Shown piece by piece: positions 1 to 64,000 of a DNA stretch of 64,000 nucleotides. Position 1 is the stretch's first letter, and the number at the start of each line of letters is the position of its first letter. A program made the translations under genes and the position numbers. The DNA is from Chitinophagaceae bacterium (GTDB taxonomy: Bacteria > Bacteroidota > Bacteroidia > Chitinophagales > Chitinophagaceae): contig CANFHA010000008.1 of NCBI GenBank assembly GCA_947446645.1, positions 1 to 64,000 of the forward strand, read 5' to 3'. The notes under the pieces were generated by a model. It was not told the origin of the DNA and made no database searches. It worked only from the letters and a program-made list of their open reading frames with translations.

Positions 1-134
1 TACTCTAAAAAGCAGACGACACATAAAAAACTATAATCGGTTGTTTTCTATGCCAAAATATAATTACCTTTAATTTCCTTTTGTCAAATGGATTTGTTGT
101 GACGATTTTTGTGTCAAATCACAGCCTTTTTTAT

Positions 135-142
135 TATTTTTG
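135..142 (+). promoter_or_regulatory. Bacteroidota -7 box TATTTTTG
   Basis: TATTTTTG matches the Bacteroidota sigma-A -7 consensus TAnnTTTG exactly. It lies only 4 nt before the ATG at 147, so if this is the promoter the transcript would be leaderless or nearly so, or translation starts further downstream. No -33 TTTG at the usual spacing is obvious. Confidence 0.4.
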
Positions 143-146
143 AAAA

Positions 147-380
147 ATGAAAGAGAATAATAAAACACCTGACCCGATACTAGAATTACAATCCGAAATT
201 ATAATTGTAAGTAAGCATGAGCCAGGAAAAGTAATTGTTGCAAAGATTACATCAGTATCCGCTTCAAAGATTTTTCCTGGCAGATGCGTTATACCTATTG
301 GCAACGAAGAAATTAAGGATTGGAAAATTGGCAAAAATGAAAAATTACAATTCAGCAGAAATCCGGTTCATTATCATTAA
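147..380 (+). CDS. Hypothetical small protein, 77 aa
   Basis: Unrecognised family. The predicted protein is soluble, with a lysine/isoleucine-rich centre and no signal peptide or membrane segment. It is preferred over an opposite-strand frame because it follows a good -7 box and ends 12 bp before the lipoprotein gene at 392 on the same strand, so the two may be co-transcribed. It lies in the AT-rich stretch left of the tRNA-Met fragment and may be island cargo. No function is proposed. Confidence 0.45.
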   Translation: MKENNKTPDPILELQSEIIIVSKHEPGKVIVAKITSVSASKIFPGRCVIPIGNEEIKDWKIGKNEKLQFSRNPVHYH

Positions 381-391
381 AAACAAACACT

Positions 392-763
392 ATGACATTA
401 ATAAAATTGAGCCTATTCGTATTGACAATGGGGCTTTTTGTAGCATCTTGCGGTAGCGGCGAAACCGCAACTGACGCAAGTGCCTCACCAACTGAAATTC
501 CAGCTGCTAACCCAACTCCACCTGCTGCTCCAACAAACTGTTCCTCAAATATACGAGCATACGAATTTGGTAGAGAGATGGCCACAATGGTAAAACTAGG
601 TTCAGCAAGTTTAAGTAGTGCAATTTCTGAATTTGGGAAAGGTCTTGGCGTTGACCCACCTTATTCTGCAGATAATCCATGTGTTAAATGTGGTTATAAT
701 GATGCTATGCAAGGGAAAGAAAGTCCCTATAATAAAGATGGTAGATCTTGGAATTCTTTTTGA
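392..763 (+). CDS. Lipoprotein, 123 aa, unknown function
   Basis: The N-terminus is a short basic region plus hydrophobic helix ending in the lipobox VASC (Cys about 20), so the mature protein should be lipidated and envelope-anchored. A Thr/Ala/Pro-rich linker (about residues 25-50) follows, then a compact domain with a Cys pair in NPCVKC near residues 97-100. The C-terminal domain is not recognised. It follows the 77-aa gene by 12 bp and shares its AT-rich composition. Lipid anchoring is inferred from the lipobox. Confidence 0.65.
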   Translation: MTLIKLSLFVLTMGLFVASCGSGETATDASASPTEIPAANPTPPAAPTNCSSNIRAYEFGREMATMVKLGSASLSSAISEFGKGLGVDPPYSADNPCVKCGYNDAMQGKESPYNKDGRSWNSF

Positions 764-952
764 TTTTATAATCATTTCCTTGGTGCTGTTATTGGGTATT
801 TGGTTGGGAGGGCATGGAGAAAAGTGAAAATCAATTTTCTTTAAATTATATTCACATGACAAAGAAGAAGAAGGGGTTAATAACTGGTGCTGCAATTGGT
901 TTTTGATTTACTTCATTAAACAAATTTTTCTCAACAAAAAAATAAAATTTAT

Positions 953-1507
953 ATGACAAATATGAAGGTTCAATTTTCAATAATTCTACTTTTTATATTT
1001 TTTTTAGTATCGTGTAACGACTCTAATACTGAGCGAAATGAAAAAAACATTACAACTGAACAAACTCAAAATCCGCCAACACCGACAACTGACCAGCAAA
1101 ATATCCCATTATCTTTCTTTGGTGCAAACAAATCATTTAATGCTGGTACTGCTCATCGGATGAATTTTACCAATGATATTATCACAGTAACATTTGAACG
1201 ATATTATGATGGTCAGAATAGAGAGATGAGTATCACTGGTAAGTATAAAATATTGAATAACAATCAATTGGAAATAAATTGGGACAATAATAAAATAGAA
1301 TACCTAAATACTTTGGGCGCAAGCTGTGGTGGCTTACAGACAGTAATCCAAAGTTATTCTTTCCCCTCCAATTTTACCATTGATAATAATAGACAGACAG
1401 TGACAGTTTTATGTGTTTTTAATCAGTCCTTCAAGGAAGGAACTCGATGTGGAGATGAGGCTAAATCTGATAATGATGAATTTGAATTTCATTTAGTAAG
1501 TAATTAA
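953..1507 (+). CDS. Lipoprotein, 184 aa, unknown function
   Basis: A hydrophobic signal segment ends in the lipobox LVSC, followed by an Asn/Thr/Pro-rich linker and a folded domain of about 130 residues containing 'ITGKYKI', a beta-type segment seen in lipocalin-like bacterial lipoproteins, though the family is not certain. The start could also be the second ATG at 962, which gives a more typical signal peptide. Like its neighbours it is AT-rich, on the island side of the tRNA fragment, and followed by a stem-loop at 1545. Confidence 0.65.
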   Translation: MTNMKVQFSIILLFIFFLVSCNDSNTERNEKNITTEQTQNPPTPTTDQQNIPLSFFGANKSFNAGTAHRMNFTNDIITVTFERYYDGQNREMSITGKYKILNNNQLEINWDNNKIEYLNTLGASCGGLQTVIQSYSFPSNFTIDNNRQTVTVLCVFNQSFKEGTRCGDEAKSDNDEFEFHLVSN

Positions 1508-1544
1508 TTTTTTAATCGTAAATACATTCTATTTTTCAGACCGC

Positions 1545-1576
1545 CACAAATTGTAATCGTTCGTTTACAATTTGTG
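1545..1576. terminator. Perfect 12-bp stem-loop, probable bidirectional terminator
   Basis: CACAAATTGTAA pairs perfectly with TTACAATTTGTG across an 8-nt loop. It sits between the plus-strand lipoprotein gene and the convergent minus-strand HNH gene. Flanking T-rich DNA on the right and A/T-rich DNA on the left would let it act in both directions. Confidence 0.55.
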
Positions 1577-1644
1577 ACAGTTTATTTTACAAGGACTCAA
1601 ATCCTAATAGGATGCATTACATGCTGTTGAAATTCGCCTAAATC

Positions 1645-2607
1645 TTATTCATCTGTCAAATCTCGCTCAACCATTTTATCATATTGCATTACTATAGTTT
1701 CTTTTTCACCTTTTACAGGTAGTTTACTATTCAAGTCAAGTAATTTTCTACCAAGATAAAATGAGCCCTTTTCCATGTCTATTGGAGTTGGAATGGCAAC
1801 CATTTTTACATCTTCTCCTTGCAACTCCTTGTCTTTGGTGCATAATGGTAAATAGATTTGAAAAGCGAAATTCCCGTATGCTAAGACGAATATCATATAT
1901 AGAACCTTGTCTACCGTTGTTGGTTTACGTTTGAACAACAAACAGCTTGTGAAAGGATATGGTTGGGGTCCTGGAGCAATGGACATCATAGCTTTTAATG
2001 CTTTTAGGTCATGAGGTGACTTATCGTGTTCTTCCTCATTTATCCATGCCATTGTTGTTTTGAAATTCTCCAATTCATCTTCTGGCATTATCGTTAAAGC
2101 CATTTTAGCCAAACATTTGTAAATGGAAATAGGAATGTAAGTGGCACGATTAGCGGTAAAAGTTATTGTTTTTCTCTCTTCATCTATTGTAGCAATTTCG
2201 TCATCCTGATGCTCTTGCACTTCAACATTCATTTCGCCAATATCTATCCTTGATTTTTTTTGATTTGTTTTAAAAGATGGAACGCCTCTCTTACCTCTAA
2301 CTTGTGAAAAAGTATGCCACATGTTCATGTAATTAGCCATGTGGCTTTCAAGTAATCTTGAAAATTTACTATTGCAACTATCACACTCGTAATAACAAAT
2401 TAATGTTTTATTTCCGGTAAACTCTGGTATTGCGTGCGCAATATTTCTAAAAGTGACATCAGGACTTTTTTTATTACAAAACCTACAATGGTTATCGTCT
2501 TTTTTTCCCAAATAGATCTTTTTATCTCCGTTTAGGTGGTATGTAACAAGGGGGGTATAATTCCTATTAAGAAAATCCAATCTTTCTTGCGTTGCCTTAT
2601 CTAACAT
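1645..2607 (-). CDS. HNH-type (zinc-binding) endonuclease-like protein, 320 aa
   Basis: The start is placed at 2607 because an exact -7 box lies just upstream; the frame is open further upstream but without sense. Residues 41-89 carry CxxC (C41, C44), a His (H58) in AHAIPEFTGN, a second CxxC (C75, C78) in CDSCN, and H89. This is the usual layout of zinc-ribbon HNH nucleases that cleave DNA or RNA. The rest (about 100-320) is unrecognised. Such HNH proteins are common in defence or mobile-island cargo. It is the last gene before the tRNA-Met fragment. Nuclease activity is inferred from motifs only. Confidence 0.65.
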   Translation of the reverse strand: MLDKATQERLDFLNRNYTPLVTYHLNGDKKIYLGKKDDNHCRFCNKKSPDVTFRNIAHAIPEFTGNKTLICYYECDSCNSKFSRLLESHMANYMNMWHTFSQVRGKRGVPSFKTNQKKSRIDIGEMNVEVQEHQDDEIATIDEERKTITFTANRATYIPISIYKCLAKMALTIMPEDELENFKTTMAWINEEEHDKSPHDLKALKAMMSIAPGPQPYPFTSCLLFKRKPTTVDKVLYMIFVLAYGNFAFQIYLPLCTKDKELQGEDVKMVAIPTPIDMEKGSFYLGRKLLDLNSKLPVKGEKETIVMQYDKMVERDLTDE

Positions 2608-2621
2608 GGTTGATATTTTTT

Positions 2622-2629
2622 CAAAGATA
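2622..2629 (-). promoter_or_regulatory. -7 box TATCTTTG upstream of the HNH gene
   Basis: On the minus strand TATCTTTG matches TAnnTTTG and lies 14 nt before the ATG at 2607. This is the main reason for choosing that start. Confidence 0.55.
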
Positions 2630-2971
2630 AATACCACTATAATTAGTAGGTTGTTATTTGGCGATAATTTTTGCCAGCCGGCGTATAGGTGGCGGTTTGC
2701 TATGCATACCAACGCATATAAGTGTATGCGAACAAACAAGCGACTATGCTAAAATGCTTGCTGGGAGTACAAAGCCGTTAAAACGCACCAAAACACATAT
2801 ATTTAATTTAGAACCGTCCAGTCCGCAAATTAAACAATGCAAAAAAACTGCAAGAATAATCAGCAAAAGCAGGAAAAAAGGCGACGAAATAAGAAAGTCA
2901 GCTATCTATTTATCTATTGATAATCAATAGATAAGAACAAAACGGAAAAGCAATGTAGCTCAAAAAAACTA
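2630..2971. other. Intergenic stretch next to the tRNA fragment
   Basis: No convincing gene. A short plus-strand open frame (2658-2930) has no family resemblance. A small perfect palindrome CGCATA-N6-TATGCG lies at 2713-2730 and could be a binding or recombination site. TAGCTCA at about 2956-2962 resembles a tRNA D-arm, but the rest of a 5' tRNA half is missing. Confidence 0.4.
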
Positions 2972-3013
2972 CTCATAATCAGGGGGTCCCAGGTTCAAGT
3001 CCTGGTGGGACCA
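2972..3013 (+). pseudogene. 3' fragment of tRNA-Met (CAT anticodon), probable attachment site
   Basis: The anticodon loop CTCATAA (anticodon 2974-2976) is followed by TCAGG, a variable region, a perfect T-arm (CCAGG, loop TTCAAGT, CCTGG at 2989-3005) and the acceptor strand TGGGACC plus A. The matching 5' acceptor GGTCCCA and the D-arm are absent upstream, so this is not a functional tRNA. A tRNA 3' end alone is what tyrosine-recombinase integration leaves at one end of an island. The foreign side would be to the left. Confidence 0.7.
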
Positions 3014-3020
3014 CACACAA

Positions 3021-3050
3021 AAGCAGTTACACTCACGTGTAGCTGCTTTT
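3021..3050 (+). terminator. Intrinsic terminator after the tRNA remnant
   Basis: AAGCAGTTACAC pairs with GTGTAGCTGCTT (one G-T wobble) across a 4-nt loop, followed by TT. This is the expected terminator of the original tRNA gene and supports the view that the right-hand side is the native chromosome. Confidence 0.6.
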
Positions 3051-3074
3051 CCATTTATTGCAGGCGTTTGGCTC

Positions 3075-4400
3075 CTATGGCAGCACACTTACTTTAGAAT
3101 AATAGTTCTGCCTTGCTGTCGCTAACTTTATTATGTACATACCAGGCACTGTAACGACTATCGCCACCGGATGATTAGTCAACCCTGCTGCCACCATCAC
3201 AGTATTACCACATAAATCGCTGATAACAATGTTTAGCGGTTCATCAGTCGTAGATGGCATATAACAATTAATAACGCCGGCCGATGGATTCGGAAATATA
3301 CGAAAACTGTTGCCCGCAGTTGTTACTACAGCCGTTGGCTCGTCCATCTTTCGCACACGGTTGTTGTTGTAATCCGCTATAAGTAAATGCCCATCGGCAC
3401 TTACTGCTATGCCTGTAGCATTGCTCAGCTCGGCGTCAGTGGCCGCAATGCCATCACCGTTATACCCGCTCGTACCGTTACCGGCTATCGTGTGTATCGT
3501 ACCGCCGGCATCCACTTGCCTTATGCGCGAGTTATAATCATCTGCAATAAATACATTTCCTGCATTATCCGCCGCTATACCTATGGGCTCAGATAGCATA
3601 GCGCCCGTCGCTGGCCCGTTGTCACCTCCAAAACCTGATGCTCCGGTACCTGCTATTGTAACTATGATTCCCGCCGGTGTTATCTTCCTTATCCGTTCAT
3701 TGTCCACATCCGCTATATACAGGTTGCCTGTAGTGTCTGTAGCTACGCTATATGGGTTGTGCAGCTGTGCTGCCGTGGCCGCAATATTGTCGCCATTATA
3801 GCCCCCGGCTCCTGTACCAGCTATAGTATAAATAATACCAGTAGCGCCTATTTTACGAACACGCTGATTACCCTGGTCGGCAATAAAAATAATTCCATCC
3901 CGGTCCACCGCCACCCCCCGTGGATTATTGAGCATTGCTGCTGTTGCCGCCGCGCCGTCGCCACCAAAGCCATTGGTACCCGTACCGGCTACCGTTGTTA
4001 TCAGCCCGCTGGTGTCTATCCTGCGCACCCTGTTGTTCTGCCTGTCTGCCACATACACACTACCTGCAGCATCCAAGGCAATACCATTAGGGTCATTTAG
4101 TTGTGCGCCAGTCGCCGCTATATTGTCTCCATTATAGCCCGCACTTCCGTTACCCGCTATTGTAGTCACAATCCCCGAAACATCAATCTTCCGTATACGG
4201 TGGTTGAGCCGGTCAGCAATAAACACATCGCCTGCACTGTTGGCAGCCACGCTAAACGGATGATCGAGCATACAAGTAGCGACACCAGCATTATCCCCGC
4301 CAAACCCTGCCACGCCATTACCTGCGATGGTATAGATTACCTGCGCGTTAATCACATTACAAACCAGTACTGCACTTATTAATAGTATAAAACGCAACAT
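3075..4400 (-). CDS. Secreted NHL-repeat beta-propeller protein with T9SS sorting domain
   Basis: After an N-terminal signal peptide there are six NHL-type repeats of about 56 residues (core TIAGNG..G..GDN..AT.A.L..P.G, then D..G...IAD..N.R.RK), enough for one closed six-blade propeller. The C-terminal 70 residues or so (FRIFPNPSAG ... MYIIKL) form a Por-secretion/T9SS type A sorting domain, so the protein is exported by the type IX system and anchored or released at the cell surface. An earlier start at 4424 is possible. The substrate is unknown; such propellers usually bind proteins or carbohydrates. Confidence 0.85.
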   Translation of the reverse strand: MLRFILLISAVLVCNVINAQVIYTIAGNGVAGFGGDNAGVATCMLDHPFSVAANSAGDVFIADRLNHRIRKIDVSGIVTTIAGNGSAGYNGDNIAATGAQLNDPNGIALDAAGSVYVADRQNNRVRRIDTSGLITTVAGTGTNGFGGDGAAATAAMLNNPRGVAVDRDGIIFIADQGNQRVRKIGATGIIYTIAGTGAGGYNGDNIAATAAQLHNPYSVATDTTGNLYIADVDNERIRKITPAGIIVTIAGTGASGFGGDNGPATGAMLSEPIGIAADNAGNVFIADDYNSRIRQVDAGGTIHTIAGNGTSGYNGDGIAATDAELSNATGIAVSADGHLLIADYNNNRVRKMDEPTAVVTTAGNSFRIFPNPSAGVINCYMPSTTDEPLNIVISDLCGNTVMVAAGLTNHPVAIVVTVPGMYIIKLATARQNYYSKVSVLP

Positions 4401-4469
4401 AAGACCTAAAAACGCATGCAGCACTGGTTTTATTGCTGTCTAATTGCAAATTGCTCGGTACGTCCTGGC

Positions 4470-4895
4470 CTACATGTACATGCCTGGCGCATAGCTTATT
4501 TTCCAGTAGTCAACTATATTTTTTAGAATATCCATTAGATCAGTGAGATTGGCGGGCTTCTTAAAATAACCCTGTATCCCCATAGAATAGGCATCATCAA
4601 TAAAGGTCTTTGAAACCGTAGTGGAGAAAATAATATAAGGAACACACTTTATTCTGATCACCTCATTCTGGTGTACCCTCGACCGCAACTCTCTCCCGTT
4701 CATCCTCGGAATATTCAGATCAGAGATAATGAGAAACGGGATTTTCACCATTTGTATAAGATAATTAATGGCCATCTCTCCATCATCCAGAAAAACAAGC
4801 TCATTCGAATAATTCAGTTTGTTGTAAGCAGACTGGATAAAATTCCTGTCATCAATATCATCTTCAATTATTAAAATAGGTCCGTTCTTATTCAT
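4470..4895 (-). CDS. Single-domain response regulator, 141 aa
   Basis: A complete receiver domain with no output domain. The acidic pair EDD lies near residues 11-13, the phospho-acceptor Asp in the segment ISDLNIPRMNG, the conserved Thr/Ser in FSTT, and the Lys in YFKKP. It is transcribed with the histidine kinase immediately upstream (4951-6450) and another receiver (6486-6956). This forms a regulator/kinase/regulator operon typical of Bacteroidota relay systems that act by protein contact, not by DNA binding. Confidence 0.9.
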   Translation of the reverse strand: MNKNGPILIIEDDIDDRNFIQSAYNKLNYSNELVFLDDGEMAINYLIQMVKIPFLIISDLNIPRMNGRELRSRVHQNEVIRIKCVPYIIFSTTVSKTFIDDAYSMGIQGYFKKPANLTDLMDILKNIVDYWKISYAPGMYM

Positions 4896-4950
4896 AAGTA
4901 ATTTGGATTATTATTTCCATTGGTGCAATCACTGGGTGCGGGCACGCAAC

Positions 4951-6450
4951 TTAGTTGGCGGGAATGTATATGTCAAACGTAGCACCCTCGTTCAGTTGCC
5001 CCGTAGCGGTAATGGTCCCATTATGGTTCTCTATTATTTTCTTTACTATTGCCAGGCCTATGCCTGTGCCTGCATATACTTCTTTGCTGTGCAGCTTCTG
5101 GAATACTTCAAAAATGCGCTCATTAAATTCAGGCTCAAAGCCAATACCATTGTCTTTAATGGTGATGTGGCTGTAGTTTTTATCGGGCGAAAGCCTCGAA
5201 TTATTAAATTCCATGCTCTTCACATTTTCACTTTTGATGGCTATTTGCAAGGGCACCTCCGGCCGGGAAAATTTAAGCGCATTGCTGATAAGGTTATACA
5301 TCAGTTGCCGGAACTGGAAAGGAATAATATTAATATCCGTAGGAATGTTGGAAACAATAGTTGCTTTCTTTTCCTGTATCGTCTCTTTCAGATCAAGTTT
5401 AATTTCTTCAATGATAATGTTGAGGTCTGTCTTTTCAAATTTATGATCTGTAGTACTGATACGGGAGAAGGCAAGCAGGTCTTCAATTAGCTGCTGCATC
5501 CTGCCTGCAGCCAGCTGCATCCTTTGAAAATTGTATTTGCCGTTCTCAGACAAATTTGCATTTTCGTTTTCCAGTATCACGGTCACAAACGTTTGTATTT
5601 TCCTCAGTGGCTCCTGCAGATCGTGGCTGGAAATATAGGTAAACGCAAGAAGCTCCTTATTGGCTATTATTAGTTCAGCCGCGCGTTTCTCCTTCTCTTC
5701 ATTTTGAAAGGCAAGCTCTTCATTAGCCACAATAAGCTCTGCAGCACGTTTCTCTTTCTCTTCATTTTGAAACGCCAGCTCCTTATTGGCAATGATTAGT
5801 TCCGCAGCGCGCTTCTCTTTCTCTTCATTTTGAAACGCCAGCTCCTTATTGGCAATGATTAGTTCTGCTGCTCGCTTTTCCTTCTCTTCGTTTTGAAACG
5901 CCAGCTCCTTGTTGGCAATGATCAGTTCTGCGGCGCGTTTTTCTTTCTCTTCATTCTGAAAGACCAGCTCCTTATTGGCTATACTTAGCTCAGCCGCGCG
6001 TTTCTCCTTCTCTTCATTCTGGAAAGCCAGTTCCTTATTGGCTATGATCAATTCTGCGGCTCGCTTTTCTTTCTCTTCATTCTGAAAGACCAGCTCCTTA
6101 TTAGCTATACTCAGCTCCGCAGCACGTTTCTCCTTCTCTTCGTTTTGAAACAAAAGTTCCTCATTGGCAATGCTTAGTTCTGCGGCTCTTTTCTCTTTTT
6201 CTTCATTCTGAAATACAAGCTCTTTATTCGCTATAATCAGTTCTTCGGCTCGCTTCTCCTTTTCAGCATTCTGAAAAACAAGCTCTTTGTTGGCTATGCC
6301 CAGTTCCTCTGCGCGTTTTTCTTTTTCCGTATTTTGAAAATCAAGTTCCTTGTTGGCAATACTCAGTTCTGCCGCCCGTTTTTCCTTCTCTTCATGCTGG
6401 AAAGCAAGTTCTTTATTCGCCTCAATCAGTTCATCAGATTTTACGTCCAT
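4951..6450 (-). CDS. Histidine kinase with twelve 21-residue coiled-coil repeats
   Basis: Of 499 residues, 9-260 are twelve tandem copies of a 21-residue unit (IANKELAFQNEEKEKRAAEL-like), which should form a long continuous coiled coil. The kinase core follows: dimerisation helix with the phospho-acceptor His276 (SSHDLQEPLRK), then a HATPase domain with N-box (LISNALKF), G1 (DNGIGF) and G2 (GTGIGLAIV). There is no membrane segment, PAS or other sensor domain, so the input must come from another protein or through the coil. It is flanked by two single-domain receivers. The repeat number is likely to vary between strains. Confidence 0.9.
   Translation of the reverse strand: MDVKSDELIEANKELAFQHEEKEKRAAELSIANKELDFQNTEKEKRAEELGIANKELVFQNAEKEKRAEELIIANKELVFQNEEKEKRAAELSIANEELLFQNEEKEKRAAELSIANKELVFQNEEKEKRAAELIIANKELAFQNEEKEKRAAELSIANKELVFQNEEKEKRAAELIIANKELAFQNEEKEKRAAELIIANKELAFQNEEKEKRAAELIIANKELAFQNEEKEKRAAELIVANEELAFQNEEKEKRAAELIIANKELLAFTYISSHDLQEPLRKIQTFVTVILENENANLSENGKYNFQRMQLAAGRMQQLIEDLLAFSRISTTDHKFEKTDLNIIIEEIKLDLKETIQEKKATIVSNIPTDINIIPFQFRQLMYNLISNALKFSRPEVPLQIAIKSENVKSMEFNNSRLSPDKNYSHITIKDNGIGFEPEFNERIFEVFQKLHSKEVYAGTGIGLAIVKKIIENHNGTITATGQLNEGATFDIYIPAN
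5671..6426 (-). repeat. Twelve 63-bp in-frame tandem repeats
   Basis: The coding DNA for kinase residues 9-260 is a tandem array of 63-bp units. The copies nearest the kinase core are the most alike and the N-terminal ones the most diverged (DFQNTEKEKRAEEL and VFQNAEKEKRAEEL variants). That gradient suggests recent expansion by slippage or unequal crossover at one end. Confidence 0.9.
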
Positions 6451-6485
6451 AAGTTCCCGTTTTTGTTGCTATAAATTGAAATTTT

Positions 6486-6956
6486 TCAACCCATCAACTC
6501 TTGTACCTCTAGCACAAAATCTTCTCTGGCCGGCTGCTGCATGTGCCTTTTTTCTATCAGGGTCAGTGTATGGTGAATTATCTTTTCAAACTGTGAAATA
6601 TCCGGGGGCTTTCGAATGAAATATTGTGCACCGTTGCGGTAAAGCCGGCTCACAACATCCTGGTCGTTTGATGTAGAGTACATTATTGCCGGCAGATGCT
6701 TAAGTTGTAAACTCAGTTTTAACTCAGACAGGCATTCAAATCCGTTTTTTCGTGGCATATTCAAGTCCAGGAAGAGAACATCGGGTAGCTTATATGCATC
6801 GCTTGTGAGCAGTTGCATCAGTTCCATTCCATCATGCACCGTTACCAGTTTTGTAGCTATCGGCGACTTTTCCAATGCACACTTAAAAAAGATACAATCA
6901 TCAATATCATCATCTGCTAGAAGAATATTAAGAGATACTACCTGCTGGGATTCCAT
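6486..6956 (-). CDS. Single-domain response regulator, 156 aa
   Basis: Receiver domain with acidic pocket ADDDIDD (about 14-20), phospho-acceptor Asp in FLDLNMPRKNG, Thr/Ser in YSTS and Lys in FIRKPP. It lacks an output domain and carries a C-terminal tail of about 20 residues. It is the first gene of the minus-strand receiver/kinase/receiver operon, 35 bp upstream of the kinase. The two receivers differ enough to suggest separate partners or a phosphate sink. Confidence 0.88.
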   Translation of the reverse strand: MESQQVVSLNILLADDDIDDCIFFKCALEKSPIATKLVTVHDGMELMQLLTSDAYKLPDVLFLDLNMPRKNGFECLSELKLSLQLKHLPAIMYSTSNDQDVVSRLYRNGAQYFIRKPPDISQFEKIIHHTLTLIEKRHMQQPAREDFVLEVQELMG

Positions 6957-7387
6957 AAGAGCTAAATCGAAATGCTTTATATAGATCTATTACATTACGA
7001 TTTATCTCATCGGAGGGTCGTTATAAACGGAAAACGTGCAATTCAGCTATAATTTCAATAAAATCATGCCATTATAAATTTTTTTTGAATCCAATCCTTA
7101 TATCATTGTAAGTACACTCTAACAATCTCTGGATTTAAATGGTGCGGATTTTTGCTTTACCATCGCCTGCTCAATGGTTTATCACAAACCTTCACCACTC
7201 TTAAAAATGGAAAATGTTAGTAGCAAGATGGAGTAATACATGGACATTTTATCAGCGCTCTATCCATGAGTACAAACCACAATAGGGGGAAATGGGAGCA
7301 ATACAAGCAATTTATCGGTACGTCGATCGAACCAATTAACGAAGATTAAGCTTTATAAAACAATAATTCACGTATTTTAGCGCCCCG
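6957..7387. other. Divergent intergenic region
   Basis: About 430 bp between the minus-strand signalling operon and the plus-strand glycosyltransferase. It is AT-rich and must hold both promoters. A weak -7-like TATTTTAG sits 9 nt before the ATG at 7388. No RNA gene or repeat was recognised. Confidence 0.4.
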
Positions 7388-8353
7388 ATGCAACTGGACA
7401 TCTCTATCGTAATACCTCTTTATAATGAGGAAGAATCACTGCCTGAGCTGGTAGAGTGGATAGAGCGCGTATGTATGCAAAACGAATATTCGTACGAGGT
7501 CATAATGATCGATGACGGAAGTACAGATAATAGTTGGTCTGTTGTAAAGTCACTTTCGGTTAAATACCCCACGGTTAAGGCTATCCGGTTTCAGCGCAAT
7601 TATGGCAAGAGCCCTGCACTTTATATGGGCTTTAAAGCCGCTACCGGCAACGTGGTCATCACCATGGATGCCGACCTGCAGGATAGCCCCGATGAAATAC
7701 CCGGCCTCTATCAGATGATCGTAAACGACGGTTATGACCTGGTAAGCGGCTGGAAGAAAGTGCGCTACGATAATGCAATTACTAAAAATCTGCCCTCAAA
7801 GCTTTACAACGCTGTAAACCGCAGGCTCAGTGGCATTAAGCTGCACGATATGAACTGCGGCCTTAAAGCTTATAAGCGCAAGGTGATAAAGAGTATTGAG
7901 GTATATGGCGAAATGCACCGCTTTATCCCGGTACTGGCTAAGCATGCCGGTTTTAAAAAAATAGGCGAAAAAGTAGTGCAGCACCGCGCCCGTAAGTATG
8001 GCGTATCTAAGTTTGGATGGGAGCGTTTCATCAATGGCTTTCTTGATCTGTTGTCCATACAGTTTGTAAGCCGGTTTGGCAAGAAGCCCATGCATCTTTT
8101 CGGTTTCCTGGGCTCACTTACATTTCTTGTTGGCTTCGTCATTGTTTTCTGGCTCATCATTCAGCGCCTCAGCGAGGGTGCCAGCTTCGGCCTCACTCAC
8201 AAGGTTGGTTTCTACCTTGCACCACCTATCATGGTTATCGGCACGCTGTTTTTCCTTACCGGTTTCATAGCAGAGCTGGTGGTGCGCAATGCCGCCGACC
8301 GCAATGTGTACCTCACCGAAGAAAAAATAGGGTTGGACGACACTAAAGCATAA
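7388..8353 (+). CDS. GT2 glycosyltransferase, polyprenyl-phosphate type
   Basis: GT-A fold with IVIPLYNEEESL at the N-terminus, the nucleotide-binding DDGS at about 42-45 and the metal-binding motif DADLQD near residue 100. Two C-terminal transmembrane segments (about 235-260 and 270-295) follow. This layout matches the DPM1/GtrB/ArnC group that moves a sugar from a nucleotide donor to undecaprenyl phosphate at the inner membrane. The sugar cannot be told from sequence. It stands alone, with no adjacent flippase or glycan cluster. Confidence 0.88.
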   Translation: MQLDISIVIPLYNEEESLPELVEWIERVCMQNEYSYEVIMIDDGSTDNSWSVVKSLSVKYPTVKAIRFQRNYGKSPALYMGFKAATGNVVITMDADLQDSPDEIPGLYQMIVNDGYDLVSGWKKVRYDNAITKNLPSKLYNAVNRRLSGIKLHDMNCGLKAYKRKVIKSIEVYGEMHRFIPVLAKHAGFKKIGEKVVQHRARKYGVSKFGWERFINGFLDLLSIQFVSRFGKKPMHLFGFLGSLTFLVGFVIVFWLIIQRLSEGASFGLTHKVGFYLAPPIMVIGTLFFLTGFIAELVVRNAADRNVYLTEEKIGLDDTKA

Positions 8354-8527
8354 CACTTCCCCGGAAACTTATTGTTTTCCTACCTGTATAACTCGTTACA
8401 TTTCACTCTGCTCATCTAATTCTCATAGTTATCAGTAGAACTGATACCCTATTAACAATATTTTATTCCCTCAAAACCGGGTTTATCGCTTATTTCATTC
8501 AATTTTGCCCGTTATTTTAACTTTTTT

Positions 8528-11140
8528 ATGCATCCATTCAGATCTCTGCTTTCCTTCCTTGCCATCTTATTCACTATACCTTCCTTTGCGCAGCAGCCTG
8601 CTGCCGCTGTTGGCAGCGTAAGCGGAAAACTCGTAGATGCTAAAAATGCGCCCGTTTCTTATGCCACGGTCACACTGCTGCGCGCCGATTCAAGCGTAGC
8701 AAATGGCGACCTCTCAAAAGACGATGGCTCATTCACCATCACCAATACAGGCCTCGGCAATTTCCGTATCAAGATAGAGTCCATCGGCGTGCTCACTAAG
8801 TTTATCAGCCTGCAGATAACAGCTGATGCACCAGATAAGCGCCTGGGCGACATTAAGCTCACCCAAACTGAAAATACCTTGGGCACCGTCAGGATTACTG
8901 GCGAAAAGCCTGTGGTAGAAATGAGGGTGGACAAAAAAGTGTTCAATGTAGAAAAGAATACCACTACTGCCGGCGGCAGCGCCACAGACGTATTACAGAA
9001 TGTCCCCTCGGTTTCAGTATCAGCAGACGGAACCGTGAGCCTCCGCGGCAAGAGCGATGTAACAATACTGATCGACGGCAAGCCATCTACGCTTCTTGGC
9101 ACTGATGTTACCTCTGCGCTGCAAAGTCTTTCGGCCAACAGCATTGAAAGCGTAGAGGTTATCACTAACCCCTCAGCAAAATATGATGCACAGGGCATGG
9201 GCGGCATTATTAATATCATCACTAAAAAAGATGGCCGCTTTGGTATTAACGGTAATGTGACACTAGGGGCCGGCACTAATGACAAATACAATGGCAACCT
9301 GGGCCTCAACGCGAAAAAAGGCAAGTGGAATGTGTTTCTCAACAGCAGTTTCCGGCTCAACAATACATACAATAATGTAACTACAGACCGCGATGATAAG
9401 ATCGCATCGCCAGGTGGCAACTTCCAGTCTTATCATACCTATGAGCATGTGCCCCGGCATTTCAATGGCTATTTCAATACTATTGGCGCCACCTTCGATC
9501 CTGATAAGTATAACTCTTTCACCATTACGGAGAATATCAACATAATGCAGTTCAGCTTCCGGGATACGTCTGACTATAATATTTACGGCAGCCCTAATGG
9601 AGCGGGGCCATCTCTTTTCCAGCAAAAACGTTATTCCTATTTCGCCGGCCAGCCCACTTCTTTATCCAGTGCGCTCGACTACAAACACAAATTCAAAAAG
9701 AAGGATGAAGAGCTGAATATAGATGCCACCTATGCGATCACCGATTTTGTGCGCAAGCAGGACTATACGACTATTTCTGATACTGGCTTCTCTGTGCAGC
9801 ACGCGCCCGGCACCGGCACTAACAATACGCTCAATGTATGGGCCGACTATACCGATCCCCTGTTTACAAAAAACGGGAAACTAGGCCTGGGTTTCAAATC
9901 GCAATTCTACTGGTTTACCAGCACCGGCGATCCCGTTATCAGCAAGAATAATAGCGCTCCGGTTTTTGACCCTACGCTCCTGTCTAATTATAATTATACG
10001 CAGCAAATTCATGCGGCCTATGCCAATTGGAACGATCAGCTTGGCAAATTCAGCTACCAGGTGGGTCTTCGTTTCGAGGATGCAGTGTACAATGGTGATG
10101 GCCAATTCAACCAGAATGGACAGCGTCATGATACTACCTTGCACAACGAATTTCCTAATCTTTTCCCGTCTGCATTCGTTTCATACCAGCTGGCCAACCA
10201 GCAGAGCGTGTATCTGAATTACAGCCGCCGCACAAACAGGCCTGGCTTCATGCAGCTGCTGCCGTTTGTAGACCTTTCCAATCCAGGCACTGTAAATACC
10301 GGTAATCCTGCGCTCAAGCCTGAATTCATCAACAATATTGAGTTCAGCTACAGCAAGGCTACCAACCGTGGCGATAATTTTATACTCAGCGCTTACTACG
10401 CCCGTACAGAAAACCTGATCGAAAAGATAACCACACCACTCACAGGCGATGAGGCAGCTAAATATGGCGTTCCCTCAAGCAATTTGTTTACCCAACCCGT
10501 AAATATTGCCTCTGGTACTACCTACGGACTTGAGGGCACCGGCCACATACAGATAATGCCGATCTGGGATGCTACGCTTAACGCCAACTTTTTTGAGAAC
10601 AGCCTGGTTATAGGCAACAGCAACTCACAAATAGCTCAGTACCTGGCCAACAACAATGGTTTTACCTGGTTTGGCAAAATAAATACCAACATCAAGCTGC
10701 CGAAGAATTTTTCGTTCCAGGTAAATGCCAACTACGAATCACCTAAGGTAATCACACAGGGTACGCTGAAGGAAACCTATTGGGTAGACCTGGCGCTGAG
10801 GAAGAACTTCTGGAAAAATAAAGCTACCCTCGTTATCAATTGTTCCGATGTGTTTAAGTCGCACCGGTTCGTTACCAATTACGACCTTGCCGCCTATTCC
10901 GAAACTATCAACCGGGTTAAGGAAACACGCATAGGCAACATTCAGTTTACCTACCGTTTTGGCAAGCAGGATCTGAATAAGAATGCCGGTGGCAAGCGTG
11001 GCAAAGGAGAAGATAAGGGTAAGGGCAAGCCGGAGAAACCAGGTGATGAAGATCGCAGTAAGAATATGAAGGAGAATGATGACAACGACCAGGGTGGCGG
11101 ACAAGGTGGTGCTCCCGGTGGTGGTGGTAAGGGCAAATAA
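8528..11140 (+). CDS. TonB-dependent-receptor-like outer-membrane beta-barrel protein, 870 aa
   Basis: A signal peptide ends near SFAQQ. A carboxypeptidase-regulatory-like domain (about 28-115, GSVSGKLVDAKNAPVSYATV) is followed by a plug domain (about 125-235, VLQNVPSVSVSADGTVSLRG and IESVEVITNPSAKYD) and a beta-barrel of the OMP_b-brl_3 type (to about 825) ending in aromatic strands (IQFTYRFGK). A charged, glycine-rich tail of about 45 residues follows the barrel, which is unusual because barrels normally end at the last strand. No SusD partner is nearby. The substrate is unknown. Confidence 0.88.
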   Translation: MHPFRSLLSFLAILFTIPSFAQQPAAAVGSVSGKLVDAKNAPVSYATVTLLRADSSVANGDLSKDDGSFTITNTGLGNFRIKIESIGVLTKFISLQITADAPDKRLGDIKLTQTENTLGTVRITGEKPVVEMRVDKKVFNVEKNTTTAGGSATDVLQNVPSVSVSADGTVSLRGKSDVTILIDGKPSTLLGTDVTSALQSLSANSIESVEVITNPSAKYDAQGMGGIINIITKKDGRFGINGNVTLGAGTNDKYNGNLGLNAKKGKWNVFLNSSFRLNNTYNNVTTDRDDKIASPGGNFQSYHTYEHVPRHFNGYFNTIGATFDPDKYNSFTITENINIMQFSFRDTSDYNIYGSPNGAGPSLFQQKRYSYFAGQPTSLSSALDYKHKFKKKDEELNIDATYAITDFVRKQDYTTISDTGFSVQHAPGTGTNNTLNVWADYTDPLFTKNGKLGLGFKSQFYWFTSTGDPVISKNNSAPVFDPTLLSNYNYTQQIHAAYANWNDQLGKFSYQVGLRFEDAVYNGDGQFNQNGQRHDTTLHNEFPNLFPSAFVSYQLANQQSVYLNYSRRTNRPGFMQLLPFVDLSNPGTVNTGNPALKPEFINNIEFSYSKATNRGDNFILSAYYARTENLIEKITTPLTGDEAAKYGVPSSNLFTQPVNIASGTTYGLEGTGHIQIMPIWDATLNANFFENSLVIGNSNSQIAQYLANNNGFTWFGKINTNIKLPKNFSFQVNANYESPKVITQGTLKETYWVDLALRKNFWKNKATLVINCSDVFKSHRFVTNYDLAAYSETINRVKETRIGNIQFTYRFGKQDLNKNAGGKRGKGEDKGKGKPEKPGDEDRSKNMKENDDNDQGGGQGGAPGGGGKGK

Positions 11141-11234
11141 TACCTGCCTGTTAATGTTAAAGTATTTCCACATGCACAAACTGGTACTCTTTTTGAATGA
11201 GTAAGTTATTATCTTCACTATCTAAAAAATTTCC

Positions 11235-11987
11235 ATGGTTACCACCAAAAAGGCAATATTAGCGTTCGCAGTTTGTACAGGCATTACGCTGAATGCACCG
11301 GCACAGCAGTTTAAAACTTTTATACATCGTGGCGTAAATACCGTTGACCATGGCAAAGGAAACCAGAAAAGCGGTGGTCTTACCCAAACGGATATTTCCG
11401 AAGGTTTACGGCAGGCTTTACAGGTAGGTGCAAAGAATGCGACAGGCAAACTGTCTCTGAAAAATGGCTTTTTCGGCGACGCACTTGTGAAGGTATTGAT
11501 GCCCCCGGAGGCTAAGAAAGTGGAGACAACACTCCGTGAAATTGGCATGGGACAGTATGTGGACGATGCCGTGCTGGCCATGAACCGCGCAGCAGAAGAT
11601 GCATCTGCAAAAGCACTTGATGTATTTGTTACTGCCATTAAAAATATGTCTATACAAGATGCGCTGTCTATCCTTAACGGAGGAAATGATGCCGCCACCC
11701 AGTACCTGAAAGCTAAGACTACCGCCCAGCTTACCAGTGCATTCCGCCCCATCATTCAGCAGTCGCTCAACAAGGTTAATGCAACAAAGTATTGGTCTAC
11801 CGTGTTCACTACTTATAACAAGTTGCCTACTACTTTCCACAAAATCAATCCCGACTTACCTGCTTATGTTACAGAGCGCGCCCTCAACGGCGTATTCGTT
11901 TATGTAGCTCAGGAAGAAGGAAAAATACGTAAAGACCCTGCTGCACAGGTTACAGACCTGCTCAAAAAGGTATTTGGATCGCACTAA
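11235..11987 (+). CDS. DUF4197 family exported protein, 250 aa
   Basis: The signal peptide ends at about residue 23 (NAPAQQ). The body matches DUF4197: SEGLRQALQVGAKNA, then a helical bundle with AEDASAKALDVFVTAIKNMSIQDALSIL and FRPIIQQSLNKV, and the C-terminal ERALNGVFVYVAQEEGKIRKDP. The family is periplasmic or outer-membrane associated with no established function. The gene is monocistronic, 94 bp after the receptor gene and followed by a strong terminator at 12013. Confidence 0.85.
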   Translation: MVTTKKAILAFAVCTGITLNAPAQQFKTFIHRGVNTVDHGKGNQKSGGLTQTDISEGLRQALQVGAKNATGKLSLKNGFFGDALVKVLMPPEAKKVETTLREIGMGQYVDDAVLAMNRAAEDASAKALDVFVTAIKNMSIQDALSILNGGNDAATQYLKAKTTAQLTSAFRPIIQQSLNKVNATKYWSTVFTTYNKLPTTFHKINPDLPAYVTERALNGVFVYVAQEEGKIRKDPAAQVTDLLKKVFGSH

Positions 11988-12012
11988 TTAACCGATTACT
12001 AATCTCATTAAT

Positions 12013-12048
12013 CCTTCACAATCGTTTACAGATTGTGAAGGATTTTTT
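12013..12048 (+). terminator. Intrinsic terminator of the DUF4197 gene
   Basis: CCTTCACAATC pairs perfectly with GATTGTGAAGG across a 7-nt loop and is followed by ATTTTTT. Confidence 0.85.
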
Positions 12049-12214
12049 CATTCTAGGCCTTTCATTTAACGCCATTAACTGCCCCAATCACGTCGAAGTA
12101 GAGCGATTACACAATCTAAATTCTTCACAATTCTTCTTATTTTATGTCATAATCCTCCAAATAGTACATAATTGTTCTCATTTTGCTCTAAATTGTGAAT
12201 AATTATTAAGAATT

Positions 12215-13543
12215 ATGGAGGATCTATCTCAGGACGTTTCGGAATCTGCCATTTCGGAAAATACAAATACGCTGCTCGGGCGGCAAGAAGTAGTGTCCTT
12301 GCTACGCTATATAAATGAGGAATATTACTATTGGGACAAAGTTAAAGTGCTCCCTTTCCCGCACGGTGTTGACCCAAACGACATTTGGGGAATCGTAAAA
12401 CTCAGGAGGACAATAGAGCCACAAATATTACAATTTGGCAATTATCGATTTCACTGGAACATTAATAACAAATTGCTGAAGTTGCTACATGTGCTCGACA
12501 TGAATGTCAGCAGGTCGCCCGACAGCCAAAACCGTATCTCGGCCGAAGACAAAAAGAGATACCTGGTTAGCTCAGTTATGGAAGAAGCGATTGCGTCAGG
12601 CCAGCTGGCTGGCTCAGCAACTGCCCGTAAAAAAGCAAAGGAAATGCTCAGGCAAAATAAAAGGCCTGCAGATATTTCGGACCAGGTGATCGTAAATACC
12701 TACGCAACTATTAAGAAAATTATTGAGATAAAGTCAGAACCGCTGACAAAGGAAAACCTCCTGGAATTACACAAACTTATAATCACTGACACCCTTTCAA
12801 CCACTGCCAAAGAAAGCACACTAAGGGGAGATAATGAGAAAAATATAACAGATATATCCTCGGGAGATGTTGTGCATACCCCTCCCGATTTCCGCGAGCT
12901 CAATGACTTAATAAGTGCTTTGTGCATTTTGTTTAATGACCAGGACACAGGCACATTTATACCGCCCCTGGTAAAAGCCTCGATCATACATTTTATGGTA
13001 GGTTTTATTCACCCGTTTACTGATGGCAATGGGCGTATCGCCCGCGCGCTCTCCTACTGGTACCTGCTGAAAAAGGGCTATCTGCTCACAGAATACCTGT
13101 CAGTATCACGGCCGATGCTCCGGGCAAAGGCACAGTATGCAAAAGCGTTTCAGCATACCGAAATAGACGATCGCGACCTTACCTATTTTATATTATTCAA
13201 TCTCAAAATATTGAATCAGTCCGTAGATGAGCTGAAGACATACATACAAAGAAAGAATAATGAAAACAGCGGTGCTGCCGCCGTCATTGGCACCGGGGGT
13301 ATTAGTTACCGCCAATCACTGGTCATACAGTGGTTCCAGAAAGAACCCGGACTTTTACTGACGATCAAAGAAATGCAGAACAAATTTGCTATATCAAATG
13401 GCAGTGCCCGGAATGATCTGCACGACCTTCATCAGAAAGGAATATTACAGCTACGGCAGATCAACAAGGTTAAGGCCGGTTTCGTAAAAAGCGCAAATTT
13501 TGACACCATGCTCCAGATGTATAAAAACGATTTACAGAATTAA
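12215..13543 (+). CDS. Fic family protein (probable AMPylator), 442 aa
   Basis: The Fic active-site loop HPFTDGNGR begins at His266, with the catalytic His and all glycines present. An upstream N-terminal domain holds an inhibitory-helix-like segment (SSVMEEA, close to S/TxxxE[G/N] but with Glu in the last position). The C-terminal 80 residues look like a winged helix (SLVIQWFQKEPGLLLTIKEM ... GSARNDLHDLHQKGIL). This is the common class II Fic architecture, likely to transfer AMP to a protein target and self-inhibit. No antitoxin-like gene is adjacent. Target unknown. Confidence 0.9.
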   Translation: MEDLSQDVSESAISENTNTLLGRQEVVSLLRYINEEYYYWDKVKVLPFPHGVDPNDIWGIVKLRRTIEPQILQFGNYRFHWNINNKLLKLLHVLDMNVSRSPDSQNRISAEDKKRYLVSSVMEEAIASGQLAGSATARKKAKEMLRQNKRPADISDQVIVNTYATIKKIIEIKSEPLTKENLLELHKLIITDTLSTTAKESTLRGDNEKNITDISSGDVVHTPPDFRELNDLISALCILFNDQDTGTFIPPLVKASIIHFMVGFIHPFTDGNGRIARALSYWYLLKKGYLLTEYLSVSRPMLRAKAQYAKAFQHTEIDDRDLTYFILFNLKILNQSVDELKTYIQRKNNENSGAAAVIGTGGISYRQSLVIQWFQKEPGLLLTIKEMQNKFAISNGSARNDLHDLHQKGILQLRQINKVKAGFVKSANFDTMLQMYKNDLQN

Positions 13544-13660
13544 AACGCACACCTGATATTTAACATAGAAAAAAGCAAAACCCGTCTATAGGTTTGCACT
13601 GAAATGTCTTATATTGCAGTGAAGCCGCAATGGCTGAATTATTTTTTATAATATTTAGTT

Positions 13661-15247
13661 ATGTCGCAGGAACAGAATTTCGATCTTATTAACTGGTGGA
13701 ACGAACAATCATTTACCGGTAAAGAACTTTTTAAGGTAGATGAAACCGGGGCAATTATTTTATCCGCAAACAACAATATAAGGGAGCGCACCATCGCCAC
13801 GGTATCGGCAGAAAATGCCGACTCAGTTGTAAAAAACCTGGTTGATAAGTTTGATGAGGTAGAGGCGAAGTTCAAGGAAACAGAGATAGAATGGATAGGT
13901 GCTGCTGACAAACATACCATGACCGAAAAGGCAGGTCAACTGAAGGAATACCTCCGGACAGTTGAAGCACTCGGCGATTTTGAAAAATATGCATTGCTGG
14001 TGCACGACTGGGAGCATACGCTATATGCACTTTCCGAAGAAAATTTCGCAAAGAGACTGAAGTTTACTGAGCAGGCGGAAGCGCTGGCTACGAGCACTGA
14101 CTGGAAAGAAACTACTCAGGTCTTTAAAGACCTTACGGATAGCTGGCGCCAGTCTGGCCCCGCAGACCGTAACAAAAGCGACAAGCTGTGGAGCAGGATA
14201 GAGGCCGCCCGTACCACCTTCAACGACAATAAGCGCAAGCACCACGATGACCAGGAGAAAGATCTGCTGGCCAACATGGATTTGAAAATAGATCTGGTAG
14301 AGCAGGCAGAAGCTATTGCCAGCTCCACAGAATGGAAAAAGACCACTGAAACTTTCCACCGCCTTACCGACGAATGGAAGACCATTGGCCACACCCACAA
14401 TAAAAAGAACGAAGAACTTTGGCAGCGTTTCCTCGCAGCCAAGAGCACTTTCTTTGACAAAAAGCGCGAACACTCTGAACAGGTAAAGACGGAGCAGGAG
14501 AAAAACTATACCGTAAAAATGGCGCTTGTAGAAAAAGCCGAAGCGCTGAGAGAAAGTACCGAATGGAATGTGACAGCACAGGCAATGGCTGGCCTCATGG
14601 AAGAGTGGAAGAAAACCGGCCGTGTGCCTAAAGAGTCAGGCGATGAGCTGTGGACAAGATTCACTGCCGCACAAGATCAGTTTTACAAAGCTAAAAAGGC
14701 GCATACCGAAGGTATCCGCTCCGTACAGGAGAATAACTACAATCTTAAACGGGCCATCTTTGAGCGGGCAGAAGAGATTAAACATTCCAACTATTGGAGC
14801 GATGCCACCACAGAAATGCAGCAGCTGCTCGAAGACTGGAAAAAAATTGGCCCTATCCCTCGCTCCTATGGCGACAAAATGTGGGAAGATTTCAATGCCG
14901 CCCGCAAATTTTTCTTTGCCCGCAAAGATGCCAACCGCGACCAGCGCAAACAATATATAGAAACACAAAAGGTAGTGCGCGTAGAGCAGGCAAAGGCCTC
15001 TGTGCACAAGCTGGCTGAAGATCTGAAAGAGGAAGAAGAAAAGCTGGTTGATTTCAAAAACGGTATTGAAAACATTACACCCGGCAAAAAGGCGGCAGAG
15101 CTTCGCGATCACTTGTCTAAGCTTATAGCCGAAAGTGAACAGAAGATCAAGCGCCTCAAAGAAAAATACGATGCCGTAAAAGCCGAAGTACACGATTCCG
15201 GTAAAGAAAAAAAGGAAGATACGGCGGGCAGCGAAGGAGAAAAGTAA
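13661..15247 (+). CDS. DUF349 repeat protein, 528 aa
   Basis: Four tandem DUF349 helical repeats of about 75 residues are visible, each with a W...T..F..L...W...G pattern (TTQVFKDLTDSWRQSGP, TTETFHRLTDEWKTIGH and so on), plus a diverged N-terminal copy. A Glu/Lys-rich coiled coil forms the last 100 residues. There is no signal peptide, so it is cytoplasmic. DUF349 proteins are frequent in Bacteroidota without a firm function. A start at 13661 fits an ATG after an AT-rich leader. Confidence 0.85.
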   Translation: MSQEQNFDLINWWNEQSFTGKELFKVDETGAIILSANNNIRERTIATVSAENADSVVKNLVDKFDEVEAKFKETEIEWIGAADKHTMTEKAGQLKEYLRTVEALGDFEKYALLVHDWEHTLYALSEENFAKRLKFTEQAEALATSTDWKETTQVFKDLTDSWRQSGPADRNKSDKLWSRIEAARTTFNDNKRKHHDDQEKDLLANMDLKIDLVEQAEAIASSTEWKKTTETFHRLTDEWKTIGHTHNKKNEELWQRFLAAKSTFFDKKREHSEQVKTEQEKNYTVKMALVEKAEALRESTEWNVTAQAMAGLMEEWKKTGRVPKESGDELWTRFTAAQDQFYKAKKAHTEGIRSVQENNYNLKRAIFERAEEIKHSNYWSDATTEMQQLLEDWKKIGPIPRSYGDKMWEDFNAARKFFFARKDANRDQRKQYIETQKVVRVEQAKASVHKLAEDLKEEEEKLVDFKNGIENITPGKKAAELRDHLSKLIAESEQKIKRLKEKYDAVKAEVHDSGKEKKEDTAGSEGEK

Positions 15248-15328
15248 AATATAACATAACCTCCGAACCCACTATTTTTCACCAGGCATTAATTGTTTGG
15301 TAAATAATTTCTTTATCTTGGACTTAAT

Positions 15329-15553
15329 ATGGCTAAAAAGATACTTCTGGCGATTGGATTTTTGTTGATGCTCTTAGATTTCAGTAGTTGCACAATGCGT
15401 GTTGTTTCCGGTACTCCCTACCATGTTTGGGCTCCGAACGGGCGGTTTAATAAACATTGGGGACGCGAAAGGCATTTTAATAACCGTCGTGCGCATTGGG
15501 GTGCACACCGCAGTGGCATGCGGCCTCACCAGTATCGCGGCCATTTTCATTAG
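15329..15553 (+). CDS. Small His/Arg-rich lipoprotein, 74 aa
   Basis: The hydrophobic signal helix ends in FSSC (lipobox, Cys about 21). The mature 50 residues are strongly enriched in His, Arg, Trp and Gly (FNKHWGRERHF, HWGAHRSGM), suggesting metal binding or an envelope surface role. No family was recognised. A TATCTTGG element lies just upstream. Its composition is unlike random frames, which supports a real gene. Confidence 0.6.
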   Translation: MAKKILLAIGFLLMLLDFSSCTMRVVSGTPYHVWAPNGRFNKHWGRERHFNNRRAHWGAHRSGMRPHQYRGHFH

Positions 15554-15616
15554 TATTGCGGAAAGGTGTATTCCACCGCAAGTTTTTTTTGTTAATTGCA
15601 CCAAAGAACTATTTCC

Positions 15617-15808
15617 ATGAGAAACCGGTCGGTACTTTACTTTTTACTGGGCTTGTACACTGCCATTATCAGCTGGTATTACTACCATAGCATCATTTTG
15701 CTCATCATCCATTGGGTGTTCTGGCCTATCAGCCTGCTGTATTTCCTGCTTACGGGCCACCTGGCACACGGGCAGTGGCTGAGCATTCCGAAGCATTTCT
15801 TCAACTAG
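15617..15808 (+). CDS. Small membrane protein, 63 aa
   Basis: Two closely spaced hydrophobic, aromatic-rich segments (about 4-22 and 25-48) with a positive N-terminus (MRNRS) predict a small inner-membrane hairpin. It follows the 74-aa lipoprotein gene by 63 bp on the same strand. Family unknown. Confidence 0.5.
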   Translation: MRNRSVLYFLLGLYTAIISWYYYHSIILLIIHWVFWPISLLYFLLTGHLAHGQWLSIPKHFFN

Positions 15809-15928
15809 TCATTCAGGTGGCTTTCGGGTTTTTAGCTTTTACCTCACTAACGGCTAAATTATTATACATTGAATTAAATTAATTCGGGCCATCGGGAGTA
15901 AATAGGTAATACAAATGGTTTTTATCCT

Positions 15929-15936
15929 TACTTTTG
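15929..15936 (+). promoter_or_regulatory. -7 box TACTTTTG
   Basis: Exact TAnnTTTG match 20 nt before the ATG at 15957. It supports that start over the upstream in-frame ATG at 15915, which would lie inside the promoter. Confidence 0.6.
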
Positions 15937-15956
15937 CAAAAAAATATATAAATAAT

Positions 15957-16520
15957 ATGATCAGAAATTCACGTACCCTCCTCAGCATGCTGAGCATCGT
16001 TTTATTATTTGCATCCTTCGGTTGTAAGAAAAGCAACAACGCGCAGAGCGCAGTTGGCAAGTGGAAGCTGAGCAACTATGCCGGCACTACAGTGTCTAAT
16101 ACGTCTTCCAGCAACGGATACACCAATACCTATTCTTTTGTAAACGCTACAGGTACCCTGACTCAAACTGAAACAGCGATCGGGTCATCTACACCATACG
16201 TGTTCGTTACACAGATAACTACAGAAACCTGGTCGATCAATAACGACGGAACTTATTCTATCAGCGAAGTGTATACCCCAACAGGCGGCACACAGATCAC
16301 CTCTACCACTTCAGGTACCTGGGATTATCTGAGCAATTCTAAAGCTAATAATGAGATCGTATTTTCAGGCAATGGTTCATATGCGCTTGGCAGCCCTTCA
16401 TTCCTCACTATTTCTTCAGTAAGCGGCAGTGAGCTTGTACTTACCAGCGTTTCATCTACTACTGATAATACTGGCCGTACCAGCAGCACTAACCTGACAA
16501 TGACTTTTACAAAAATGTAA
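15957..16520 (+). CDS. Lipocalin-like lipoprotein, 187 aa
   Basis: Signal helix with lipobox FGC at about residue 23, then SAVGKWKLSNY at the start of a beta-rich Thr/Ser-rich domain with a second GTWDYLSN strand. This is the pattern of lipocalin-like domain lipoproteins common in Bacteroidota. It probably sits in the envelope facing the periplasm or surface. No ligand can be inferred. It is a single gene bounded by its own promoter and terminator. Confidence 0.7.
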   Translation: MIRNSRTLLSMLSIVLLFASFGCKKSNNAQSAVGKWKLSNYAGTTVSNTSSSNGYTNTYSFVNATGTLTQTETAIGSSTPYVFVTQITTETWSINNDGTYSISEVYTPTGGTQITSTTSGTWDYLSNSKANNEIVFSGNGSYALGSPSFLTISSVSGSELVLTSVSSTTDNTGRTSSTNLTMTFTKM

Positions 16521-16554
16521 TCTTACATATTGCAAAGGGTTAGCCCTTTTCATC

Positions 16555-16588
16555 ATCCCCATGTTCTCAAAGATCATGGGGATTTTTG
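16555..16588 (+). terminator. Intrinsic terminator
   Basis: ATCCCCATG pairs with CATGGGGAT across an 11-nt loop and is followed by TTTTG. A second small GGGTTAGCCC hairpin lies just before it. Confidence 0.75.
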
Positions 16589-16703
16589 TTTAAGGTTCCT
16601 GGCATACAGGAAACCTAAAAGCACATCGGTCCTTTATGCCTTTAGCCATACTGAATAGCACTGTGAGCACTGTGAGCACTATTGCAACTATTCCAACATA
16701 AAA

Positions 16704-17726
16704 TCAGAACAACATACTGGGCCCGCCTTCTTTCTTCCGGCCCAGGTGCTTATAAGCCTTCTCTGTAGCTTCCCGTCCCCTGGGTGTGCGCATTATATAT
16801 CCTTCCTGTATCAGGAAGGGCTCATATACTTCTTCAATGGTGCCTGCCTCTTCGCTCACCGCGGTAGCTATGTTATTTATGCCCGCCGGCCCGCCTTTGA
16901 ATTTATCTATCAGCGTCGTCAATATCTTATTGTCCATATCGTCTAGCCCACTCTCATCCACGTTCAGCGCCTTAAGTCCATGTTCTACTATGCTCAGATC
17001 TATTACACCGTTGCCCAGCACTTGCGCAAAATCACGCATCCTGCGCAGCAGGCCATTGGCTATACGCGGCGTACCTCGGCTCCTCCTCGCTATCTCCATT
17101 GCCGCGTCCGATGTGATACGCACATTAAGCACACCAGCCGCGCGTTGTATAATGCGTTGCAGCACTTCCGCTGTGTAGTACTCCAACCTCGACTTTATGC
17201 CAAACCTGGATAGCAGTGGCGCCGTAAGCAGTCCGCTACGCGTGGTAGCGCCTACCAGCGTAAACGGGTTAAGGGTAAGCTGTATAGACCGCGCCGAAGG
17301 ACCGCTGTCTATCATTATGTCAATTTTAAAATCCTCCATCGCCGCATAGAGATACTCTTCTACCACTGTGCTCAGCCGGTGTATTTCATCTATAAACAAC
17401 ACATCGCGTGGCTCCAGGCTGGTAAGCAACCCCGCCAGGTCTGCAGGCTTCTCTATCACGGGGCCGCTGGTTTCCTTTATCGCTACGCCAAGCTCATTGG
17501 CTACAATGCGCGAGAGCGTTGTCTTTCCCAGCCCGGGCGGGCCGTGAAACAGAATATGATCCAATGCCTCACCGCGCATATTTGCCGCTTTAATAAATAT
17601 GCGCAGGTTATCTATAAGCTTAGGCTGGCCCGCAAAGTCTTCAATGGTCTGCGGCCGTATGGTATTTTCATAATCCCGCTCCTGGGACGATAATTCTCCC
17701 GATGGGCGTACATGCGAACTGGACAT
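16704..17726 (-). CDS. ruvB: Holliday junction branch-migration ATPase RuvB
   Basis: At 340 residues it has the full RuvB length: N-terminal [18 protein letters not shown], Walker [11 protein letters not shown] (about 66-75), Walker B LFIDEIHR, sensor 1 GATTRSGLL, the arginine-finger region and the C-terminal winged helix ([15 protein letters not shown] ... [13 protein letters not shown]). It pumps DNA through the RuvA-bound Holliday junction. No ruvA or ruvC is adjacent, as is usual in Bacteroidota. Confidence 0.97.
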
Positions 17727-17794
17727 GCCTAAAGTTAGGCAAAATGTCTTGAGCCGCTTCTAAAACATCTGTTTATCGTACCGTATCTGTCGCT

Positions 17795-18790
17795 TTATTT
17801 CTGTGCCATCGACTGGGGCGGTGTAAACTTCACTACTGCATTTTCCTTGCCCGGCAGGCTATGCAGGTAAGCATAAATAGCCGCAAGATCGCTGCGCTTC
17901 ATACCGCCATACATCGTCCACGGCATAATGGTATTGAATGTACCCTTTTCCACAGTAGGCGGATGGTAATTGGAATCAGTATAGGACTTGAACTTGTTTA
18001 CAAACGCATCTTCACTCCAGTTGCCTATACCTGTAGTGGTACTCGATGTAATGTTGGCAGAGCGCAGCACACTGCCATCCGGCAAATTAAACTCCCGGCC
18101 ACCACTGAACGCCAGTTCCGGTATTATTTGTCCCTGCTTGGCCGGTGTATGGCACTCTACACAACCTGCTGAGCTGATCAGGTATTTGCCATACGCAAGT
18201 GTGTTTGTTTCCTCAGGTCGTGTACCCGGCTCAGCTTTCTTCGGTATCATATTTATGATCACACTCATCGGGAAATCCGGCACCGATGCTGGTACATCAT
18301 TATCAATTGGCGCCAGTGTGCGTATATAAGCTATGATCGACAGAATATCATCCGGGTCCATCTTTGCGTAGTAAGGATAAGGCATAACGGGGAACATTGC
18401 CCGGCCTTCCTTGGTAACACCTGTGGTGATAACTCGATAAAGCTCACCATCCGTATAGCGGCTGATCCCCTTAGGCGTAATGTTCCTTGATAAGAACATA
18501 CCCGGGAAACCAAGGTGCTGATCAAAACGCTCCCCGCCCTTACCCAGCGTGCCGGGCGTTAGCGGACCAGAGAATTTTGTCCAGTCGCGCGTAGAGTGGC
18601 AATCCATACATACGGTTACGTGATTGGCCAGGTAGCGCCCACGCTCCACCCGGTCCGACGTACTATTTATCTTTACTTCTGTTGCGGGTCCTACATTAGG
18701 CAATGCCACCTTTACATAAGAGATAAGCCCCCCTATGACTATAACAATAAAAAGCACGAGAAAACCGGCGATCTTTAATACTTTTTTCAT
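17795..18790 (-). CDS. Membrane-anchored diheme cytochrome c, 331 aa
   Basis: An N-terminal transmembrane anchor (about 8-28) precedes two class I cytochrome c domains with heme sites CMDCH at 61-65 and CVECH at 210-214. Met axial ligands are probable in the MFPVMPYP and TIMPWTMYGGM segments. It should face the periplasm and carry electrons. Similar proteins act as partners of dehydrogenases or oxidases, but no such partner is adjacent. It is 68 bp upstream of ruvB on the same strand. Confidence 0.88.
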   Translation of the reverse strand: MKKVLKIAGFLVLFIVIVIGGLISYVKVALPNVGPATEVKINSTSDRVERGRYLANHVTVCMDCHSTRDWTKFSGPLTPGTLGKGGERFDQHLGFPGMFLSRNITPKGISRYTDGELYRVITTGVTKEGRAMFPVMPYPYYAKMDPDDILSIIAYIRTLAPIDNDVPASVPDFPMSVIINMIPKKAEPGTRPEETNTLAYGKYLISSAGCVECHTPAKQGQIIPELAFSGGREFNLPDGSVLRSANITSSTTTGIGNWSEDAFVNKFKSYTDSNYHPPTVEKGTFNTIMPWTMYGGMKRSDLAAIYAYLHSLPGKENAVVKFTPPQSMAQK

Positions 18791-18993
18791 GGTAATTTAT
18801 TTTTGGGTTAGGAGATGAATCAATGCCTGAAATAAACCCGCTATCCTGAAAAAAATATCCAATCTACGATCCGCCAAACCGGGTACCCGCTAAAATATAA
18901 AAAAATTCTCTTTTCCAATAGTGCTGCCCTACCATCAAAATACGCGCTCACAGTATTTGTAAGCAGGCGCGCTATTTCCTTAGGCTATCTTAT

Positions 18994-19626
18994 TTATTCA
19001 GGTTGCGGGGTATACCGTAGATAGGGCTTCACCACCTTCACCCCTTTAGGGAATTTTTTTATTGCGTCTTCTGTAGATACTGCCGGCACTACTATCACAT
19101 CCTCACCCTGCTTCCAGTCGGCCGGTGTCGCCACACTATGTTTAGCGGTCAGCTGCAGCGAATCTATTACCCGCAGTACCTCCATAAAGTTGCGGCCTGT
19201 AGATGCCGGGTAAGTTATCATTAGCTTCACTGCCTTATCCGGTCCTATCACAAACAGCGACCGCACTGTTGCAGTAGCAGATGCATTCGGGTGGATCATA
19301 TCATACAGCGTAGCCACTTCCCTGCTGCTGTCTGCTACTATCGGGTAGTTGACTGTTGTATTTTGCGTCTCATTGATATCCTTTATCCAGCCATCATGCT
19401 GCTCCAGCGAGTCCACACTTACTGCTATAGCCTTTACATTTCTTTTGTCAAATTCATCCTTTAGCTGCGCTGTCCTGCCTAGCTCAGTAGTGCATACCGG
19501 CGTATAGTCTGCCGGGTGCGAAAACAGCACTCCCCAGCTATTGCCAAGATATTCGTAAAGGTCAATGTCGCCCATCGATGTCTGTGCTTTAAAATTGGGA
19601 GCCGCATCCCCTAGTCTTAACCCCAT
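18994..19626 (-). CDS. 1-Cys peroxiredoxin (Prx6 type), 210 aa
   Basis: The peroxidatic site is PADYTPVCTTELG with Cys45, and the protein contains no other cysteine, so it must be a 1-Cys enzyme. The length and long C-terminal extension (DWKQGEDVIVVPAVS ... VVKPYLRYTPQPE) are those of the Prx6 subfamily. It reduces hydrogen peroxide and organic peroxides in the cytoplasm with an external thiol donor. It may share an operon with csaA (54 bp upstream). Confidence 0.95.
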   Translation of the reverse strand: MGLRLGDAAPNFKAQTSMGDIDLYEYLGNSWGVLFSHPADYTPVCTTELGRTAQLKDEFDKRNVKAIAVSVDSLEQHDGWIKDINETQNTTVNYPIVADSSREVATLYDMIHPNASATATVRSLFVIGPDKAVKLMITYPASTGRNFMEVLRVIDSLQLTAKHSVATPADWKQGEDVIVVPAVSTEDAIKKFPKGVKVVKPYLRYTPQPE

Positions 19627-19680
19627 CGTTATATAGTTTTGTATGTATGTGGGTACTTATCTCCTATCACTCATAACTTA

Positions 19681-20019
19681 TTAACTCAGCCTGTCTCCCA
19701 GCTTCACACTCTGTTTCGATGGCGTTACCAGCACATAACCCAGACCTTCCGTATTCTTAAAGCCCAGCGTCAGCACCTCCGAGTCAAAAGGCCCTACTCT
19801 CCTCACCGGAAAGTTGACCACACATGCTACCATCAGGCCCATCAGTTCTTCCTTCTCATACGTGCCCACCAGTTGCACGCTCGATCTCTTCGTTCCTATT
19901 TCTTCACCAAAATCTATGAGCAGCTTGTAAGCAGGCTTCCGCGCTTCCGGAAAATCTTTTACATCTACTATTTTTCCCAGTCTTATATCTACCTTTTCAA
20001 AGTCTTCGTAAGTGATCAT
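19681..20019 (-). CDS. csaA: CsaA-like tRNA-binding (OB-fold) protein, 112 aa
   Basis: The sequence follows CsaA throughout: FEKVDIRLGKIVDVKDFPEARKP, KLLIDFGEEIG, SSVQLV, VACVVNFPVRRVGPFDSEVLTLG. This is an export-related chaperone fold homologous to the tRNA-binding domain of methionyl-tRNA synthetase. The start is placed at 20019 (MITYEDF), which matches the family length. An upstream ATG at 20052 would add 11 unconserved residues. Confidence 0.9.
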   Translation of the reverse strand: MITYEDFEKVDIRLGKIVDVKDFPEARKPAYKLLIDFGEEIGTKRSSVQLVGTYEKEELMGLMVACVVNFPVRRVGPFDSEVLTLGFKNTEGLGYVLVTPSKQSVKLGDRLS

Positions 20020-20067
20020 GTAGTCCGTTTTAATGGCAAATGGTGCTTGCAATTTACAAAATTACAC

Positions 20068-20427
20068 TCAGCGGCTAGTGTACTCCTTACTGCCAAAGCT
20101 GAACCCGTATGCCGTATCTATTTTCAGCGTCTTCACCTGGCCGTTAGTCTCCAGCCGTCCCTTAGCTACCGCTATTGAAGTTTGCACCAGGAAGATAGCA
20201 GGCGGCGTGCTGTTCACATAGCCAAGCACAATGCCGTTATAGCTCAGTTGTTTCACAGTAGTATCTGCGCTCAGAAAAATGTAGTCTGCCTCTTTATTAC
20301 TGCTACCATATAGCGTCACAGCCGGCTTGCCATTTATTGTACCGGATACATTCTCCGGCTTGCTGTTTTTAGAGCAAGAGAACATCACGCAGGTACACAC
20401 AGCCACTATAGCTACCATCATCTTCAT
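20068..20427 (-). CDS. Small lipoprotein, 119 aa
   Basis: A short signal helix ends in the lipobox MFSC (Cys about 18), followed by about 100 residues with beta-strand-rich character (VSGTINGKPAVTLYG, NGIVLGYVNSTPPAIFLVQ). No family was recognised. It lies 48 bp upstream of csaA on the same strand. Confidence 0.7.
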   Translation of the reverse strand: MKMMVAIVAVCTCVMFSCSKNSKPENVSGTINGKPAVTLYGSSNKEADYIFLSADTTVKQLSYNGIVLGYVNSTPPAIFLVQTSIAVAKGRLETNGQVKTLKIDTAYGFSFGSKEYTSR

Positions 20428-20469
20428 ACTATGAAGATAACGAAATACTCCGCGTATAATTGCCCTGTA

Positions 20470-20604
20470 CTACAATGTCAGCAACCGCACGAAGAAGCTT
20501 ATGCCCAGCGCCATTACGGCTATGTACATCAGTGTACCTACTATACTTTGCGCAAGCTCTGAAGCTGAGCCCGACTTGTTATTTTGATATGATACCTTTT
20601 CCAT
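20470..20604 (-). CDS. Small membrane protein, 44 aa
   Basis: Read directly from the minus strand: ATG at 20604, TAG at 20470. The N-terminal half is polar (MEKVSYQNNKSGSASELAQS) and the C-terminal half is one hydrophobic helix (VGTLMYIAVMALGISFFVRLL). Such single-pass small proteins are easily missed. It lies 42 bp upstream of the small lipoprotein gene on the same strand. Function unknown. Confidence 0.5.
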   Translation of the reverse strand: MEKVSYQNNKSGSASELAQSIVGTLMYIAVMALGISFFVRLLTL

Positions 20605-20959
20605 GACTTAAGATTTTCGGTGATGTTGATAAAAAATTACCATGCACCAAAAGATTTTTATACGGGAAAAACACCCTAAAACCAATCGTTAACAACCCGG
20701 CAGAAACTATACTATATAGGTTTCCGGCTCTTATCAGCCCCTCATTGGCGCAAATTTGCCTGGTACCACTTGAACACCAGCCACTTTTATCAACCTTATA
20801 TGCCTTACAACTTTGTTAATACGTGTCCACATCTATTGTAATTGCTTCGTTAATAGCGTTTTAAATGTGGATAATTAAATAAAAAATAGAGACATTTGCG
20901 TATAGTGAATACGAAGATTTGTTGAATCTGGACCATGAACGAATTGAGATGACTCTATA
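20605..20959. other. Divergent intergenic region
   Basis: About 355 bp between the minus-strand small-gene run and the plus-strand PAS kinase. It is AT-rich near the kinase, with GACATTTG at about 20901-20908 as a weak -7-like element. No RNA gene was recognised. Confidence 0.35.
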
Positions 20960-23068
20960 ATGTCAATAAACAACAAGACTTTACTCTACCAGCTTAAAGA
21001 ACATTTTGGAAATTCTATTCCAATAGACCTCCTACCCTTACTAGTCTCGGTTAATGAAGTATACAATGGGCAACACCCGGCGCTCAACTACCCCGATGAC
21101 GCTATTGTAAAAGTTAAAAGCAAAACCAAAACTGCCGTAGAGTACGAGCGCCTCAAACTCCATTTTTCTATAGTACAGCAGTCTGCTAAAGCCGGCTCCT
21201 ATGAGTTCGACTTTCCTGAGCATACTTCTGCGGAGCAAAAGATGACCAATGATGCGCACGTCTACTATTTCTCTGACGAGGTATATCGCATCATGGGCCT
21301 GCAGCCGGGCTCTCACGAAATAAGCAAAGACTTTTTCTTCCCGCAGCTCAACCCGTATGATCTTAGCATCATCCTCGAAAACTCTAATGACAGCAACCTC
21401 GACATAAAGCAATACGAGGAAGAGCAGGCCGTGAAGATGCCCGATGGATCAGAGCGTATAGTGCTCAAAAAGTCAGACATTTTCTTTGGCAAGAACAGCC
21501 TGTCGCCCACCAAGATAATTGGTACCGTGCAGGATGTTACAGAGGTACGCGGGCTGGAAAACGACCTCCGCAAAGCAAAGCGCGAAAAGGAGTCCATCCT
21601 GCAAAACCTGTTCAATGCCTACCTCAGTTACGATGTAATTAATAATAAAGTCCTTTTCTCCAATAACGCTTTCCAAAAGATATTTGAGGGCACACCTTTG
21701 CAGAACAACAGTGGTGAGGCATCGTTCATGTCCATCATTCAGCCTGAGGATAAGATAAATGCCTATGCCCTGCTGCGCAAGCTGGCAAAGGGCACCAGCG
21801 CCACTTACAACTTCAGGATAGAGCTCAACAGTGGTGGCTACCGCTGGCTGGAGTCGCGGCTGGTACCAACACTGGGCCGTGACGGCAGGCTCATGGTCAT
21901 AGAGCTTATTGCCAATGATGTTACCGCCTGGAAAAACACCGAGAAAAGCGCTGCCGAAGTAAGAGCCAGCCTGCAGCAGGAGCTGTTCAGCGTAGGCGAG
22001 GTAGTGTTGTTGCTGGGTAGCGATCTTGTTGTTACCTATGCCTCTGAAAATGTGAGCCGATTGCTCGGCTGCCTGCCCGGCGATCTTTCCGGCAAGCTGA
22101 TTACCGATTTTGTATGTGCCGACGATATTGAAAAAGTTTCCTCATTTTATAAGAGTGTAGTACCCGGCACCAGAGAGTCCACCCGCCTCTCCTTCCGGTT
22201 CAGGCATACCGGCGGCCACGAAGTGTGGTGCGAATCTGTCGCCAGCAATATGTCAGACAATTCGCTCATTGGCGGCATCATAGCCCGTGTTAGGGATATT
22301 ACTTTCTTCAAGGAGCAGGAGTCGCAGCTGGTATCTACCGTTGCCGACCTGAAGAAGGCCAATGCCAACCTGGAAGACTTTGTGTCTGTGGTATCTCACG
22401 ATCTCCGTGCGCCGCTCAATTCTATACGTGGCATACTCGACCTCATAGATATGAAGGAGGAAAGCCAGGAGCTGGCCGATGAGCTCAACTACCTGCGCGG
22501 CAGTGTCAATAACCTCGATGAGTTTATAATTGACCTGCTCAACTATTCCCGCTGCACCCGCAGCGACCATAAGGCCGAATGCCTGTCGCTGGAAACCGTG
22601 CTGGACAATACGGCCAACTTCCTTAAGTTCATGAGCACACAGGATAAGCCCGTGGAGTTTATGAAAGATGTGCAGTGCACAGTACCCTTCCACTCCGACC
22701 CCAAGCTTATAACCATTGTGTTCAACAACCTTATTTCTAATGCTATAAGGTACAGCAACCCCGATGCCGCTGAGCCATTTGTGGCCGTGCGCATCAATGC
22801 AGATGCTGAGTGCGCGCGCATAGAAGTGGTAGACAATGGTATAGGCATTGCAGCCGAAGACCTGCCGAAGATATTCGATATGTTCTACCGCGTGTCTAAC
22901 GACAGAAACGGCACCGGCATAGGCCTGCACCTGGTGAAACTGGCCGTAGAAAAGCTTTCCGGAGAAATATCCGTATATTCGGAGAAGGGTACGGGTACCA
23001 GGTTTTCAATTTTACTTCCCAACATGCTTAATAATAAAACTAACCAAAATGGAAACCACAACCAGTAA
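20960..23068 (+). CDS. Multi-PAS sensor histidine kinase, 702 aa
   Basis: No transmembrane segment, so it is a soluble sensor. At least three PAS-like domains are visible (about 70-200, 215-330 with GGYRWLESRLVPTLGRDG, and 340-455 with VWCESVASNMSD and a PAC-type end). A HisKA helix with phospho-acceptor His in SVVSHDLRAPLNSIRG and a HATPase domain (NNLISNAIRYS, DNGIGI, GTGIGLHLVKLAVEKL) follow. Its stop overlaps the next response regulator by 20 bp, so the pair is translationally coupled and probably a cognate system. Confidence 0.92.
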   Translation: MSINNKTLLYQLKEHFGNSIPIDLLPLLVSVNEVYNGQHPALNYPDDAIVKVKSKTKTAVEYERLKLHFSIVQQSAKAGSYEFDFPEHTSAEQKMTNDAHVYYFSDEVYRIMGLQPGSHEISKDFFFPQLNPYDLSIILENSNDSNLDIKQYEEEQAVKMPDGSERIVLKKSDIFFGKNSLSPTKIIGTVQDVTEVRGLENDLRKAKREKESILQNLFNAYLSYDVINNKVLFSNNAFQKIFEGTPLQNNSGEASFMSIIQPEDKINAYALLRKLAKGTSATYNFRIELNSGGYRWLESRLVPTLGRDGRLMVIELIANDVTAWKNTEKSAAEVRASLQQELFSVGEVVLLLGSDLVVTYASENVSRLLGCLPGDLSGKLITDFVCADDIEKVSSFYKSVVPGTRESTRLSFRFRHTGGHEVWCESVASNMSDNSLIGGIIARVRDITFFKEQESQLVSTVADLKKANANLEDFVSVVSHDLRAPLNSIRGILDLIDMKEESQELADELNYLRGSVNNLDEFIIDLLNYSRCTRSDHKAECLSLETVLDNTANFLKFMSTQDKPVEFMKDVQCTVPFHSDPKLITIVFNNLISNAIRYSNPDAAEPFVAVRINADAECARIEVVDNGIGIAAEDLPKIFDMFYRVSNDRNGTGIGLHLVKLAVEKLSGEISVYSEKGTGTRFSILLPNMLNNKTNQNGNHNQ

Positions 23069-23474
23069 ATACTCTTTTAAGAAAGTAATGGCTATCGAAG
23101 ACACAAAGATCGATCAGTACATTATAGAGAAGACGATGAAGAAATGCAATTTCAGCGAAGAGTTGATCTTATTTGGTTCACCTATTGATGCGCTGACCCA
23201 CTTTGCAAGTACCAGCAAAAAGTCTGAAGACCTGCCACAGGTCATCTTCCTCGATATTCAGATGCCCAAGATGAATGGCTTTGAGTTTCTTGCTGAGCTC
23301 AATGAAAAGTTTGCCGAGCTGAAGGACAAGATAGCCGTAGTGCTCCTCACCTCCTCGCTCGACCCTACCGACAAACAGATGTCCAACTCATTCCCAAACA
23401 TAAAGATGTACATGAACAAGCCGCTGGATATGGCCAAGCTGGACAAGGTAACCGCTATGATGTCGGCTAATTAA
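23049..23474 (+). CDS. Single-domain response regulator, 141 aa
   Basis: Receiver with acidic pocket AIEDTKID, phospho-acceptor Asp in VIFLDIQMPKMNG, Thr in LLTSS and Lys in YMNKPLD. No output domain. It starts inside the end of the PAS kinase gene, showing translational coupling with it. The signal is probably passed on by protein contact. Confidence 0.9.
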   Translation: METTTSKYSFKKVMAIEDTKIDQYIIEKTMKKCNFSEELILFGSPIDALTHFASTSKKSEDLPQVIFLDIQMPKMNGFEFLAELNEKFAELKDKIAVVLLTSSLDPTDKQMSNSFPNIKMYMNKPLDMAKLDKVTAMMSAN

Positions 23475-23595
23475 GATCAGGTAACTATTTTTGGTCCCGG
23501 CTGCTTGCATCTATTTTGCTTCAGTGGCGTTGGCACCCTTCTACATTAGTCCTTTATTGGGCCTTCCCTAAGTAAGTATTAACCTTAATATAAAA

Positions 23596-23631
23596 TGCAA
23601 AATCCGTGACAGTCTCGGGTTTTGCATTTTT
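23596..23631 (+). terminator. Intrinsic terminator of the PAS kinase operon
   Basis: TGCAAAATCCG pairs with CGGGTTTTGCA (one G-T) across a 9-nt loop, followed by TTTTTA. Confidence 0.8.
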
Positions 23632-23700
23632 AGTTTGAATTCAACCTATAGTATCTGCTAATTGGTAATCGCAGTGACAATATTGAATAACACCCTATCA

Positions 23701-23840
23701 CCTCCTAGGCGGTGCCTGCCTGCCGTAGGTAGGAAATCTCTATAGTCAAAGGCCGCACGCGGTGCGTGCGGCGGTGCAGACTGGTGGGCGTTACACCTAC
23801 CTCCTGTTTTTAGGAGAGGTCGGGGCGGTTGATACACAAG
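23701..23840. repeat. GC-rich hairpin and repeat-like intergenic DNA
   Basis: A perfect hairpin GCCGCACGC-GGT-GCGTGCGGC lies at 23752-23772. It is flanked by CCTGCCTGCCGTAGGTAGG to the left and ACCTCC/AGGAGGT-type elements to the right. The composition is much more GC-rich than the surrounding spacer and resembles dispersed intergenic repeats. A related CCTGCCT stem occurs at 50024. Confidence 0.5.
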
Positions 23841-23881
23841 TAATCACCCCTATTTAAAACAAATAAGTGCCATTACTTTAA

Positions 23882-26308
23882 TTATGCGGCGCTCTTGTCA
23901 TAGAGGTATTTTTGAAAATCAATAAACAATGAGCTGATATTGGTTACACTGCCCAGTATCTCCTTGGCATCTTCAAGCGACTGATACTTATTAATCAGGA
24001 GCATAGGTAGCTGTTCCTGGTCCAGTTCTTCCACGCCTGTTTCTACGTACTTGCTCAGTACAAATTCTATAAACTCTTTTTGCTTGCTGTTGAGGATAGC
24101 AAATATGGTAGCCTGCGATGCTGCTACACGCTGCTCGCGGGTGAGCGCATTGTAGTTGCCATTGAACACATATTCCAGCACATCAAAGAGGTCGCTCTTT
24201 TCCATGCTCACCAGTTGCTGAACAATGAGCAAGTCGCTTTTGGGGAAACCGGCTTCTTCCAGTTTTTCCAGCAGTACTTTGCGGGTTAGCGGATTGCTCC
24301 AGATGGCGCGCAACTCGTCTTCGCTTTTGAACAGGTTGGGCAATTCGCCAAAGAGGTTGTTCAGAAACTCTTCGGCAGAGATAGGCTTACCATCGGCACT
24401 CCAGAAGGATGTGGAGGTCATAGACTGTATCTCGCGGTCTTTGCCATCACGCAGTTTTATCTTCAGCTTTGTGCGCTTTTTACAAACGCATGGTGTTTCG
24501 CCGCAGACTGCACAGGGCTTTGGTGGCTCTTTCTCGCAGATGCAGGGGCGCTGGCCACAAATTTCGCACACTGGTTTTGGCAGCGGGGTATCATCGCACT
24601 CGCAAACCACTTTACCACACACATCGCAGGGCAATGCTTCGCCATCCCACTCGGGATCGGCAAAATGATGGTAGGCATCTACAAAGTCGTAGATGGTGAA
24701 AAACTCTTTGCCATCGAACAGGCGGGTACCACGGCCTACTATTTGCTTAAACTCTATCATCGAGTTCACCGGCCGCATCAGCACTATATTGCGGATATTG
24801 CGGGCATCAACCCCGGTAGATAACTTTTGGGACGTCGTAAGTATGGTAGGAATGGTTTTATCATTATCCTGAAATTCCCGTAAAAACTGTTCCCCTATTT
24901 CGCCATCATTAGCTGTCACGCGCACACAATAGTTTGGGTCCGTGCCGGTTTTGTATTGATTCACAAGGTCACGCACCGCTGCTGCATGCTCTTGCGTGGC
25001 GCAGAAAATAATTGCCTTCTGTTTTTGGTTGGCATCATCCATGTACAGCTTCACACGGTAGGCTTCTCTCTGCTTTATCTCTATTATCTTGTTAAAGTCG
25101 GCCTCCTTATACAGCTTACCTTCTTCCACTTCTCCCTCTACCACTGTATCATCGCTGGTGTACATGTAGTCATCAAGCGTGGTCTGCACCCGCTTCACTT
25201 TGAATGGGGTAAGAAACCCATCGTTGATGCCTTCTTTGAGGGAGTAGATATATACAGGCTCACCAAAGTATTTGTAGGTGTCTACATTGTCCTGTCTCTT
25301 GGGGGTGGCGGTCAGGCCCAGTTGCACTGCCGGGGCAAAGTAATCCATTATAGCCCGCCAGTTGCCTTCATCGTTGGCGCCACCACGGTGGCACTCATCT
25401 ATAATTATAAAATCAAAATAATCAGCGGGGTAGTCACCGAAATAAGGCGCTGGTTTGCCCTCCTTATCAGTGCCACTCATAAACGTCTGGAAGATCGTAA
25501 AGAAGATGCTGCCATTAGTAGGCACACCGCCTTTCTTCTTTATCTCATTGGGCTTTATGCGCACCAGGGCATCTTCAGGGAATGCGGAGAACGAGTTGTA
25601 TGCCTGGTCTGCCAGTATGTTTCTGTCTGCTAAAAATAATATACGGGGTCTGCGGCTGCCATCACGCTTTAAGTTCCACCGGGTCTGAAACAGTTTCCAT
25701 GCTATTTGAAACGCTATGGCTGTTTTACCGGTACCAGTGGCCAGTGTCAGCAATATGCGTTGTTTTCCATTGGCTATGGCTTCAATAGTATTGCGGACTG
25801 CAATCTCCTGGTAGTAGCGCAATTGCCAGGTACCACTCTTATCTTCAAACGGTACATCTGCAAACTTTAAGCGCCATTCATTCACCGGGGTATATAATGC
25901 TACAGCAGTCGTATTAGCTCCGGGATAAGTCTTATTCCACAATTCATCTGGCGACAGATAATCAGCCACCAGCCCCTCCGCACCTGTCTTCATACAGATG
26001 CTGTATATCTCATCACCGTTAGTAGCGTAGGTAGTTTCCAGTTGCAGTTTTTCGGCATACTGTTTTGCTTGTGCCACACCTTCGCCCACACCCAGGTCAT
26101 TACTCTTCGCTTCTATTACAGCCAGTTTTATACCCTTGTATACCAGCACATAATCAGCAGTCAGTTTCCTGGCTCTGCCACCACCTGTTTGTATTTTACC
26201 CGCGGTAATGTTGTACTCACGAAGGACTTTAGCGCCTTCTACCACGCCCCAGCCGCAGGCTTTTAGCCGGGGGTCTATGAGTTCTGCCCTTGTTTCTGCT
26301 TCGTTCAT
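23882..26308 (-). CDS. hsdR: Type I restriction enzyme subunit R (EcoEI-like), 808 aa
   Basis: The N-terminal PD-(D/E)xK nuclease has D52 and E66-A-K68 (ADYVLVYKG, AVIEAKS). SF2 motor motifs follow: Walker A LATGTGKT at 189-196, DECHR, GLTATPKR, and the motif VI region IVGRGTR. Between the motor and the C-terminal EcoEI_R_C-type domain is a Cys-rich insert (about 559-611) with three CxxCGxxPCxC-like units that could bind zinc. It cleaves DNA after ATP-driven translocation, only in complex with HsdM and HsdS. It is the last gene of the minus-strand hsd locus. Confidence 0.92.
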   Translation of the reverse strand: MNEAETRAELIDPRLKACGWGVVEGAKVLREYNITAGKIQTGGGRARKLTADYVLVYKGIKLAVIEAKSNDLGVGEGVAQAKQYAEKLQLETTYATNGDEIYSICMKTGAEGLVADYLSPDELWNKTYPGANTTAVALYTPVNEWRLKFADVPFEDKSGTWQLRYYQEIAVRNTIEAIANGKQRILLTLATGTGKTAIAFQIAWKLFQTRWNLKRDGSRRPRILFLADRNILADQAYNSFSAFPEDALVRIKPNEIKKKGGVPTNGSIFFTIFQTFMSGTDKEGKPAPYFGDYPADYFDFIIIDECHRGGANDEGNWRAIMDYFAPAVQLGLTATPKRQDNVDTYKYFGEPVYIYSLKEGINDGFLTPFKVKRVQTTLDDYMYTSDDTVVEGEVEEGKLYKEADFNKIIEIKQREAYRVKLYMDDANQKQKAIIFCATQEHAAAVRDLVNQYKTGTDPNYCVRVTANDGEIGEQFLREFQDNDKTIPTILTTSQKLSTGVDARNIRNIVLMRPVNSMIEFKQIVGRGTRLFDGKEFFTIYDFVDAYHHFADPEWDGEALPCDVCGKVVCECDDTPLPKPVCEICGQRPCICEKEPPKPCAVCGETPCVCKKRTKLKIKLRDGKDREIQSMTSTSFWSADGKPISAEEFLNNLFGELPNLFKSEDELRAIWSNPLTRKVLLEKLEEAGFPKSDLLIVQQLVSMEKSDLFDVLEYVFNGNYNALTREQRVAASQATIFAILNSKQKEFIEFVLSKYVETGVEELDQEQLPMLLINKYQSLEDAKEILGSVTNISSLFIDFQKYLYDKSAA

Positions 26309-26323
26309 TGTCTGAACCGTTGA

Positions 26324-26761
26324 TTAAGCTGATTTATTTGATTTGGTTGACTGTGTTGACTGCGCTGATTGTTTGTTGAATTTTGAGTTGATGAGACGTT
26401 TAAATTCAAGGCTCTTAGCTCCGAAATTTACCAACATGCCAATTTCTAAATTGTATGCCTCCAGGTAGTTAATGGCTTGCGCCAAATGTACATCTTCCAG
26501 CTTTACAATTGCCTTTATCTCAACGGATATGACGCCTTCTACCAAAAAGTCTACCCGGCGGGTACCAATTTGCTCTTCTTTATAAAATATGGGCATTTCA
26601 TACTCCCTTGCAAAACTAAGACCACGCAGACCCATTTCTTTTTCTAACGCACGCTGATAAATGACTTCCTGAAAGCCATTCCCCAATAGCTTGTGCACTT
26701 CTATAGCGCTACCAATTATCCGTGACGTGACCTCAGAATATTTGTATTGCTCTTTTATCAT
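26324..26761 (-). CDS. GxxExxY family protein, 145 aa
   Basis: The signature GNGFQEVIYQRAL fits GxxExxY. A predicted PD-(D/E)xK-like core follows (RRVDFLVEGVISVEIKAIVKL: D, E, K in order), then QAINYLEAYNLEIGMLVNFG. The biochemical role of the family is not established. The last 17 residues (NKQSAQSTQSTKSNKSA) are low-complexity and are encoded by 9-nt-periodic TCA repeats that continue into the spacer. It sits inside the hsd operon between hsdR and hsdS. Confidence 0.85.
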   Translation of the reverse strand: MIKEQYKYSEVTSRIIGSAIEVHKLLGNGFQEVIYQRALEKEMGLRGLSFAREYEMPIFYKEEQIGTRRVDFLVEGVISVEIKAIVKLEDVHLAQAINYLEAYNLEIGMLVNFGAKSLEFKRLINSKFNKQSAQSTQSTKSNKSA

Positions 26762-26842
26762 GTCTGAACCTGATTAAGCTGATTTTTTTGACTGCCCCTG
26801 ATGTCTGAACCTGATTTAGCTGATGTTTTTGATTGCCCCTGA
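26761..26842 (-). repeat. Two 41-bp direct repeats (TGTCTGAACCTGATT...)
   Basis: Units 26761-26801 and 26802-26842 are tandem, differing at a few positions. A partial third copy (TGTCTGAACC) lies at about 26308-26340 on the other side of the GxxExxY gene, and related sequence (CAGGTTAATCAAA, GGTTCAGACA) occurs at about 29790-29830. The repeat thus brackets the GxxExxY gene. Confidence 0.8.
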
Positions 26843-26861
26843 TTTTTTCATGGTCATCATT

Positions 26862-28034
26862 TTAATCAGCGGCAACCAGTGGTTCAGACACTTTTAATTC
26901 TCCACTAAATGCCTTCTGCAATATTGATTTTTTCAACTCTTCAAGATCTGCGATTTTTTGCTGGTAGATGGCTTCTAATTTTTTTGTTTCTGTTGATAGG
27001 GCATCCAGTTTTTGAACAATCGCATGTTGTTCGTCTAAAGATTTTGGCAAATTAATTTTATGCCTTTTTAAATCTCCCAAAAGCAAATTAGGTACCGCTG
27101 TACCGGACGAAACTTTTACTAATTTTTTTAAATCGGATTGTAATATGTACCGGCAATAATGATTGTCAATTAATGACGGTATTGTTTTAATGACTGCAAC
27201 ACTTTTTTGGAATGTTGAATTACATGTTCGTGAATCGTCTGGGGCAAATGAAATTCTTCCGATAGTTGCTCCAGTATTTACCATACAAATATCGCCCGGT
27301 TTCAAATTTGTTCTTCTGTGAGTTTCTTCGAAGCCAGTTTTAGTAATTTGTCTTGCATTGTCAAATATCAAAGTGTTGTTCCTCACATCCTTTGCACTAA
27401 GAAAATAATAGCCTGACTTCTCTTCGTTTTCACAGTCTCCATGCTTCCCATCGGTTATTAACGAACAAACAGCCCCTAGGGTCTTCTCTTCCCAATTTTT
27501 ACCCTTATTCTCAAACACGCCTTGCAAATAACTCTCAAAAAGCTCTTTTGCGTTTTTGAGGTTTTGTTCGGCATTGGCTTTTGCGGTGGCTATGGCTGTA
27601 AATGCTTCGTCTAATATCGTTACTATGTGTTGTTGTTCGGAAATTGAAGGAACGGCGATTGGAATTTTTTGAAGCTCAGACTTCACTAAACTCGGAATGG
27701 TTGTTCCTCTATTCATGCTTTCAAAGTCAATATTCAAGCATAGGTAAAAGATGAATTTTTTATCTATTACATTTTCGCTTTTTGGATAAAATCCAAATGC
27801 AGTATCCACAGTCCAAATACGCTCGTTTATATAAATCGGTTTACTAATATTTCCTTTCCTTCCAATTATTGTTGTACCTGCTTCACAAATGAAATCTGTT
27901 GCATAACCCATTACATTCCCAGCACTTCCCATTATCGGATAAGAGCCTGAATCAGACGTTACTTCTTTCTGATTTTTGCCGTTCTTTATTTCAATAACAT
28001 CTCCCAATCTTTTCACTTCCCAGCCCTTCCTCAT
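26862..28034 (-). CDS. hsdS: Type I restriction-modification specificity subunit S, 390 aa
   Basis: Two target-recognition domains are separated by conserved coiled-coil spacers. The first half ends with SEQQHIVTILDEAF and a helical spacer, the second with LDEQHAIVQKLDALSTETKKLEAIYQQKI. Each half carries the typical GKNQKEVTSDSGSYPIMGS and YYFLSAKDVRNN start motifs. It sets the DNA sequence recognised by the R-M complex. Its start overlaps the hsdM stop by 4 bp. Confidence 0.92.
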   Translation of the reverse strand: MRKGWEVKRLGDVIEIKNGKNQKEVTSDSGSYPIMGSAGNVMGYATDFICEAGTTIIGRKGNISKPIYINERIWTVDTAFGFYPKSENVIDKKFIFYLCLNIDFESMNRGTTIPSLVKSELQKIPIAVPSISEQQHIVTILDEAFTAIATAKANAEQNLKNAKELFESYLQGVFENKGKNWEEKTLGAVCSLITDGKHGDCENEEKSGYYFLSAKDVRNNTLIFDNARQITKTGFEETHRRTNLKPGDICMVNTGATIGRISFAPDDSRTCNSTFQKSVAVIKTIPSLIDNHYCRYILQSDLKKLVKVSSGTAVPNLLLGDLKRHKINLPKSLDEQHAIVQKLDALSTETKKLEAIYQQKIADLEELKKSILQKAFSGELKVSEPLVAAD

Positions 28035-29483
28035 ATCAGTTCCATTATGGCGTTAAGAATATCCGCACTTTCTTCGTCCAGCGCTTTCATTTCTTCCAGT
28101 ATCTGCTGTGGCTGGCGCAGGGTGGCTTCTTCTTTCTTGTTGGGGTTTTTGGCGCTAAGGTCGCAGGTGGCCTGGTCTATGTTCTTTATATCTACCGTCC
28201 ATGAGTTTTCGCTATCGGCTTTTGTTTTTTGCAGTTCTATAAAATCGGCAAGGTCTTTTTCGTTGAGTGCATTGGTCTTGCCGAGGTTGCGGTCCAGGTT
28301 GAGCTGGTAAAACCATACTTTTTTTGTGGCGCTGCCTTTCTCAAAGAAAAGCACTACGGTTTTTACGCCTGCCCCGGTAAAGGTGCCGCCCGGCAGGTCT
28401 AGTACCGTATGCAGGTTGCAGCTATCGAGCAGTTGCTTGCGCAGGGCCACAGAGGCATTATCGGTATTGCTGAGAAATGTGTTCTTAATAACCACACCGG
28501 CCTTGCCGCCAGCCCTGAGTATCTTGATAAAGTGCTGCAGGAAGAGGGATGCCGTTTCGCCTGTTTTAATAGGGAAGTTTTGCTGCACCTCTGCCCGCTC
28601 CTTGCCACCAAAGGGCGGGTTGGCCAGTACTACATCGTAGCGGTCTTTCTCCTGTATATCGGCAAGGTTTTCGGCAAGGGTATTGGTATGTATAATATTG
28701 GGTGCTTCCACACCATGCAATATCATGTTCATAATACCTATTATATAGGCTAGTGATTTTTTCTCCTTGCCATAAAAGGTTTTCTTCTGCAGTATCTCGG
28801 TCTCTTTGGTGGTGAGGGCTTTGCTGTGCTTCAGGTAATTGAACGCCTCGCACAGGAAGCCTGCGGAGCCTACAGCGCCATCGTATATAGTATCGCCTAT
28901 TTTGGGTGCCACCACCTTTACTATAGTGGTAATGAGTGGGCGGGGCGTATAGTACTCGCCGCCATTGCGCCCGGCATTGCCCATGTTCTTTATCTTGTCT
29001 TCATAGAGGTGGCTCATCTCATGCTTTTCGGCATGTGTGCGGAAGCGCAGCTCATCAATACGGTTGAGCACCTCCCGCAGGTTGTAGCCGCTCTGCACGC
29101 GGTTCTTCAGCTCGCTGAATATCTCGCCAATCTTATATTCTATAGTGTCCGCACTTTCGGCATCTTTCTTAAATTTTTTGAGATAGGGAAACAGTTCTAT
29201 ATTCACAAAGTCAGTCAGGTCATCGCCGGTCAGTGCCGCATGGTGGTCTATTTTACCATCTGCACCTTTCGGGGTAGCCCATGTTCCACTGGTATTTGAG
29301 TTCTATTATCAGGTTATATGCCTTACCTGTTAGCTCAGCTGCTGTGGCTTTATCTCTTTCCAGGTCGTCAAGGTATTTAAGAAACAATACCCACGAGGTC
29401 TGCTCCACATAATCCAGTTCACTGCCACATCCGGCATCTTTATGCAGTATGTCGTCTATGTTCTTAAAAGTTTGTTCAAACAT
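28031..29483 (-). pseudogene. hsdM: Type I modification methyltransferase subunit M, frameshifted
   Basis: The N-terminal part (29483 down to about 29282; MFEQTFKNIDDILHKDAGCG ... ELKYQWN) and the rest (from about 29281; WATPKGADGKIDHHAALTG ... to 28031) are both typical HsdM but in different frames. The break falls at AAC-A-TGG near 29279-29285 and is consistent with a 2-nt loss. The catalytic part is intact in the second frame (GEYYTPRPL, NPPFGG at about residue 195 of that frame). If real, the modification subunit is split or absent. A sequencing error is possible. It is not a homopolymer site. Confidence 0.85.
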
Positions 29484-30220
29484 TTTATTGTTGCCTATTT
29501 AGCCGAAAGATAAGGGAAAAAAATCATCCGCCTCCGGGCCACGTCCAAGCCAAAGAATCCCACAATACCACTATAAACAAATCATGTTGGAGCCAATCAT
29601 ATCCCTCCGTAAATTTGTGATGAAATTCCAGGTTTCACACCCCGAATTTTTTTTCCCACAACAGTCATGCAAGCAAATTCAGCTCATGCCTGAATTCAAA
29701 AAAATCCGGTTCAGACAACGCGGCACAACGGGTAATTTTGGGGCACAAAACGGGTAATTTTGAGTAATTTGACAGAAAGCAAATCAAATCAGGTTAATCA
29801 AAAAAATCAAACGAATCACGGTTCAGACAAAATGCCCCACTGGGGCAAAACGGGGCATCGCATTATACGTAAGTCATTAATAACCAACATCTAAAATTTA
29901 AAAATGCCCCATATCATCAACATTTTTATTTGATTTTAAATGGGGCATTTTCAAAAAAACACCCTTTGCGCCTCAGCGTCTTAGCGGTTAAATAATTAAA
30001 CACAAGGCAAGGGGCAAGCCAAAAAACACAATTGCGGCCACCGGAAAAAACCAGAAGAAAACCCGCAATCAAAAAATCACAAACAACTGGTTATCAATAC
30101 CAACCTGAGCAAAAAGAAATTTCACAACCACCGGAAATTCACCAGATCACCAAAAAAAAGAGACGCAAAATGCGTCTCAAAAACCTTATAAAACATAAAA
30201 TATAACACAAGCCAATCACA
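29484..30220. other. Long non-coding stretch with several small repeats
   Basis: About 740 bp without a convincing gene. It holds two copies of ACGGGTAATTTTG (about 29730-29765), a copy of the TCAGGTTAATCAAAA/GGTTCAGACA repeat found around the GxxExxY gene, a perfect long-loop inverted repeat AAAATGCCCCA / TGGGGCATTTT (29901-29911 and 29941-29951), and a GCGCCTCAGCGTCTTAGCGG element at about 29969. It looks like a repeat landing zone between hsdM and dcd. Confidence 0.6.
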
Positions 30221-30259
30221 GACTCACGACTCACGACTTATGACTCACAACTTACGACT
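30221..30259. repeat. GACTCACGACT dispersed repeat, copy 1
   Basis: The 9-10-nt periodic stretch GACTCACGACTCACGACTTA continues TGACTCACAACTTACGACT. A second copy of the same motif lies inside the phage-like cluster at about 55719-55749. Confidence 0.7.
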
Positions 30260-30267
30260 GGCGAAGC

Positions 30268-30804
30268 CTAAAATTTATTCTTCCACATCATGCTCTCCAC
30301 CGGTTTGTTGGTGCGGCCGTTGTACTTGGCATCGCCTTTATTAGAGTAGTTGTTGATCACCGGCCCCTCTACCGGAAAGTAAATAAGCTGCCCTATGGGC
30401 ATGCCCGCATATACCCTTACCGGGTGCACGCAGGAGATTTCCAGCGTCCATGCATTGCAGAAGCCTACATCGCCCTTGCCGGCGGTGGCGTGTATATCTA
30501 TACCCAGCCTGCCGGTAGATGATTTGCCCTCAAGGAAGGGCACATGGGCATGGGTTTCTGTGTATTCTTCGGTAACGCCCAGGTATAGCTGGCCGGGCTG
30601 CAGTACATAGCCCTCTTCCGGTATCTCGAAATGGGATATGGTATTGTGCTTGCGGGCATCGAGCACGGTGTCGTTATACATGGCCAGGTACTTGCCAAGA
30701 TGCACATCATAAGAGTTAGACCCAAGGTATTTACGGTCATACGGCTCTATGACAATGGTGCCTTTTTCTATTTCTTCCAGTATGCGGGAGTCAGAAAGTA
30801 TCAT
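30268..30804 (-). CDS. dcd: dCTP deaminase
   Basis: At 178 residues it has the usual family length. The nucleotide-binding strand YDVHLGKYLA, GKSSTGRLGIDIHATAGKGDVGF (substrate-binding Ser/Arg and the trimer core) and NAWTLEI with the catalytic Glu are all present, as is a C-terminal YNGRTNKP tail. It makes dUTP from dCTP in pyrimidine nucleotide metabolism as a homotrimer. An exact -7 box lies 4 nt upstream of its start. Confidence 0.95.
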   Translation of the reverse strand: MILSDSRILEEIEKGTIVIEPYDRKYLGSNSYDVHLGKYLAMYNDTVLDARKHNTISHFEIPEEGYVLQPGQLYLGVTEEYTETHAHVPFLEGKSSTGRLGIDIHATAGKGDVGFCNAWTLEISCVHPVRVYAGMPIGQLIYFPVEGPVINNYSNKGDAKYNGRTNKPVESMMWKNKF

Positions 30805-30808
30805 AGGG

Positions 30809-30816
30809 CAAATATA
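30809..30816 (-). promoter_or_regulatory. -7 box TATATTTG upstream of dcd
   Basis: TATATTTG on the minus strand matches TAnnTTTG and lies immediately upstream of the dcd start, again implying a very short leader. Confidence 0.45.
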
Positions 30817-30922
30817 TAGTAAACATACCCTCCTGCAACTACGGATGTGGCGTAGAAGGGGGCTAATTTTTATATAAATTTAAATTCAATGAAAAATAGC
30901 GGGTTAATTACCTTAAAAATTA

Positions 30923-30930
30923 TATTTTTG
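30923..30930 (+). promoter_or_regulatory. -7 box TATTTTTG upstream of the DUF5606 gene
   Basis: TATTTTTG matches the consensus exactly and is 20 nt before the ATG at 30951, a normal leader length. Confidence 0.6.
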
Positions 30931-30950
30931 CTCCCCTTTTAATACGGTTT

Positions 30951-31598
30951 ATGGAATATAGAGAAATAGTAGCGGTTACTGGCCTCGGCGGACTTTACCA
31001 ATTGCTGACCACAAAGAGCGATGGTGCTATAGTGCGCAATGTAACAGACAAAACTACCAAGTTTATATCTGCACGCCAGCACAATGTGACCCCGCTGGAA
31101 AGCATAGAGGTATACACTACGGGCGACAATGTGCGCCTGCACGAGGTGTTTCAGAAGATGCAGGAGCATGAAGCAAGCATACCGCTGGCTGATTCTAAAA
31201 GCAACGACAACAATGCCATAAAGAGCTATTTCGTGTCCATCTTCCCTGAGTTTGACCAGGAGCGTGTATACGTAAGCGACATGAAGAAGATGCTGAAGTG
31301 GTACGATGTGCTGAAAGCCAACGACCTGCTGCACTTTGAAATGATGGAAGCACCTGCTGAAGAAGAAGGCGCTGCTGAGGCTGCACCTGCCGAGGCTGCA
31401 AAGGCTGAAGCCGCAGAAGAAAAGCCTGCTAAGAAAGCAAAGGCTAAGAAAGCTGATGAAATGGACGCAGCCCCTGAAGCTGAAGAAAAGCCAAAGAAAG
31501 TAGCAAAGAAGAAGAAGGCAGAGGGTGAAGAAGCTGCAGACGGCGAGGAAAAGCCAGCTAAGAAAGCTGCTCCAAAGAAAAAGAAGACTGAAGAATAG
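30951..31598 (+). CDS. DUF5606 domain protein with Ala/Lys/Glu-rich tail, 215 aa
   Basis: Residues 1-130 form the conserved domain (EYREIVAVTGLGGLYQLLTT, ESIEVYTTGDNVRLHEVF, MKKMLKWYDVLKANDLLHFE). Residues 135-215 are an Ala/Glu/Lys low-complexity tail with KKAKAKKA-type segments resembling histone-like tails, suggesting nucleic-acid contact. The domain is restricted mainly to Bacteroidota and has no settled function. Convergent with the M16-like gene. Confidence 0.85.
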   Translation: MEYREIVAVTGLGGLYQLLTTKSDGAIVRNVTDKTTKFISARQHNVTPLESIEVYTTGDNVRLHEVFQKMQEHEASIPLADSKSNDNNAIKSYFVSIFPEFDQERVYVSDMKKMLKWYDVLKANDLLHFEMMEAPAEEEGAAEAAPAEAAKAEAAEEKPAKKAKAKKADEMDAAPEAEEKPKKVAKKKKAEGEEAADGEEKPAKKAAPKKKKTEE

Positions 31599-31605
31599 CA
31601 AGAAC

Positions 31606-31632
31606 GAATCTCTCGCAAAGGCGTAGAGGCGC
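31606..31632. repeat. Dispersed CTCTCGCAAAGGCG element, host copy
   Basis: GAATCTCTCGCAAAGGCGTAGAGGCGC is the reverse complement of a closely related stretch at about 54244-54270 within the phage-like cluster. A shorter relative is at about 29965-29990. Confidence 0.65.
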
Positions 31633-31697
31633 TGTTTCCCCGTGTGATGTTTTAAAGATCGCAGAGGAGTAGGGCTACAGAGATTATAAAATATTGA

Positions 31698-31725
31698 TAG
31701 AGCCGGGATGCAAGTCTCGGCTCTA
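31698..31725. terminator. Stem-loop between convergent genes
   Basis: TAGAGCCGGGA pairs with TCTCGGCTCTA (one mismatch) over a 6-nt loop. It separates DUF5606 (+) from the M16-like gene (-) and probably terminates one or both. Confidence 0.5.
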
Positions 31726-31749
31726 CGTGTTTTATAGTAGTATGTGGTA

Positions 31750-33033
31750 CTAGATCACTACTAGTTCGTGGAAGTCGGCACGGGCAAAGTATTTCTGTGC
31801 GAGCAGCTGCAATTCTTTGGCAGTCACCGTTTTGTATATGTTGATGTTGCGGTTGAAGTGGTCTTCGGTAAAGCCGTTGAGTATAAGGGTGCGCCAGCGC
31901 TGCAGTATAGAGAACGGGCCATCGAGATCGGCGAGGAGGCCGCCCAGCAGGTAGTTCTTTACCAGCAGCAGCTCGTCATCAGCAGCTGGTTCGTTGCAGA
32001 GCAGCTCCATTTCGTGGTATACCTCTTTGATCGCCGGCTCCACCACATCTCTACCAGTCTCGGTGTGAATGATAAATGAGCCGCCGCTCACCTCGGGAGA
32101 GAGCGAGCTGTAAATGCCATAGGTGTAGCCCTTTTCCTCGCGTATGTTGCTCATGAGCCGCGAACCGAAATAGCCGCCAAACATGGTGTTGAGCACTACC
32201 ATGGGTGCGTAGTCGGGGTGGTGACGGTTGGGAAACAGGCGGCCAATGCGGATGGCTCCTTGTACGCCGTTAGGATCGTTATTGATGCGTGCTATTGTTT
32301 CAGCTGAGGTTTCTATGCCATAGGTGCCCCTGGTAAGTGTGCTGGCTGTAATAGGCACTTTCCCAAAGACATCATTGATACACTTGACTTCCTTTGCACC
32401 TACCTTACCTGCCATGAAGATGCGGGCATTAGACAGGTTGTAATGCGCATGATAGAAGGCCAGGAGATCCTCGCGGGTAAGTGCCTCTATATGCTCTTTC
32501 CGGCTATAGCGGCCATAAGGGTGATCCGGACCATATAGCATAGCGTCTATCTGCTGATTGGCTACAAACTCGCACTGGCGAAGGTTTACAAGCAGCTTCT
32601 GTAAAGTGTTGTGCCTATGTATCTCCACTTCGCTCTCCGGGAAGGTGGCATCTGTGATGATCTCGTACACCATAGGCAGCAGCTCAGGCAGATGCTTCGT
32701 AAGCGAGTATAGTGTTATAGATGCATAGTCGTTGCTGGCATTTATTTTAAGCTGCGCGCCATAAAACTCAAGCGCCTCATGTATCTGCTCAGCTGTATGC
32801 GAGGAGGTGCCATTTTTGAGCAGGGCTGCGGCGGCCTGTGCCACAGAAGGCTTCTGCTCATACCACAGACCGGCTGTAAACACCCAGTCTATCTGCACCA
32901 CATCCTGCACACCGGCATCGAGCCAGTAGAGCGGCAGGCCGTTGTCCAGTTTTTCCTGCTGTATGGCAGGCAGCTTATATTCAAATTCCACCGCATCGTG
33001 AATAGCCGGGGATATCTTTCTATCTAAAGTCAT
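31750..33033 (-). CDS. M16 peptidase-like protein without the zinc motif, 427 aa
   Basis: Two M16 halves are present (N-terminal LDNGLPLYWLDAGVQDVVQIDWVFTAG and C-terminal LLNTMFGGYFGSRLMSNIREEKGYTYGIYS). Where active M16 enzymes carry HxxEH the segment reads AALLKNGTSSHTAEQ, so zinc binding and catalysis are lost. Such inactive subunits normally pair with an active M16 protein, usually the neighbouring gene, but none is adjacent here. It could act as a scaffold or regulatory subunit. Confidence 0.88.
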   Translation of the reverse strand: MTLDRKISPAIHDAVEFEYKLPAIQQEKLDNGLPLYWLDAGVQDVVQIDWVFTAGLWYEQKPSVAQAAAALLKNGTSSHTAEQIHEALEFYGAQLKINASNDYASITLYSLTKHLPELLPMVYEIITDATFPESEVEIHRHNTLQKLLVNLRQCEFVANQQIDAMLYGPDHPYGRYSRKEHIEALTREDLLAFYHAHYNLSNARIFMAGKVGAKEVKCINDVFGKVPITASTLTRGTYGIETSAETIARINNDPNGVQGAIRIGRLFPNRHHPDYAPMVVLNTMFGGYFGSRLMSNIREEKGYTYGIYSSLSPEVSGGSFIIHTETGRDVVEPAIKEVYHEMELLCNEPAADDELLLVKNYLLGGLLADLDGPFSILQRWRTLILNGFTEDHFNRNINIYKTVTAKELQLLAQKYFARADFHELVVI

Positions 33034-33052
33034 TTCAGTTTGTTTAAAGTCA

Positions 33053-33060
33053 CAAAACTA
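33053..33060 (-). promoter_or_regulatory. -7 box TAGTTTTG upstream of the M16-like gene
   Basis: Exact TAnnTTTG on the minus strand, 19 nt from the start at 33033. It overlaps the stop codon of the upstream thioesterase gene, so the M16-like gene can be transcribed on its own. Confidence 0.5.
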
Positions 33061-33570
33061 TTTCATAAACAGTGCCCTGAGTTCACCTGCATCCTCAGTT
33101 TTCATTTTACCACCAAGTATCAGCCGTAGCTGCCTGCGCCGCAGGGCACCCTCAAACATCTTTTTTTCGAGGTCTGTATCGGGCACCAGCTCAGGCACCT
33201 TGCGGGGCTTTCCGTGCGGATCGAGGGCCACAAAGGTCATGTATGCTTCGTTTGATAGGTATTTGTACTGCGCAGTGAGGTCTTCACCCCAAACACGCAG
33301 ATACACCTCCATTGAAGTATTGAACGACCGCGTAAGCTTAGCCTCAATGGTCAGCAAATTGCCCAGGCGTATAGGCTGGGTAAAAGAGACATTATCTACT
33401 GAAGCGGTTACTACCGGGCAGTTACAATGTTTCTGTGAAGAAATTGCCGCTGCGATGTCCATCCAGTGCATGAGCTTTCCTCCCATCAGGTTACCAAGGG
33501 TATTTGTATCATTGGGCAGTACCAGCTCAGACATGATAACAAATGTTTCCTGCGGTTTTTTAGTGTTCAT
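33058..33570 (-). CDS. Acyl-CoA thioesterase (hotdog fold), 170 aa
   Basis: Hotdog fold of the YciA/BFIT type: LPNDTNTLGNLMGGKLMHWMDIAAAISSQKHC (catalytic Asn/Asp helix), VVTASVDNVSFTQPIRLGNLLTIEAKL, and NEAYMTFVALDPHGKPRKVPEL. It hydrolyses acyl-CoA to the free acid and CoA in the cytoplasm. Chain-length preference cannot be read from the sequence. Confidence 0.93.
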   Translation of the reverse strand: MNTKKPQETFVIMSELVLPNDTNTLGNLMGGKLMHWMDIAAAISSQKHCNCPVVTASVDNVSFTQPIRLGNLLTIEAKLTRSFNTSMEVYLRVWGEDLTAQYKYLSNEAYMTFVALDPHGKPRKVPELVPDTDLEKKMFEGALRRRQLRLILGGKMKTEDAGELRALFMK

Positions 33571-33679
33571 TCTTTACAATTTGAGAGGCGAAAATTACTG
33601 CAATATCTGCTCTTAAGCATTTATTATTTTGCAAAGACTGCAGACTCATGGCTGTGGCGCCAAAATATATAGTAAAAAA

Positions 33680-33707
33680 GAAAAGCTACCTGGTGTGGTA
33701 GCTTTTC
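33680..33707 (-). terminator. Intrinsic terminator of the T9SS cargo gene
   Basis: GAAAAGCTACC pairs perfectly with GGTAGCTTTTC over a 6-nt loop. On the minus strand it is followed by TTTTTT. Confidence 0.8.
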
Positions 33708-33726
33708 GAGTGTTATAACCAAAATA

Positions 33727-34884
33727 TTACTTAGCTATTTCAATTGCTTTTACAGAGTATTGATTGCCATTGTTATTCAGCCTGATATAGTAGGTGCCGT
33801 TAGCAACATATGCCGGAATAGCTATGGTGGCTTCTGTGCCAACTACAGCCAAGGAGCCATTGGTTACTACCTGGCCATTAAGATTAACCAGCTCATAGCT
33901 CCATGAACCAGAGATGGCAGGAAGCGTTATAGTTACCTTGTTAGCAGTTACCGGGTTAGGATATACGCTTACCGACAGCTGATTATTTAACTCATCGACG
34001 CCTACATTTACCAGCCGCTGTGCGTGCGTTGTAGCTTTAGTAGGGGTAGCGTAAGTGCTATCGGAGAATTGTACATTGGCAAATGGAGTTACTTCCATTG
34101 TGCGATAATAGTTCTGCTCATAGGTTTTTGTAACCTGGGCTTGTGTAAGACCGAGAGCACTTAATAAAGTAGGAGATGCCGGAACTCCACTAATGAAGAA
34201 GCTGTCAACACTTGATGTAACAGTTTTCACCTGCAATACATCATACCAGTTCGAAGCACCACCTACCAGATTCTTGACTCTCATTTTACCCCAACCGATC
34301 ACCGTATCCTGCTCTTTAGTATATGTCCTAACAACGCCAGGGGCGCTGGTTAAGGCAGCAAAAGCAACCGATATAACAAAATTAAAATCGAAATGATACA
34401 CAGACATCCAAGTGGAAAGGTTAGTTGCCGGGAAAGCTATTTTTGTCTTTGGTGCTGAATATAGTGTCGATTGTACTGGTATTACAATGCTATCGGAAGG
34501 ACCTGATGTGACTGCGGTGAGACTATAGGCAGCGAGTTGCACATCAATTCCATATTCCATAAGCCCGGTACTCGTGTTTGCGGATTGAACATTTCCCTGG
34601 TAGGCGTAGGTGGAAAAGCTGTAAAAATTACTATCCGCAAATTGGTAGGAAGACGATGGCACGCGGTATGCGTAGAGTACCGCTGTACTATCTGTAACAC
34701 TGCTCAAATCCCATGTGCCATTGGCCATTGCAGTGAATGATGGAAATGCTGAAGCGGCAACTGTGGCTTTCAGACTGTCTGTGCCGGTTAAGGAAGCAGG
34801 ATAACTTCCTGAGTTTAAGGTGATCTGCGCATTAGTGTTAACAGCAAGTGCTAATGCGATGGTGGTTAGTAAGGCTTGTTTCAT
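33727..34884 (-). CDS. Secreted protein with T9SS type A sorting domain, 385 aa
   Basis: Signal peptide MKQALLTTIALALAVNTNAQ (start placed at 34884; 34905 is the alternative). The middle 270 residues are beta-rich and unrecognised. The C-terminal 75 residues (LSVSVYPNPVTANKVTITL ... GTYYIRLNNNGNQYSVKAIEIAK) are a T9SS sorting domain. It is exported through the outer membrane by the type IX system. Monocistronic with its own terminator. Confidence 0.85.
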   Translation of the reverse strand: MKQALLTTIALALAVNTNAQITLNSGSYPASLTGTDSLKATVAASAFPSFTAMANGTWDLSSVTDSTAVLYAYRVPSSSYQFADSNFYSFSTYAYQGNVQSANTSTGLMEYGIDVQLAAYSLTAVTSGPSDSIVIPVQSTLYSAPKTKIAFPATNLSTWMSVYHFDFNFVISVAFAALTSAPGVVRTYTKEQDTVIGWGKMRVKNLVGGASNWYDVLQVKTVTSSVDSFFISGVPASPTLLSALGLTQAQVTKTYEQNYYRTMEVTPFANVQFSDSTYATPTKATTHAQRLVNVGVDELNNQLSVSVYPNPVTANKVTITLPAISGSWSYELVNLNGQVVTNGSLAVVGTEATIAIPAYVANGTYYIRLNNNGNQYSVKAIEIAK

Positions 34885-34935
34885 AATTTTCTTTATGCTG
34901 CACATATGATAACGGTGTTAAAAATCTAACTCAGC

Positions 34936-37794
34936 CTATTTGCTAAGATGCATACTGCGCTCCTTGTATAAATTTCTAAACCAAGGATCTCGCAGATTTT
35001 TTATAAACCTGATCGCCTCGCCTGTGCTTTTCATTTCAGGCCCCAGCTCTTTGTTTACATTAGGAAACTTATTGAAGCTAAAGATGGGTTCCTTAACTGC
35101 AAAACCATCCAGTTTCTGCACCATTTTCTGGTCCTTCAATTTTATTTCACCCAACATTACTTTGGTAGCAATGTTCAGATAAGGAATGCCATAAGCCTTA
35201 GCGATAAATGGCGTTGTGCGGCTGGCCCGTGGGTTTGCCTCTATTACATACACTTTACCATCTTTGATGGCATACTGAATATTGATCAAGCCCCTGATAT
35301 TAAGGCGCAGCGCTACTTTTTTTGCTATTTCCGCCATCTCTTCCAGTACCAGTGGGGTTAGGTTGAATGCCGGTAACACAGCGTGACTATCACCACTGTG
35401 TATGCCTGCCGGCTCAATATGCTCCATAATTCCCATTATATGCACCTGTTCTCCATCGCATATTGCATCAACTTCTGCTTCCTGGCAGCGATCAAGGAAA
35501 TGGTCGATAAGTATTTTGTTTCCAGGCAAGTGCTTCAACAGGCTTACCACGCTTTTTTCCAACTCTTCGTCATTAATGACGATACGCATGCGCTGACCAC
35601 CCAACACATACGACGGACGCACCAAAACAGGGTAACCTACTTCTTTGGCTACTTCTATTGCCTCATCGGTAGTATAGGCGGTGCCATAATTAGGATAGGG
35701 GATACCAAGCTCCTTAAGTGTATCGCTAAACCGTCCGCGGTCTTCGGCAATGTCCATATTATCGAACGAAGTACCTATTATTTTGATACCCCGGTCGTGT
35801 AAGCGGCCGGCAAGCTTCAACGCCGTTTGACCGCCAAGCTGCACTATTACTCCATCTGGCTTTTCATGTTCTATTATCTCCCACAGGTGTTCCCAATATA
35901 CCGGTTCAAAATATAGTTTGTCCGCAATATCGAAGTCGGTTGATACCGTTTCCGGATTGCAGTTAACCATTATGGATTCATAGCCACATTCTCTTATTGC
36001 CATAAGCCCGTGCGTGCAGCAATAATCGAATTCTATTCCCTGGCCAATGCGGTTAGGACCTGAACCAAGCACAATGATTTTTTTCTTAGAAGATACTATA
36101 CTCTCATTGCTTAATATACCTGATGCAGCGGGAGATTTTTCCGACGGTGCATTTTCAAATGTGCTATAGAAATATGGAGTTTTAGCTTCAAATTCGGCAC
36201 TGCAAGTATCTACCATTTTAAATACCCGCGTGATACCGAGTGCTCTGCGATGCTCATATACTTCATCAGCAGTACAGTCTTTCACAAGCTCTGCAATTTG
36301 CTCATCGCCAAAACCCATTTGCTTTGCCTTGCGAAGCAACGACTCCGGCAGCTTATCAAGATGCTTATATTTCCTGATCTGCGTTTCAAGATTTACTATA
36401 TCCTGTATCTGGTATAAAAACCACCTGTCGATCTGCGTAAGCTCCTGTATTGTTTTTATGGAAACACCTGCAGCCATAGCCTCTTTTATCCTGAAAATCC
36501 GGTCCCAAGTGGGGCGTTTCAGTGTATCTATAAGCTCCTCAGGACGTAAACGGCTTGTGCTGATAAATGAAAGTCCTGTGGCATTGTTCTCCAGGCTCTG
36601 ACATGCCTTCTGCAGCGCCTCAGGAAAGGTGCGACCTATAGCCATTACTTCGCCTACTGACTTCATCTGAAGCCCTAAAGTATCATCTGCGCCCTTGAAT
36701 TTGTCAAAATTCCAGCGCGGCATTTTTACAATAACGTAGTCAAGCGCCGGCTCAAAATATGCAGAAGTAGTTTGTGTGATCTGGTTTTTAAGTTCATCGA
36801 GGTTATAACCTATTGCCAGCTTGGTTGCGATCTTTGCTATAGGGTATCCGGTAGCTTTTGACGCAAGGGCTGACGACCGGCTTACACGTGGATTTATCTC
36901 AATTGCAATGATCTCTTCGGTTTCCGGATTGAGCGCAAACTGCACATTACATCCCCCTGCAAAATTTCCAAGGTCACGCATCATCATGATCGCAGTATTG
37001 CGCATGAGCTGAAATGCTGTGTCGCTGAGCGTCATGGCAGGTGCTACTGTGATACTGTCGCCCGTATGGATGCCCATCGGGTCGAAATTTTCAACTGTAC
37101 AAATGATAACAACATTATCATTCATATCGCGTAGTAACTCCAGTTCAAACTCTTTCCAGCCCATTACTGCTTTTTCCACCAGTACCTCATGCATAGGCGA
37201 TGCGGTGAGCCCCCGCTCCAGGGCCGCATCCAGCTCTTCTTTGTGCCATACTATGCCGCCGCCAGTGCCACCAAGGGTAAAAGAAGGACGGATAACGATA
37301 GGCAAACCTATTTCCTGAGCAAATTCTTTTCCTTCCAGCAATGAGTTTGCCGTTTTAGCCTGCGCCACCGGCACTGCGAGCCGTATCATCCACTGGCGGA
37401 AAAGCTCACGGTCTTCTGCTTTGTCTATGGCTTTGATATCCACGCCAATGAGCCTTACATTATAGCGCTCCCACACTCCCAGTTCATCCGCCTCTTTTGC
37501 AAGGTTCAGGGCAGTTTGCCCACCCATGGTTGGTAACACCGCATCAATATCATTTTCCTCCAGTATCTGCTCGATGCTTTCCACGGTAAGTGGCAGCAAA
37601 TATACACGGTCGGCCATCATGGGGTCAGTCATAATGGTGGCGGGGTTAGAATTGACCAATATTACTTTTATTCCTTCTTCCCTAAGGCTCCTTGCTGCCT
37701 GGGTGCCAGAATAATCGAATTCGCAGGCCTGCCCGATAACTATGGGGCCAGAACCAATGATAAGTACACTTTTAATAGAAAGATCGCGCGGCAT
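34936..37794 (-). CDS. carB: Carbamoyl-phosphate synthase large subunit
   Basis: Two ATP-grasp synthetase halves are present: [20 protein letters not shown] at the N-terminus and [20 protein letters not shown] at about 585, each with GGQTALNLA or GGQTALKLA. The protein stops at about 952 residues after [14 protein letters not shown] and lacks the C-terminal MGS-like allosteric domain of the 1070-residue enterobacterial enzyme, a form common in Bacteroidota. It makes carbamoyl phosphate for arginine and pyrimidines with CarA, which is not adjacent. Confidence 0.96.
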
Positions 37795-37807
37795 TATAAA
37801 TAAAATT

Positions 37808-37815
37808 CAAATGTA
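37808..37815 (-). promoter_or_regulatory. -7 box TACATTTG upstream of carB
   Basis: Exact TAnnTTTG on the minus strand, 13 nt upstream of the carB start. Confidence 0.5.
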
Positions 37816-38057
37816 AAATTCCAACTTCAAAAAAAGCGCGATGAGCAGATATGAAAATCGGGCTCAACGCCCGAGGTGTAAAAGTATAAAAAATACTGCT
37901 TGCATTTTCCTTCTTTAGAAAAAACAGCAAATTTGAAAAATCGGTCGCATGTATTAATTCATACGTCAAACATCGTGATAAAAATGAATATTTGTTGTAT
38001 TAATGGCGTTTTGATGGCCTGTTTTATAAATTAGCTGCTCGGGGATAATTATTTGCA

Positions 38058-38065
38058 TAATTTTG
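38058..38065 (+). promoter_or_regulatory. -7 box TAATTTTG upstream of mreB
   Basis: Exact TAnnTTTG match 75 nt before the chosen mreB start (38141). A CACTTTTG element at about 38108-38115 is a second, weaker candidate. Confidence 0.5.
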
Positions 38066-38140
38066 CAGAAATGGGGCAAATTACCCCAAACTGTATTACT
38101 TTTTTCGCACTTTTGCGAATATTATAAAATAGCGCCCATA

Positions 38141-39172
38141 ATGAGTTTTTTAGGCTTTTTTAAGTTTCTGACACAGGAAATAGCAATAGATCTTGGCACC
38201 GCCAACACGCTTATCATACATAATGACCAGGTAGTAGTAGATGAACCATCAATAGTAGCAATAGACCGTACAACAAACAAAATTGTGGCTGTAGGGAAGA
38301 AGGCAATGATGATGCATGAAAAAACCCACGAGAATCTAAAGACAATCCGACCGCTGAAAGACGGCGTGATTGCAGATTTTAATGCAGCGGAAGGGATGCT
38401 CAGGGAAATGATAAAACTCGTTTACCCTAAGAAACCAATGTTCCCACCCAGCTGGCGCATGGTTATATGTATACCATCGAGCATAACTGAAGTGGAAAAA
38501 AGAGCTGTGCGCGACTCTGCTGAACAGGCTGGTGCCAAGGAAGTATATATGATACATGAGCCGATGGCCGCAGCACTGGGTATAGGCATAGATGTAGAAG
38601 AGCCAACAGGTAATATGATCATTGATATAGGTGGTGGTACTACCGGTATTTCTGTTATTGCGCTTGCCGGTATAGTGTGCGACCAATCGATACGTATAGC
38701 AGGTGACGAGTTTACCGGAGATATAATGGAAGCCATGCGCCGCTACCATAGCCTTATGATAGGTGAGCGCACAGCAGAGCAGATAAAAATACACGTTGGC
38801 TCTGCACTGAAAGAACTGGACAACCCGCCAGATGATATAGCAGTAAATGGCCGCGACCTTGTAACCGGCATTCCTAAACAAATAATGGTGTCTTACCAGG
38901 AAGTAGCAGAAGCGCTGGACAAATCGATCTTCAAAATTGAAGAAGCGATACTGAAAGCATTGGAAAGCACGCCGCCTGAGCTTGCTGCCGACATATATCG
39001 CCGTGGGTTATACCTTACCGGTGGTGGTGCGCTGCTACGCGGGCTTGACAAGCGCATATCGCATAAAATAAAACTGCCGGTACATGTAGCTGACGACCCG
39101 CTACGCGCGGTAGTTCGCGGTACGGGTATGGCGCTTAAGAATATTGCCAGGATGCCGTTTTTGATGAAATAG
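38141..39172 (+). CDS. mreB: Rod-shape-determining actin MreB
   Basis: 343 residues from the ATG at 38141 (an upstream in-frame ATG at 38063 adds 26 unconserved residues). Actin-fold phosphate loops IDLGTANTLI and IDIGGGTTGISV, connecting segments IHEPMAAALGIG and LTGGGALLRGLDK are all present. The N-terminal SFLGFFKFL amphipathic stretch targets the membrane. It polymerises to guide cell-wall synthesis and is followed by mreC and mreD in one operon. Confidence 0.96.
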   Translation: MSFLGFFKFLTQEIAIDLGTANTLIIHNDQVVVDEPSIVAIDRTTNKIVAVGKKAMMMHEKTHENLKTIRPLKDGVIADFNAAEGMLREMIKLVYPKKPMFPPSWRMVICIPSSITEVEKRAVRDSAEQAGAKEVYMIHEPMAAALGIGIDVEEPTGNMIIDIGGGTTGISVIALAGIVCDQSIRIAGDEFTGDIMEAMRRYHSLMIGERTAEQIKIHVGSALKELDNPPDDIAVNGRDLVTGIPKQIMVSYQEVAEALDKSIFKIEEAILKALESTPPELAADIYRRGLYLTGGGALLRGLDKRISHKIKLPVHVADDPLRAVVRGTGMALKNIARMPFLMK

Positions 39173-39180
39173 TTTTATGA

Positions 39181-39305
39181 AATTTGTAATTGGGAATTTG
39201 CAATTTGGATTGTTGTGTACAAAGTCCATTATAATACAATCAGTATGATGTTGAAAATATCACGTATTCATCCCACTTCCAAATCCCAAATTCCAAATTC
39301 CAAAT
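39181..39305. repeat. AATTTGGAATTTGG-type inverted repeats between mreB and mreC
   Basis: GGGAATTTGCAATTTGGA at about 39190 is opposed by TCCCAAATTCCAAATTCC at about 39280. This long-loop inverted arrangement may attenuate or stabilise the operon mRNA or is a dispersed repeat. Confidence 0.5.
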
Positions 39306-39310
39306 AAAAA

Positions 39311-40165
39311 GTGCGCAATTTCATTTTATTTATACGGCGCTTTTTTAATCTCATATTATTTCTGATACTGGAAATAGTGTGCGTGATACTAATAGAACAT
39401 ACCAATACTCTGCAGGGTAATGACATAGTGAGCTCGGCTAATATGGTATCGGGCATAGTATATAAGAAGCAAAGCGACGTTGTGTATTACTTTGGCCTGA
39501 GGAAAATGAATGACAGCCTGGTTAATGAAAATGCCCGGCTAAGGTGGCAAATAGATCAACTACATAGTGTAGATACACTAAAGGACAGCCTGGTGCACCG
39601 CACAATAGCAACGCTGGACTCATCGACCCACATCGTAAAGTTTGCAGACTACCTCTATCGCACCGCAAGAGTGATCAACAATTCTACTAATGCTAGCGAC
39701 AACTACATTACGATAAACCGCGGATCTAAAGATGGCATAGCCAAAAATATGGCGGTGATATCCGGAACAGGTATAGTGGGCAGAGTGGAACATGTATCTG
39801 CACACTTTGCAAGTGTGCTATCTATACTGAGCTCGAAACAAAAAGTGAGCGCCAAGCTGAAAGATGGAACGAATGGGTATATAATATGGGACGAAAAGCA
39901 ACCTGATGTATTGATAATGACAGATGTGCCACAACAGGTAAAAGTAAAAAAAGGCGATTCTGTATATACCGCAATATTTTCTATTTTTTCGCCGGACATA
40001 CTGATAGGAACCGTGCAAAAAACTGTGGTGGTGAAGAAAAATGCAATGCAACTGATATACCTGCAGTCATCGACAAACTTCCATAACCTGCAGTATGTAT
40101 ATGTGATAGAAAATAAAATGGTAACAGAGAAAAAACAACTTGAGGATTCCACCGGGAAGAAATAG
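39311..40165 (+). CDS. mreC: Rod-shape-determining protein MreC
   Basis: GTG start, then a cytoplasmic MRNFILFIRRFF, one transmembrane helix (about 10-32), a periplasmic coiled coil (about 65-95) and the beta-barrel MreC domain (ARVINNSTNASDNYITINRGSKDGI, GVSGTGIVGRV-like segment, VKKGDSVYTA). It links MreB and the elongasome enzymes across the inner membrane. The length of 284 is normal. Confidence 0.93.
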   Translation: MRNFILFIRRFFNLILFLILEIVCVILIEHTNTLQGNDIVSSANMVSGIVYKKQSDVVYYFGLRKMNDSLVNENARLRWQIDQLHSVDTLKDSLVHRTIATLDSSTHIVKFADYLYRTARVINNSTNASDNYITINRGSKDGIAKNMAVISGTGIVGRVEHVSAHFASVLSILSSKQKVSAKLKDGTNGYIIWDEKQPDVLIMTDVPQQVKVKKGDSVYTAIFSIFSPDILIGTVQKTVVVKKNAMQLIYLQSSTNFHNLQYVYVIENKMVTEKKQLEDSTGKK

Positions 40166-40239
40166 GCCTACCCGGCCCTCTCCAAAGGAAGGGGAGATGT
40201 GGAATGAGTTATCCAACACATGGAAAAGACAAAAGCAAA

Positions 40240-40785
40240 ATGAACGTCTACATAAAAAATATTTTACGTTTTTGCATTATCATCCTGCTGCAGGTACTTA
40301 TACTCAATAAGATATCGCTGCGCTGGTGGAGTGAACCATCGGGTTTCCCGGTGTTCATTCCTTATGTGTACCCGTTGTTCATACTTCTGCTGCCTTTTGA
40401 AACACCTGTGTGGGCGCTCTTACTATTGGGGTTTGGCATGGGTATAACAGTAGATTCTTTTATGAATACCGCAGGTATGCATGCGTTTGCTACAATACTG
40501 ATGGCGTACCTGCGCACCAATGTGCTCAGCGCCCTGCTTCCCCGCAATCTATCGGAATATGACGGGCAGCACCCGTCTATAAGAAGTATGGGCTGGATGC
40601 CTTTTTTGGTATACAGTGCATTCCTGATCATACTGCATCATTTTGTATTCTTTTCGATAGAGCTCTGGAACCTTTCTAATTTCGGTTTTCTGCTGCTGAA
40701 GATACTTGCATCTACTATCACCTCCATGTTGTTTATTCTTGTTTATCTGCTTTTGTTTACAAGGCAGAGCGCGTCAAGGATTTAG
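40240..40785 (+). CDS. mreD: Rod-shape-determining protein MreD
   Basis: Small polytopic membrane protein with about five hydrophobic helices (VYIKNILRFCIIILLQVLIL, VYPLFILLLPF, LLLLGFGMGITVDSF, FLVYSAFLIILHHFVFF, SMLFILVYLLLF). The start at 40240 matches the family. 40204 is possible. The usual next genes mrdA (PBP2) and rodA do not follow. Instead the stop codon overlaps the stop of a minus-strand phage tail-fibre gene by 3 bp. Confidence 0.9.
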   Translation: MNVYIKNILRFCIIILLQVLILNKISLRWWSEPSGFPVFIPYVYPLFILLLPFETPVWALLLLGFGMGITVDSFMNTAGMHAFATILMAYLRTNVLSALLPRNLSEYDGQHPSIRSMGWMPFLVYSAFLIILHHFVFFSIELWNLSNFGFLLLKILASTITSMLFILVYLLLFTRQSASRI

Positions 40786-41633
40786 TCCAAAGTCAAGGTA
40801 GCGTCAAAGAGAATACCATAGCCAGCAATAGCGGAGTCGGGCCTTAACCAATTTATCAAGATTTGGCTTGCGCTGTTTACTATGCCATTGACTTGTTTTA
40901 TCCAAGAAATACCAAGATCATCTTTTATCAAATTCGCAAAAGCGTAAGATGCTATAAACGGAACTTCGACAGAAGTCGGACGATATTCAGTTGGCAACGT
41001 TCCCATTGAATAGTACAATGCAAACGGCGAGGCTGCAAAATTTTGAGCGTTTGCTGAATCTAAAAAGCCTCTTAGCTGTAAAGTGTTAGTTAAGAAATTT
41101 TTGCGATAATAGATATTTCCTGTCACACCGCCAGATGCGGAAGGCGTATTAACCACAAGCGTATTCCATGCACTTTCTTTGTTAGCATTCCCAAATCCTA
41201 CACCAAACGGAACAAGCTCACTCAACAAAAACCGAGTACTATCATCAGTTGTTCCAGTAGGTAATGCTGTAAGGCTAATACTGCTGTCAAATATTACATT
41301 GGGGGTGCTACCATCATTATAGGTAAGTGGTAAGGCGGCAGGTGAAATGAGCATATATGCAGCATCTGTGCTTTCATTAATGCCCGCAAGTCCTATTGCC
41401 GGAACTCTTATCATATTGCCCTCGTAATACACCCACCCTGGGGTTATAGAATAGTTGTAGGTGGTGCCGCTTACCAAAGTTTTAGTAACGACACAGCCAC
41501 TTACTGTAAAAGGGCCGTCTCCGCCCATTGCGGCCAATGCGTTAATACATTCGGTATAGGCGGTTTGTAAATAACCGAGTTGGTCTTGTGTGAGGGGGAA
41601 CCCGCCGGGCTGGGTAAAATCAATAGCTTTCAT
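40782..41633 (-). CDS. Tail fibre / tip protein candidate, 283 aa
   Basis: A long beta-rich protein with a short N-terminal helix (LTQDQLGYLQTAYTECINALAAMGG). Repeated Gly/Thr/Ser-rich strands, a GYG-type C-terminus and a position at the end of the baseplate genes fit a fibre or host-contact protein. No enzyme motif was recognised. No chaperone for fibre assembly follows. Its stop codon overlaps that of mreD. Confidence 0.6.
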   Translation of the reverse strand: MKAIDFTQPGGFPLTQDQLGYLQTAYTECINALAAMGGDGPFTVSGCVVTKTLVSGTTYNYSITPGWVYYEGNMIRVPAIGLAGINESTDAAYMLISPAALPLTYNDGSTPNVIFDSSISLTALPTGTTDDSTRFLLSELVPFGVGFGNANKESAWNTLVVNTPSASGGVTGNIYYRKNFLTNTLQLRGFLDSANAQNFAASPFALYYSMGTLPTEYRPTSVEVPFIASYAFANLIKDDLGISWIKQVNGIVNSASQILINWLRPDSAIAGYGILFDATLTLD

Positions 41634-41663
41634 ATTGAGGATTTTATCTTAAAATTTGTCTGA

Positions 41664-42191
41664 TTAATAGGTCACAACACTATAGTTATTTTTGCTCGCG
41701 ACCCTGAATTTATCAACAGTTGCCCTAAGCCGGTAAATGTCCGAATCAGTGCCTGTAGCTACCGCCACAGGCACATTAATAATAAACTGAACTCCCAGCA
41801 AGTACGTTTCAGCTACTGTATATAAGGGCACAGGATCAGGGTTGGCAATAACCGCAGTCCCTTCTTCGCTTACCAGGTCTATGAATAACGGTTTGCTCTC
41901 TGCTGCTTCATAAATAAATGCGGGATCCGCATAGGGTCCGTCGCTTATGAAAATACCTCTGCTAACGGGATCAAAAAGATCATTCAGCACAGCCTGCAGG
42001 TAGCAAACCTGCCCGGTATGGGCAAGTATATAAAGGTTTGTGGCGTGGTTCTCACTAAACAATTCATACAGGTACCTAACCGGCTGTAAAAGCACCTGCA
42101 GCCACGCCAGCATTTTCGGCTGCCTTAACCTGACAGGAAGCAAATACCGGGGTAACCCACCACTACTGAAATCAACATCAAACACACTCAT
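41664..42191 (-). CDS. Baseplate/tail protein, gp48-like by position, 175 aa
   Basis: Start set at the second Met (MSVFDVDFSSGGLPRYLLP). The sequence is tryptophan-poor, with a helical N-terminus (LRQPKMLAWLQVLLQPVRYLYELFSENH) and a C-terminal beta domain. It lies between the wedge-like gene and the fibre gene, where Mu-like phages place gp48. Homology cannot be shown by eye, so the assignment rests on order and size. Confidence 0.5.
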   Translation of the reverse strand: MSVFDVDFSSGGLPRYLLPVRLRQPKMLAWLQVLLQPVRYLYELFSENHATNLYILAHTGQVCYLQAVLNDLFDPVSRGIFISDGPYADPAFIYEAAESKPLFIDLVSEEGTAVIANPDPVPLYTVAETYLLGVQFIINVPVAVATGTDSDIYRLRATVDKFRVASKNNYSVVTY

Positions 42192-42257
42192 AACCAGTAA
42201 GAGGAATGGCGTCCTCACGCTCTTTAAACGAAGTGATAAATAGATTTTCTGTAACGA

Positions 42258-43088
42258 CTACACGCTATAAGGCAGGTAAGAAACATGTGCATCAAACCAG
42301 GCATCATCAAGGGCCATATAGCCAGCATCAGGTACGTACTGCACGGTTATAACTTCAGGTGAAGTGCTACCATAAAACGCCTGCACATCTGTTATTTCCG
42401 CAATCACTATCCCAGGTACAGCCTGCAGGGCCGCAATAAAACTATTGAGTATAAAGACACCATTAAACGGCAGCTCATCAAGAAATTTATTAATTGCTGC
42501 TTTCACGGGCGATGAAGATGTGCCGTCTATACGGCTGCCGTCGTTCTTCAGCACAAGCGGATCATAGTAAATGACTAACTCAGGCTGAAATATATCAGCG
42601 GCACCGCTGGTGCATTGCAAACGAACACCGGCATCCTTAATTTTAGACATGTACGCACGGAAGGCGTCCAGCTCTCCACCACTCAATGGGCCAGGTATAC
42701 CTGCTGTCATTTTTGCCACTTTAATTCTTACGAGATTTGTAAATTCCACTGCAGCTGCATTACTCACAATAAGCACCGCCGGATCAATGGGAGGCACTGT
42801 TGCATAAGTGTCTGTGTCTGCCGGAAGCATAGTGCCATACTGGAAAGCTTTTGCTTTTGTTACATACCATTGCAGGCTATGGCATTTCTGTGCCGCGATG
42901 ATAGCAGCAACCTCGTCACGGTGCACATCAAATAAATTTTCCAACACCCACTGGCACACCGCTACCACATAGGTCCACAATCTCCAAATTGCCACCTGAC
43001 TGGTACTTGTCAATGTAGTTGCCAAAACAGGGTCGCTCTCTTTGGCGGCTATCATGCCAGCCTGAATTTCTGCTATGCTTCTTGCCAT
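42258..43088 (-). CDS. Baseplate wedge (gpJ-like) candidate, 276 aa
   Basis: The N-terminal helical segment (RSIAEIQAGMIAAKESDPVLA ... WVLENLFDVHRDEVAAIIAAQKCHSLQWYVTKAKAFQYG) and later VYYDPLVLKNDGSRIDGTSSSPVKAAINKFLDELPFNGVF, with a strand-rich end, fit the J family of wedge proteins (two alpha/beta lobes). It should form part of the hexagonal baseplate. Assigned by general character and operon position. Confidence 0.6.
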   Translation of the reverse strand: MARSIAEIQAGMIAAKESDPVLATTLTSTSQVAIWRLWTYVVAVCQWVLENLFDVHRDEVAAIIAAQKCHSLQWYVTKAKAFQYGTMLPADTDTYATVPPIDPAVLIVSNAAAVEFTNLVRIKVAKMTAGIPGPLSGGELDAFRAYMSKIKDAGVRLQCTSGAADIFQPELVIYYDPLVLKNDGSRIDGTSSSPVKAAINKFLDELPFNGVFILNSFIAALQAVPGIVIAEITDVQAFYGSTSPEVITVQYVPDAGYMALDDAWFDAHVSYLPYSV

Positions 43089-43128
43089 TTTCTCTTATTT
43101 TCTCCGCAATGTTTATTAATGATAAAGG

Positions 43129-44091
43129 TTAATAGACTTCAAAAACTATAGTAATTGCACTATCCGGAAATGGTACAGACGCTATTGAATAACTTGTCCT
43201 CACGCCAATAGTGTAAGTACCTGCAGGTAACTCCGCTACTATTTTGTTGGCATTGTGCGGTTCATGCGGATCCGGTCCATAGTCAAATCCGCCGCCTATC
43301 CACGACATACCTAGCATGCCGATTTTATCCCAGTTGGCCGGGGGATGACTGCGCTCAATTCTGACTGTGCACATCCCAGCATTGTTCCCAATCAATTGTA
43401 CGGTAATTTCAGCAGCCAAACAGTCGATACACTGCTGTATTTCGTCATCTAGTATGATAAGCGGTGAATAGTAAGCCATATTGCCGTTCACATCTTTAAA
43501 AGTCACAGTAGGTATATCCGCATCCACATTGCTCCACACAACCAGGTATGATCCATCGCTTGCCCACTCCAGCTTCCATGCTGCAGCCTTGCTGGTCATC
43601 AGTGTCACCTGAGAAACATTCTGCGGTATAGACGTACCTGGATGGTAGGCCAATTCTGGACTCAGGTATAATGGGTTACTCGTTAAATAATATTCGAGGA
43701 GATCGTATACATTGACAAATCCATCAGAAAAATCCGTTCCCAATACCAGGGAATATGGATGTCTGGTCGGAAATCCCGGGGCGTTTAACTCTACGCCCAA
43801 TTTAGGATATAACACCAGCCGCATGTTTAAAGCCGTCTGTAAGCCCAACGTGCCGATGACAATTTTATTCTGCTGCAAATACCTGGAGATTTCATTTCCG
43901 CCGCTTCCGGCAGCGATTGCCAATGCAGCATTACTTATGAAATAAGAGCTGCCCACCGCGGGCAGATCGCTTATACCTACTTTATTGTCCGCACAAACTT
44001 GGATGCTTGCCTCCATGCTACCAGTGGCCTGTACTATTACATCAGGCATACTCTGATTTGGTTTCACCGTATAATTTTTCCCCATCTCCAT
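43129..44091 (-). CDS. Baseplate-associated protein with LysM-like N-terminus, 320 aa
   Basis: Residues 5-50 (NYTVKPNQSMPDVIVQATGS, then DNKVGISDLPAVGS) look like a degenerate LysM/gpX-like peptidoglycan-binding module. The rest (50-320) is beta-rich and unrecognised, with a central block (YLVVWSNVDADIPTVTFKD) and a C-terminal Gly/Pro-rich part. It lies between the gp25-like and wedge-like genes. It could attach the baseplate to the tail tip or the cell wall. Confidence 0.55.
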   Translation of the reverse strand: MEMGKNYTVKPNQSMPDVIVQATGSMEASIQVCADNKVGISDLPAVGSSYFISNAALAIAAGSGGNEISRYLQQNKIVIGTLGLQTALNMRLVLYPKLGVELNAPGFPTRHPYSLVLGTDFSDGFVNVYDLLEYYLTSNPLYLSPELAYHPGTSIPQNVSQVTLMTSKAAAWKLEWASDGSYLVVWSNVDADIPTVTFKDVNGNMAYYSPLIILDDEIQQCIDCLAAEITVQLIGNNAGMCTVRIERSHPPANWDKIGMLGMSWIGGGFDYGPDPHEPHNANKIVAELPAGTYTIGVRTSYSIASVPFPDSAITIVFEVY

Positions 44092-44100
44092 TTGCGTTTG

Positions 44101-44400
44101 TTATTTATAGTAAGCATCACTCCTGATTGTTCCATCCGGCAGAACCGACACATTTGCAACATCCATTCCATCCTTTGCAAACTCTATACTTATTGCTCTG
44201 ATAAGCTCCCTGAAGTTTTCATCATCCAGGTATCCAAATACACCTACACAAGAGTCTGGGCTCTCCTTAAAGTCACCCTTATTGTTCATTATCAACTGGC
44301 GTTGATGCTCAGCTGTACTTTCTACCACTCCAAAATCTGAAACAATTATTTCCAGGTCCTGAGTGTCATCAAGTGTAATATCTATTTGTTGTCGTGCCAT
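44101..44400 (-). CDS. gp25/gpW-like baseplate protein, 99 aa
   Basis: Small size and the family-type sequence ESTAEHQRQLIMNNKGDFKESPDSCVGVFGYL, followed by a helix and VANVSVLPDGTI, fit the gp25-like wedge component that starts sheath assembly in contractile tails. Position directly after the spike gene agrees. Confidence 0.65.
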   Translation of the reverse strand: MARQQIDITLDDTQDLEIIVSDFGVVESTAEHQRQLIMNNKGDFKESPDSCVGVFGYLDDENFRELIRAISIEFAKDGMDVANVSVLPDGTIRSDAYYK

Positions 44401-44406
44401 AGTTTG

Positions 44407-44955
44407 TTAAAAAAATAAGTTGTCAAAATCGACTTTATCGGTGATGAAGTCCGGAGTGTTTACCGGCGTACCGCTTGGTCCTGTACCTGTAGGCACCGTT
44501 AGTGCCAGTATATGTTGCAGCAGATTGTCAATAGTCGTTTTAAAGTCTGCACTGCCATTTTTCAGGCTGAATTTGCCATTGCTCATTACCATTCTGGCTC
44601 CATTCCCATCCTCTGCCTCCGCGGCACCATCGGTCACCGTAAATTTTGTTGCTCCTATATTTACAGTCATTTTTTCAAGGTCACCGGCCTTTATAATAGT
44701 CCATTCACCCGGCCCATCTATACTTGCTATCACAACATGGCTTTCATCCTTTGGAATCAGCATTACACCATTTGCATTATTGGTAACCGAGCTGAGACGT
44801 ACGCGCGCTATTGGCGCACTGTCATTGTAGGGTTGCACAGTGACTATAAACTGGTCGCCATCTACGCTGCCGCTCACTACCTTGCCGCCGGTGATCTCAT
44901 ATGGCCTGTCGTACATAGCAACCAAGCCATCTCTTATTTTTGCTGAATTTTTCAT
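44407..44955 (-). CDS. Baseplate spike (gpV/gp45-like) protein, 182 aa
   Basis: An OB-like N-terminal domain (FIVTVQPYNDSAPIARVRLSS ... GVMLIPKDESHVVIASI), then a beta-prism-type stalk (VNIGATKFTVTDG, MVMSNGKFSLKNG) and a helical SADFKTTIDNLLQHILAL. This is the pattern of the puncturing spike at the tail tip. Its start overlaps the hub gene stop by 4 bp. Confidence 0.75.
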   Translation of the reverse strand: MKNSAKIRDGLVAMYDRPYEITGGKVVSGSVDGDQFIVTVQPYNDSAPIARVRLSSVTNNANGVMLIPKDESHVVIASIDGPGEWTIIKAGDLEKMTVNIGATKFTVTDGAAEAEDGNGARMVMSNGKFSLKNGSADFKTTIDNLLQHILALTVPTGTGPSGTPVNTPDFITDKVDFDNLFF

Positions 44956-45995
44956 CCTGTTACTTGTTTTGCAAATCCTGTCTGCGGCCCCAACTCCACT
45001 AATCTGCGCCCGCCATTAATTCCAAAGTGCACTTCTGTGCTCTCCACCAAATAGGTTCCCCTTCTTTCTGTGTAGCGGTTGTCAATAACTTCTGCCAGCA
45101 CTCCAGGCGCAGCATACGGTTGTAGAAATGCATTGATGTGGCCTTCATACCCTGCATAGTTCGCTCTATACACCTTTTCATTTGCCAGTTGCTTTAGACC
45201 GGCCTCATCTTTTACTGCGTTCAGTATTTTGCTGTACGTTCTACCGGACTGTAAGAGAACATCTGATGCTCCTGAAATTTTGTCCCCATTTGATGTGGCT
45301 GAGCTGTAAACGACTTTTATCGGATCATTTTCCGTAAGCCTCTCTTTTAATGAATTGTCTTTTAAGGCGTTGTATCCCAGCTGATAGCTAACGTGCTCAA
45401 GCTTAAAGCCATCATTATCATTTGCATAAGGGGTGTAGATCAGGCCGCACCACAAGGTGTCCGGGCGTATAAAAAAGCAGGAGAGGGCGCCATCTGTATA
45501 AGTTGAGACATTACTGATAGCGTCAAAGCCCGAAATGTTTGGCATATACACGTTCTCCAACGTTAGACCTACAGCACATGCTACATTGATCTTATAGCCA
45601 CTTTCAATATTGGCCACTATACGATGTAATAGATCTTTAACCGTAACCGCCTTTTCAAAAATATTGACATTACTTCTTCTCAGTAACCAGCTATAGCCCT
45701 CACACTCTATTTCAAGTGGCATGCTTAAATTTCGCCGCTTCACAAAACCAATGAATTCCGTTTGCAACTGTCCGTTATAACCTAGTTTGATGGTCACTAA
45801 ATCACCGTCGGTAAATTGCTTACCCGTGACTACCGTCCCTGGGTCAACTCTATTTTTTCTTATAATTTTCCCGATGGAGGGGATTTTTATTATTGCCGTA
45901 TCCACAATACTGTGAATACTTCGTTTGACAATTACCTCATTAACACCACTGAATCTGAATTTACCGATGGTTATATCACTGCTTAAAACAAACAT
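44952..45995 (-). CDS. Late-control gpD-like baseplate hub, 347 aa
   Basis: Beta-rich hub protein with FVKRRNLSMPLEIECEGYSWLLRRSNVNIFEKAVTVKDLLHRIV, typical of gpD/Mu gp44 (trimeric hub that holds the spike). Start placed at 45995 (MFVLSSDITIG). 46073 would overlap the DUF6046 gene by 32 bp. It follows DUF6046 in the operon as in Mu-like phages (gp43-gp44-gp45). Confidence 0.75.
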   Translation of the reverse strand: MFVLSSDITIGKFRFSGVNEVIVKRSIHSIVDTAIIKIPSIGKIIRKNRVDPGTVVTGKQFTDGDLVTIKLGYNGQLQTEFIGFVKRRNLSMPLEIECEGYSWLLRRSNVNIFEKAVTVKDLLHRIVANIESGYKINVACAVGLTLENVYMPNISGFDAISNVSTYTDGALSCFFIRPDTLWCGLIYTPYANDNDGFKLEHVSYQLGYNALKDNSLKERLTENDPIKVVYSSATSNGDKISGASDVLLQSGRTYSKILNAVKDEAGLKQLANEKVYRANYAGYEGHINAFLQPYAAPGVLAEVIDNRYTERRGTYLVESTEVHFGINGGRRLVELGPQTGFAKQVTG

Positions 45996-46041
45996 GGAGC
46001 ATCGCTTTTGAATCGATCGCTTTTTAGCAGATCGTCTATCG

Positions 46042-46689
46042 TTAAGAAATTGCGAGAAGATTAAATGGCTCATCGCTTACCATGCGCAACTGATATGGCC
46101 TTACGTTTTTTACGCCGGTTATTGCAGGAAAACTCAGTTCACGGATCACAACCTGGTCACTGCCGCGCCTGTCAGGTCTTAGGAGAAAAATATCTGTCAG
46201 CGGGCACTGAATAGACAGGGCAGCATTCTGCTCATAGATTGTGCGCAGTTTAGTTACTTCTGCCTCGGGAAAATCATTGGAACTACCTATGAGAAATCCT
46301 TTTATCACTATCTCATAATCCTGTACGTTTATTAATTCTTTCACTGTGCCTCTTCGCTCGGTGAGTGGCGTTTCAACTATTGTTTTTTTGCTTGTAACAG
46401 AGATCACCGGATATGGCAATTCCCACTTACTTACTGAGCCCTGGCGGTCGCCAGTATCAGGCGTACTCTGTTCCGATGAGTCGGTATAGCTTATAGTAAC
46501 GGGCATATAATATTCATTGCCAAGCGCATCAGCAGAATAATAAGGCGACCCTTGTGCACCATTTTCTTTTCGGGCTGGCGATAAAGAGCTGCTACCGGTT
46601 ACTCTTTTAAAATCGGGGTCAAATGCTCTTGTCTTGTAGCCAAATGTGCGCTCAAAAAGATCGGCCAAGCTGAATGATATTTCTGACAT
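46042..46689 (-). CDS. DUF6046 family tail protein, 215 aa
   Basis: Sequence matches the DUF6046 type known from Bacteroidota contractile-tail clusters: YYMPVTISYTDS, WELPYPVISVTSKKTIVETPLTERRGTVKELINVQDYEIVIKGFL, and VVIRELSFPAITGVKNVRPYQLRMVSDEP. It occupies the gp43-like slot just upstream of the hub gene. Domain role unknown; probably a tail/baseplate adaptor. Confidence 0.75.
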   Translation of the reverse strand: MSEISFSLADLFERTFGYKTRAFDPDFKRVTGSSSLSPARKENGAQGSPYYSADALGNEYYMPVTISYTDSSEQSTPDTGDRQGSVSKWELPYPVISVTSKKTIVETPLTERRGTVKELINVQDYEIVIKGFLIGSSNDFPEAEVTKLRTIYEQNAALSIQCPLTDIFLLRPDRRGSDQVVIRELSFPAITGVKNVRPYQLRMVSDEPFNLLAIS

Positions 46690-46691
46690 AG

Positions 46692-47960
46692 TTAGGATAT
46701 TGTATTTGCACTGTTAAGAACTTCAAGCAGCACCTCTTCCACTTTGTATCTAAGGTCATCCAGGCCACTGGCACTGCCGTTAGTGCTTACCGTAAAATTG
46801 CCGATCAATGGAGTGTTTAGATTTAAATTTACAATGCGGCCTGTGTTAGCCGGTAGAGTGCAGGTGTCAGGATTATTGCTATTTCCCCCACCCATGTCAA
46901 AACCATCGCTTTGTGGATCGATCAGAAAACCATTTGAATCAGCACCTTTTTCCGAAAGCGAAAAAATTGATCTTTCTCTTAGGTTATCGTGCATACTACT
47001 AGCAGACAAATCTGAAGAGTATTTCCCTAACTCCTGGACAGGAGAATTATATATTAGTGAAGGATAGTCTAAAAATGAGTTTTTCATTTTTTTCTGAAAG
47101 TTCATTATAGCAGGGGGCTGATCTTTAAATGTCTTAAACGGGTCGAAAATCTTTTCTGTACTGTCGTTTAGCGATTCGCTTCCTTTCTGTATAGTATCAA
47201 ATTCCCATGCTCGTGGGTACAATTCAATACGAGGCTGACTGTTGCCTTTTTCGGGCATATTTTTTAGTGCTGGAGACAACACGTTTGCCCGGTTAATGAC
47301 AGGAGATCGAATACGACTATTATCGGCGAGCGCTATTCGCGGAAGAATTAATTTAATGTCCGCTATTGGTTCGTTGTTTACGTTTAGCGAGTTGGTGGCA
47401 TCTGGAGCCAATAAACTTGTTTTCCCGGTTTTAGTTGAAAGCTTAGGCACACGCGCCATGATGTCATCAAATACTTTCTGATTTATATCGCTGAAAATAC
47501 CACCGCTGTCATGAAAGAACTTTAGCGCATCAGGCAGGTCGATGGAATGTTTATTTATTGAGTCATGCTTTGCACCCGGCAGCGACACCCACCTTCCATT
47601 TGTTTTTTTTATCGCTGTAACAATATCTCCGTTTAGTACATAATAATGCCCATTTCTTGTGTGATCAAGCAAATATACCGCCGCTATATCCTGGCTATGA
47701 GGACTGAAATCTGGTAGTGAAAGCGCTTTAAATGCTTCCTTCCATGTGGCAATATTTATTTGATATGCACCTGTCGCCCTTGAATCATATTTTTTAAAAT
47801 ATTTATTTGGATGTACAGCAAAACTTTCAAATTTTGTGCCCCCCACAAATGTCCGGTATCCATCTGTGCCCAACGTTCCTTCAGCCAATCTTAATGTTAA
47901 CAAATATGCCTTCACATTTGGGTTCTTCAGTAATTCCTCATAATATTTAACGGACGCCAT
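46692..47960 (-). CDS. GH104-like lysozyme fused to an unknown C-terminal region, 422 aa
   Basis: Residues 1-150 resemble the lambda-R/GH104 lysozyme fold: TLRLAEGTLGTDGYRTFVGG with probable catalytic Glu27, FESFAVHP, SRATGAYQINIATWKEA, and LPDFSPHSQDIAAVYLLD. The remaining 270 residues are low-homology and Ser/Asn-rich. The 2-bp spacing to DUF6046 and the place in the tail operon point to a tail-tip peptidoglycan hydrolase, not a free endolysin. Confidence 0.75.
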   Translation of the reverse strand: MASVKYYEELLKNPNVKAYLLTLRLAEGTLGTDGYRTFVGGTKFESFAVHPNKYFKKYDSRATGAYQINIATWKEAFKALSLPDFSPHSQDIAAVYLLDHTRNGHYYVLNGDIVTAIKKTNGRWVSLPGAKHDSINKHSIDLPDALKFFHDSGGIFSDINQKVFDDIMARVPKLSTKTGKTSLLAPDATNSLNVNNEPIADIKLILPRIALADNSRIRSPVINRANVLSPALKNMPEKGNSQPRIELYPRAWEFDTIQKGSESLNDSTEKIFDPFKTFKDQPPAIMNFQKKMKNSFLDYPSLIYNSPVQELGKYSSDLSASSMHDNLRERSIFSLSEKGADSNGFLIDPQSDGFDMGGGNSNNPDTCTLPANTGRIVNLNLNTPLIGNFTVSTNGSASGLDDLRYKVEEVLLEVLNSANTIS

Positions 47961-48044
47961 AAATAAATTTTTTTAAAGTTTTACGCTATGGTATTTTCGC
48001 TTTACGTTACTGGTTAACGCTTTATAAACTATTGCACAACTGCT

Positions 48045-48860
48045 ATGAAAATAATTACCTTACTCATCGTGCTGATAACATGCGCGCAGACGTCAAAGGC
48101 ACAGACTCCCTTACCTGATGAATTCATAGGGCATTGGGAAAACAAAGACTGGTACGAAAGAAGCATCTATTCGGATTTTATGGTTGTAACCAAAGACACA
48201 GCAAAGCTTATCTTGTTTGAGTCTGAGGATAAGGAAAAGGTGTATGTGGTATGCAAGCCGAAGTATGCCAATGATACTATGTTTCTATACACGGCTTATG
48301 TGGATTCTGGGGCCCGGCAATTTGAGAACTTTGTTATGCCCAGGCACAAAAGTTTATTTGCAAAATGCTACCTCGCAGAAAATGCGCTGCACATCATTTA
48401 TACCCATAAATGGTTCATAAAGAATATAAGCGAATTCAAGCTTGATACTGTCGTCTACAAATTCGCACCTGGTGCATCTACCGGACGTGCAATTACATCT
48501 AAGCAAAAAAATTTTTATGGAACATGGTACGAGCACACAAGCGATGATGATGCGTTTCCCGTATTTGAAATTGCCAGTGAACGAGTGAACTTTATGGTAT
48601 TAGTGAACCAATTGTACCTGGTGTGCAAACCTAAGTTTGAAGGGGATACCCTATTGCTTTACATTAAATATATTGACTGTGGACGTATGTTTTTCCCGGG
48701 AAATTACCCTCTGCCGAAGTTTAGGAGCTTATTCGCAAAATGCTACATGAAAGGAAATCAGATCCACATTATCTATACTCAAAAGCTATTTAGAAACCAC
48801 ATTAAAGACTTCGACTTGTCTACAATAGTAAAAAAACACCACACAACTTTGAATCGGTAG
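48045..48860 (+). CDS. Secreted protein with internal duplication, 271 aa
   Basis: The signal peptide ends at about residue 19 (TSKAQ). The body is two copies of one domain (about 25-140 and 160-265), each with a GHWENKDW- or GTWYEHT-type start, YLVCKPK..GDT..LY, and SLFAKCY...N.IHIIYT.K.F. It is on the plus strand, opposite to the tail genes, between the lysozyme and chaperone-like genes. No family recognised. Envelope or exported location inferred. Confidence 0.7.
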   Translation: MKIITLLIVLITCAQTSKAQTPLPDEFIGHWENKDWYERSIYSDFMVVTKDTAKLILFESEDKEKVYVVCKPKYANDTMFLYTAYVDSGARQFENFVMPRHKSLFAKCYLAENALHIIYTHKWFIKNISEFKLDTVVYKFAPGASTGRAITSKQKNFYGTWYEHTSDDDAFPVFEIASERVNFMVLVNQLYLVCKPKFEGDTLLLYIKYIDCGRMFFPGNYPLPKFRSLFAKCYMKGNQIHIIYTQKLFRNHIKDFDLSTIVKKHHTTLNR

Positions 48861-49014
48861 ACTTCCAACGAGTCGCCGCTGTACAACATCTTGCTTGTGT
48901 TCATTTGGTCTGACCAGTTAAGACTAACTAGATACAAATACAGATTGTGCCGGACCTGAACCCGGGCAAAGGATAACATTTGGAATACACGACCACTGTA
49001 AGCCACAGAGAATT

Positions 49015-49137
49015 TTACCGGTCATGCTTCCTGATGTACTGCAAATGTGCAAGCTTTTGCGCAAGCGCCTCATCGCTCAGTGCCCTGTGATCAAGGCCCG
49101 GTAAATAATATTCAAGCAATGTTTCAAGATACCCCAT
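49015..49137 (-). CDS. Small tail-assembly chaperone candidate, 40 aa (or longer by frameshift)
   Basis: From the ATG at 49137 it encodes MGYLETLLEYYLPGLDHRAL and a helical LAQKLAHLQYIRKHDR end. The frame is open upstream to about 49247, overlapping the 112-aa gene by up to about 77 nt in the -1 frame, so it could instead be the C-terminal part of a -1 frameshift product. This gene pair sits between the tail tube gene and the tape-measure site, as G/GT chaperones do. No clear slippery heptamer was found. Confidence 0.5.
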   Translation of the reverse strand: MGYLETLLEYYLPGLDHRALSDEALAQKLAHLQYIRKHDR

Positions 49138-49169
49138 GGAATCGCGCGCCGGGCCCCCTCGCGACTCCG

Positions 49170-49508
49170 CTATAAGTTTACCAGCTTCGCCCGCTTGCCT
49201 TCCAGTTTCACTTTCAGTTCCTGGCAAATGCCCACAAACAATTGATCATCCTCAAGCAGGTCTTTACTTCCTCCTACAAACGATACGCTGGCCAGAGCTT
49301 CAAAAACATTCAGCACCTTATCATTGTCCGCTTTGCTCATTGCATAGTTGATTTCATTCCTGTCGGGGTTTTTAAAATATCCTATATGGCCGTCCACCTC
49401 CAGCGAATAGATCCCGTGCTTATATCTTCCTTTCCATTCCGCTATTTGCGCATCAGTAGCCTGCCCTTTTAGCTCAGCGGAGGCACTTAAATTACTGTCC
49501 TGGTTCAT
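49170..49508 (-). CDS. Tail-assembly chaperone candidate, 112 aa
   Basis: Soluble mixed alpha/beta protein (AQIAEWKGRYKHGIYSLEVDGHIGYFKNPDRNEINYAMSKA ... VGICQELKVKLEGKRAKLVNL) between the tail tube gene and the expected tape-measure gene. The size and position match the first of two tail chaperones in contractile phages. Assigned by context only. Confidence 0.6.
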   Translation of the reverse strand: MNQDSNLSASAELKGQATDAQIAEWKGRYKHGIYSLEVDGHIGYFKNPDRNEINYAMSKADNDKVLNVFEALASVSFVGGSKDLLEDDQLFVGICQELKVKLEGKRAKLVNL

Positions 49509-49553
49509 TGACTTTGTTTTAAATTTTAGAACGTTGTTTTACAGCTGTTAAGA

Positions 49554-49985
49554 CTACTGCGCAATGAGTTTCATAAAGACGATGGGCAGCGTCACATCCA
49601 TATTCTTGGCACCCTGGTCCCAGCCTTTTTGAAAATCTTTGACTTCCACACCTACCAGGGTATCTGTTTGCAGTGGCCGTGTGCCCTTAGGTTTGTAGGT
49701 GATCACAATATCAAATTGCATATCCAGTATATCATCACCTCCAGCGGTTATGGCCGCCCGGTTCATATCATCTATAGCCCCTTTCAGCACCTTTATTTCA
49801 CCTTCATAGGTGCGGTTGCCGCTCTGTATGCTTATTGGTTCGTCGCCGGCTGAGTGCAGCAATTGCTTTTCTTTTGCAGCCTTATATTTCACACCGCGAA
49901 CTTTAGTAAGTGGTGATCCTGCAAACATCACGGTCATGTCCGCCCATTCACAGTCTTTGCTATCGAAAAATGGTATTGATGGCAT
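49554..49985 (-). CDS. Contractile tail tube protein, 143 aa
   Basis: Small beta-sandwich protein of the size and type of tail tube subunits: FDSKDCEWADMTVMFAGSPLTKVRGVKYK, EPISIQSGNRTYEGEIKVL, QFDIVITYKPKGTRPLQTDTLVGVEVKDF. It directly follows the sheath gene, the usual order in contractile-tail operons. It should polymerise as the inner tube under the sheath. Confidence 0.8.
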   Translation of the reverse strand: MPSIPFFDSKDCEWADMTVMFAGSPLTKVRGVKYKAAKEKQLLHSAGDEPISIQSGNRTYEGEIKVLKGAIDDMNRAAITAGGDDILDMQFDIVITYKPKGTRPLQTDTLVGVEVKDFQKGWDQGAKNMDVTLPIVFMKLIAQ

Positions 49986-50023
49986 TTCTTAAATTTTATT
50001 GGTTTACAAAAGTGCATTTTAAG

Positions 50024-50069
50024 ACCTGCCTGTCGAGGCAGGTTTGCACATTTTTCAAATTTTCAAATT
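50024..50069. repeat. Hairpin and CAAATTTTCAAATT repeat before the tube gene
   Basis: ACCTGCCT-GTCG-AGGCAGGT is a perfect hairpin (50024-50043). It is followed by TTTGCACATTTTTCAAATTTTCAAATT, which recurs at about 53000-53030. The spacer between sheath and tube genes has thus received repeat DNA. Confidence 0.65.
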
Positions 50070-50076
50070 CGGCTAC

Positions 50077-51267
50077 CTATTGGGCAGGGTTATTAAAACC
50101 GAGTGTTATCTCAAAATTTGTCGCATAGCCCACAGGCACTATTTTCAGTACCACGTTTAGCTGGTTTGTACTGAGAATATTTTGTACCGGGTCTATAAAA
50201 CAGCTTATGCTGCTTATCTCTTTATTGGCAGTCATAGTATTGTTTACCTGGTTCACTATCTGCTGCTCCAGCCATTTACAAAATCCGGCATCCAGCGTTC
50301 CATCAGTGTTTACGGGCATCTCGTCGTCTACCTCCTGCACAAATGTGGTATAAGCCAGTATATGCACCTTATCCATCACCCTGCCGCGTGCAAGCATACT
50401 ATAGTCATCTGTTGTAGCAGTGCACATAGGGTCGCCGCTGAAGAAATAGCCGCTTACATTAGGATAGGTCTTAAACGTTATAAAACCTTTTTGAGCAATT
50501 AAGCTCAAGCTACTACCTGCCTCCTCCACAGTAGTGTCACTCACATATGCCGCAGGTATTTTAAGGGGACCTGTTCTTACCCTGCTTATTTTCCGGTGTA
50601 CCGGGATGGACGATATTGTGCCAAGGAGCAGTCCTACGCAAGCTGATTTACTGGTGTATGTGATATCTGTGTCTCCTATAAGTATGGCAGTGCGATTGCT
50701 GGTAGTACCATCCGTTTCATCCGGCAGCGAAGATGGCACGCCTTGGTAGGAAGAGCCTCCTATCACTGCCCTGAAGGGCGTTTGAGCCTGAAAGTATGCC
50801 TGCGCCATCACCTCTATATTTGTAACCGCAGTTTGTACATCCTGGTTCATCCCGTTTAGCAGTGTCACTGTACCTCCGGCAGTTACAATTGCCGCATCAT
50901 CACTAAGCAGGCCAAGTACTTTTATTTTTCCACCCGCAAAGTCAAGCAGTGTCTTCGCACTGGCGGGGGCAGAGATGCTCGCCATTTGAGCTACCGTTAC
51001 GGTAGGCGGCATCAACATTACATATAGCTGGGCACCGGTGCCTGCCTGGTTATAGAATTCCTGTAGTTGCTTTATGGCAAACGGATTGTTTCCTGTAGTG
51101 ATACCTGCCACGACAACATCTGCCATGCTGGTTACAAGTATGGGCACACCAGCAGTATACCCTCCGGACTCACTTACTCCTGTCATTACAATACCAGCAA
51201 TTCCGTCATTGGTTTGTATTGTTCCTCCTAGCTGGCCATTTGCCAACGATATGTTTACTCTTCCCAT
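50077..51267 (-). CDS. DUF2586 tail sheath protein, 396 aa
   Basis: Matches the DUF2586 sheath type: an N-terminal handshake strand (MGRVNISLANGQLGGTIQTNDGIAGIVMTG), central AYFQAQTPFRAVIGG and ACVGLLLGTISSIPVHRKISRVRTGPL, GFITFKTYPNVSGYFFSGDPMCT, and a C-terminal FEITLGFNNPA strand that would complete the next subunit. It contracts to drive the tube. It shows the particle has a contractile (myovirus-like) tail. Confidence 0.88.
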   Translation of the reverse strand: MGRVNISLANGQLGGTIQTNDGIAGIVMTGVSESGGYTAGVPILVTSMADVVVAGITTGNNPFAIKQLQEFYNQAGTGAQLYVMLMPPTVTVAQMASISAPASAKTLLDFAGGKIKVLGLLSDDAAIVTAGGTVTLLNGMNQDVQTAVTNIEVMAQAYFQAQTPFRAVIGGSSYQGVPSSLPDETDGTTSNRTAILIGDTDITYTSKSACVGLLLGTISSIPVHRKISRVRTGPLKIPAAYVSDTTVEEAGSSLSLIAQKGFITFKTYPNVSGYFFSGDPMCTATTDDYSMLARGRVMDKVHILAYTTFVQEVDDEMPVNTDGTLDAGFCKWLEQQIVNQVNNTMTANKEISSISCFIDPVQNILSTNQLNVVLKIVPVGYATNFEITLGFNNPAQ

Positions 51268-51291
51268 TCCTTATTGTATTTTAGTTAGTTA

Positions 51292-51531
51292 TTACTCTGC
51301 GTCCGGCTCATCGAGCGGGTCATATTCAAGTTCATCTTCCCAATTATCATTGGTCAAATCTTCCAGTTCCTTGTCTACTTCAGATCTTGTCTTAATAACC
51401 ACTGATTTGTCTTCCAGGTTTTTAGCATGATTCAGTGCATTTTGCTCGTCAAAAAATGCAAGGCCATCAGTGGTGAAATACAGCTGCTCTACAGTATTGT
51501 GGTTTTCAAAGTATTGTTTTGCGTGTCTCAT
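51292..51531 (-). CDS. Small acidic protein, 79 aa
   Basis: Highly acidic C-terminal half (VDKELEDLTNDNWEDELEYD) and a conserved-looking N-terminus (MRHAKQYFENHNTVEQLYFTTDGLAFF). It lies 24 bp upstream of the sheath gene on the same strand. No domain recognised. It could be a head-decoration, connector or chaperone-like factor. Confidence 0.55.
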   Translation of the reverse strand: MRHAKQYFENHNTVEQLYFTTDGLAFFDEQNALNHAKNLEDKSVVIKTRSEVDKELEDLTNDNWEDELEYDPLDEPDAE

Positions 51532-51595
51532 AGATATTAGGGTTTGTTTACTAATTCAATTTTCGATTAGGAACCACATTGGTCTTTGCCAGGTT

Positions 51596-52132
51596 CTATA
51601 AGTATTTAATGAGTCCTTGCAGCACCTTATCATCAAGGTTCCGGGTATGCCTTACCACTTCATACCCTTCTCTACTGCCGTTTTTATTGCTGTTTCCTTC
51701 TATTGTGTACAGCAGGTTGCCTTTCACTGCCTCCACAATACCTGTGTGTCCTTCAGCATCGCTCAGGAAAAGAATTACCTGGTCACCTGGTCCTATCTGT
51801 TCGGGGTGAAGAAGCGCATTGGCTTTAGGTATCTTTACTATGTGCTTGCCCGCAGATGTGCGGTTCCAGCAATCGTGTACTCCGGCCGTTCTCAGTAAGG
51901 GATTCTGTATTCCCAGCCATTTTGCGGCTTCTTCATAACACCAATACACGAATGCCTGGCACCACGGATATCCGGGCTTAAGCCCTGCAGCACGCAGGTA
52001 CTCGTTTACCATTGGGCCACTATTACTCCCAGCAGGTTTCTCAGATTGCCCTAGCTGGCCTTTGGCAATTTCCAGCGCAGTGCAGGCAAGCGTTTCAGCA
52101 CGGCTTGTTTTATCAGCAAATCCAGTGTCCAT
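51596..52132 (-). CDS. CHAP-domain peptidoglycan hydrolase (endolysin candidate), 178 aa
   Basis: An NlpC/P60-like CHAP fold with the nucleophile Cys in PGYPWCQAFVYWCYEEA, His in AEGHTGIVEAV and a following EGNSNKNGS. No signal peptide. This class cleaves amide bonds in peptidoglycan. With the XhlA-like membrane gene at 52634 it forms a likely lysis unit placed between sheath and capsid genes. Confidence 0.8.
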   Translation of the reverse strand: MDTGFADKTSRAETLACTALEIAKGQLGQSEKPAGSNSGPMVNEYLRAAGLKPGYPWCQAFVYWCYEEAAKWLGIQNPLLRTAGVHDCWNRTSAGKHIVKIPKANALLHPEQIGPGDQVILFLSDAEGHTGIVEAVKGNLLYTIEGNSNKNGSREGYEVVRHTRNLDDKVLQGLIKYL

Positions 52133-52180
52133 GTTTCTATTAGTTATATAGTGTTATAAATTTGGTGGGATCTCGCAGGG

Positions 52181-52597
52181 TTACGACTTCGATGCAGTGT
52201 ATTTTGCCTGGGTATACAGATCATATAAGTTTTGCTTCAGGCGTTGCCCGTCAAGTTGTGCGGCCAGCAGGCTGGCTAATTTCTGTAGCAGTGCATCCTG
52301 CAATTCCGGGTCACGAAGCTTAAGCTGTTCTATAAAGCAGGTAAGCCGTTCGTTTATGTCTGCGATTTGTTTACAGCTATCGGCTATCGTTAGCACCGCT
52401 ATTGCCTTGCTCAGCGCAGCTACCAGCTGCCGACGTATGGTATTGTCAATATCACCGGGAATTATGGCAGTGATGATATCCGCCACCGGCGACGATAATG
52501 CCTTTTTTAGGCCGATCGTAATTTTAAGAGCTGTGTCAATATGTGCATCCACATAATTGTCAAACTCGGTCAACAGTAGTTTTAGTTGTCTTTTCAT
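52181..52597 (-). CDS. Unrecognised helical protein, 138 aa
   Basis: Start at 52597 (MKRQLKLLLTEFDNYVDAHIDTA). 52612 is an alternative. Mainly helical with hydrophobic stretches (VADIITAIIPGDID, AALSKAIAVLTIADSC) that are probably amphipathic. Located between the CHAP enzyme and the XhlA-like gene, so a lysis accessory role is possible but unproven. Confidence 0.6.
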   Translation of the reverse strand: MKRQLKLLLTEFDNYVDAHIDTALKITIGLKKALSSPVADIITAIIPGDIDNTIRRQLVAALSKAIAVLTIADSCKQIADINERLTCFIEQLKLRDPELQDALLQKLASLLAAQLDGQRLKQNLYDLYTQAKYTASKS

Positions 52598-52633
52598 TTT
52601 GGTACAGAACATAGGGTTTCGTTTTAGCGCTTA

Positions 52634-52894
52634 TTAATTATTTTTTGTCTCCAGCGTATGTATGCGGGTGGAGTGCTCGTTGAGGCGCGCATGTATCATG
52701 GCATCCTGCTCCTGCAGGCCTTTTATCTGCTGCCCTTGTATCGTCGTTGCATTGGTAAGCTGTTTCAGCTCCATCACTATCTCATCCAGCCTCTTTATCA
52801 CTTGTCCCGTCACTATCCTGATAATGAAACCAAGTATCGTTGCCATGGCACCCGCCACCCCAACAAGTATCCATATTTTTAATTCTGAAAACAT
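52634..52894 (-). CDS. XhlA-like membrane/coiled-coil protein, 86 aa
   Basis: An N-terminal transmembrane helix (IWILVGVAGAMATILGFIIRIV, about 7-28) is followed by a coiled coil to the C-terminus (IKRLDEIVMELKQL ... LNEHSTRIHTLETKNN). This one-helix-plus-coil layout is that of XhlA/holin-associated proteins. Together with the CHAP gene it suggests a lysis function. Confidence 0.65.
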   Translation of the reverse strand: MFSELKIWILVGVAGAMATILGFIIRIVTGQVIKRLDEIVMELKQLTNATTIQGQQIKGLQEQDAMIHARLNEHSTRIHTLETKNN

Positions 52895-52984
52895 AGGTCA
52901 TCCGTTTCTCATTCCACTACATCATCCTCATTGTATATAGGCAGCTGCATCACCTGTACACTGTGAGATTGTTTCATTTACATT

Positions 52985-53032
52985 GAATATGAGCCAATTT
53001 TCAAATTTGCACATTGTCAAATTTTCAAATTA
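52985..53032. repeat. CAAATTTTCAAATT repeat, second copy
   Basis: TTTTCAAATTTGCACATTGTCAAATTTTCAAATT nearly repeats the element at about 50042-50070, and lies directly at the stop of the capsid gene. Confidence 0.65.
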
Positions 53033-53947
53033 CTATGCTGCTGCCTGCACTATCGCTACTATACCTTTCGCATCGCTGCGGCGCTTACGCGCACCCATGC
53101 GCACACTCACGCTATACACGTCGCCATAGTAGGTAGGGTCACCAATTCGCTCAAAGAACTTTATATCACCCAGCGCACGTTCCACAGCCCCTATCTGCCA
53201 GCACAGTACACCATCATTATCTGTAACAGCCGGTGTGGCACCGTATGGGTTTACTACCGGGGCGGTATCATTGGTATAGGTCAGCACGCTGCTGCGCATC
53301 ATTATATTGAAGCCAAAGAGTCTGCCAAGTACACCGTCCTTAACATCATAAGCCGCGCTGAAATCACGATATTGCGTTGCCGACATATCATCCGTCAGCT
53401 GTTGAAACATATCAGCGCTTATGAGGGCATAGCGGCCTTCCATTGGTATATTCTGCTTGTTCAGCTGCAGTTGCGCATTTTTCAGGTCACTTACCACAAA
53501 CTTTGCCCTGTTGCCTGTGGTGCCGGCCAGTGTGGTAGCCACAGCGCCTCCCGTTGTGCGCACCAGTACTCCGGTGCTTGCAGTTGGCGCCCAGTCTATT
53601 AGCAGATTGTCCGCCACGGTCTGCCTCAGCGATGTTTCATACTCCGACAGTACACTCTCCCGCTTGTTGTAGCTGAGCTCAAATGTCTCCGCATTGGGGA
53701 TCAGTATAGGGTCGGTAGTGTATTCATCCAGGGTATACGTTACATCCGTATCTCCACGCTGCACCACTGTTGCCGGCACTGAAGACCTGTTCTTTACTAC
53801 CGTCGGCAGCGCACCCGCCTGTGGTATATGCACTACATGGCCGTTAAGTACATACTGTCCCGCATCTGTAGATGCAAGCAGAAATTCATTGTTCTTAAAC
53901 AGGTTGCCCTCTATATGGTCTTGCCATATCTCCTTTTGAATTGCCAT
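53033..53947 (-). CDS. Major capsid protein, 304 aa
   Basis: Length and features of tailed-phage coat proteins: N-terminal arm (IQKEIWQDHIEGNLFKNNEFL), E-loop region (DVTYTLDEYTTDPILIPNAETFELSYNKRESVLSEYE), P-domain helix (KFVVSDLKNAQLQLNKQNIPMEGRYALIS), and a C-terminal beta region (VERALGDIKFFERIGDPTYYGDVYSVSVRMGARKRRSDAKG). Placed downstream of the protease/scaffold gene as in head operons. It indicates a capsid, which excludes a headless injection system. Confidence 0.85.
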   Translation of the reverse strand: MAIQKEIWQDHIEGNLFKNNEFLLASTDAGQYVLNGHVVHIPQAGALPTVVKNRSSVPATVVQRGDTDVTYTLDEYTTDPILIPNAETFELSYNKRESVLSEYETSLRQTVADNLLIDWAPTASTGVLVRTTGGAVATTLAGTTGNRAKFVVSDLKNAQLQLNKQNIPMEGRYALISADMFQQLTDDMSATQYRDFSAAYDVKDGVLGRLFGFNIMMRSSVLTYTNDTAPVVNPYGATPAVTDNDGVLCWQIGAVERALGDIKFFERIGDPTYYGDVYSVSVRMGARKRRSDAKGIVAIVQAAA

Positions 53948-54286
53948 TGGTTAAATTGTTGTTTTGTGATTAAGATTTATTGATTGGAAATGCCTTTGTA
54001 ATGAGAAGGGAAAAGATCAACACCACGCATAGCAGCGCATGCCAAAGGCAGAAACGTATCTGATCTGAAGATTAGAAAAAGCAGGAAAATAAACAGGAAC
54101 CGGGCGGATAAACCCAAACTTAATAAACACCCATCCTATGAACCAAACTCCCGCCCGGCCCTGGAAAAAAGAATTGATAATCGGTGTCTGAAAAACGGTG
54201 GTACGTAACTCCTTGACGGTCTTTAAAACATCACAGGAGACTGCGCCTTTGCGCCTCTGCGAGAGATTCTTTTACACCTTCCTGAA
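53948..54286. other. Non-coding gap between capsid and protease genes
   Basis: About 340 bp with no gene recognised. It contains a long-loop inverted repeat CCGGGCGG / CCGCCCGG (54100 and 54151) and at about 54244-54270 the CGCCTTTGCGCCTCTGCGAG element that is also seen at 31606 in host DNA. Phage head operons rarely leave such a gap. Confidence 0.5.
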
Positions 54287-55285
54287 CTAAGCCGCCTGGT
54301 TAAATTTCTTCTCGAACAGCTCCCTATACCTTAACGGATCATTCGCCCTCAGCTCTTTCAGCTTCTTACCGGCAGGGTCATTTTTTTCATAGTCATCCCA
54401 CTGCCATTGCGCCTCACTGCTATCCTGTTGTTTACTCTTTAGCAGCTCTGTTATCGACCGGTATGCAGGCATTGCAGTTAGCAGCTCTTTTAGCCCTTCA
54501 GGGTTGGCTGCATAATCCTTAGCCAGCTTTCCGCTAAGCTCGGTGGTAAGTTTCTTGTCCTCAAGGGCGCGTTCCAGCAGTGCAGTTACTTCATACCTGG
54601 TGCGCACCTTTTTTATTTCCTCTATCTGCTGCTCCAGGTCATATTTATCACTGCGCAGCAGCCTGTTTTCCAGCTCCAGGCTGCCTGTTTTAGCTACCAG
54701 TTCTTTCACTGCGCCGGTTATTGCTGGTCCATCTGCCTCACTCTCTATCCGTAGTGTCGTGCGTAGATCATTCAGCGTGTTCTGTTCCCAATTATTAATC
54801 AGGGGCTTGCGGATGTTCAGGTCCATAAGATTCAGCTCATTCTCCTGTGCATCATAGAGCGATGTAAGGGCATTGCAGTTCCCCGGTATATCCACCAGGC
54901 TGCACTCTTTGTTGTACCACTTCGTTATCGTGGGGCCCGTTTGGCCGGGCAGCATCATTTCCTTATCCATGCTATACTCCAGCACTACTATATGCCCCAC
55001 AGATGCTGCATTAAGAAATCCGTTTTCGGCCTCGCTCCACGTTTGCTCACCGCGCTCGTTCGAGAGGTTTATTACCGGTGTGCCCAGCACCCTGTCATCC
55101 ACTATTTGCAGGTCTTCCCACTTCAGCACTATACCTTCTTCGCGGCGGTGCATATAGTATCCTATAGGGTTTTTCTGAAAAGAATCCAGCTGGTAGCCGG
55201 ATGTGAGTAGCCGGAAACCATATTCATTCACCGTGCTATCCGAGAGCACATACTGCCGCTCTATTTTCTTCAATTTTTCTGTCAT
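54287..55285 (-). CDS. Prohead protease / scaffold-like protein, 332 aa
   Basis: Start at 55285 (MTEKLKKIERQYVLSDSTVNEYGFR). The N-terminal half (QKNPIGYYMHRR, IVLKWEDLQIVDDRVLGTPVINLSNERG, EYSMDKEMMLPGQTGPTITKWYNKECSLVDIPGNCNA) has the gist of prohead proteases/structural serine proteases. The C-terminal half is a helical, charged coiled region (ELENRLLRSDKYDLEQQIEEIKK) typical of fused scaffolds. It is the first gene of the minus arm. Confidence 0.7.
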   Translation of the reverse strand: MTEKLKKIERQYVLSDSTVNEYGFRLLTSGYQLDSFQKNPIGYYMHRREEGIVLKWEDLQIVDDRVLGTPVINLSNERGEQTWSEAENGFLNAASVGHIVVLEYSMDKEMMLPGQTGPTITKWYNKECSLVDIPGNCNALTSLYDAQENELNLMDLNIRKPLINNWEQNTLNDLRTTLRIESEADGPAITGAVKELVAKTGSLELENRLLRSDKYDLEQQIEEIKKVRTRYEVTALLERALEDKKLTTELSGKLAKDYAANPEGLKELLTAMPAYRSITELLKSKQQDSSEAQWQWDDYEKNDPAGKKLKELRANDPLRYRELFEKKFNQAA

Positions 55286-55311
55286 GATAGGGATATCGTT
55301 GTTTTGTGACA

Positions 55312-55319
55312 CAAAGGTG
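55312..55319 (-). promoter_or_regulatory. Minus-arm promoter block CACCTTTG
   Basis: On the minus strand CACCTTTG (near TAnnTTTG) lies in ATCACCTTTGTGTCA, 26 nt before the start at 55285, and TTG stands 20 nt upstream of it. Nearly the same block (TTCACCTTTGTGCCA) precedes the plus arm, with the same TTG spacing. Confidence 0.55.
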
Positions 55320-55352
55320 ATTCGGAATTTTAAGTTCCGCAAAAAATGATTT

Positions 55353-55381
55353 TATGATAGAGCGAAAAGTGCGCTATCATA
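55353..55381. promoter_or_regulatory. 29-bp inverted repeat operator, left copy
   Basis: Arms TATGATAG and CTATCATA enclose 13 bp (AGCGAAAAGTGCG). The reverse complement recurs at 57811-57839 with one difference. The near edge is 68 bp from the first start codon of the minus arm and 34 bp from its promoter-like box. Probable binding site for a regulator of the whole cluster. Confidence 0.7.
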
Positions 55382-55396
55382 ATCACTATAGTGATT
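55381..55396. promoter_or_regulatory. 16-bp perfect palindrome next to the operator
   Basis: AATCACTA/TAGTGATT is perfectly symmetric and abuts the 29-bp repeat. The right copy of the operator has a shorter TCACGTGA palindrome (57841-57848) in the matching place, and both sites then read CATGTAAT. This may be a second binding site. Confidence 0.55.
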
Positions 55397-55750
55397 ATCA
55401 TGTAATTTTTTTCGGCCCTAATCAGTTGAAATTTAGCGGTATATACGTTACTGATACCTCAGATTTTCCGCGAGTCATTTTTCAGGCATTTTCATTCACC
55501 AACCATAAACATATTAGCCGCATTTCATGTCCTTCATGCGGTATAATACCCTGAAGAAACATAGAACACGGCTAACACTTACTCCCCTGCGATTAACTAA
55601 AACACACCACAAACTCAAACTCCACAAAACAACTTTGCCTATTACTTTACTTCAGCTCTAAAATTCTAAGACAATATTCCTATGCATATGCAAACACATT
55701 CGCAGCGCAAACGCGCAGACTTACGACTCACGACTTATGACTTACGACTA
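55397..55750. other. Gap left of the core membrane gene
   Basis: No convincing gene. A short plus-strand frame starts inside the operator (55354-55554, CPSCG near its end) but is probably spurious. A GACTCACGACTTATGACTT repeat at about 55719-55749 matches the host repeat at 30221. Confidence 0.4.
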
Positions 55751-56215
55751 CTAAGCAGCATCCAGATTGCTTTCTATATAGCTGCGTATCTTACGTATAT
55801 AGTCGAAGTAGCCCATCTGCATCCGCACAAAGAATACCGCCAGTATGCTGCTCGCTATTGCCAGCAAAGCAAACGCTATCCTGATCTCGCCCCCTACCAG
55901 AATCAATATCGCCGCAGCAATAAGCATAAAGGTACAGAAGGTAACGATGAGCAATGGCCCGCCGGCATCCAGCCTCCGCATTTTAGAGGTTACCACCACG
56001 CGCATCCTGTCCCCTTCCTGCTTCATTTCTACTTTGGTTATGGGCAGTGTCTTTAGCCCTTCTTCCTGCTCAGCATGAGGTATTATCCTCAGCGACTGCT
56101 CTTTCTCATACACTTCAAAGTCCATGTTATGAATCTTCACATGGTGCCCTACCAGGCGGTTCCGGAGATCTTCCTTTGGTGTTGATGATTGGTACTTCTG
56201 TGTTCTCGTAAACAT
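55751..56215 (-). CDS. Two-helix membrane protein, 154 aa
   Basis: A soluble N-terminal part (about 1-80, VKIHNMDFEVYEKEQSLRIIPHAEQE) with basic character, then two transmembrane helices (about 86-108 and 110-130), then a short helical tail (YFDYIRKIRSYIESNL). No family recognised. It is located between the two operators with the DEAD-box gene, so it belongs to the non-phage core. Confidence 0.65.
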   Translation of the reverse strand: MFTRTQKYQSSTPKEDLRNRLVGHHVKIHNMDFEVYEKEQSLRIIPHAEQEEGLKTLPITKVEMKQEGDRMRVVVTSKMRRLDAGGPLLIVTFCTFMLIAAAILILVGGEIRIAFALLAIASSILAVFFVRMQMGYFDYIRKIRSYIESNLDAA

Positions 56216-56373
56216 AAAAAGTGTTTTATGGGTTCACTTAAATAGACGTCACACCAGGTTGAAAGGTTAGCGCTTTACATAACTTTAACAAAAAACATGC
56301 CATTTAAACCCCTTTCGCCACTTTCTTTTGTTCGCTACGCCACTTGCTATACCTTTAGCTAAAATATATTCCT

Positions 56374-57573
56374 TTGGATTTTGATGATTTCGGTTTTGAT
56401 TATGACCTCATGGATGGCATTGATGCCATGGGCTACCGCACTGCAACTCCTGTGCAGGAGCAAGTAATACCATCCATCATTGCCGGCCACGATATTATTG
56501 CCGCTGCGCAAACGGGCACTGGTAAAACAGCCGCTTTCCTGCTCCCGGTCATCCACAAGCTGCTCACAGAGCAGCACGATGCGCATACCATAAATGCAAT
56601 GATCATAGTCCCGACCCGTGAGCTTGCCGTGCAGATAGCGCAAACACTGGAAGGCATATCATACTACACTTCCATCAGTTTTATAGCTGTCTATGGCGGC
56701 ACAGGCGGCGCCCTTTTTGCCGCAGAGAAAAAAGCACTTACAACAGGTGCCGATATTGTTATCTGCACTCCCGGCCGCATGATATCCCATCTCAATATGG
56801 GCTATGTGAAACTCGACGGGCTCAAATATCTTATTCTCGATGAGGCTGACCGTATGCTCGATATGGGTTTCTACGAAGACATTATAAAGATCATCTCCTA
56901 CATGCCTAAGGAGCGCCAGAACCTGCTCTTCTCGGCTACTATGCCTCCGGGCATTCGCCAGCTGGCCAACACTATACTTAAAAAACCTGTCGAAGTAAAC
57001 ATTGCTATATCAAAGCCACCGGAGCAGATAAAGCAGGAAGCGTTCATTGTGTTTGAAGCGCAGAAGATACCGCTGGTAAAGCACGTCTTGCAACAGACCC
57101 AGTTCGATAGTGTGCTTATCTTCTGCTCCAGCAAGCTAAGCGTTAAAAAACTGACTGAAGAGCTAAAGCGAGCCAGGTTCTCTGTCGACCAGATACAGTC
57201 GGACCTGGAACAGGATAAGCGTGAACAGGTATTGCTCGATTTCAGAAGCAAGAAGCTCAAGATACTTGTGGCTACAGATATCCTCAGCCGGGGTATAGAC
57301 ATTGAGGACATTGACCTCGTCATCAACTTCGATGTACCACACGATGGCGAAGATTATATTCACCGCATAGGCCGCACGGCCCGCGCAGCTACCAAGGGCA
57401 CTGCTTATACCTTCATCAGCGAAAAAGAAAAGTATAAATTCGACAGGATAGAAAAGCTGCTGGGGCATGCCGTCACTAAAGCACAGGTGCCAGAGCAGTT
57501 TGGTCCAACGCCCACTGCCGGCGAGTTCGTACAAAAACAAAAAAAGAAAAATAACAGGAAATTCAAAAGATAA
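56374..57573 (+). CDS. DEAD-box RNA helicase (RhlE-like), 399 aa
   Basis: TTG start (no ATG in frame before a stop). Motifs in order: Q motif GYRTATPVQEQ, Walker A AAQTGTGKTA, PTRELAVQ, TPGR, DEAD in ILDEADRMLDMGF, SAT in LLFSATMPP, then the second RecA domain with STRGI-like LSRGIDIEDI and HRIGRTARAATKG. A basic tail (QKKKNNRKFKR) follows. It remodels RNA duplexes. The class is normally chromosomal, so its position between two phage arms is unusual. Confidence 0.93.
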   Translation: MDFDDFGFDYDLMDGIDAMGYRTATPVQEQVIPSIIAGHDIIAAAQTGTGKTAAFLLPVIHKLLTEQHDAHTINAMIIVPTRELAVQIAQTLEGISYYTSISFIAVYGGTGGALFAAEKKALTTGADIVICTPGRMISHLNMGYVKLDGLKYLILDEADRMLDMGFYEDIIKIISYMPKERQNLLFSATMPPGIRQLANTILKKPVEVNIAISKPPEQIKQEAFIVFEAQKIPLVKHVLQQTQFDSVLIFCSSKLSVKKLTEELKRARFSVDQIQSDLEQDKREQVLLDFRSKKLKILVATDILSRGIDIEDIDLVINFDVPHDGEDYIHRIGRTARAATKGTAYTFISEKEKYKFDRIEKLLGHAVTKAQVPEQFGPTPTAGEFVQKQKKKNNRKFKR

Positions 57574-57592
57574 TGCTCCACGCATTCACCAC

Positions 57593-57624
57593 AAGTAGAG
57601 ACCCAATATCTTGCGTCTCTACTT
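57593..57624 (+). terminator. Stem-loop after the helicase gene
   Basis: AAGTAGAGAC pairs perfectly with GTCTCTACTT over a 12-nt loop. It lies between the helicase stop and the plus-arm operator and likely separates the two transcription units. Confidence 0.6.
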
Positions 57625-57810
57625 GCGTTTGCAACTTTAAATATCTCTTTTGAACGAGCATGTCAATCCCATTAAAAATAATTTTCACAACATCAAAATT
57701 CTTCATCCGCAACACTTTGGTTTCGGCCACTTTGCCATAGCGCAAAAGCGGTAATATTTATCCGCTGCATTTTCAGCAATTTAACTTCGGTTATCCACAC
57801 AAAAAAGTTT

Positions 57811-57839
57811 TATCATAGCGCACTTTTCGCTCTATCATA
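57811..57839. promoter_or_regulatory. 29-bp inverted repeat operator, right copy
   Basis: TATCATAG...CTATCATA is the reverse complement of the left copy with one substitution. Its near edge is 67 bp from the plus-arm start at 57906. It is followed by TCACGTGA and a GCTCTACCAT half-site, so the region has at least two related elements. Confidence 0.7.
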
Positions 57840-57893
57840 TTCACGTGACGCTCTACCATGTAATCTTTAATTGCCCGTTTGAAATTTGCGATT

Positions 57894-57901
57894 CACCTTT
57901 G
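57894..57901 (+). promoter_or_regulatory. Plus-arm promoter block CACCTTTG
   Basis: TTCACCTTTGTGCCATG: the -7-like CACCTTTG ends 4 nt before the ATG at 57906. A TTG stands 20 nt upstream. This is the same layout as the minus arm, but the very short distance to the ATG implies a leaderless transcript or a later start. Confidence 0.5.
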
Positions 57902-57905
57902 TGCC

Positions 57906-58370
57906 ATGAGGAGAGAATTTTCGTACGATCAGAGAAAAGAATGGGCCAAAACGCTTTACACAAAGCTGGATAAAGGCATCAGTGAAATTGCGATAACGGT
58001 CGGAGCAGATGAAGTTATAGTGCGCTCATGGATACAGGAAGGGAGGTGGAACGACGTTAAGCGTTCACTCCTTATCTCAAAAGAAGCACAGCTGGAACGC
58101 TTCTACAGTGCCATAGAGCGCATCTATGCTAAATCGGTTGAATATCCCGATGGAGAACTGACTATAAAAGATATTGACCTTGTTACCAAATACACAGCGG
58201 CTATTAAAAACCTGGAATCCGAAACGGGCATTTCCTATATCGTCCAGGTGGCAGCGCTGTTCACCCGGTGGCTGCTTCATCGCGATGCAGTTCTTGCTCG
58301 CGAAGTCACAGCGCACTTCGATACATTTATTACAGATCTGGATGTTTCCAGGCCTAAGCCATTAATTTAA
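57906..58370 (+). CDS. Terminase small subunit, 154 aa
   Basis: Start at ATG 57906 (MRREFSYDQRKEWAKTLY). Residues 25-55 form a HTH of the small-terminase type (GISEIAITVGADEVIVRSWIQEGRWNDVK), followed by helices used for oligomerisation (LERFYSAIERIYAKSVEYPDG). It recognises the packaging site on DNA and regulates the large subunit. It is the first gene of the plus arm and precedes the large terminase by 55 bp. Confidence 0.75.
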   Translation: MRREFSYDQRKEWAKTLYTKLDKGISEIAITVGADEVIVRSWIQEGRWNDVKRSLLISKEAQLERFYSAIERIYAKSVEYPDGELTIKDIDLVTKYTAAIKNLESETGISYIVQVAALFTRWLLHRDAVLAREVTAHFDTFITDLDVSRPKPLI

Positions 58371-58425
58371 TTATTTCACGTGCTAAATGGAGCTGCAGGC
58401 ATCACGCACTGCAGGTGGGAATTTT

Positions 58426-59952
58426 ATGACAGATAAACAGTGGTTTACCTATTGGCGGCAGCATGCCAAAATGATATTTGATACCACACAGGTAGATGTA
58501 AATGAAACTAAAGAAGAAAGTGAACAAAGAAAAGAAGAGCTGGAAGCTGACCCTGAGAAATGGTTTAAATACTATTTCCCCGGCTATGCTACTTCGCCTC
58601 CTGCTCATTTTCATCTTGCGGCAACCAAACGGGTACTTGCAAATCCTGAGTGGTACGAAGTAAGGATCTGGAGCCGCGAACTAGCCAAGAGCACACGCAC
58701 TATGATGGAGGTATTCTACCTCACCCTCGTTGGCCATAGTGTTGATCCGCCGGCTGAGCGAAAACCGAGACGATATGTCTTGCTCATCAGCAACAGCCTC
58801 AACAATGCCTGCCGGTTGCTCACACCATACCGTATCAACTTTGAGTGTAACCAGCGTATTCACCAGGACTACGGGCCCCAGCAAAGCATTATTAAGTGGA
58901 CAGAAACAGAATTCATAACTATCGGCGGAGTAGCTTTTCGTGCGCTGGGTGCGGGTCAGAGCCCACGCGGCACCCGCAATGAAGAAGCCCGGCCGGACAT
59001 AATATTGTTTGATGATATAGACACGGATGCCGATTGCCTGAATCCCGAGATAATTGCAAAGAAGTGGAGATGGATAGAGGAAGCAGCGATCGGCACCCGT
59101 TCTGTGTCTGGCAGTACTACTATTATTTTTTGTGGCAACCGCATTGCTGCAGACTGCTGCATTGAACGTGCTACAAAGCTGGCCGATCATTCCGAAGTTA
59201 TAAACATTCGCACTGCAGCAGGTAACTCTGCATGGCCGGAAAAGAATACTGAGGCCGATATTGAGCGTGTGCTTTCCCAGAAAAGCTATGCGGCCCAGCA
59301 GAAAGAATATTTCAATAATCCCATTACAGAAGGGTCGGTGTTTAAACACATGGCATACAAGCCCGTCCGGCATCTTAGCGAGTACGATATGATCGTATGC
59401 TACACCGACCCTTCTTATAAAACAACCAGCGACTACAAAGCCACAGTGCTCGTAGGCAAATGGCAAAATGAATACCACATTATCAAGTGCTTTCTCGCCC
59501 AGGGCACTACCGCACATATGATAGACTGGCACTACACCATCATGGATATTGTTGCCACCGTGGAACAGGCCTGTTGCTATTATTTCATGGAGCAGGTATT
59601 CATGCAGGATGTGCTGGTAAAAGAAGTTAATGATGCAGGCCTCAGAACCAAACGTCCAATACCGCTTAGCGGAGACACCCGCAAAAAGCCGGACAAATTC
59701 ATGCGCATCGAAAGCCTGCTCGAGCCACTGCACCGCAATGGTCAGCTTTATCTGAACGAGCATGAGCGCAGCAACCCGCACATGGCACGCCTCGCAGAGC
59801 AGTTTACTGCTTTCGCACCGCGCTCCCGTGCCCACGACGATGGCCCCGATGCCGTTGAAGGCGCTATCTGGAAAATCAACGAGCTGCTGCTCAGAAAGAC
59901 CGATGGTGCAATTGTAGTCTCAAAAAAACAGCCAAATAAAAACCGCTGGTAA
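58426..59952 (+). CDS. Terminase large subunit, 508 aa
   Basis: Start at 58426 (MTDKQWFTYWRQHAK). ATPase: a Walker A-like RELAKST at 84-90 and Walker B IILFDDID at 192-199, then the coupling segment TTIIFCGNR. Nuclease: first Asp D328 in CYTDPSY and the last acidic pair in DDGPDAVEG (D471-D475). It packages DNA into proheads and cuts it. All motifs are intact, so it is likely functional. Confidence 0.9.
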   Translation: MTDKQWFTYWRQHAKMIFDTTQVDVNETKEESEQRKEELEADPEKWFKYYFPGYATSPPAHFHLAATKRVLANPEWYEVRIWSRELAKSTRTMMEVFYLTLVGHSVDPPAERKPRRYVLLISNSLNNACRLLTPYRINFECNQRIHQDYGPQQSIIKWTETEFITIGGVAFRALGAGQSPRGTRNEEARPDIILFDDIDTDADCLNPEIIAKKWRWIEEAAIGTRSVSGSTTIIFCGNRIAADCCIERATKLADHSEVINIRTAAGNSAWPEKNTEADIERVLSQKSYAAQQKEYFNNPITEGSVFKHMAYKPVRHLSEYDMIVCYTDPSYKTTSDYKATVLVGKWQNEYHIIKCFLAQGTTAHMIDWHYTIMDIVATVEQACCYYFMEQVFMQDVLVKEVNDAGLRTKRPIPLSGDTRKKPDKFMRIESLLEPLHRNGQLYLNEHERSNPHMARLAEQFTAFAPRSRAHDDGPDAVEGAIWKINELLLRKTDGAIVVSKKQPNKNRW

Positions 59953-60056
59953 CAGATATCTCTTCAACCGGCTGTCATGCCGAAGTATGAGGCATCTATA
60001 CTCGCGAAGAGCTGCGAAGCACAATCCCCGACAATGGTGAGCTTAGCTGAACCATC

Positions 60057-60205
60057 AAAGAGGGGATGCTCAGAAGAATTGCTAAGCCTGTTTTCTAGCT
60101 GAGATGGCAGCCTCGCACGTACCCTACACACTCCCCTCCTTTTTTCAAGGAGGGGATGCACAGAAGCATTGCGAAGCATGCTTCTGAGCTGGGGTGGTTA
60201 CCTCG
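60057..60205. repeat. Stem-loop repeat family, two copies
   Basis: Each copy has AGGGGATGC, an imperfect stem such as CAGAAGCA...TGCTTCTG (60161-60186), and GAGCTGGGGTGGTTACCTCGC at the end. The second copy starts with the hairpin CCCCTCCTT-TTTTC-AAGGAGGGG (60133-60155). The first copy is more diverged. Confidence 0.7.
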
Positions 60206-60299
60206 CTCATACGCACCGATGTAGCACAAGGTTTCACCAAAAACCAATAAATTTACACCGCAAAAGCTCCGGGCTATCGCGACTAAACCAAAAAACACA

Positions 60300-60875
60300 A
60301 TGAAAAACATAATAATCACACTCCTCCTACTCACTATCACCTTCACCTCCCACGCCCAGGTCGACAAGTCAGATGCAAAAGAAGCAAAGACAGACCGTAA
60401 GCAGGATATAAGAGAAAATGCTGCCGAACACAAACAGCTCTCAAAGCAAAAGGTCGACTACAATCTCTTTCGCCGGCAGATGCTCGCACTTAAGGAATAT
60501 GGCGATGAGCGCAAAAAAATACCGGCCCTCCAGAAAGCAAGCAAAATGACCGTAAAGATCGTTGTCTATGTCGACTCGCTCGATGGCAGCGATGACAACA
60601 GCAAAACACTGACGGGTTACATCGCAGAAAACGTAGGCGATAATTCCACCAACATTTACGAGATCACCTACGATCGTGCACAGAAAAAGATCACCGCTGT
60701 CAAGCCCACGGGCGAAACATCGGATATTGAACAGGACGAGAACGCTGACGCTAAAAAGCCGGCGGCCAAAAAGCCGGGAGCCAAAAAAGCAAAAGGCGAC
60801 GACGATGACGACGACGGTGATGATGAACCAGCGTCCTCGAAGAAAAAGAAAGACGTTGATCCCGACGACAAATAA
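60300..60875 (+). CDS. Secreted protein with charged low-complexity tail, 191 aa
   Basis: Signal peptide (MKNIIITLLLLTITFTSHAQ), a charged helical region (ADAKEAKTDRKQDIREN ... SKQKVDYNLFRRQMLALKEYG), a central 60-residue part and a tail of alternating Lys and Asp blocks (KKPGAKKAKGDDDDDD). No family. It lies between terminase and the gp36-like gene but is not a known phage part. Confidence 0.65.
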   Translation: MKNIIITLLLLTITFTSHAQVDKSDAKEAKTDRKQDIRENAAEHKQLSKQKVDYNLFRRQMLALKEYGDERKKIPALQKASKMTVKIVVYVDSLDGSDDNSKTLTGYIAENVGDNSTNIYEITYDRAQKKITAVKPTGETSDIEQDENADAKKPAAKKPGAKKAKGDDDDDDGDDEPASSKKKKDVDPDDK

Positions 60876-60942
60876 CACGGCTGGTCTTCACACAAGGGTA
60901 CTCCGCACAATCGTACTCCATCTCACGCCAGCATAGCACACG

Positions 60943-61013
60943 CCCTTCCTTTTGTCAAGGAAGCAATGCTCAACAGCACAGCAAAGCCTGCTGTTGAGCT
61001 GGGTGGTTATCTC
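60943..61013. repeat. Stem-loop repeat family, third copy
   Basis: CCTTCCTTTTGTCAAGGAAG hairpin (60944-60963), then GCAATGCT, stem CAACAGCA...TGCTGTTG (60971-60996) and GAGCTGGGTGGTTATCTC. It has the same architecture as the two copies at 60057-60205 with a changed stem sequence, as expected of structure-conserved repeats. Confidence 0.7.
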
Positions 61014-61074
61014 ACGCCTGCGCCACCCATCACCGAACAACTCAATCAATAAACAAATCAACCAATCAACCACC

Positions 61075-61509
61075 ATGCCTATCATCACCCCGGCTGATCT
61101 CAGCACCAACATTTATCCGGAGATCATCACAGAGATCACACGCACAGATACTACCATTACGTACCGCGCTATTGATGCAGCCATACACGAAACCAAAATG
61201 TACCTCGCACGATTTGATCTGGCGCAACTCTTCGGAACAAATACCTTGCAACCCGCCGTACATGATGAATACCTTAGGAGCTTGGTTAAAGACATTGCCT
61301 GTTGGCACTTACTGCGCTTATCTAATGTCGGTGTAGACTACACAGTCTATCGAACCGCCTACCAGGACGCACTTACCACCTTAAAAAACATTATGGCCGG
61401 GCAGGCCCAGCCCCAGGGATGGCCTTATGCTGATACGGCTACAGAAGATATACCCGATGGGGACACCATTTCCTGGAGCAGCAATCCTAAGCGCAACAAT
61501 TACTATTAA
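61075..61509 (+). CDS. Mu gp36-like (DUF1320) head-tail protein, 144 aa
   Basis: Start at ATG 61075 (MPIITPADLSTNIYPEIITEITRTD). The family pattern is present: DAAIHETKMYLARFDLAQLFG, YLRSLVKDIACWHLLRLSN, and YQDALTTLKNIMAGQAQPQGWP. It is a short, mostly helical connector between head and tail in Mu-like phages. Found between the terminase and portal genes. Confidence 0.8.
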   Translation: MPIITPADLSTNIYPEIITEITRTDTTITYRAIDAAIHETKMYLARFDLAQLFGTNTLQPAVHDEYLRSLVKDIACWHLLRLSNVGVDYTVYRTAYQDALTTLKNIMAGQAQPQGWPYADTATEDIPDGDTISWSSNPKRNNYY

Positions 61510-61511
61510 AT

Positions 61512-61985
61512 TTAGACAATGCTGATCGGAGGGAAGGCACCAGGATAGCGCATAGTTTTTGACGACTCGGGCACCTTGTAATAGGCATTATGCGGGTTTT
61601 TAAATCTCTTCCGCTTTGGCGCCGGGTCTATAAATACCTTGTCATTGAATTTGATGTATATAAACACCAGAACACACAGTCCGGAATATATAAGTATCGC
61701 CGTATAGCTGGTCGATTTCTTAGCATCTTTAGTCAGTGTCTTTTTCGGCGGGGTAGACCTGTATATCAGGTACGTCATCAGTGCAGCCGTAAAAAAAATA
61801 TAGGGAAACGAAAATAACTTATGCACAATAGAAGTCGGCATCCATCCTTCCAGCAATATCCCCAGGCCAAAGATCATTACCATATTTAGTAGCGATACGT
61901 AGGCAATGGCTATAACAAGAGAAAATAACTTGAACCGTGTTATGTTGTATACAAAGCGATAAACGGAGGTTATTAGACTTCTCAT
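61512..61985 (-). CDS. Small polytopic membrane protein, paralog A, 157 aa
   Basis: Helices at about 20-45, 55-78 and 95-113, with the conserved segment GLGILLEGWMPTSIVHKLF and FPYIFF. The C-terminus is basic and proline-containing. It shares this segment with the gene at 62168-62533. On the minus strand, opposite to the terminase/portal genes, its stop lies 2 bp from the end of the gp36-like gene. No family recognised. Confidence 0.65.
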   Translation of the reverse strand: MRSLITSVYRFVYNITRFKLFSLVIAIAYVSLLNMVMIFGLGILLEGWMPTSIVHKLFSFPYIFFTAALMTYLIYRSTPPKKTLTKDAKKSTSYTAILIYSGLCVLVFIYIKFNDKVFIDPAPKRKRFKNPHNAYYKVPESSKTMRYPGAFPPISIV

Positions 61986-62167
61986 TGGTCCGTGAATTGG
62001 TGTTTTATAGTTGTGATACCTCTGGAATTAAAGACCTAAAGTTAAAGCATCATTACCAATATATCTTAGTGTTGCTTGCTTAAAAATGACTGACTTGCTT
62101 TTCGCCGGTTGTTCTTTGGGTATAATGACATAATTACCTGTGTAGAATACTGCTGCAATGAATATGC

Positions 62168-62533
62168 TTAGTAATCGGCAGAGTAAAGATAGAAGTACTT
62201 AATGTATATGAAGAGGATCACTGCGGCTATCGTAAACACGATTAGCGGCGCATACATTACCCCTGTTTCTTTATCCCTCGATAGGTTTTGAAGCGGCAAC
62301 ATGATCACAAAATTAAAAATGAACATTGCTGCTGCCACACCTATTATATAAGGAAATGCGAAGAGTATGTGTACATAAGAAGTAGGCATCCAGCCCTCTG
62401 CCAGTATACCCAATCCGTAAATGAGCAGCAGGTTTATTACTGTAAAATAGATGAGTGAGGAAAAGAGAGCAATGACTTTATTCTGGGTAAACTTGAATAC
62501 GATCTTATACAGGTCGGCTATTAACCTTCTCAT
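62168..62533 (-). CDS. Small polytopic membrane protein, paralog B, 121 aa
   Basis: Start at 62533 (MRRLIADLYKIVF). Three to four helices and the shared segment GLGILAEGWMPTSYVHILFAFPYI. About one third of the residues are the same as in paralog A by eye. The pair is probably a tandem duplication. It precedes the portal gene divergently, so it could be co-regulated or be an exclusion/immunity-type cargo. That function is a guess. Confidence 0.65.
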   Translation of the reverse strand: MRRLIADLYKIVFKFTQNKVIALFSSLIYFTVINLLLIYGLGILAEGWMPTSYVHILFAFPYIIGVAAAMFIFNFVIMLPLQNLSRDKETGVMYAPLIVFTIAAVILFIYIKYFYLYSADY

Positions 62534-62616
62534 CTTCTGAACAACTGATTTAAAAAGCACAAGATAGAGTTTTTTCACTATCACAACACATTACGCAATA
62601 GCAAAAAATATTTTTT

Positions 62617-63732
62617 ATGGTAAGGACACACAAAACCGGTCATGGTCCGGAACCGGTAATAATAAACGAGCTCAATATCCGTTCAGTCGATCGGGGGCGC
62701 AAAGACATTCTTTCCTGGCGTAGCGCACTCTCTGGTGCGGAGTCGGTATATTTCCCCAATCGCTCCCGTCTCTACGATCTGTTTGAAGATGTCGTTCTCG
62801 ATGGTCACTTGTCTGGTATTATCGCTAAGCGCATCGATGCAGTACTCAATAAAGATCTGATCTTTCAGTGCAGCGGAAAAAGATGCAGCGCCATGGATGA
62901 ACTTATCCATTCGCTGTCTTTCAGGCAGGTTATGCGCACCATTATGGAAACGCAGTTATGGGGCATCTCAGGCATCGAGTTCATACCTGGTCAGCAACTG
63001 TCCTGCCAGCTTATACCACGCAAGCATATAAAACCGGAATCCGGCATCATCGCCTATGAGCAAACAGGTGCCGATGGCATCGCCTATGAGCCGATCGATA
63101 ATGTCTGGATCATTGGCGACCCCAAAGATCTCGGCCTTCTGCTGAAGTGCGCCCCCTATAGTCTCTATAAGCGCGGCGGCCTGTCAGACTGGGCGCAATA
63201 CATAGAGCTGTTTGGCCAGCCGGTTCGCGTTATCAAGTACGATTCATATGACGAACAAACAAAGCTGGAGCTGAAAAAAATACTGGATGAAAGCGGCAGT
63301 TCTCTCTCTATGATGATTCCCCGCCAGGCCGACTTTGAGCTTAAAGATGGTAAGCAAACCAACTGCGACGGCAACCTCCAGCTATCATTTATCAAGGCAC
63401 TCAACGAAGAGATGTCTATCACCATTCTGGGCAATACCGAGACCACAACCAGCAGCTACAGCACCGGGTACGCACAGAGCAAGGTGCACCTGGAGCAGCA
63501 ATACGAGATCACCCGCAGCGATCTTGTGTACACCGCAGCCATGCTCAACAGCCCAAAATTCCTTTCTATACTGCGTGCTTATGGTTACCCTGTCAGTGGT
63601 GGTCTCTTTGTCTTCTCAAAAGATATGGACATCGACTACCTCAAAACAAGGCTCGCTATTGATAAAGAAGTCTCCCAAATGGTCCCGATCAGCGACGACT
63701 ATTGGTACAATACCTATGGTATACCTCGATAG
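62617..63732 (+). CDS. DUF935 (Mu gp29-like) portal protein, 371 aa
   Basis: Portal signature of the DUF935 family: LYDLFEDVVLDGHLSGIIAKRIDAVLN, GISGIEFIPG, PRKHIKPESGIIAYEQ, LGLLLKCAPYSLYKRGGLSDWAQYIELFGQPVRVIKYDS, and the C-terminal GNTETTTSSYSTGYAQSKVHLEQQYEI. It forms the dodecamer at the capsid vertex through which DNA enters and leaves. Shorter than Mu gp29, but all core segments are present. Confidence 0.88.
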   Translation: MVRTHKTGHGPEPVIINELNIRSVDRGRKDILSWRSALSGAESVYFPNRSRLYDLFEDVVLDGHLSGIIAKRIDAVLNKDLIFQCSGKRCSAMDELIHSLSFRQVMRTIMETQLWGISGIEFIPGQQLSCQLIPRKHIKPESGIIAYEQTGADGIAYEPIDNVWIIGDPKDLGLLLKCAPYSLYKRGGLSDWAQYIELFGQPVRVIKYDSYDEQTKLELKKILDESGSSLSMMIPRQADFELKDGKQTNCDGNLQLSFIKALNEEMSITILGNTETTTSSYSTGYAQSKVHLEQQYEITRSDLVYTAAMLNSPKFLSILRAYGYPVSGGLFVFSKDMDIDYLKTRLAIDKEVSQMVPISDDYWYNTYGIPR

Positions 63733-63824
63733 GCTATTTTCTAAAACATTTTTTGAATCACCCAACTGATGTATGAATATATTGTCATATTTTCATATCC
63801 CGTCTCTAACAATACAATGACCCT

Positions 63825-64000
63825 ATGAAACCAATACTCATTTCCATTCTCACATTGATACTTGCAACATCACTGCATGCACAGCAATATCAAATCGGTC
63901 TCAATAGCGAAGCAGTTTTCAGCAGGGACCTACTAGTCTTAGAAGATTACCATAGCAATCAACACATGTTTATTGCAAATACACTTAGCGGCCAGTATGA
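63825..64000 (+). CDS. Exported protein, 5' end only
   Basis: ATG at 63825 starts a signal peptide (MKPILISILTLILATSLHAQ) followed by QYQIGLNSEAVFSRDLLVLED and on to the window edge. It reads in one frame for 58 codons with no stop. It could be another non-phage gene in the cluster, or flanking chromosome. The family cannot be told from this part. Confidence 0.65.
   Translation, partial: MKPILISILTLILATSLHAQQYQIGLNSEAVFSRDLLVLEDYHSNQHMFIANTLSGQY

Follow-up and report, generated by a model that had tools for sequence, protein, structure and literature searches.

Results

The window analyzed here, 64,000 nucleotides forming part of contig C8 in the 4.71-Mb genome G000, carries two divergent arms of phage-like genes. 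The left arm, on the minus strand, opens with a prohead protease/scaffold gene that weakly matches the Mu-like I protein (54287..55285), followed by the major capsid protein (53033..53947), a gene placed like a holin gene (52634-52894; no holin is named by PHROGs), a gene without a named product (52181-52612), an endolysin (51596-52132), a contractile sheath (50077-51267) and a tail tube-like protein (49554-49985). The rest of this arm (40782..47960) comprises a lysozyme-like gene (46692-47960), the baseplate hub (46042-46689 and 44952-46073) and five further genes that reach the mreD border at 40.78 kb. On the plus strand, the right arm runs from the terminase small subunit gene terS (57906..58370), whose product matches phrog_4151 and has an HTH and a helical domain, through terL, the large subunit gene with ATPase- and nuclease-like motifs (58387..59952), and a head-tail adaptor (61024..61509) to a portal gene that matches the whole Portal_Mu profile (62617..63732). 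Just past the window, before host genes, lie a gp37-like gene and then a reversed gene, q3 (C8:64,671-66,102). The packaging, head and tail set present thus includes TerS, TerL, portal, adaptor, protease, capsid, sheath, tube, baseplate and endolysin; no separate long tape-measure gene was recognized in the arms. Two non-phage genes separate the arms, one for a small membrane protein (55751-56215, minus) and one for a DEAD-box RNA helicase, named from its sequence (56374-57573, plus), and the arms of L041-L043 and L153 are likewise separated by these two genes. A single intergenic region joins the arms in other members of the phage family (L226, L227, L236 and L244; Porphyromonas and Elizabethkingia phages), so the stretch between the two operators described below is probably an insertion into what was once a divergent control region.

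The inverted pair that the initial annotation had placed at the head of the arms is there as described, together with its adjoining palindromes and tails. The left-arm operator, TATGATAGAGCGAAAAGTGCGCTATCATA at 55353-55381 (minus strand, protease-head-tail arm), is recognized from its sequence and from a layout also seen in relatives; the right-arm operator at 57811-57839 (plus strand, terS-terL-portal arm), recognized from its sequence and from a genome scan, is the reverse complement with one change. They form the longest of the inverted pairs listed between 54,500 and 59,000, with 97% complementarity over 30 nt, and by coordinate difference they stand 68 bp (55353 to 55285) and 67 bp (57839 to 57906) from the ATG codons of the protease and terS genes, the distances originally reported. 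On the left, the sequence of a 16-bp palindrome, AATCACTATAGTGATT (55381-55396, minus), adjoins the operator and, with a third half-site that reads CATGATAA on the minus strand, fills 55381..55406; this half-site lies 21 bp upstream of the first half-site of the operator, and an equivalent one is found in relatives. On the right, a second palindrome, TCACGTGA (57841-57848), and a third half-site, ACCATGTAA, occupy the interval between operator and promoter (57840..57867, plus). The CATGTAAT tails, on the plus strand in both cases (55399-55406 and 57857-57864), are part of the third half-site, which sits on the upstream side of the palindrome in the left arm and on its downstream side in the right, so that the arms are not exact mirror images. 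A short way upstream of the right operator is a DnaA-box-like word, TTATCCACA (57791..57799, plus); of 22 regions upstream of terS, 9 have it without a mismatch.

Promoter-like elements adjoin both operators. The putative left-arm promoter (55312..55342, minus) consists of TTG (55340-55342), a 19-nt spacer and TCACCTTTG (55312-55320), and the right-arm promoter (57871..57901, plus) of TTG (57871-57873), the same spacer and TCACCTTTG (57893-57901); the TCACCTTTGTG blocks with an upstream TTG noted earlier on both arms are present, with the TTG 19 nt before each TCACCTTTG. These blocks resemble the −33 and −7 elements of the Bacteroidota primary sigma factor, for which the accessible part of one report gives the consensus TTTG near −33 and TAnnTTTG near −7 (PMC7366714). 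At both arms the −7 box has C in place of the first T of the consensus, which fits an activator-dependent promoter. The gap between palindrome and promoter is 10 nt at the protease and 31 nt at terS, where the extra two helical turns are occupied by the further half-site.

The scan for TATGATAG-N13-CTATCATA that the initial annotation had proposed returned five exact occurrences in the genome and none for the same pattern reversed. With the 29-mer consensus at up to three mismatches, 14 loci were found, again with none for the reversed control. Promoter scores on one side of these loci were 11.0 at nine, 10.0 at four and 8.5 at one (C20), against 5-8 on the opposite side; at random positions, the better of the two sides reached 10 in 0.32% of cases and 8.5 in 6.2%. 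A clear promoter stands on one side at set distances in 13 of the 14 sites, and the same 13/14 count holds for TTG or TTT, a spacer of 19-20 nt and CTTTG. Among the 12 loci beyond the arms the operator-promoter layout is clear in 11 and weak in one. Six of the 12 precede orphan terS paralogues (C19:1512, C11, C2:227054, C4, C30 and C23), two of these six being at contig ends; four of the orphans are whole, that of C30 is cut by the contig end, and C23 was assigned to the set because 367 bp of it are 96% identical to the end of C30. Contigs C17 and C29, for their part, start with orphan terS-like genes.

The other six sites (C2:53092, C16, C19:110886, C20, C24 and C26) have no recognized gene nearby. 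At four of them TATTTCAGGACGAGGCA follows 149-418 bp downstream, with no other exact match in the genome; exact TGGGGCAT pairs occur at two of them (C2 and C19) and a near-exact pair at C24. An exact TGGGGCAT array is also present at C18:90594, where no operator half-site pair was found nearby. We considered and set aside two identities for the gene-less sites: decayed terS loci, for which tblastn with the orphans over the 1.5 kb after each of the six gave fragments only (E 0.007-0.025), and known RNAs, for which Rfam gave no match in the six loci. Arrays of short words were likewise dropped as a general feature and not used as evidence, as only 5 of 15 orphans reached p<0.05 against order-1 shuffles, and only 4 of 15 sites without a gene.

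In relatives the strict palindrome is patchy. Allowing at most one mismatch, half of the 34 congeners lack it and 17 have it, at 84 sites against 5 for the reversed control; elsewhere in the family or order it was found in 4 of 63 genomes (4 sites; control 4). In several congeners, such as G002, G034 and G021, only part of the array is recognizable; half-sites keep a 21-bp register in relatives, and in several species only some are visible. From five relatives (G008, G016, G017, G028 and G031) we took 40 regions with 42 sites, of which 38 had promoter scores of at least 9 (random 2.7%), three scored 8.5 and one, the palindrome at G031:C175, scored 6 and was discarded as a chance occurrence. 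TerS-like genes lie in nine of the 40 regions, two of the nine being the arms' own terS; by tblastn no TerS-like gene was found in the remaining 31, in four of which the promoter faces a contig end within 0.6 kb. Of 28 regions upstream of the protease, a freer scan, run without a control, found the promoter in 25 (24 from the genus, our own among them, and G039 from another genus; not in G027, G055 and G090), and it found the promoter upstream of terS in all 22 regions given. The comparison of upstream regions that had been suggested at the outset bears out a conserved operator-promoter layout at both arms, including cases in which the arms are at separate loci.

The operator word differs between species, and arm and orphan copies match inside one genome. 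We compared the 62 nt before the protease −33 element with the 420 nt before one orphan per genome in 22 genomes: the mean score against the own-genome orphan region was 22.1, compared with 11.2 (sd 1.1) for permuted pairs, and none of 20,000 permutations was as high. Since the orphan was taken as the best match to one query protein, several diverged members without the operator entered the test, and these were retained. The match fits either co-evolution or recent copying within a genome, which this test does not separate. Judged from its sequence, G027 is an independent case of such a match: its gene set is diverged and off the carB contig, and GACGGTACTG/CAGTACCGTC is found between its arms and before two orphans, with a variant before the third.

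Orphan terS-like matches occur in 33 of 34 congeners, with 1 to 15 in each, a count that may include the arm's own terS; outside the genus they were found in four genomes only, all of which also have TerL. Alignment of 24 TerS with 25 orphans by hhalign gave 99.7% probability (E 9e-26, 141 columns), and four orphans of our own genome match phrog_4151 (E 5e-26 to 1e-20), so that the orphans are homologous to the arms' TerS over both the HTH and the helical domain. Predicted models have a similar helix order, with a long disordered tail in the orphan (mean pLDDT 85 for TerS and 68 for the orphan); a fold search of the PDB with the TerS model gave no significant match (best E 0.19). For five orphan pairs, omega was 0.08, 0.105, 0.23, 0.535 and saturated, and on these sequence estimates the first three pairs are under purifying selection, the pair at 0.105 being the one without an operator. 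Taking the best orphan of each genome, 16 of 30 have an array in the 400 bp upstream that scores above the 99% point set by 300 shuffles and 280 control stretches. The score overlooked arrays in G027 and in G001, the latter recognized by eye; two orphans of our own genome have no array upstream. Orphan positions common to relatives were found in two weak cases only, short flanks having been compared.

The company that the site keeps with terS genes allows another reading, in which the palindromes are primarily packaging sites, similar to pac or cosB, for proteins of the TerS family, with the dispersed copies determining where packaging of the chromosome takes place and the promoter being secondary. 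The site adjoins terS and orphan terS genes, its half-sites recur every 21 bp like an oligomer-binding array, the TerS family has an HTH, and many sites have no gene. The set spacing to the −33 and −7 elements at orphan and gene-less sites alike nevertheless points to transcription, as does the presence of the site at the protease arm, and paralogues with very different HTHs can have one operator in common within a genome. We regard a primary role in packaging as unlikely, and prefer control of transcription.

A second alternative is a mobile or gene-converted dispersed repeat, of the MITE or REPIN kind, that carries a promoter by chance and defines no regulon. Copies within one genome can be nearly identical, in similarity blocks of varying length: pairs among L188-L191 and L194 mostly reach 96-100% identity over 116-315 bp, and the C23 and C30 ends noted above 96% over 367 bp. 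Many copies lie at contig ends, no terS accompanies six of our own sites or 31 of the 40 regions in relatives, and orphan flanks are, apart from the two weak cases, not common to relatives. Against this, an unsystematic look revealed no ends, target duplications or transposase; a conserved gene set retains the layout at each of its two arms (25 and 22 regions); G027 has a different word in the same layout; and three of five orphan pairs appear to be under purifying selection. The initial annotation had set an operator against a dispersed repeat, and the site is indeed dispersed, with 12 further loci, but relatives conserve its layout ahead of both arms. Because the layout is present at those 12 loci, at 11 of them clearly, and six precede terS paralogues, a regulon fits better than a neutral repeat, which the promoter geometry also disfavors; we consider such a repeat quite improbable.

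TerL was found in 30 of 34 congeners and capsid in 27. Three (G001, G008 and G032) have TerL without capsid, and of the four with neither, three are less than 66% complete. The distance from carB to capsid is 13-19 kb on one contig in our own genome and in 19 of 26 searched congeners with capsid; of the other seven, six come from contigs about 4-20 kb long or from a fragmented bin, and in G027 the set is elsewhere. Distances between CarB proteins correlate with those of TerL at 0.61 without G027 (0 of 5,000 permutations) and 0.29 with it (143 of 5,000), and with those of capsid at 0.62 (0 of 5,000) and 0.22 (520 of 5,000), respectively. The set has thus been inherited vertically at a fixed chromosomal place.

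In the search for a transposase, the Pfam model DDE_2 was silent on the control and a phage MuA protein was used as query instead. It matched in 3 of 35 genomes (G009, G012 and G022) and found no MuA anywhere in our own genome, where MuA was the only transposase searched for; going by this search, the set has no replication or integration genes of its own. In G009 and G012, MuA lies on the contigs of a second TerL/capsid copy together with other early-region genes, which identifies these as true prophages. In G022, which has one full and one partial TerL, MuA is on a 6-kb contig. Second full TerL copies are present in G009, G012, G019, G023 and G026, those of the last three without a MuA match. 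No MuA, MuB or repressor was recognized among the open reading frames listed for 34-79 kb of the contig (cut-offs of 60, 150 and 100 aa), so that the combination of MuA/MuB and repressor with late genes that marks an active Mu-like prophage was not found here.

A defective prophage of the ordinary kind, in which the late-gene operators survive as relics that no longer function, would account for the Mu-like character of the nearest phages, which have divergent arms of the same kind, and for the three congeners that keep TerL without capsid. It accords poorly with a set that is near-universal in the genus and in the same place across species, and with operators that are matched within genomes. 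The capsid gave an omega of about 0.02 in the one computable pair, with synonymous sites near saturation, and the TerL motifs that we take to be the Walker and nuclease motifs are invariant in the rows covering them, at least 20 of 27. A relic of this kind seems to us distinctly improbable, and the arms look, from their sequence, like a domesticated Mu-like phage of the gene-transfer-agent type.

The gene q3 encodes a short protein of PHROGs family phrog_17154, which has no assigned function there; Pfam gave no match, and NCBIfam matches were marginal and unrelated. At least 11 congeners have a relative of q3 at the corresponding end of their terS arm (G004, G011, G012, G016, G019, G020, G024, G027, G028, G031 and G032), q3 was not found at the expected place in eight (G002, G007, G009, G010, G013, G018, G029 and G034), and in Mu-like phages and prophages its relatives sit between the early region and the terS arm. 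Among early-region proteins compared from two prophages and one prophage fragment, only q3 has a relative beside the cluster in the window. An early-region ATPase has a weak relative elsewhere in the genome (L025). We read an HTH-like stretch in q3, a reading of our own that no library supports, and treat it as a candidate regulator only.

Discussion

We propose that the operator copies, each with a Bacteroidota-like promoter, probably switch on the regulon of a domesticated Mu-like phage gene set that resembles a gene transfer agent. One regulator for both arms, as first suggested in the initial annotation, is the best reading and is well supported, since arm and orphan operators match within genomes, G027 has a word of its own, and the layout persists in relatives; by the same sequence evidence, its reach extends beyond both arms. 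The regulon would comprise the two arms, the orphan terS paralogues and further promoters without a recognized gene, and the phage genes, vertically inherited, would be kept by the genus as its own. The 31 of 40 dispersed regions in relatives that show no TerS-like gene weigh against this reading. As the array abuts the −33 element and the −7 box begins with C where the consensus has T, we infer a dimeric or oligomeric activator as the binding protein, perhaps q3, which is kept beside the terS arm. Arms and orphans would be made together, and the particles may package host DNA. More speculatively, and with considerable doubt, the orphan TerS proteins could be genus-specific alternative packaging adaptors, each of which, once the shared activator fires, would direct one set of TerL, portal and capsid, used by all of them, to a chromosomal region of its own. 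If so, the gene transfer agent would carry chosen regions, including the orphan loci, and the orphans would be minimal satellites.

The closest parallel is the gene transfer agent of Caulobacter crescentus, in which, according to the available portions of one report, a single activator, GafY, whose regulon has about 20 promoters, controls a phage-like cluster and about 18 further promoters and helps RNA polymerase at a degenerate promoter (PMC11150451). The system described here has the same combination of a chromosomal phage-like cluster and dispersed promoters under one activator, in our case postulated from sequence. It differs in belonging to another phylum, in having a contractile, Mu-like ancestor and a palindromic array that abuts −33, and in that its further promoters lead in part to terS paralogues. 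The Rhodobacter capsulatus agent (RcGTA) is likewise a domesticated head-tail cluster with TerS, TerL and portal, and the part of the report accessible to us describes its TerS as lacking a specific DNA-binding domain (PMC7947584). Here, TerS keeps its HTH and the family is expanded under the element's own promoter, the opposite of what that portion of the report describes.

Among phages, Porphyromonas phage012a (BK068093) and Elizabethkingia phage TCUEAP3 (OK632026), both Mu-like phages of Bacteroidota, have the same divergent arms, terS-terL-adaptor-portal and protease-capsid-tail, with a q3-like protein between the early region and the terS arm. TerL is 44% identical to those of both phages and the capsid 51% identical to that of the Porphyromonas phage. 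The phages have MuA/MuB and other early genes and 95-97 bp between their arms, whereas the cluster in the window lacks such early genes and has two host genes inserted between the arms. In phages P2 and P4, late promoters activated by Ogr/Delta have upstream a dyad activator site that phage and satellite have in common, and in the SaPI elements a satellite-coded TerS redirects packaging; the likeness of the present system to either is one of analogy only.

Operators that drift between species while their copies stay matched within each genome form a natural set for the study of regulator-operator co-evolution. Our searches of the open-access literature turned up no gene transfer agent of Bacteroidota, and with a conserved candidate that has promoters, a putative regulon and a named strain, the question becomes testable: TerL is present in Flavipsychrobacter stenotrophus RB1R16.

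Sequences flanking the operator-promoters

Several of the operator sites of this genome that lack a recognised gene close by are followed by short-word repeats. In the loci L015, L017, L020 and L023, TGGGGCAT repeats spaced 10-11 bp apart and a common word, TATTTCAGGACGAGGCA, lie on the 3′ side of these gene-less operator-promoters. The TGGGGCAT repeats are found once more at G000:C18:90594, a position in the same genome at which the operator is absent. In other species, different short-word repeats (ACCGGAAGTA and TGCGCAAAAA) lie 3′ of gene-less operator-promoters, and these are present downstream of some orphan genes as well.

Immediately 5′ of the terS operator, at 57791-57799, stands the DnaA-box-like word TTATCCACA, which occurs exactly in 9 of 22 terS upstream regions. 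It could provide a connection between the element and either DnaA or replication.

Gene content of the arms and related loci

Both arms contain genes on the opposite strand, one in the left arm (48045-48860, plus strand) and two small ones in the right (61512-61985 and 62168-62584, minus strand). Several congeners have relatives in the corresponding positions. Several of the genome's own orphan TerS-like proteins (L016:1668-2642, L019:6950-7962, L240 and L241) have in common a conserved stretch at the C-terminus, centred on RPSPFR..N.IW.N, which is possibly a docking element.

In the related genome G001, the fibre gene adjoins mreD and is followed directly by the DUF and helicase genes (L234, contig C217); the protease-to-tail stretch is absent between them, and a search of the G001 genome for the capsid found none. 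In two other relatives the domesticated copy is accompanied by a Mu-like prophage belonging to the same family, on G009:C37 (L227, L340) and G012:C67 (L226, L341). By eye, a 21-bp-spaced array also lies between the arms of the G009 prophage.
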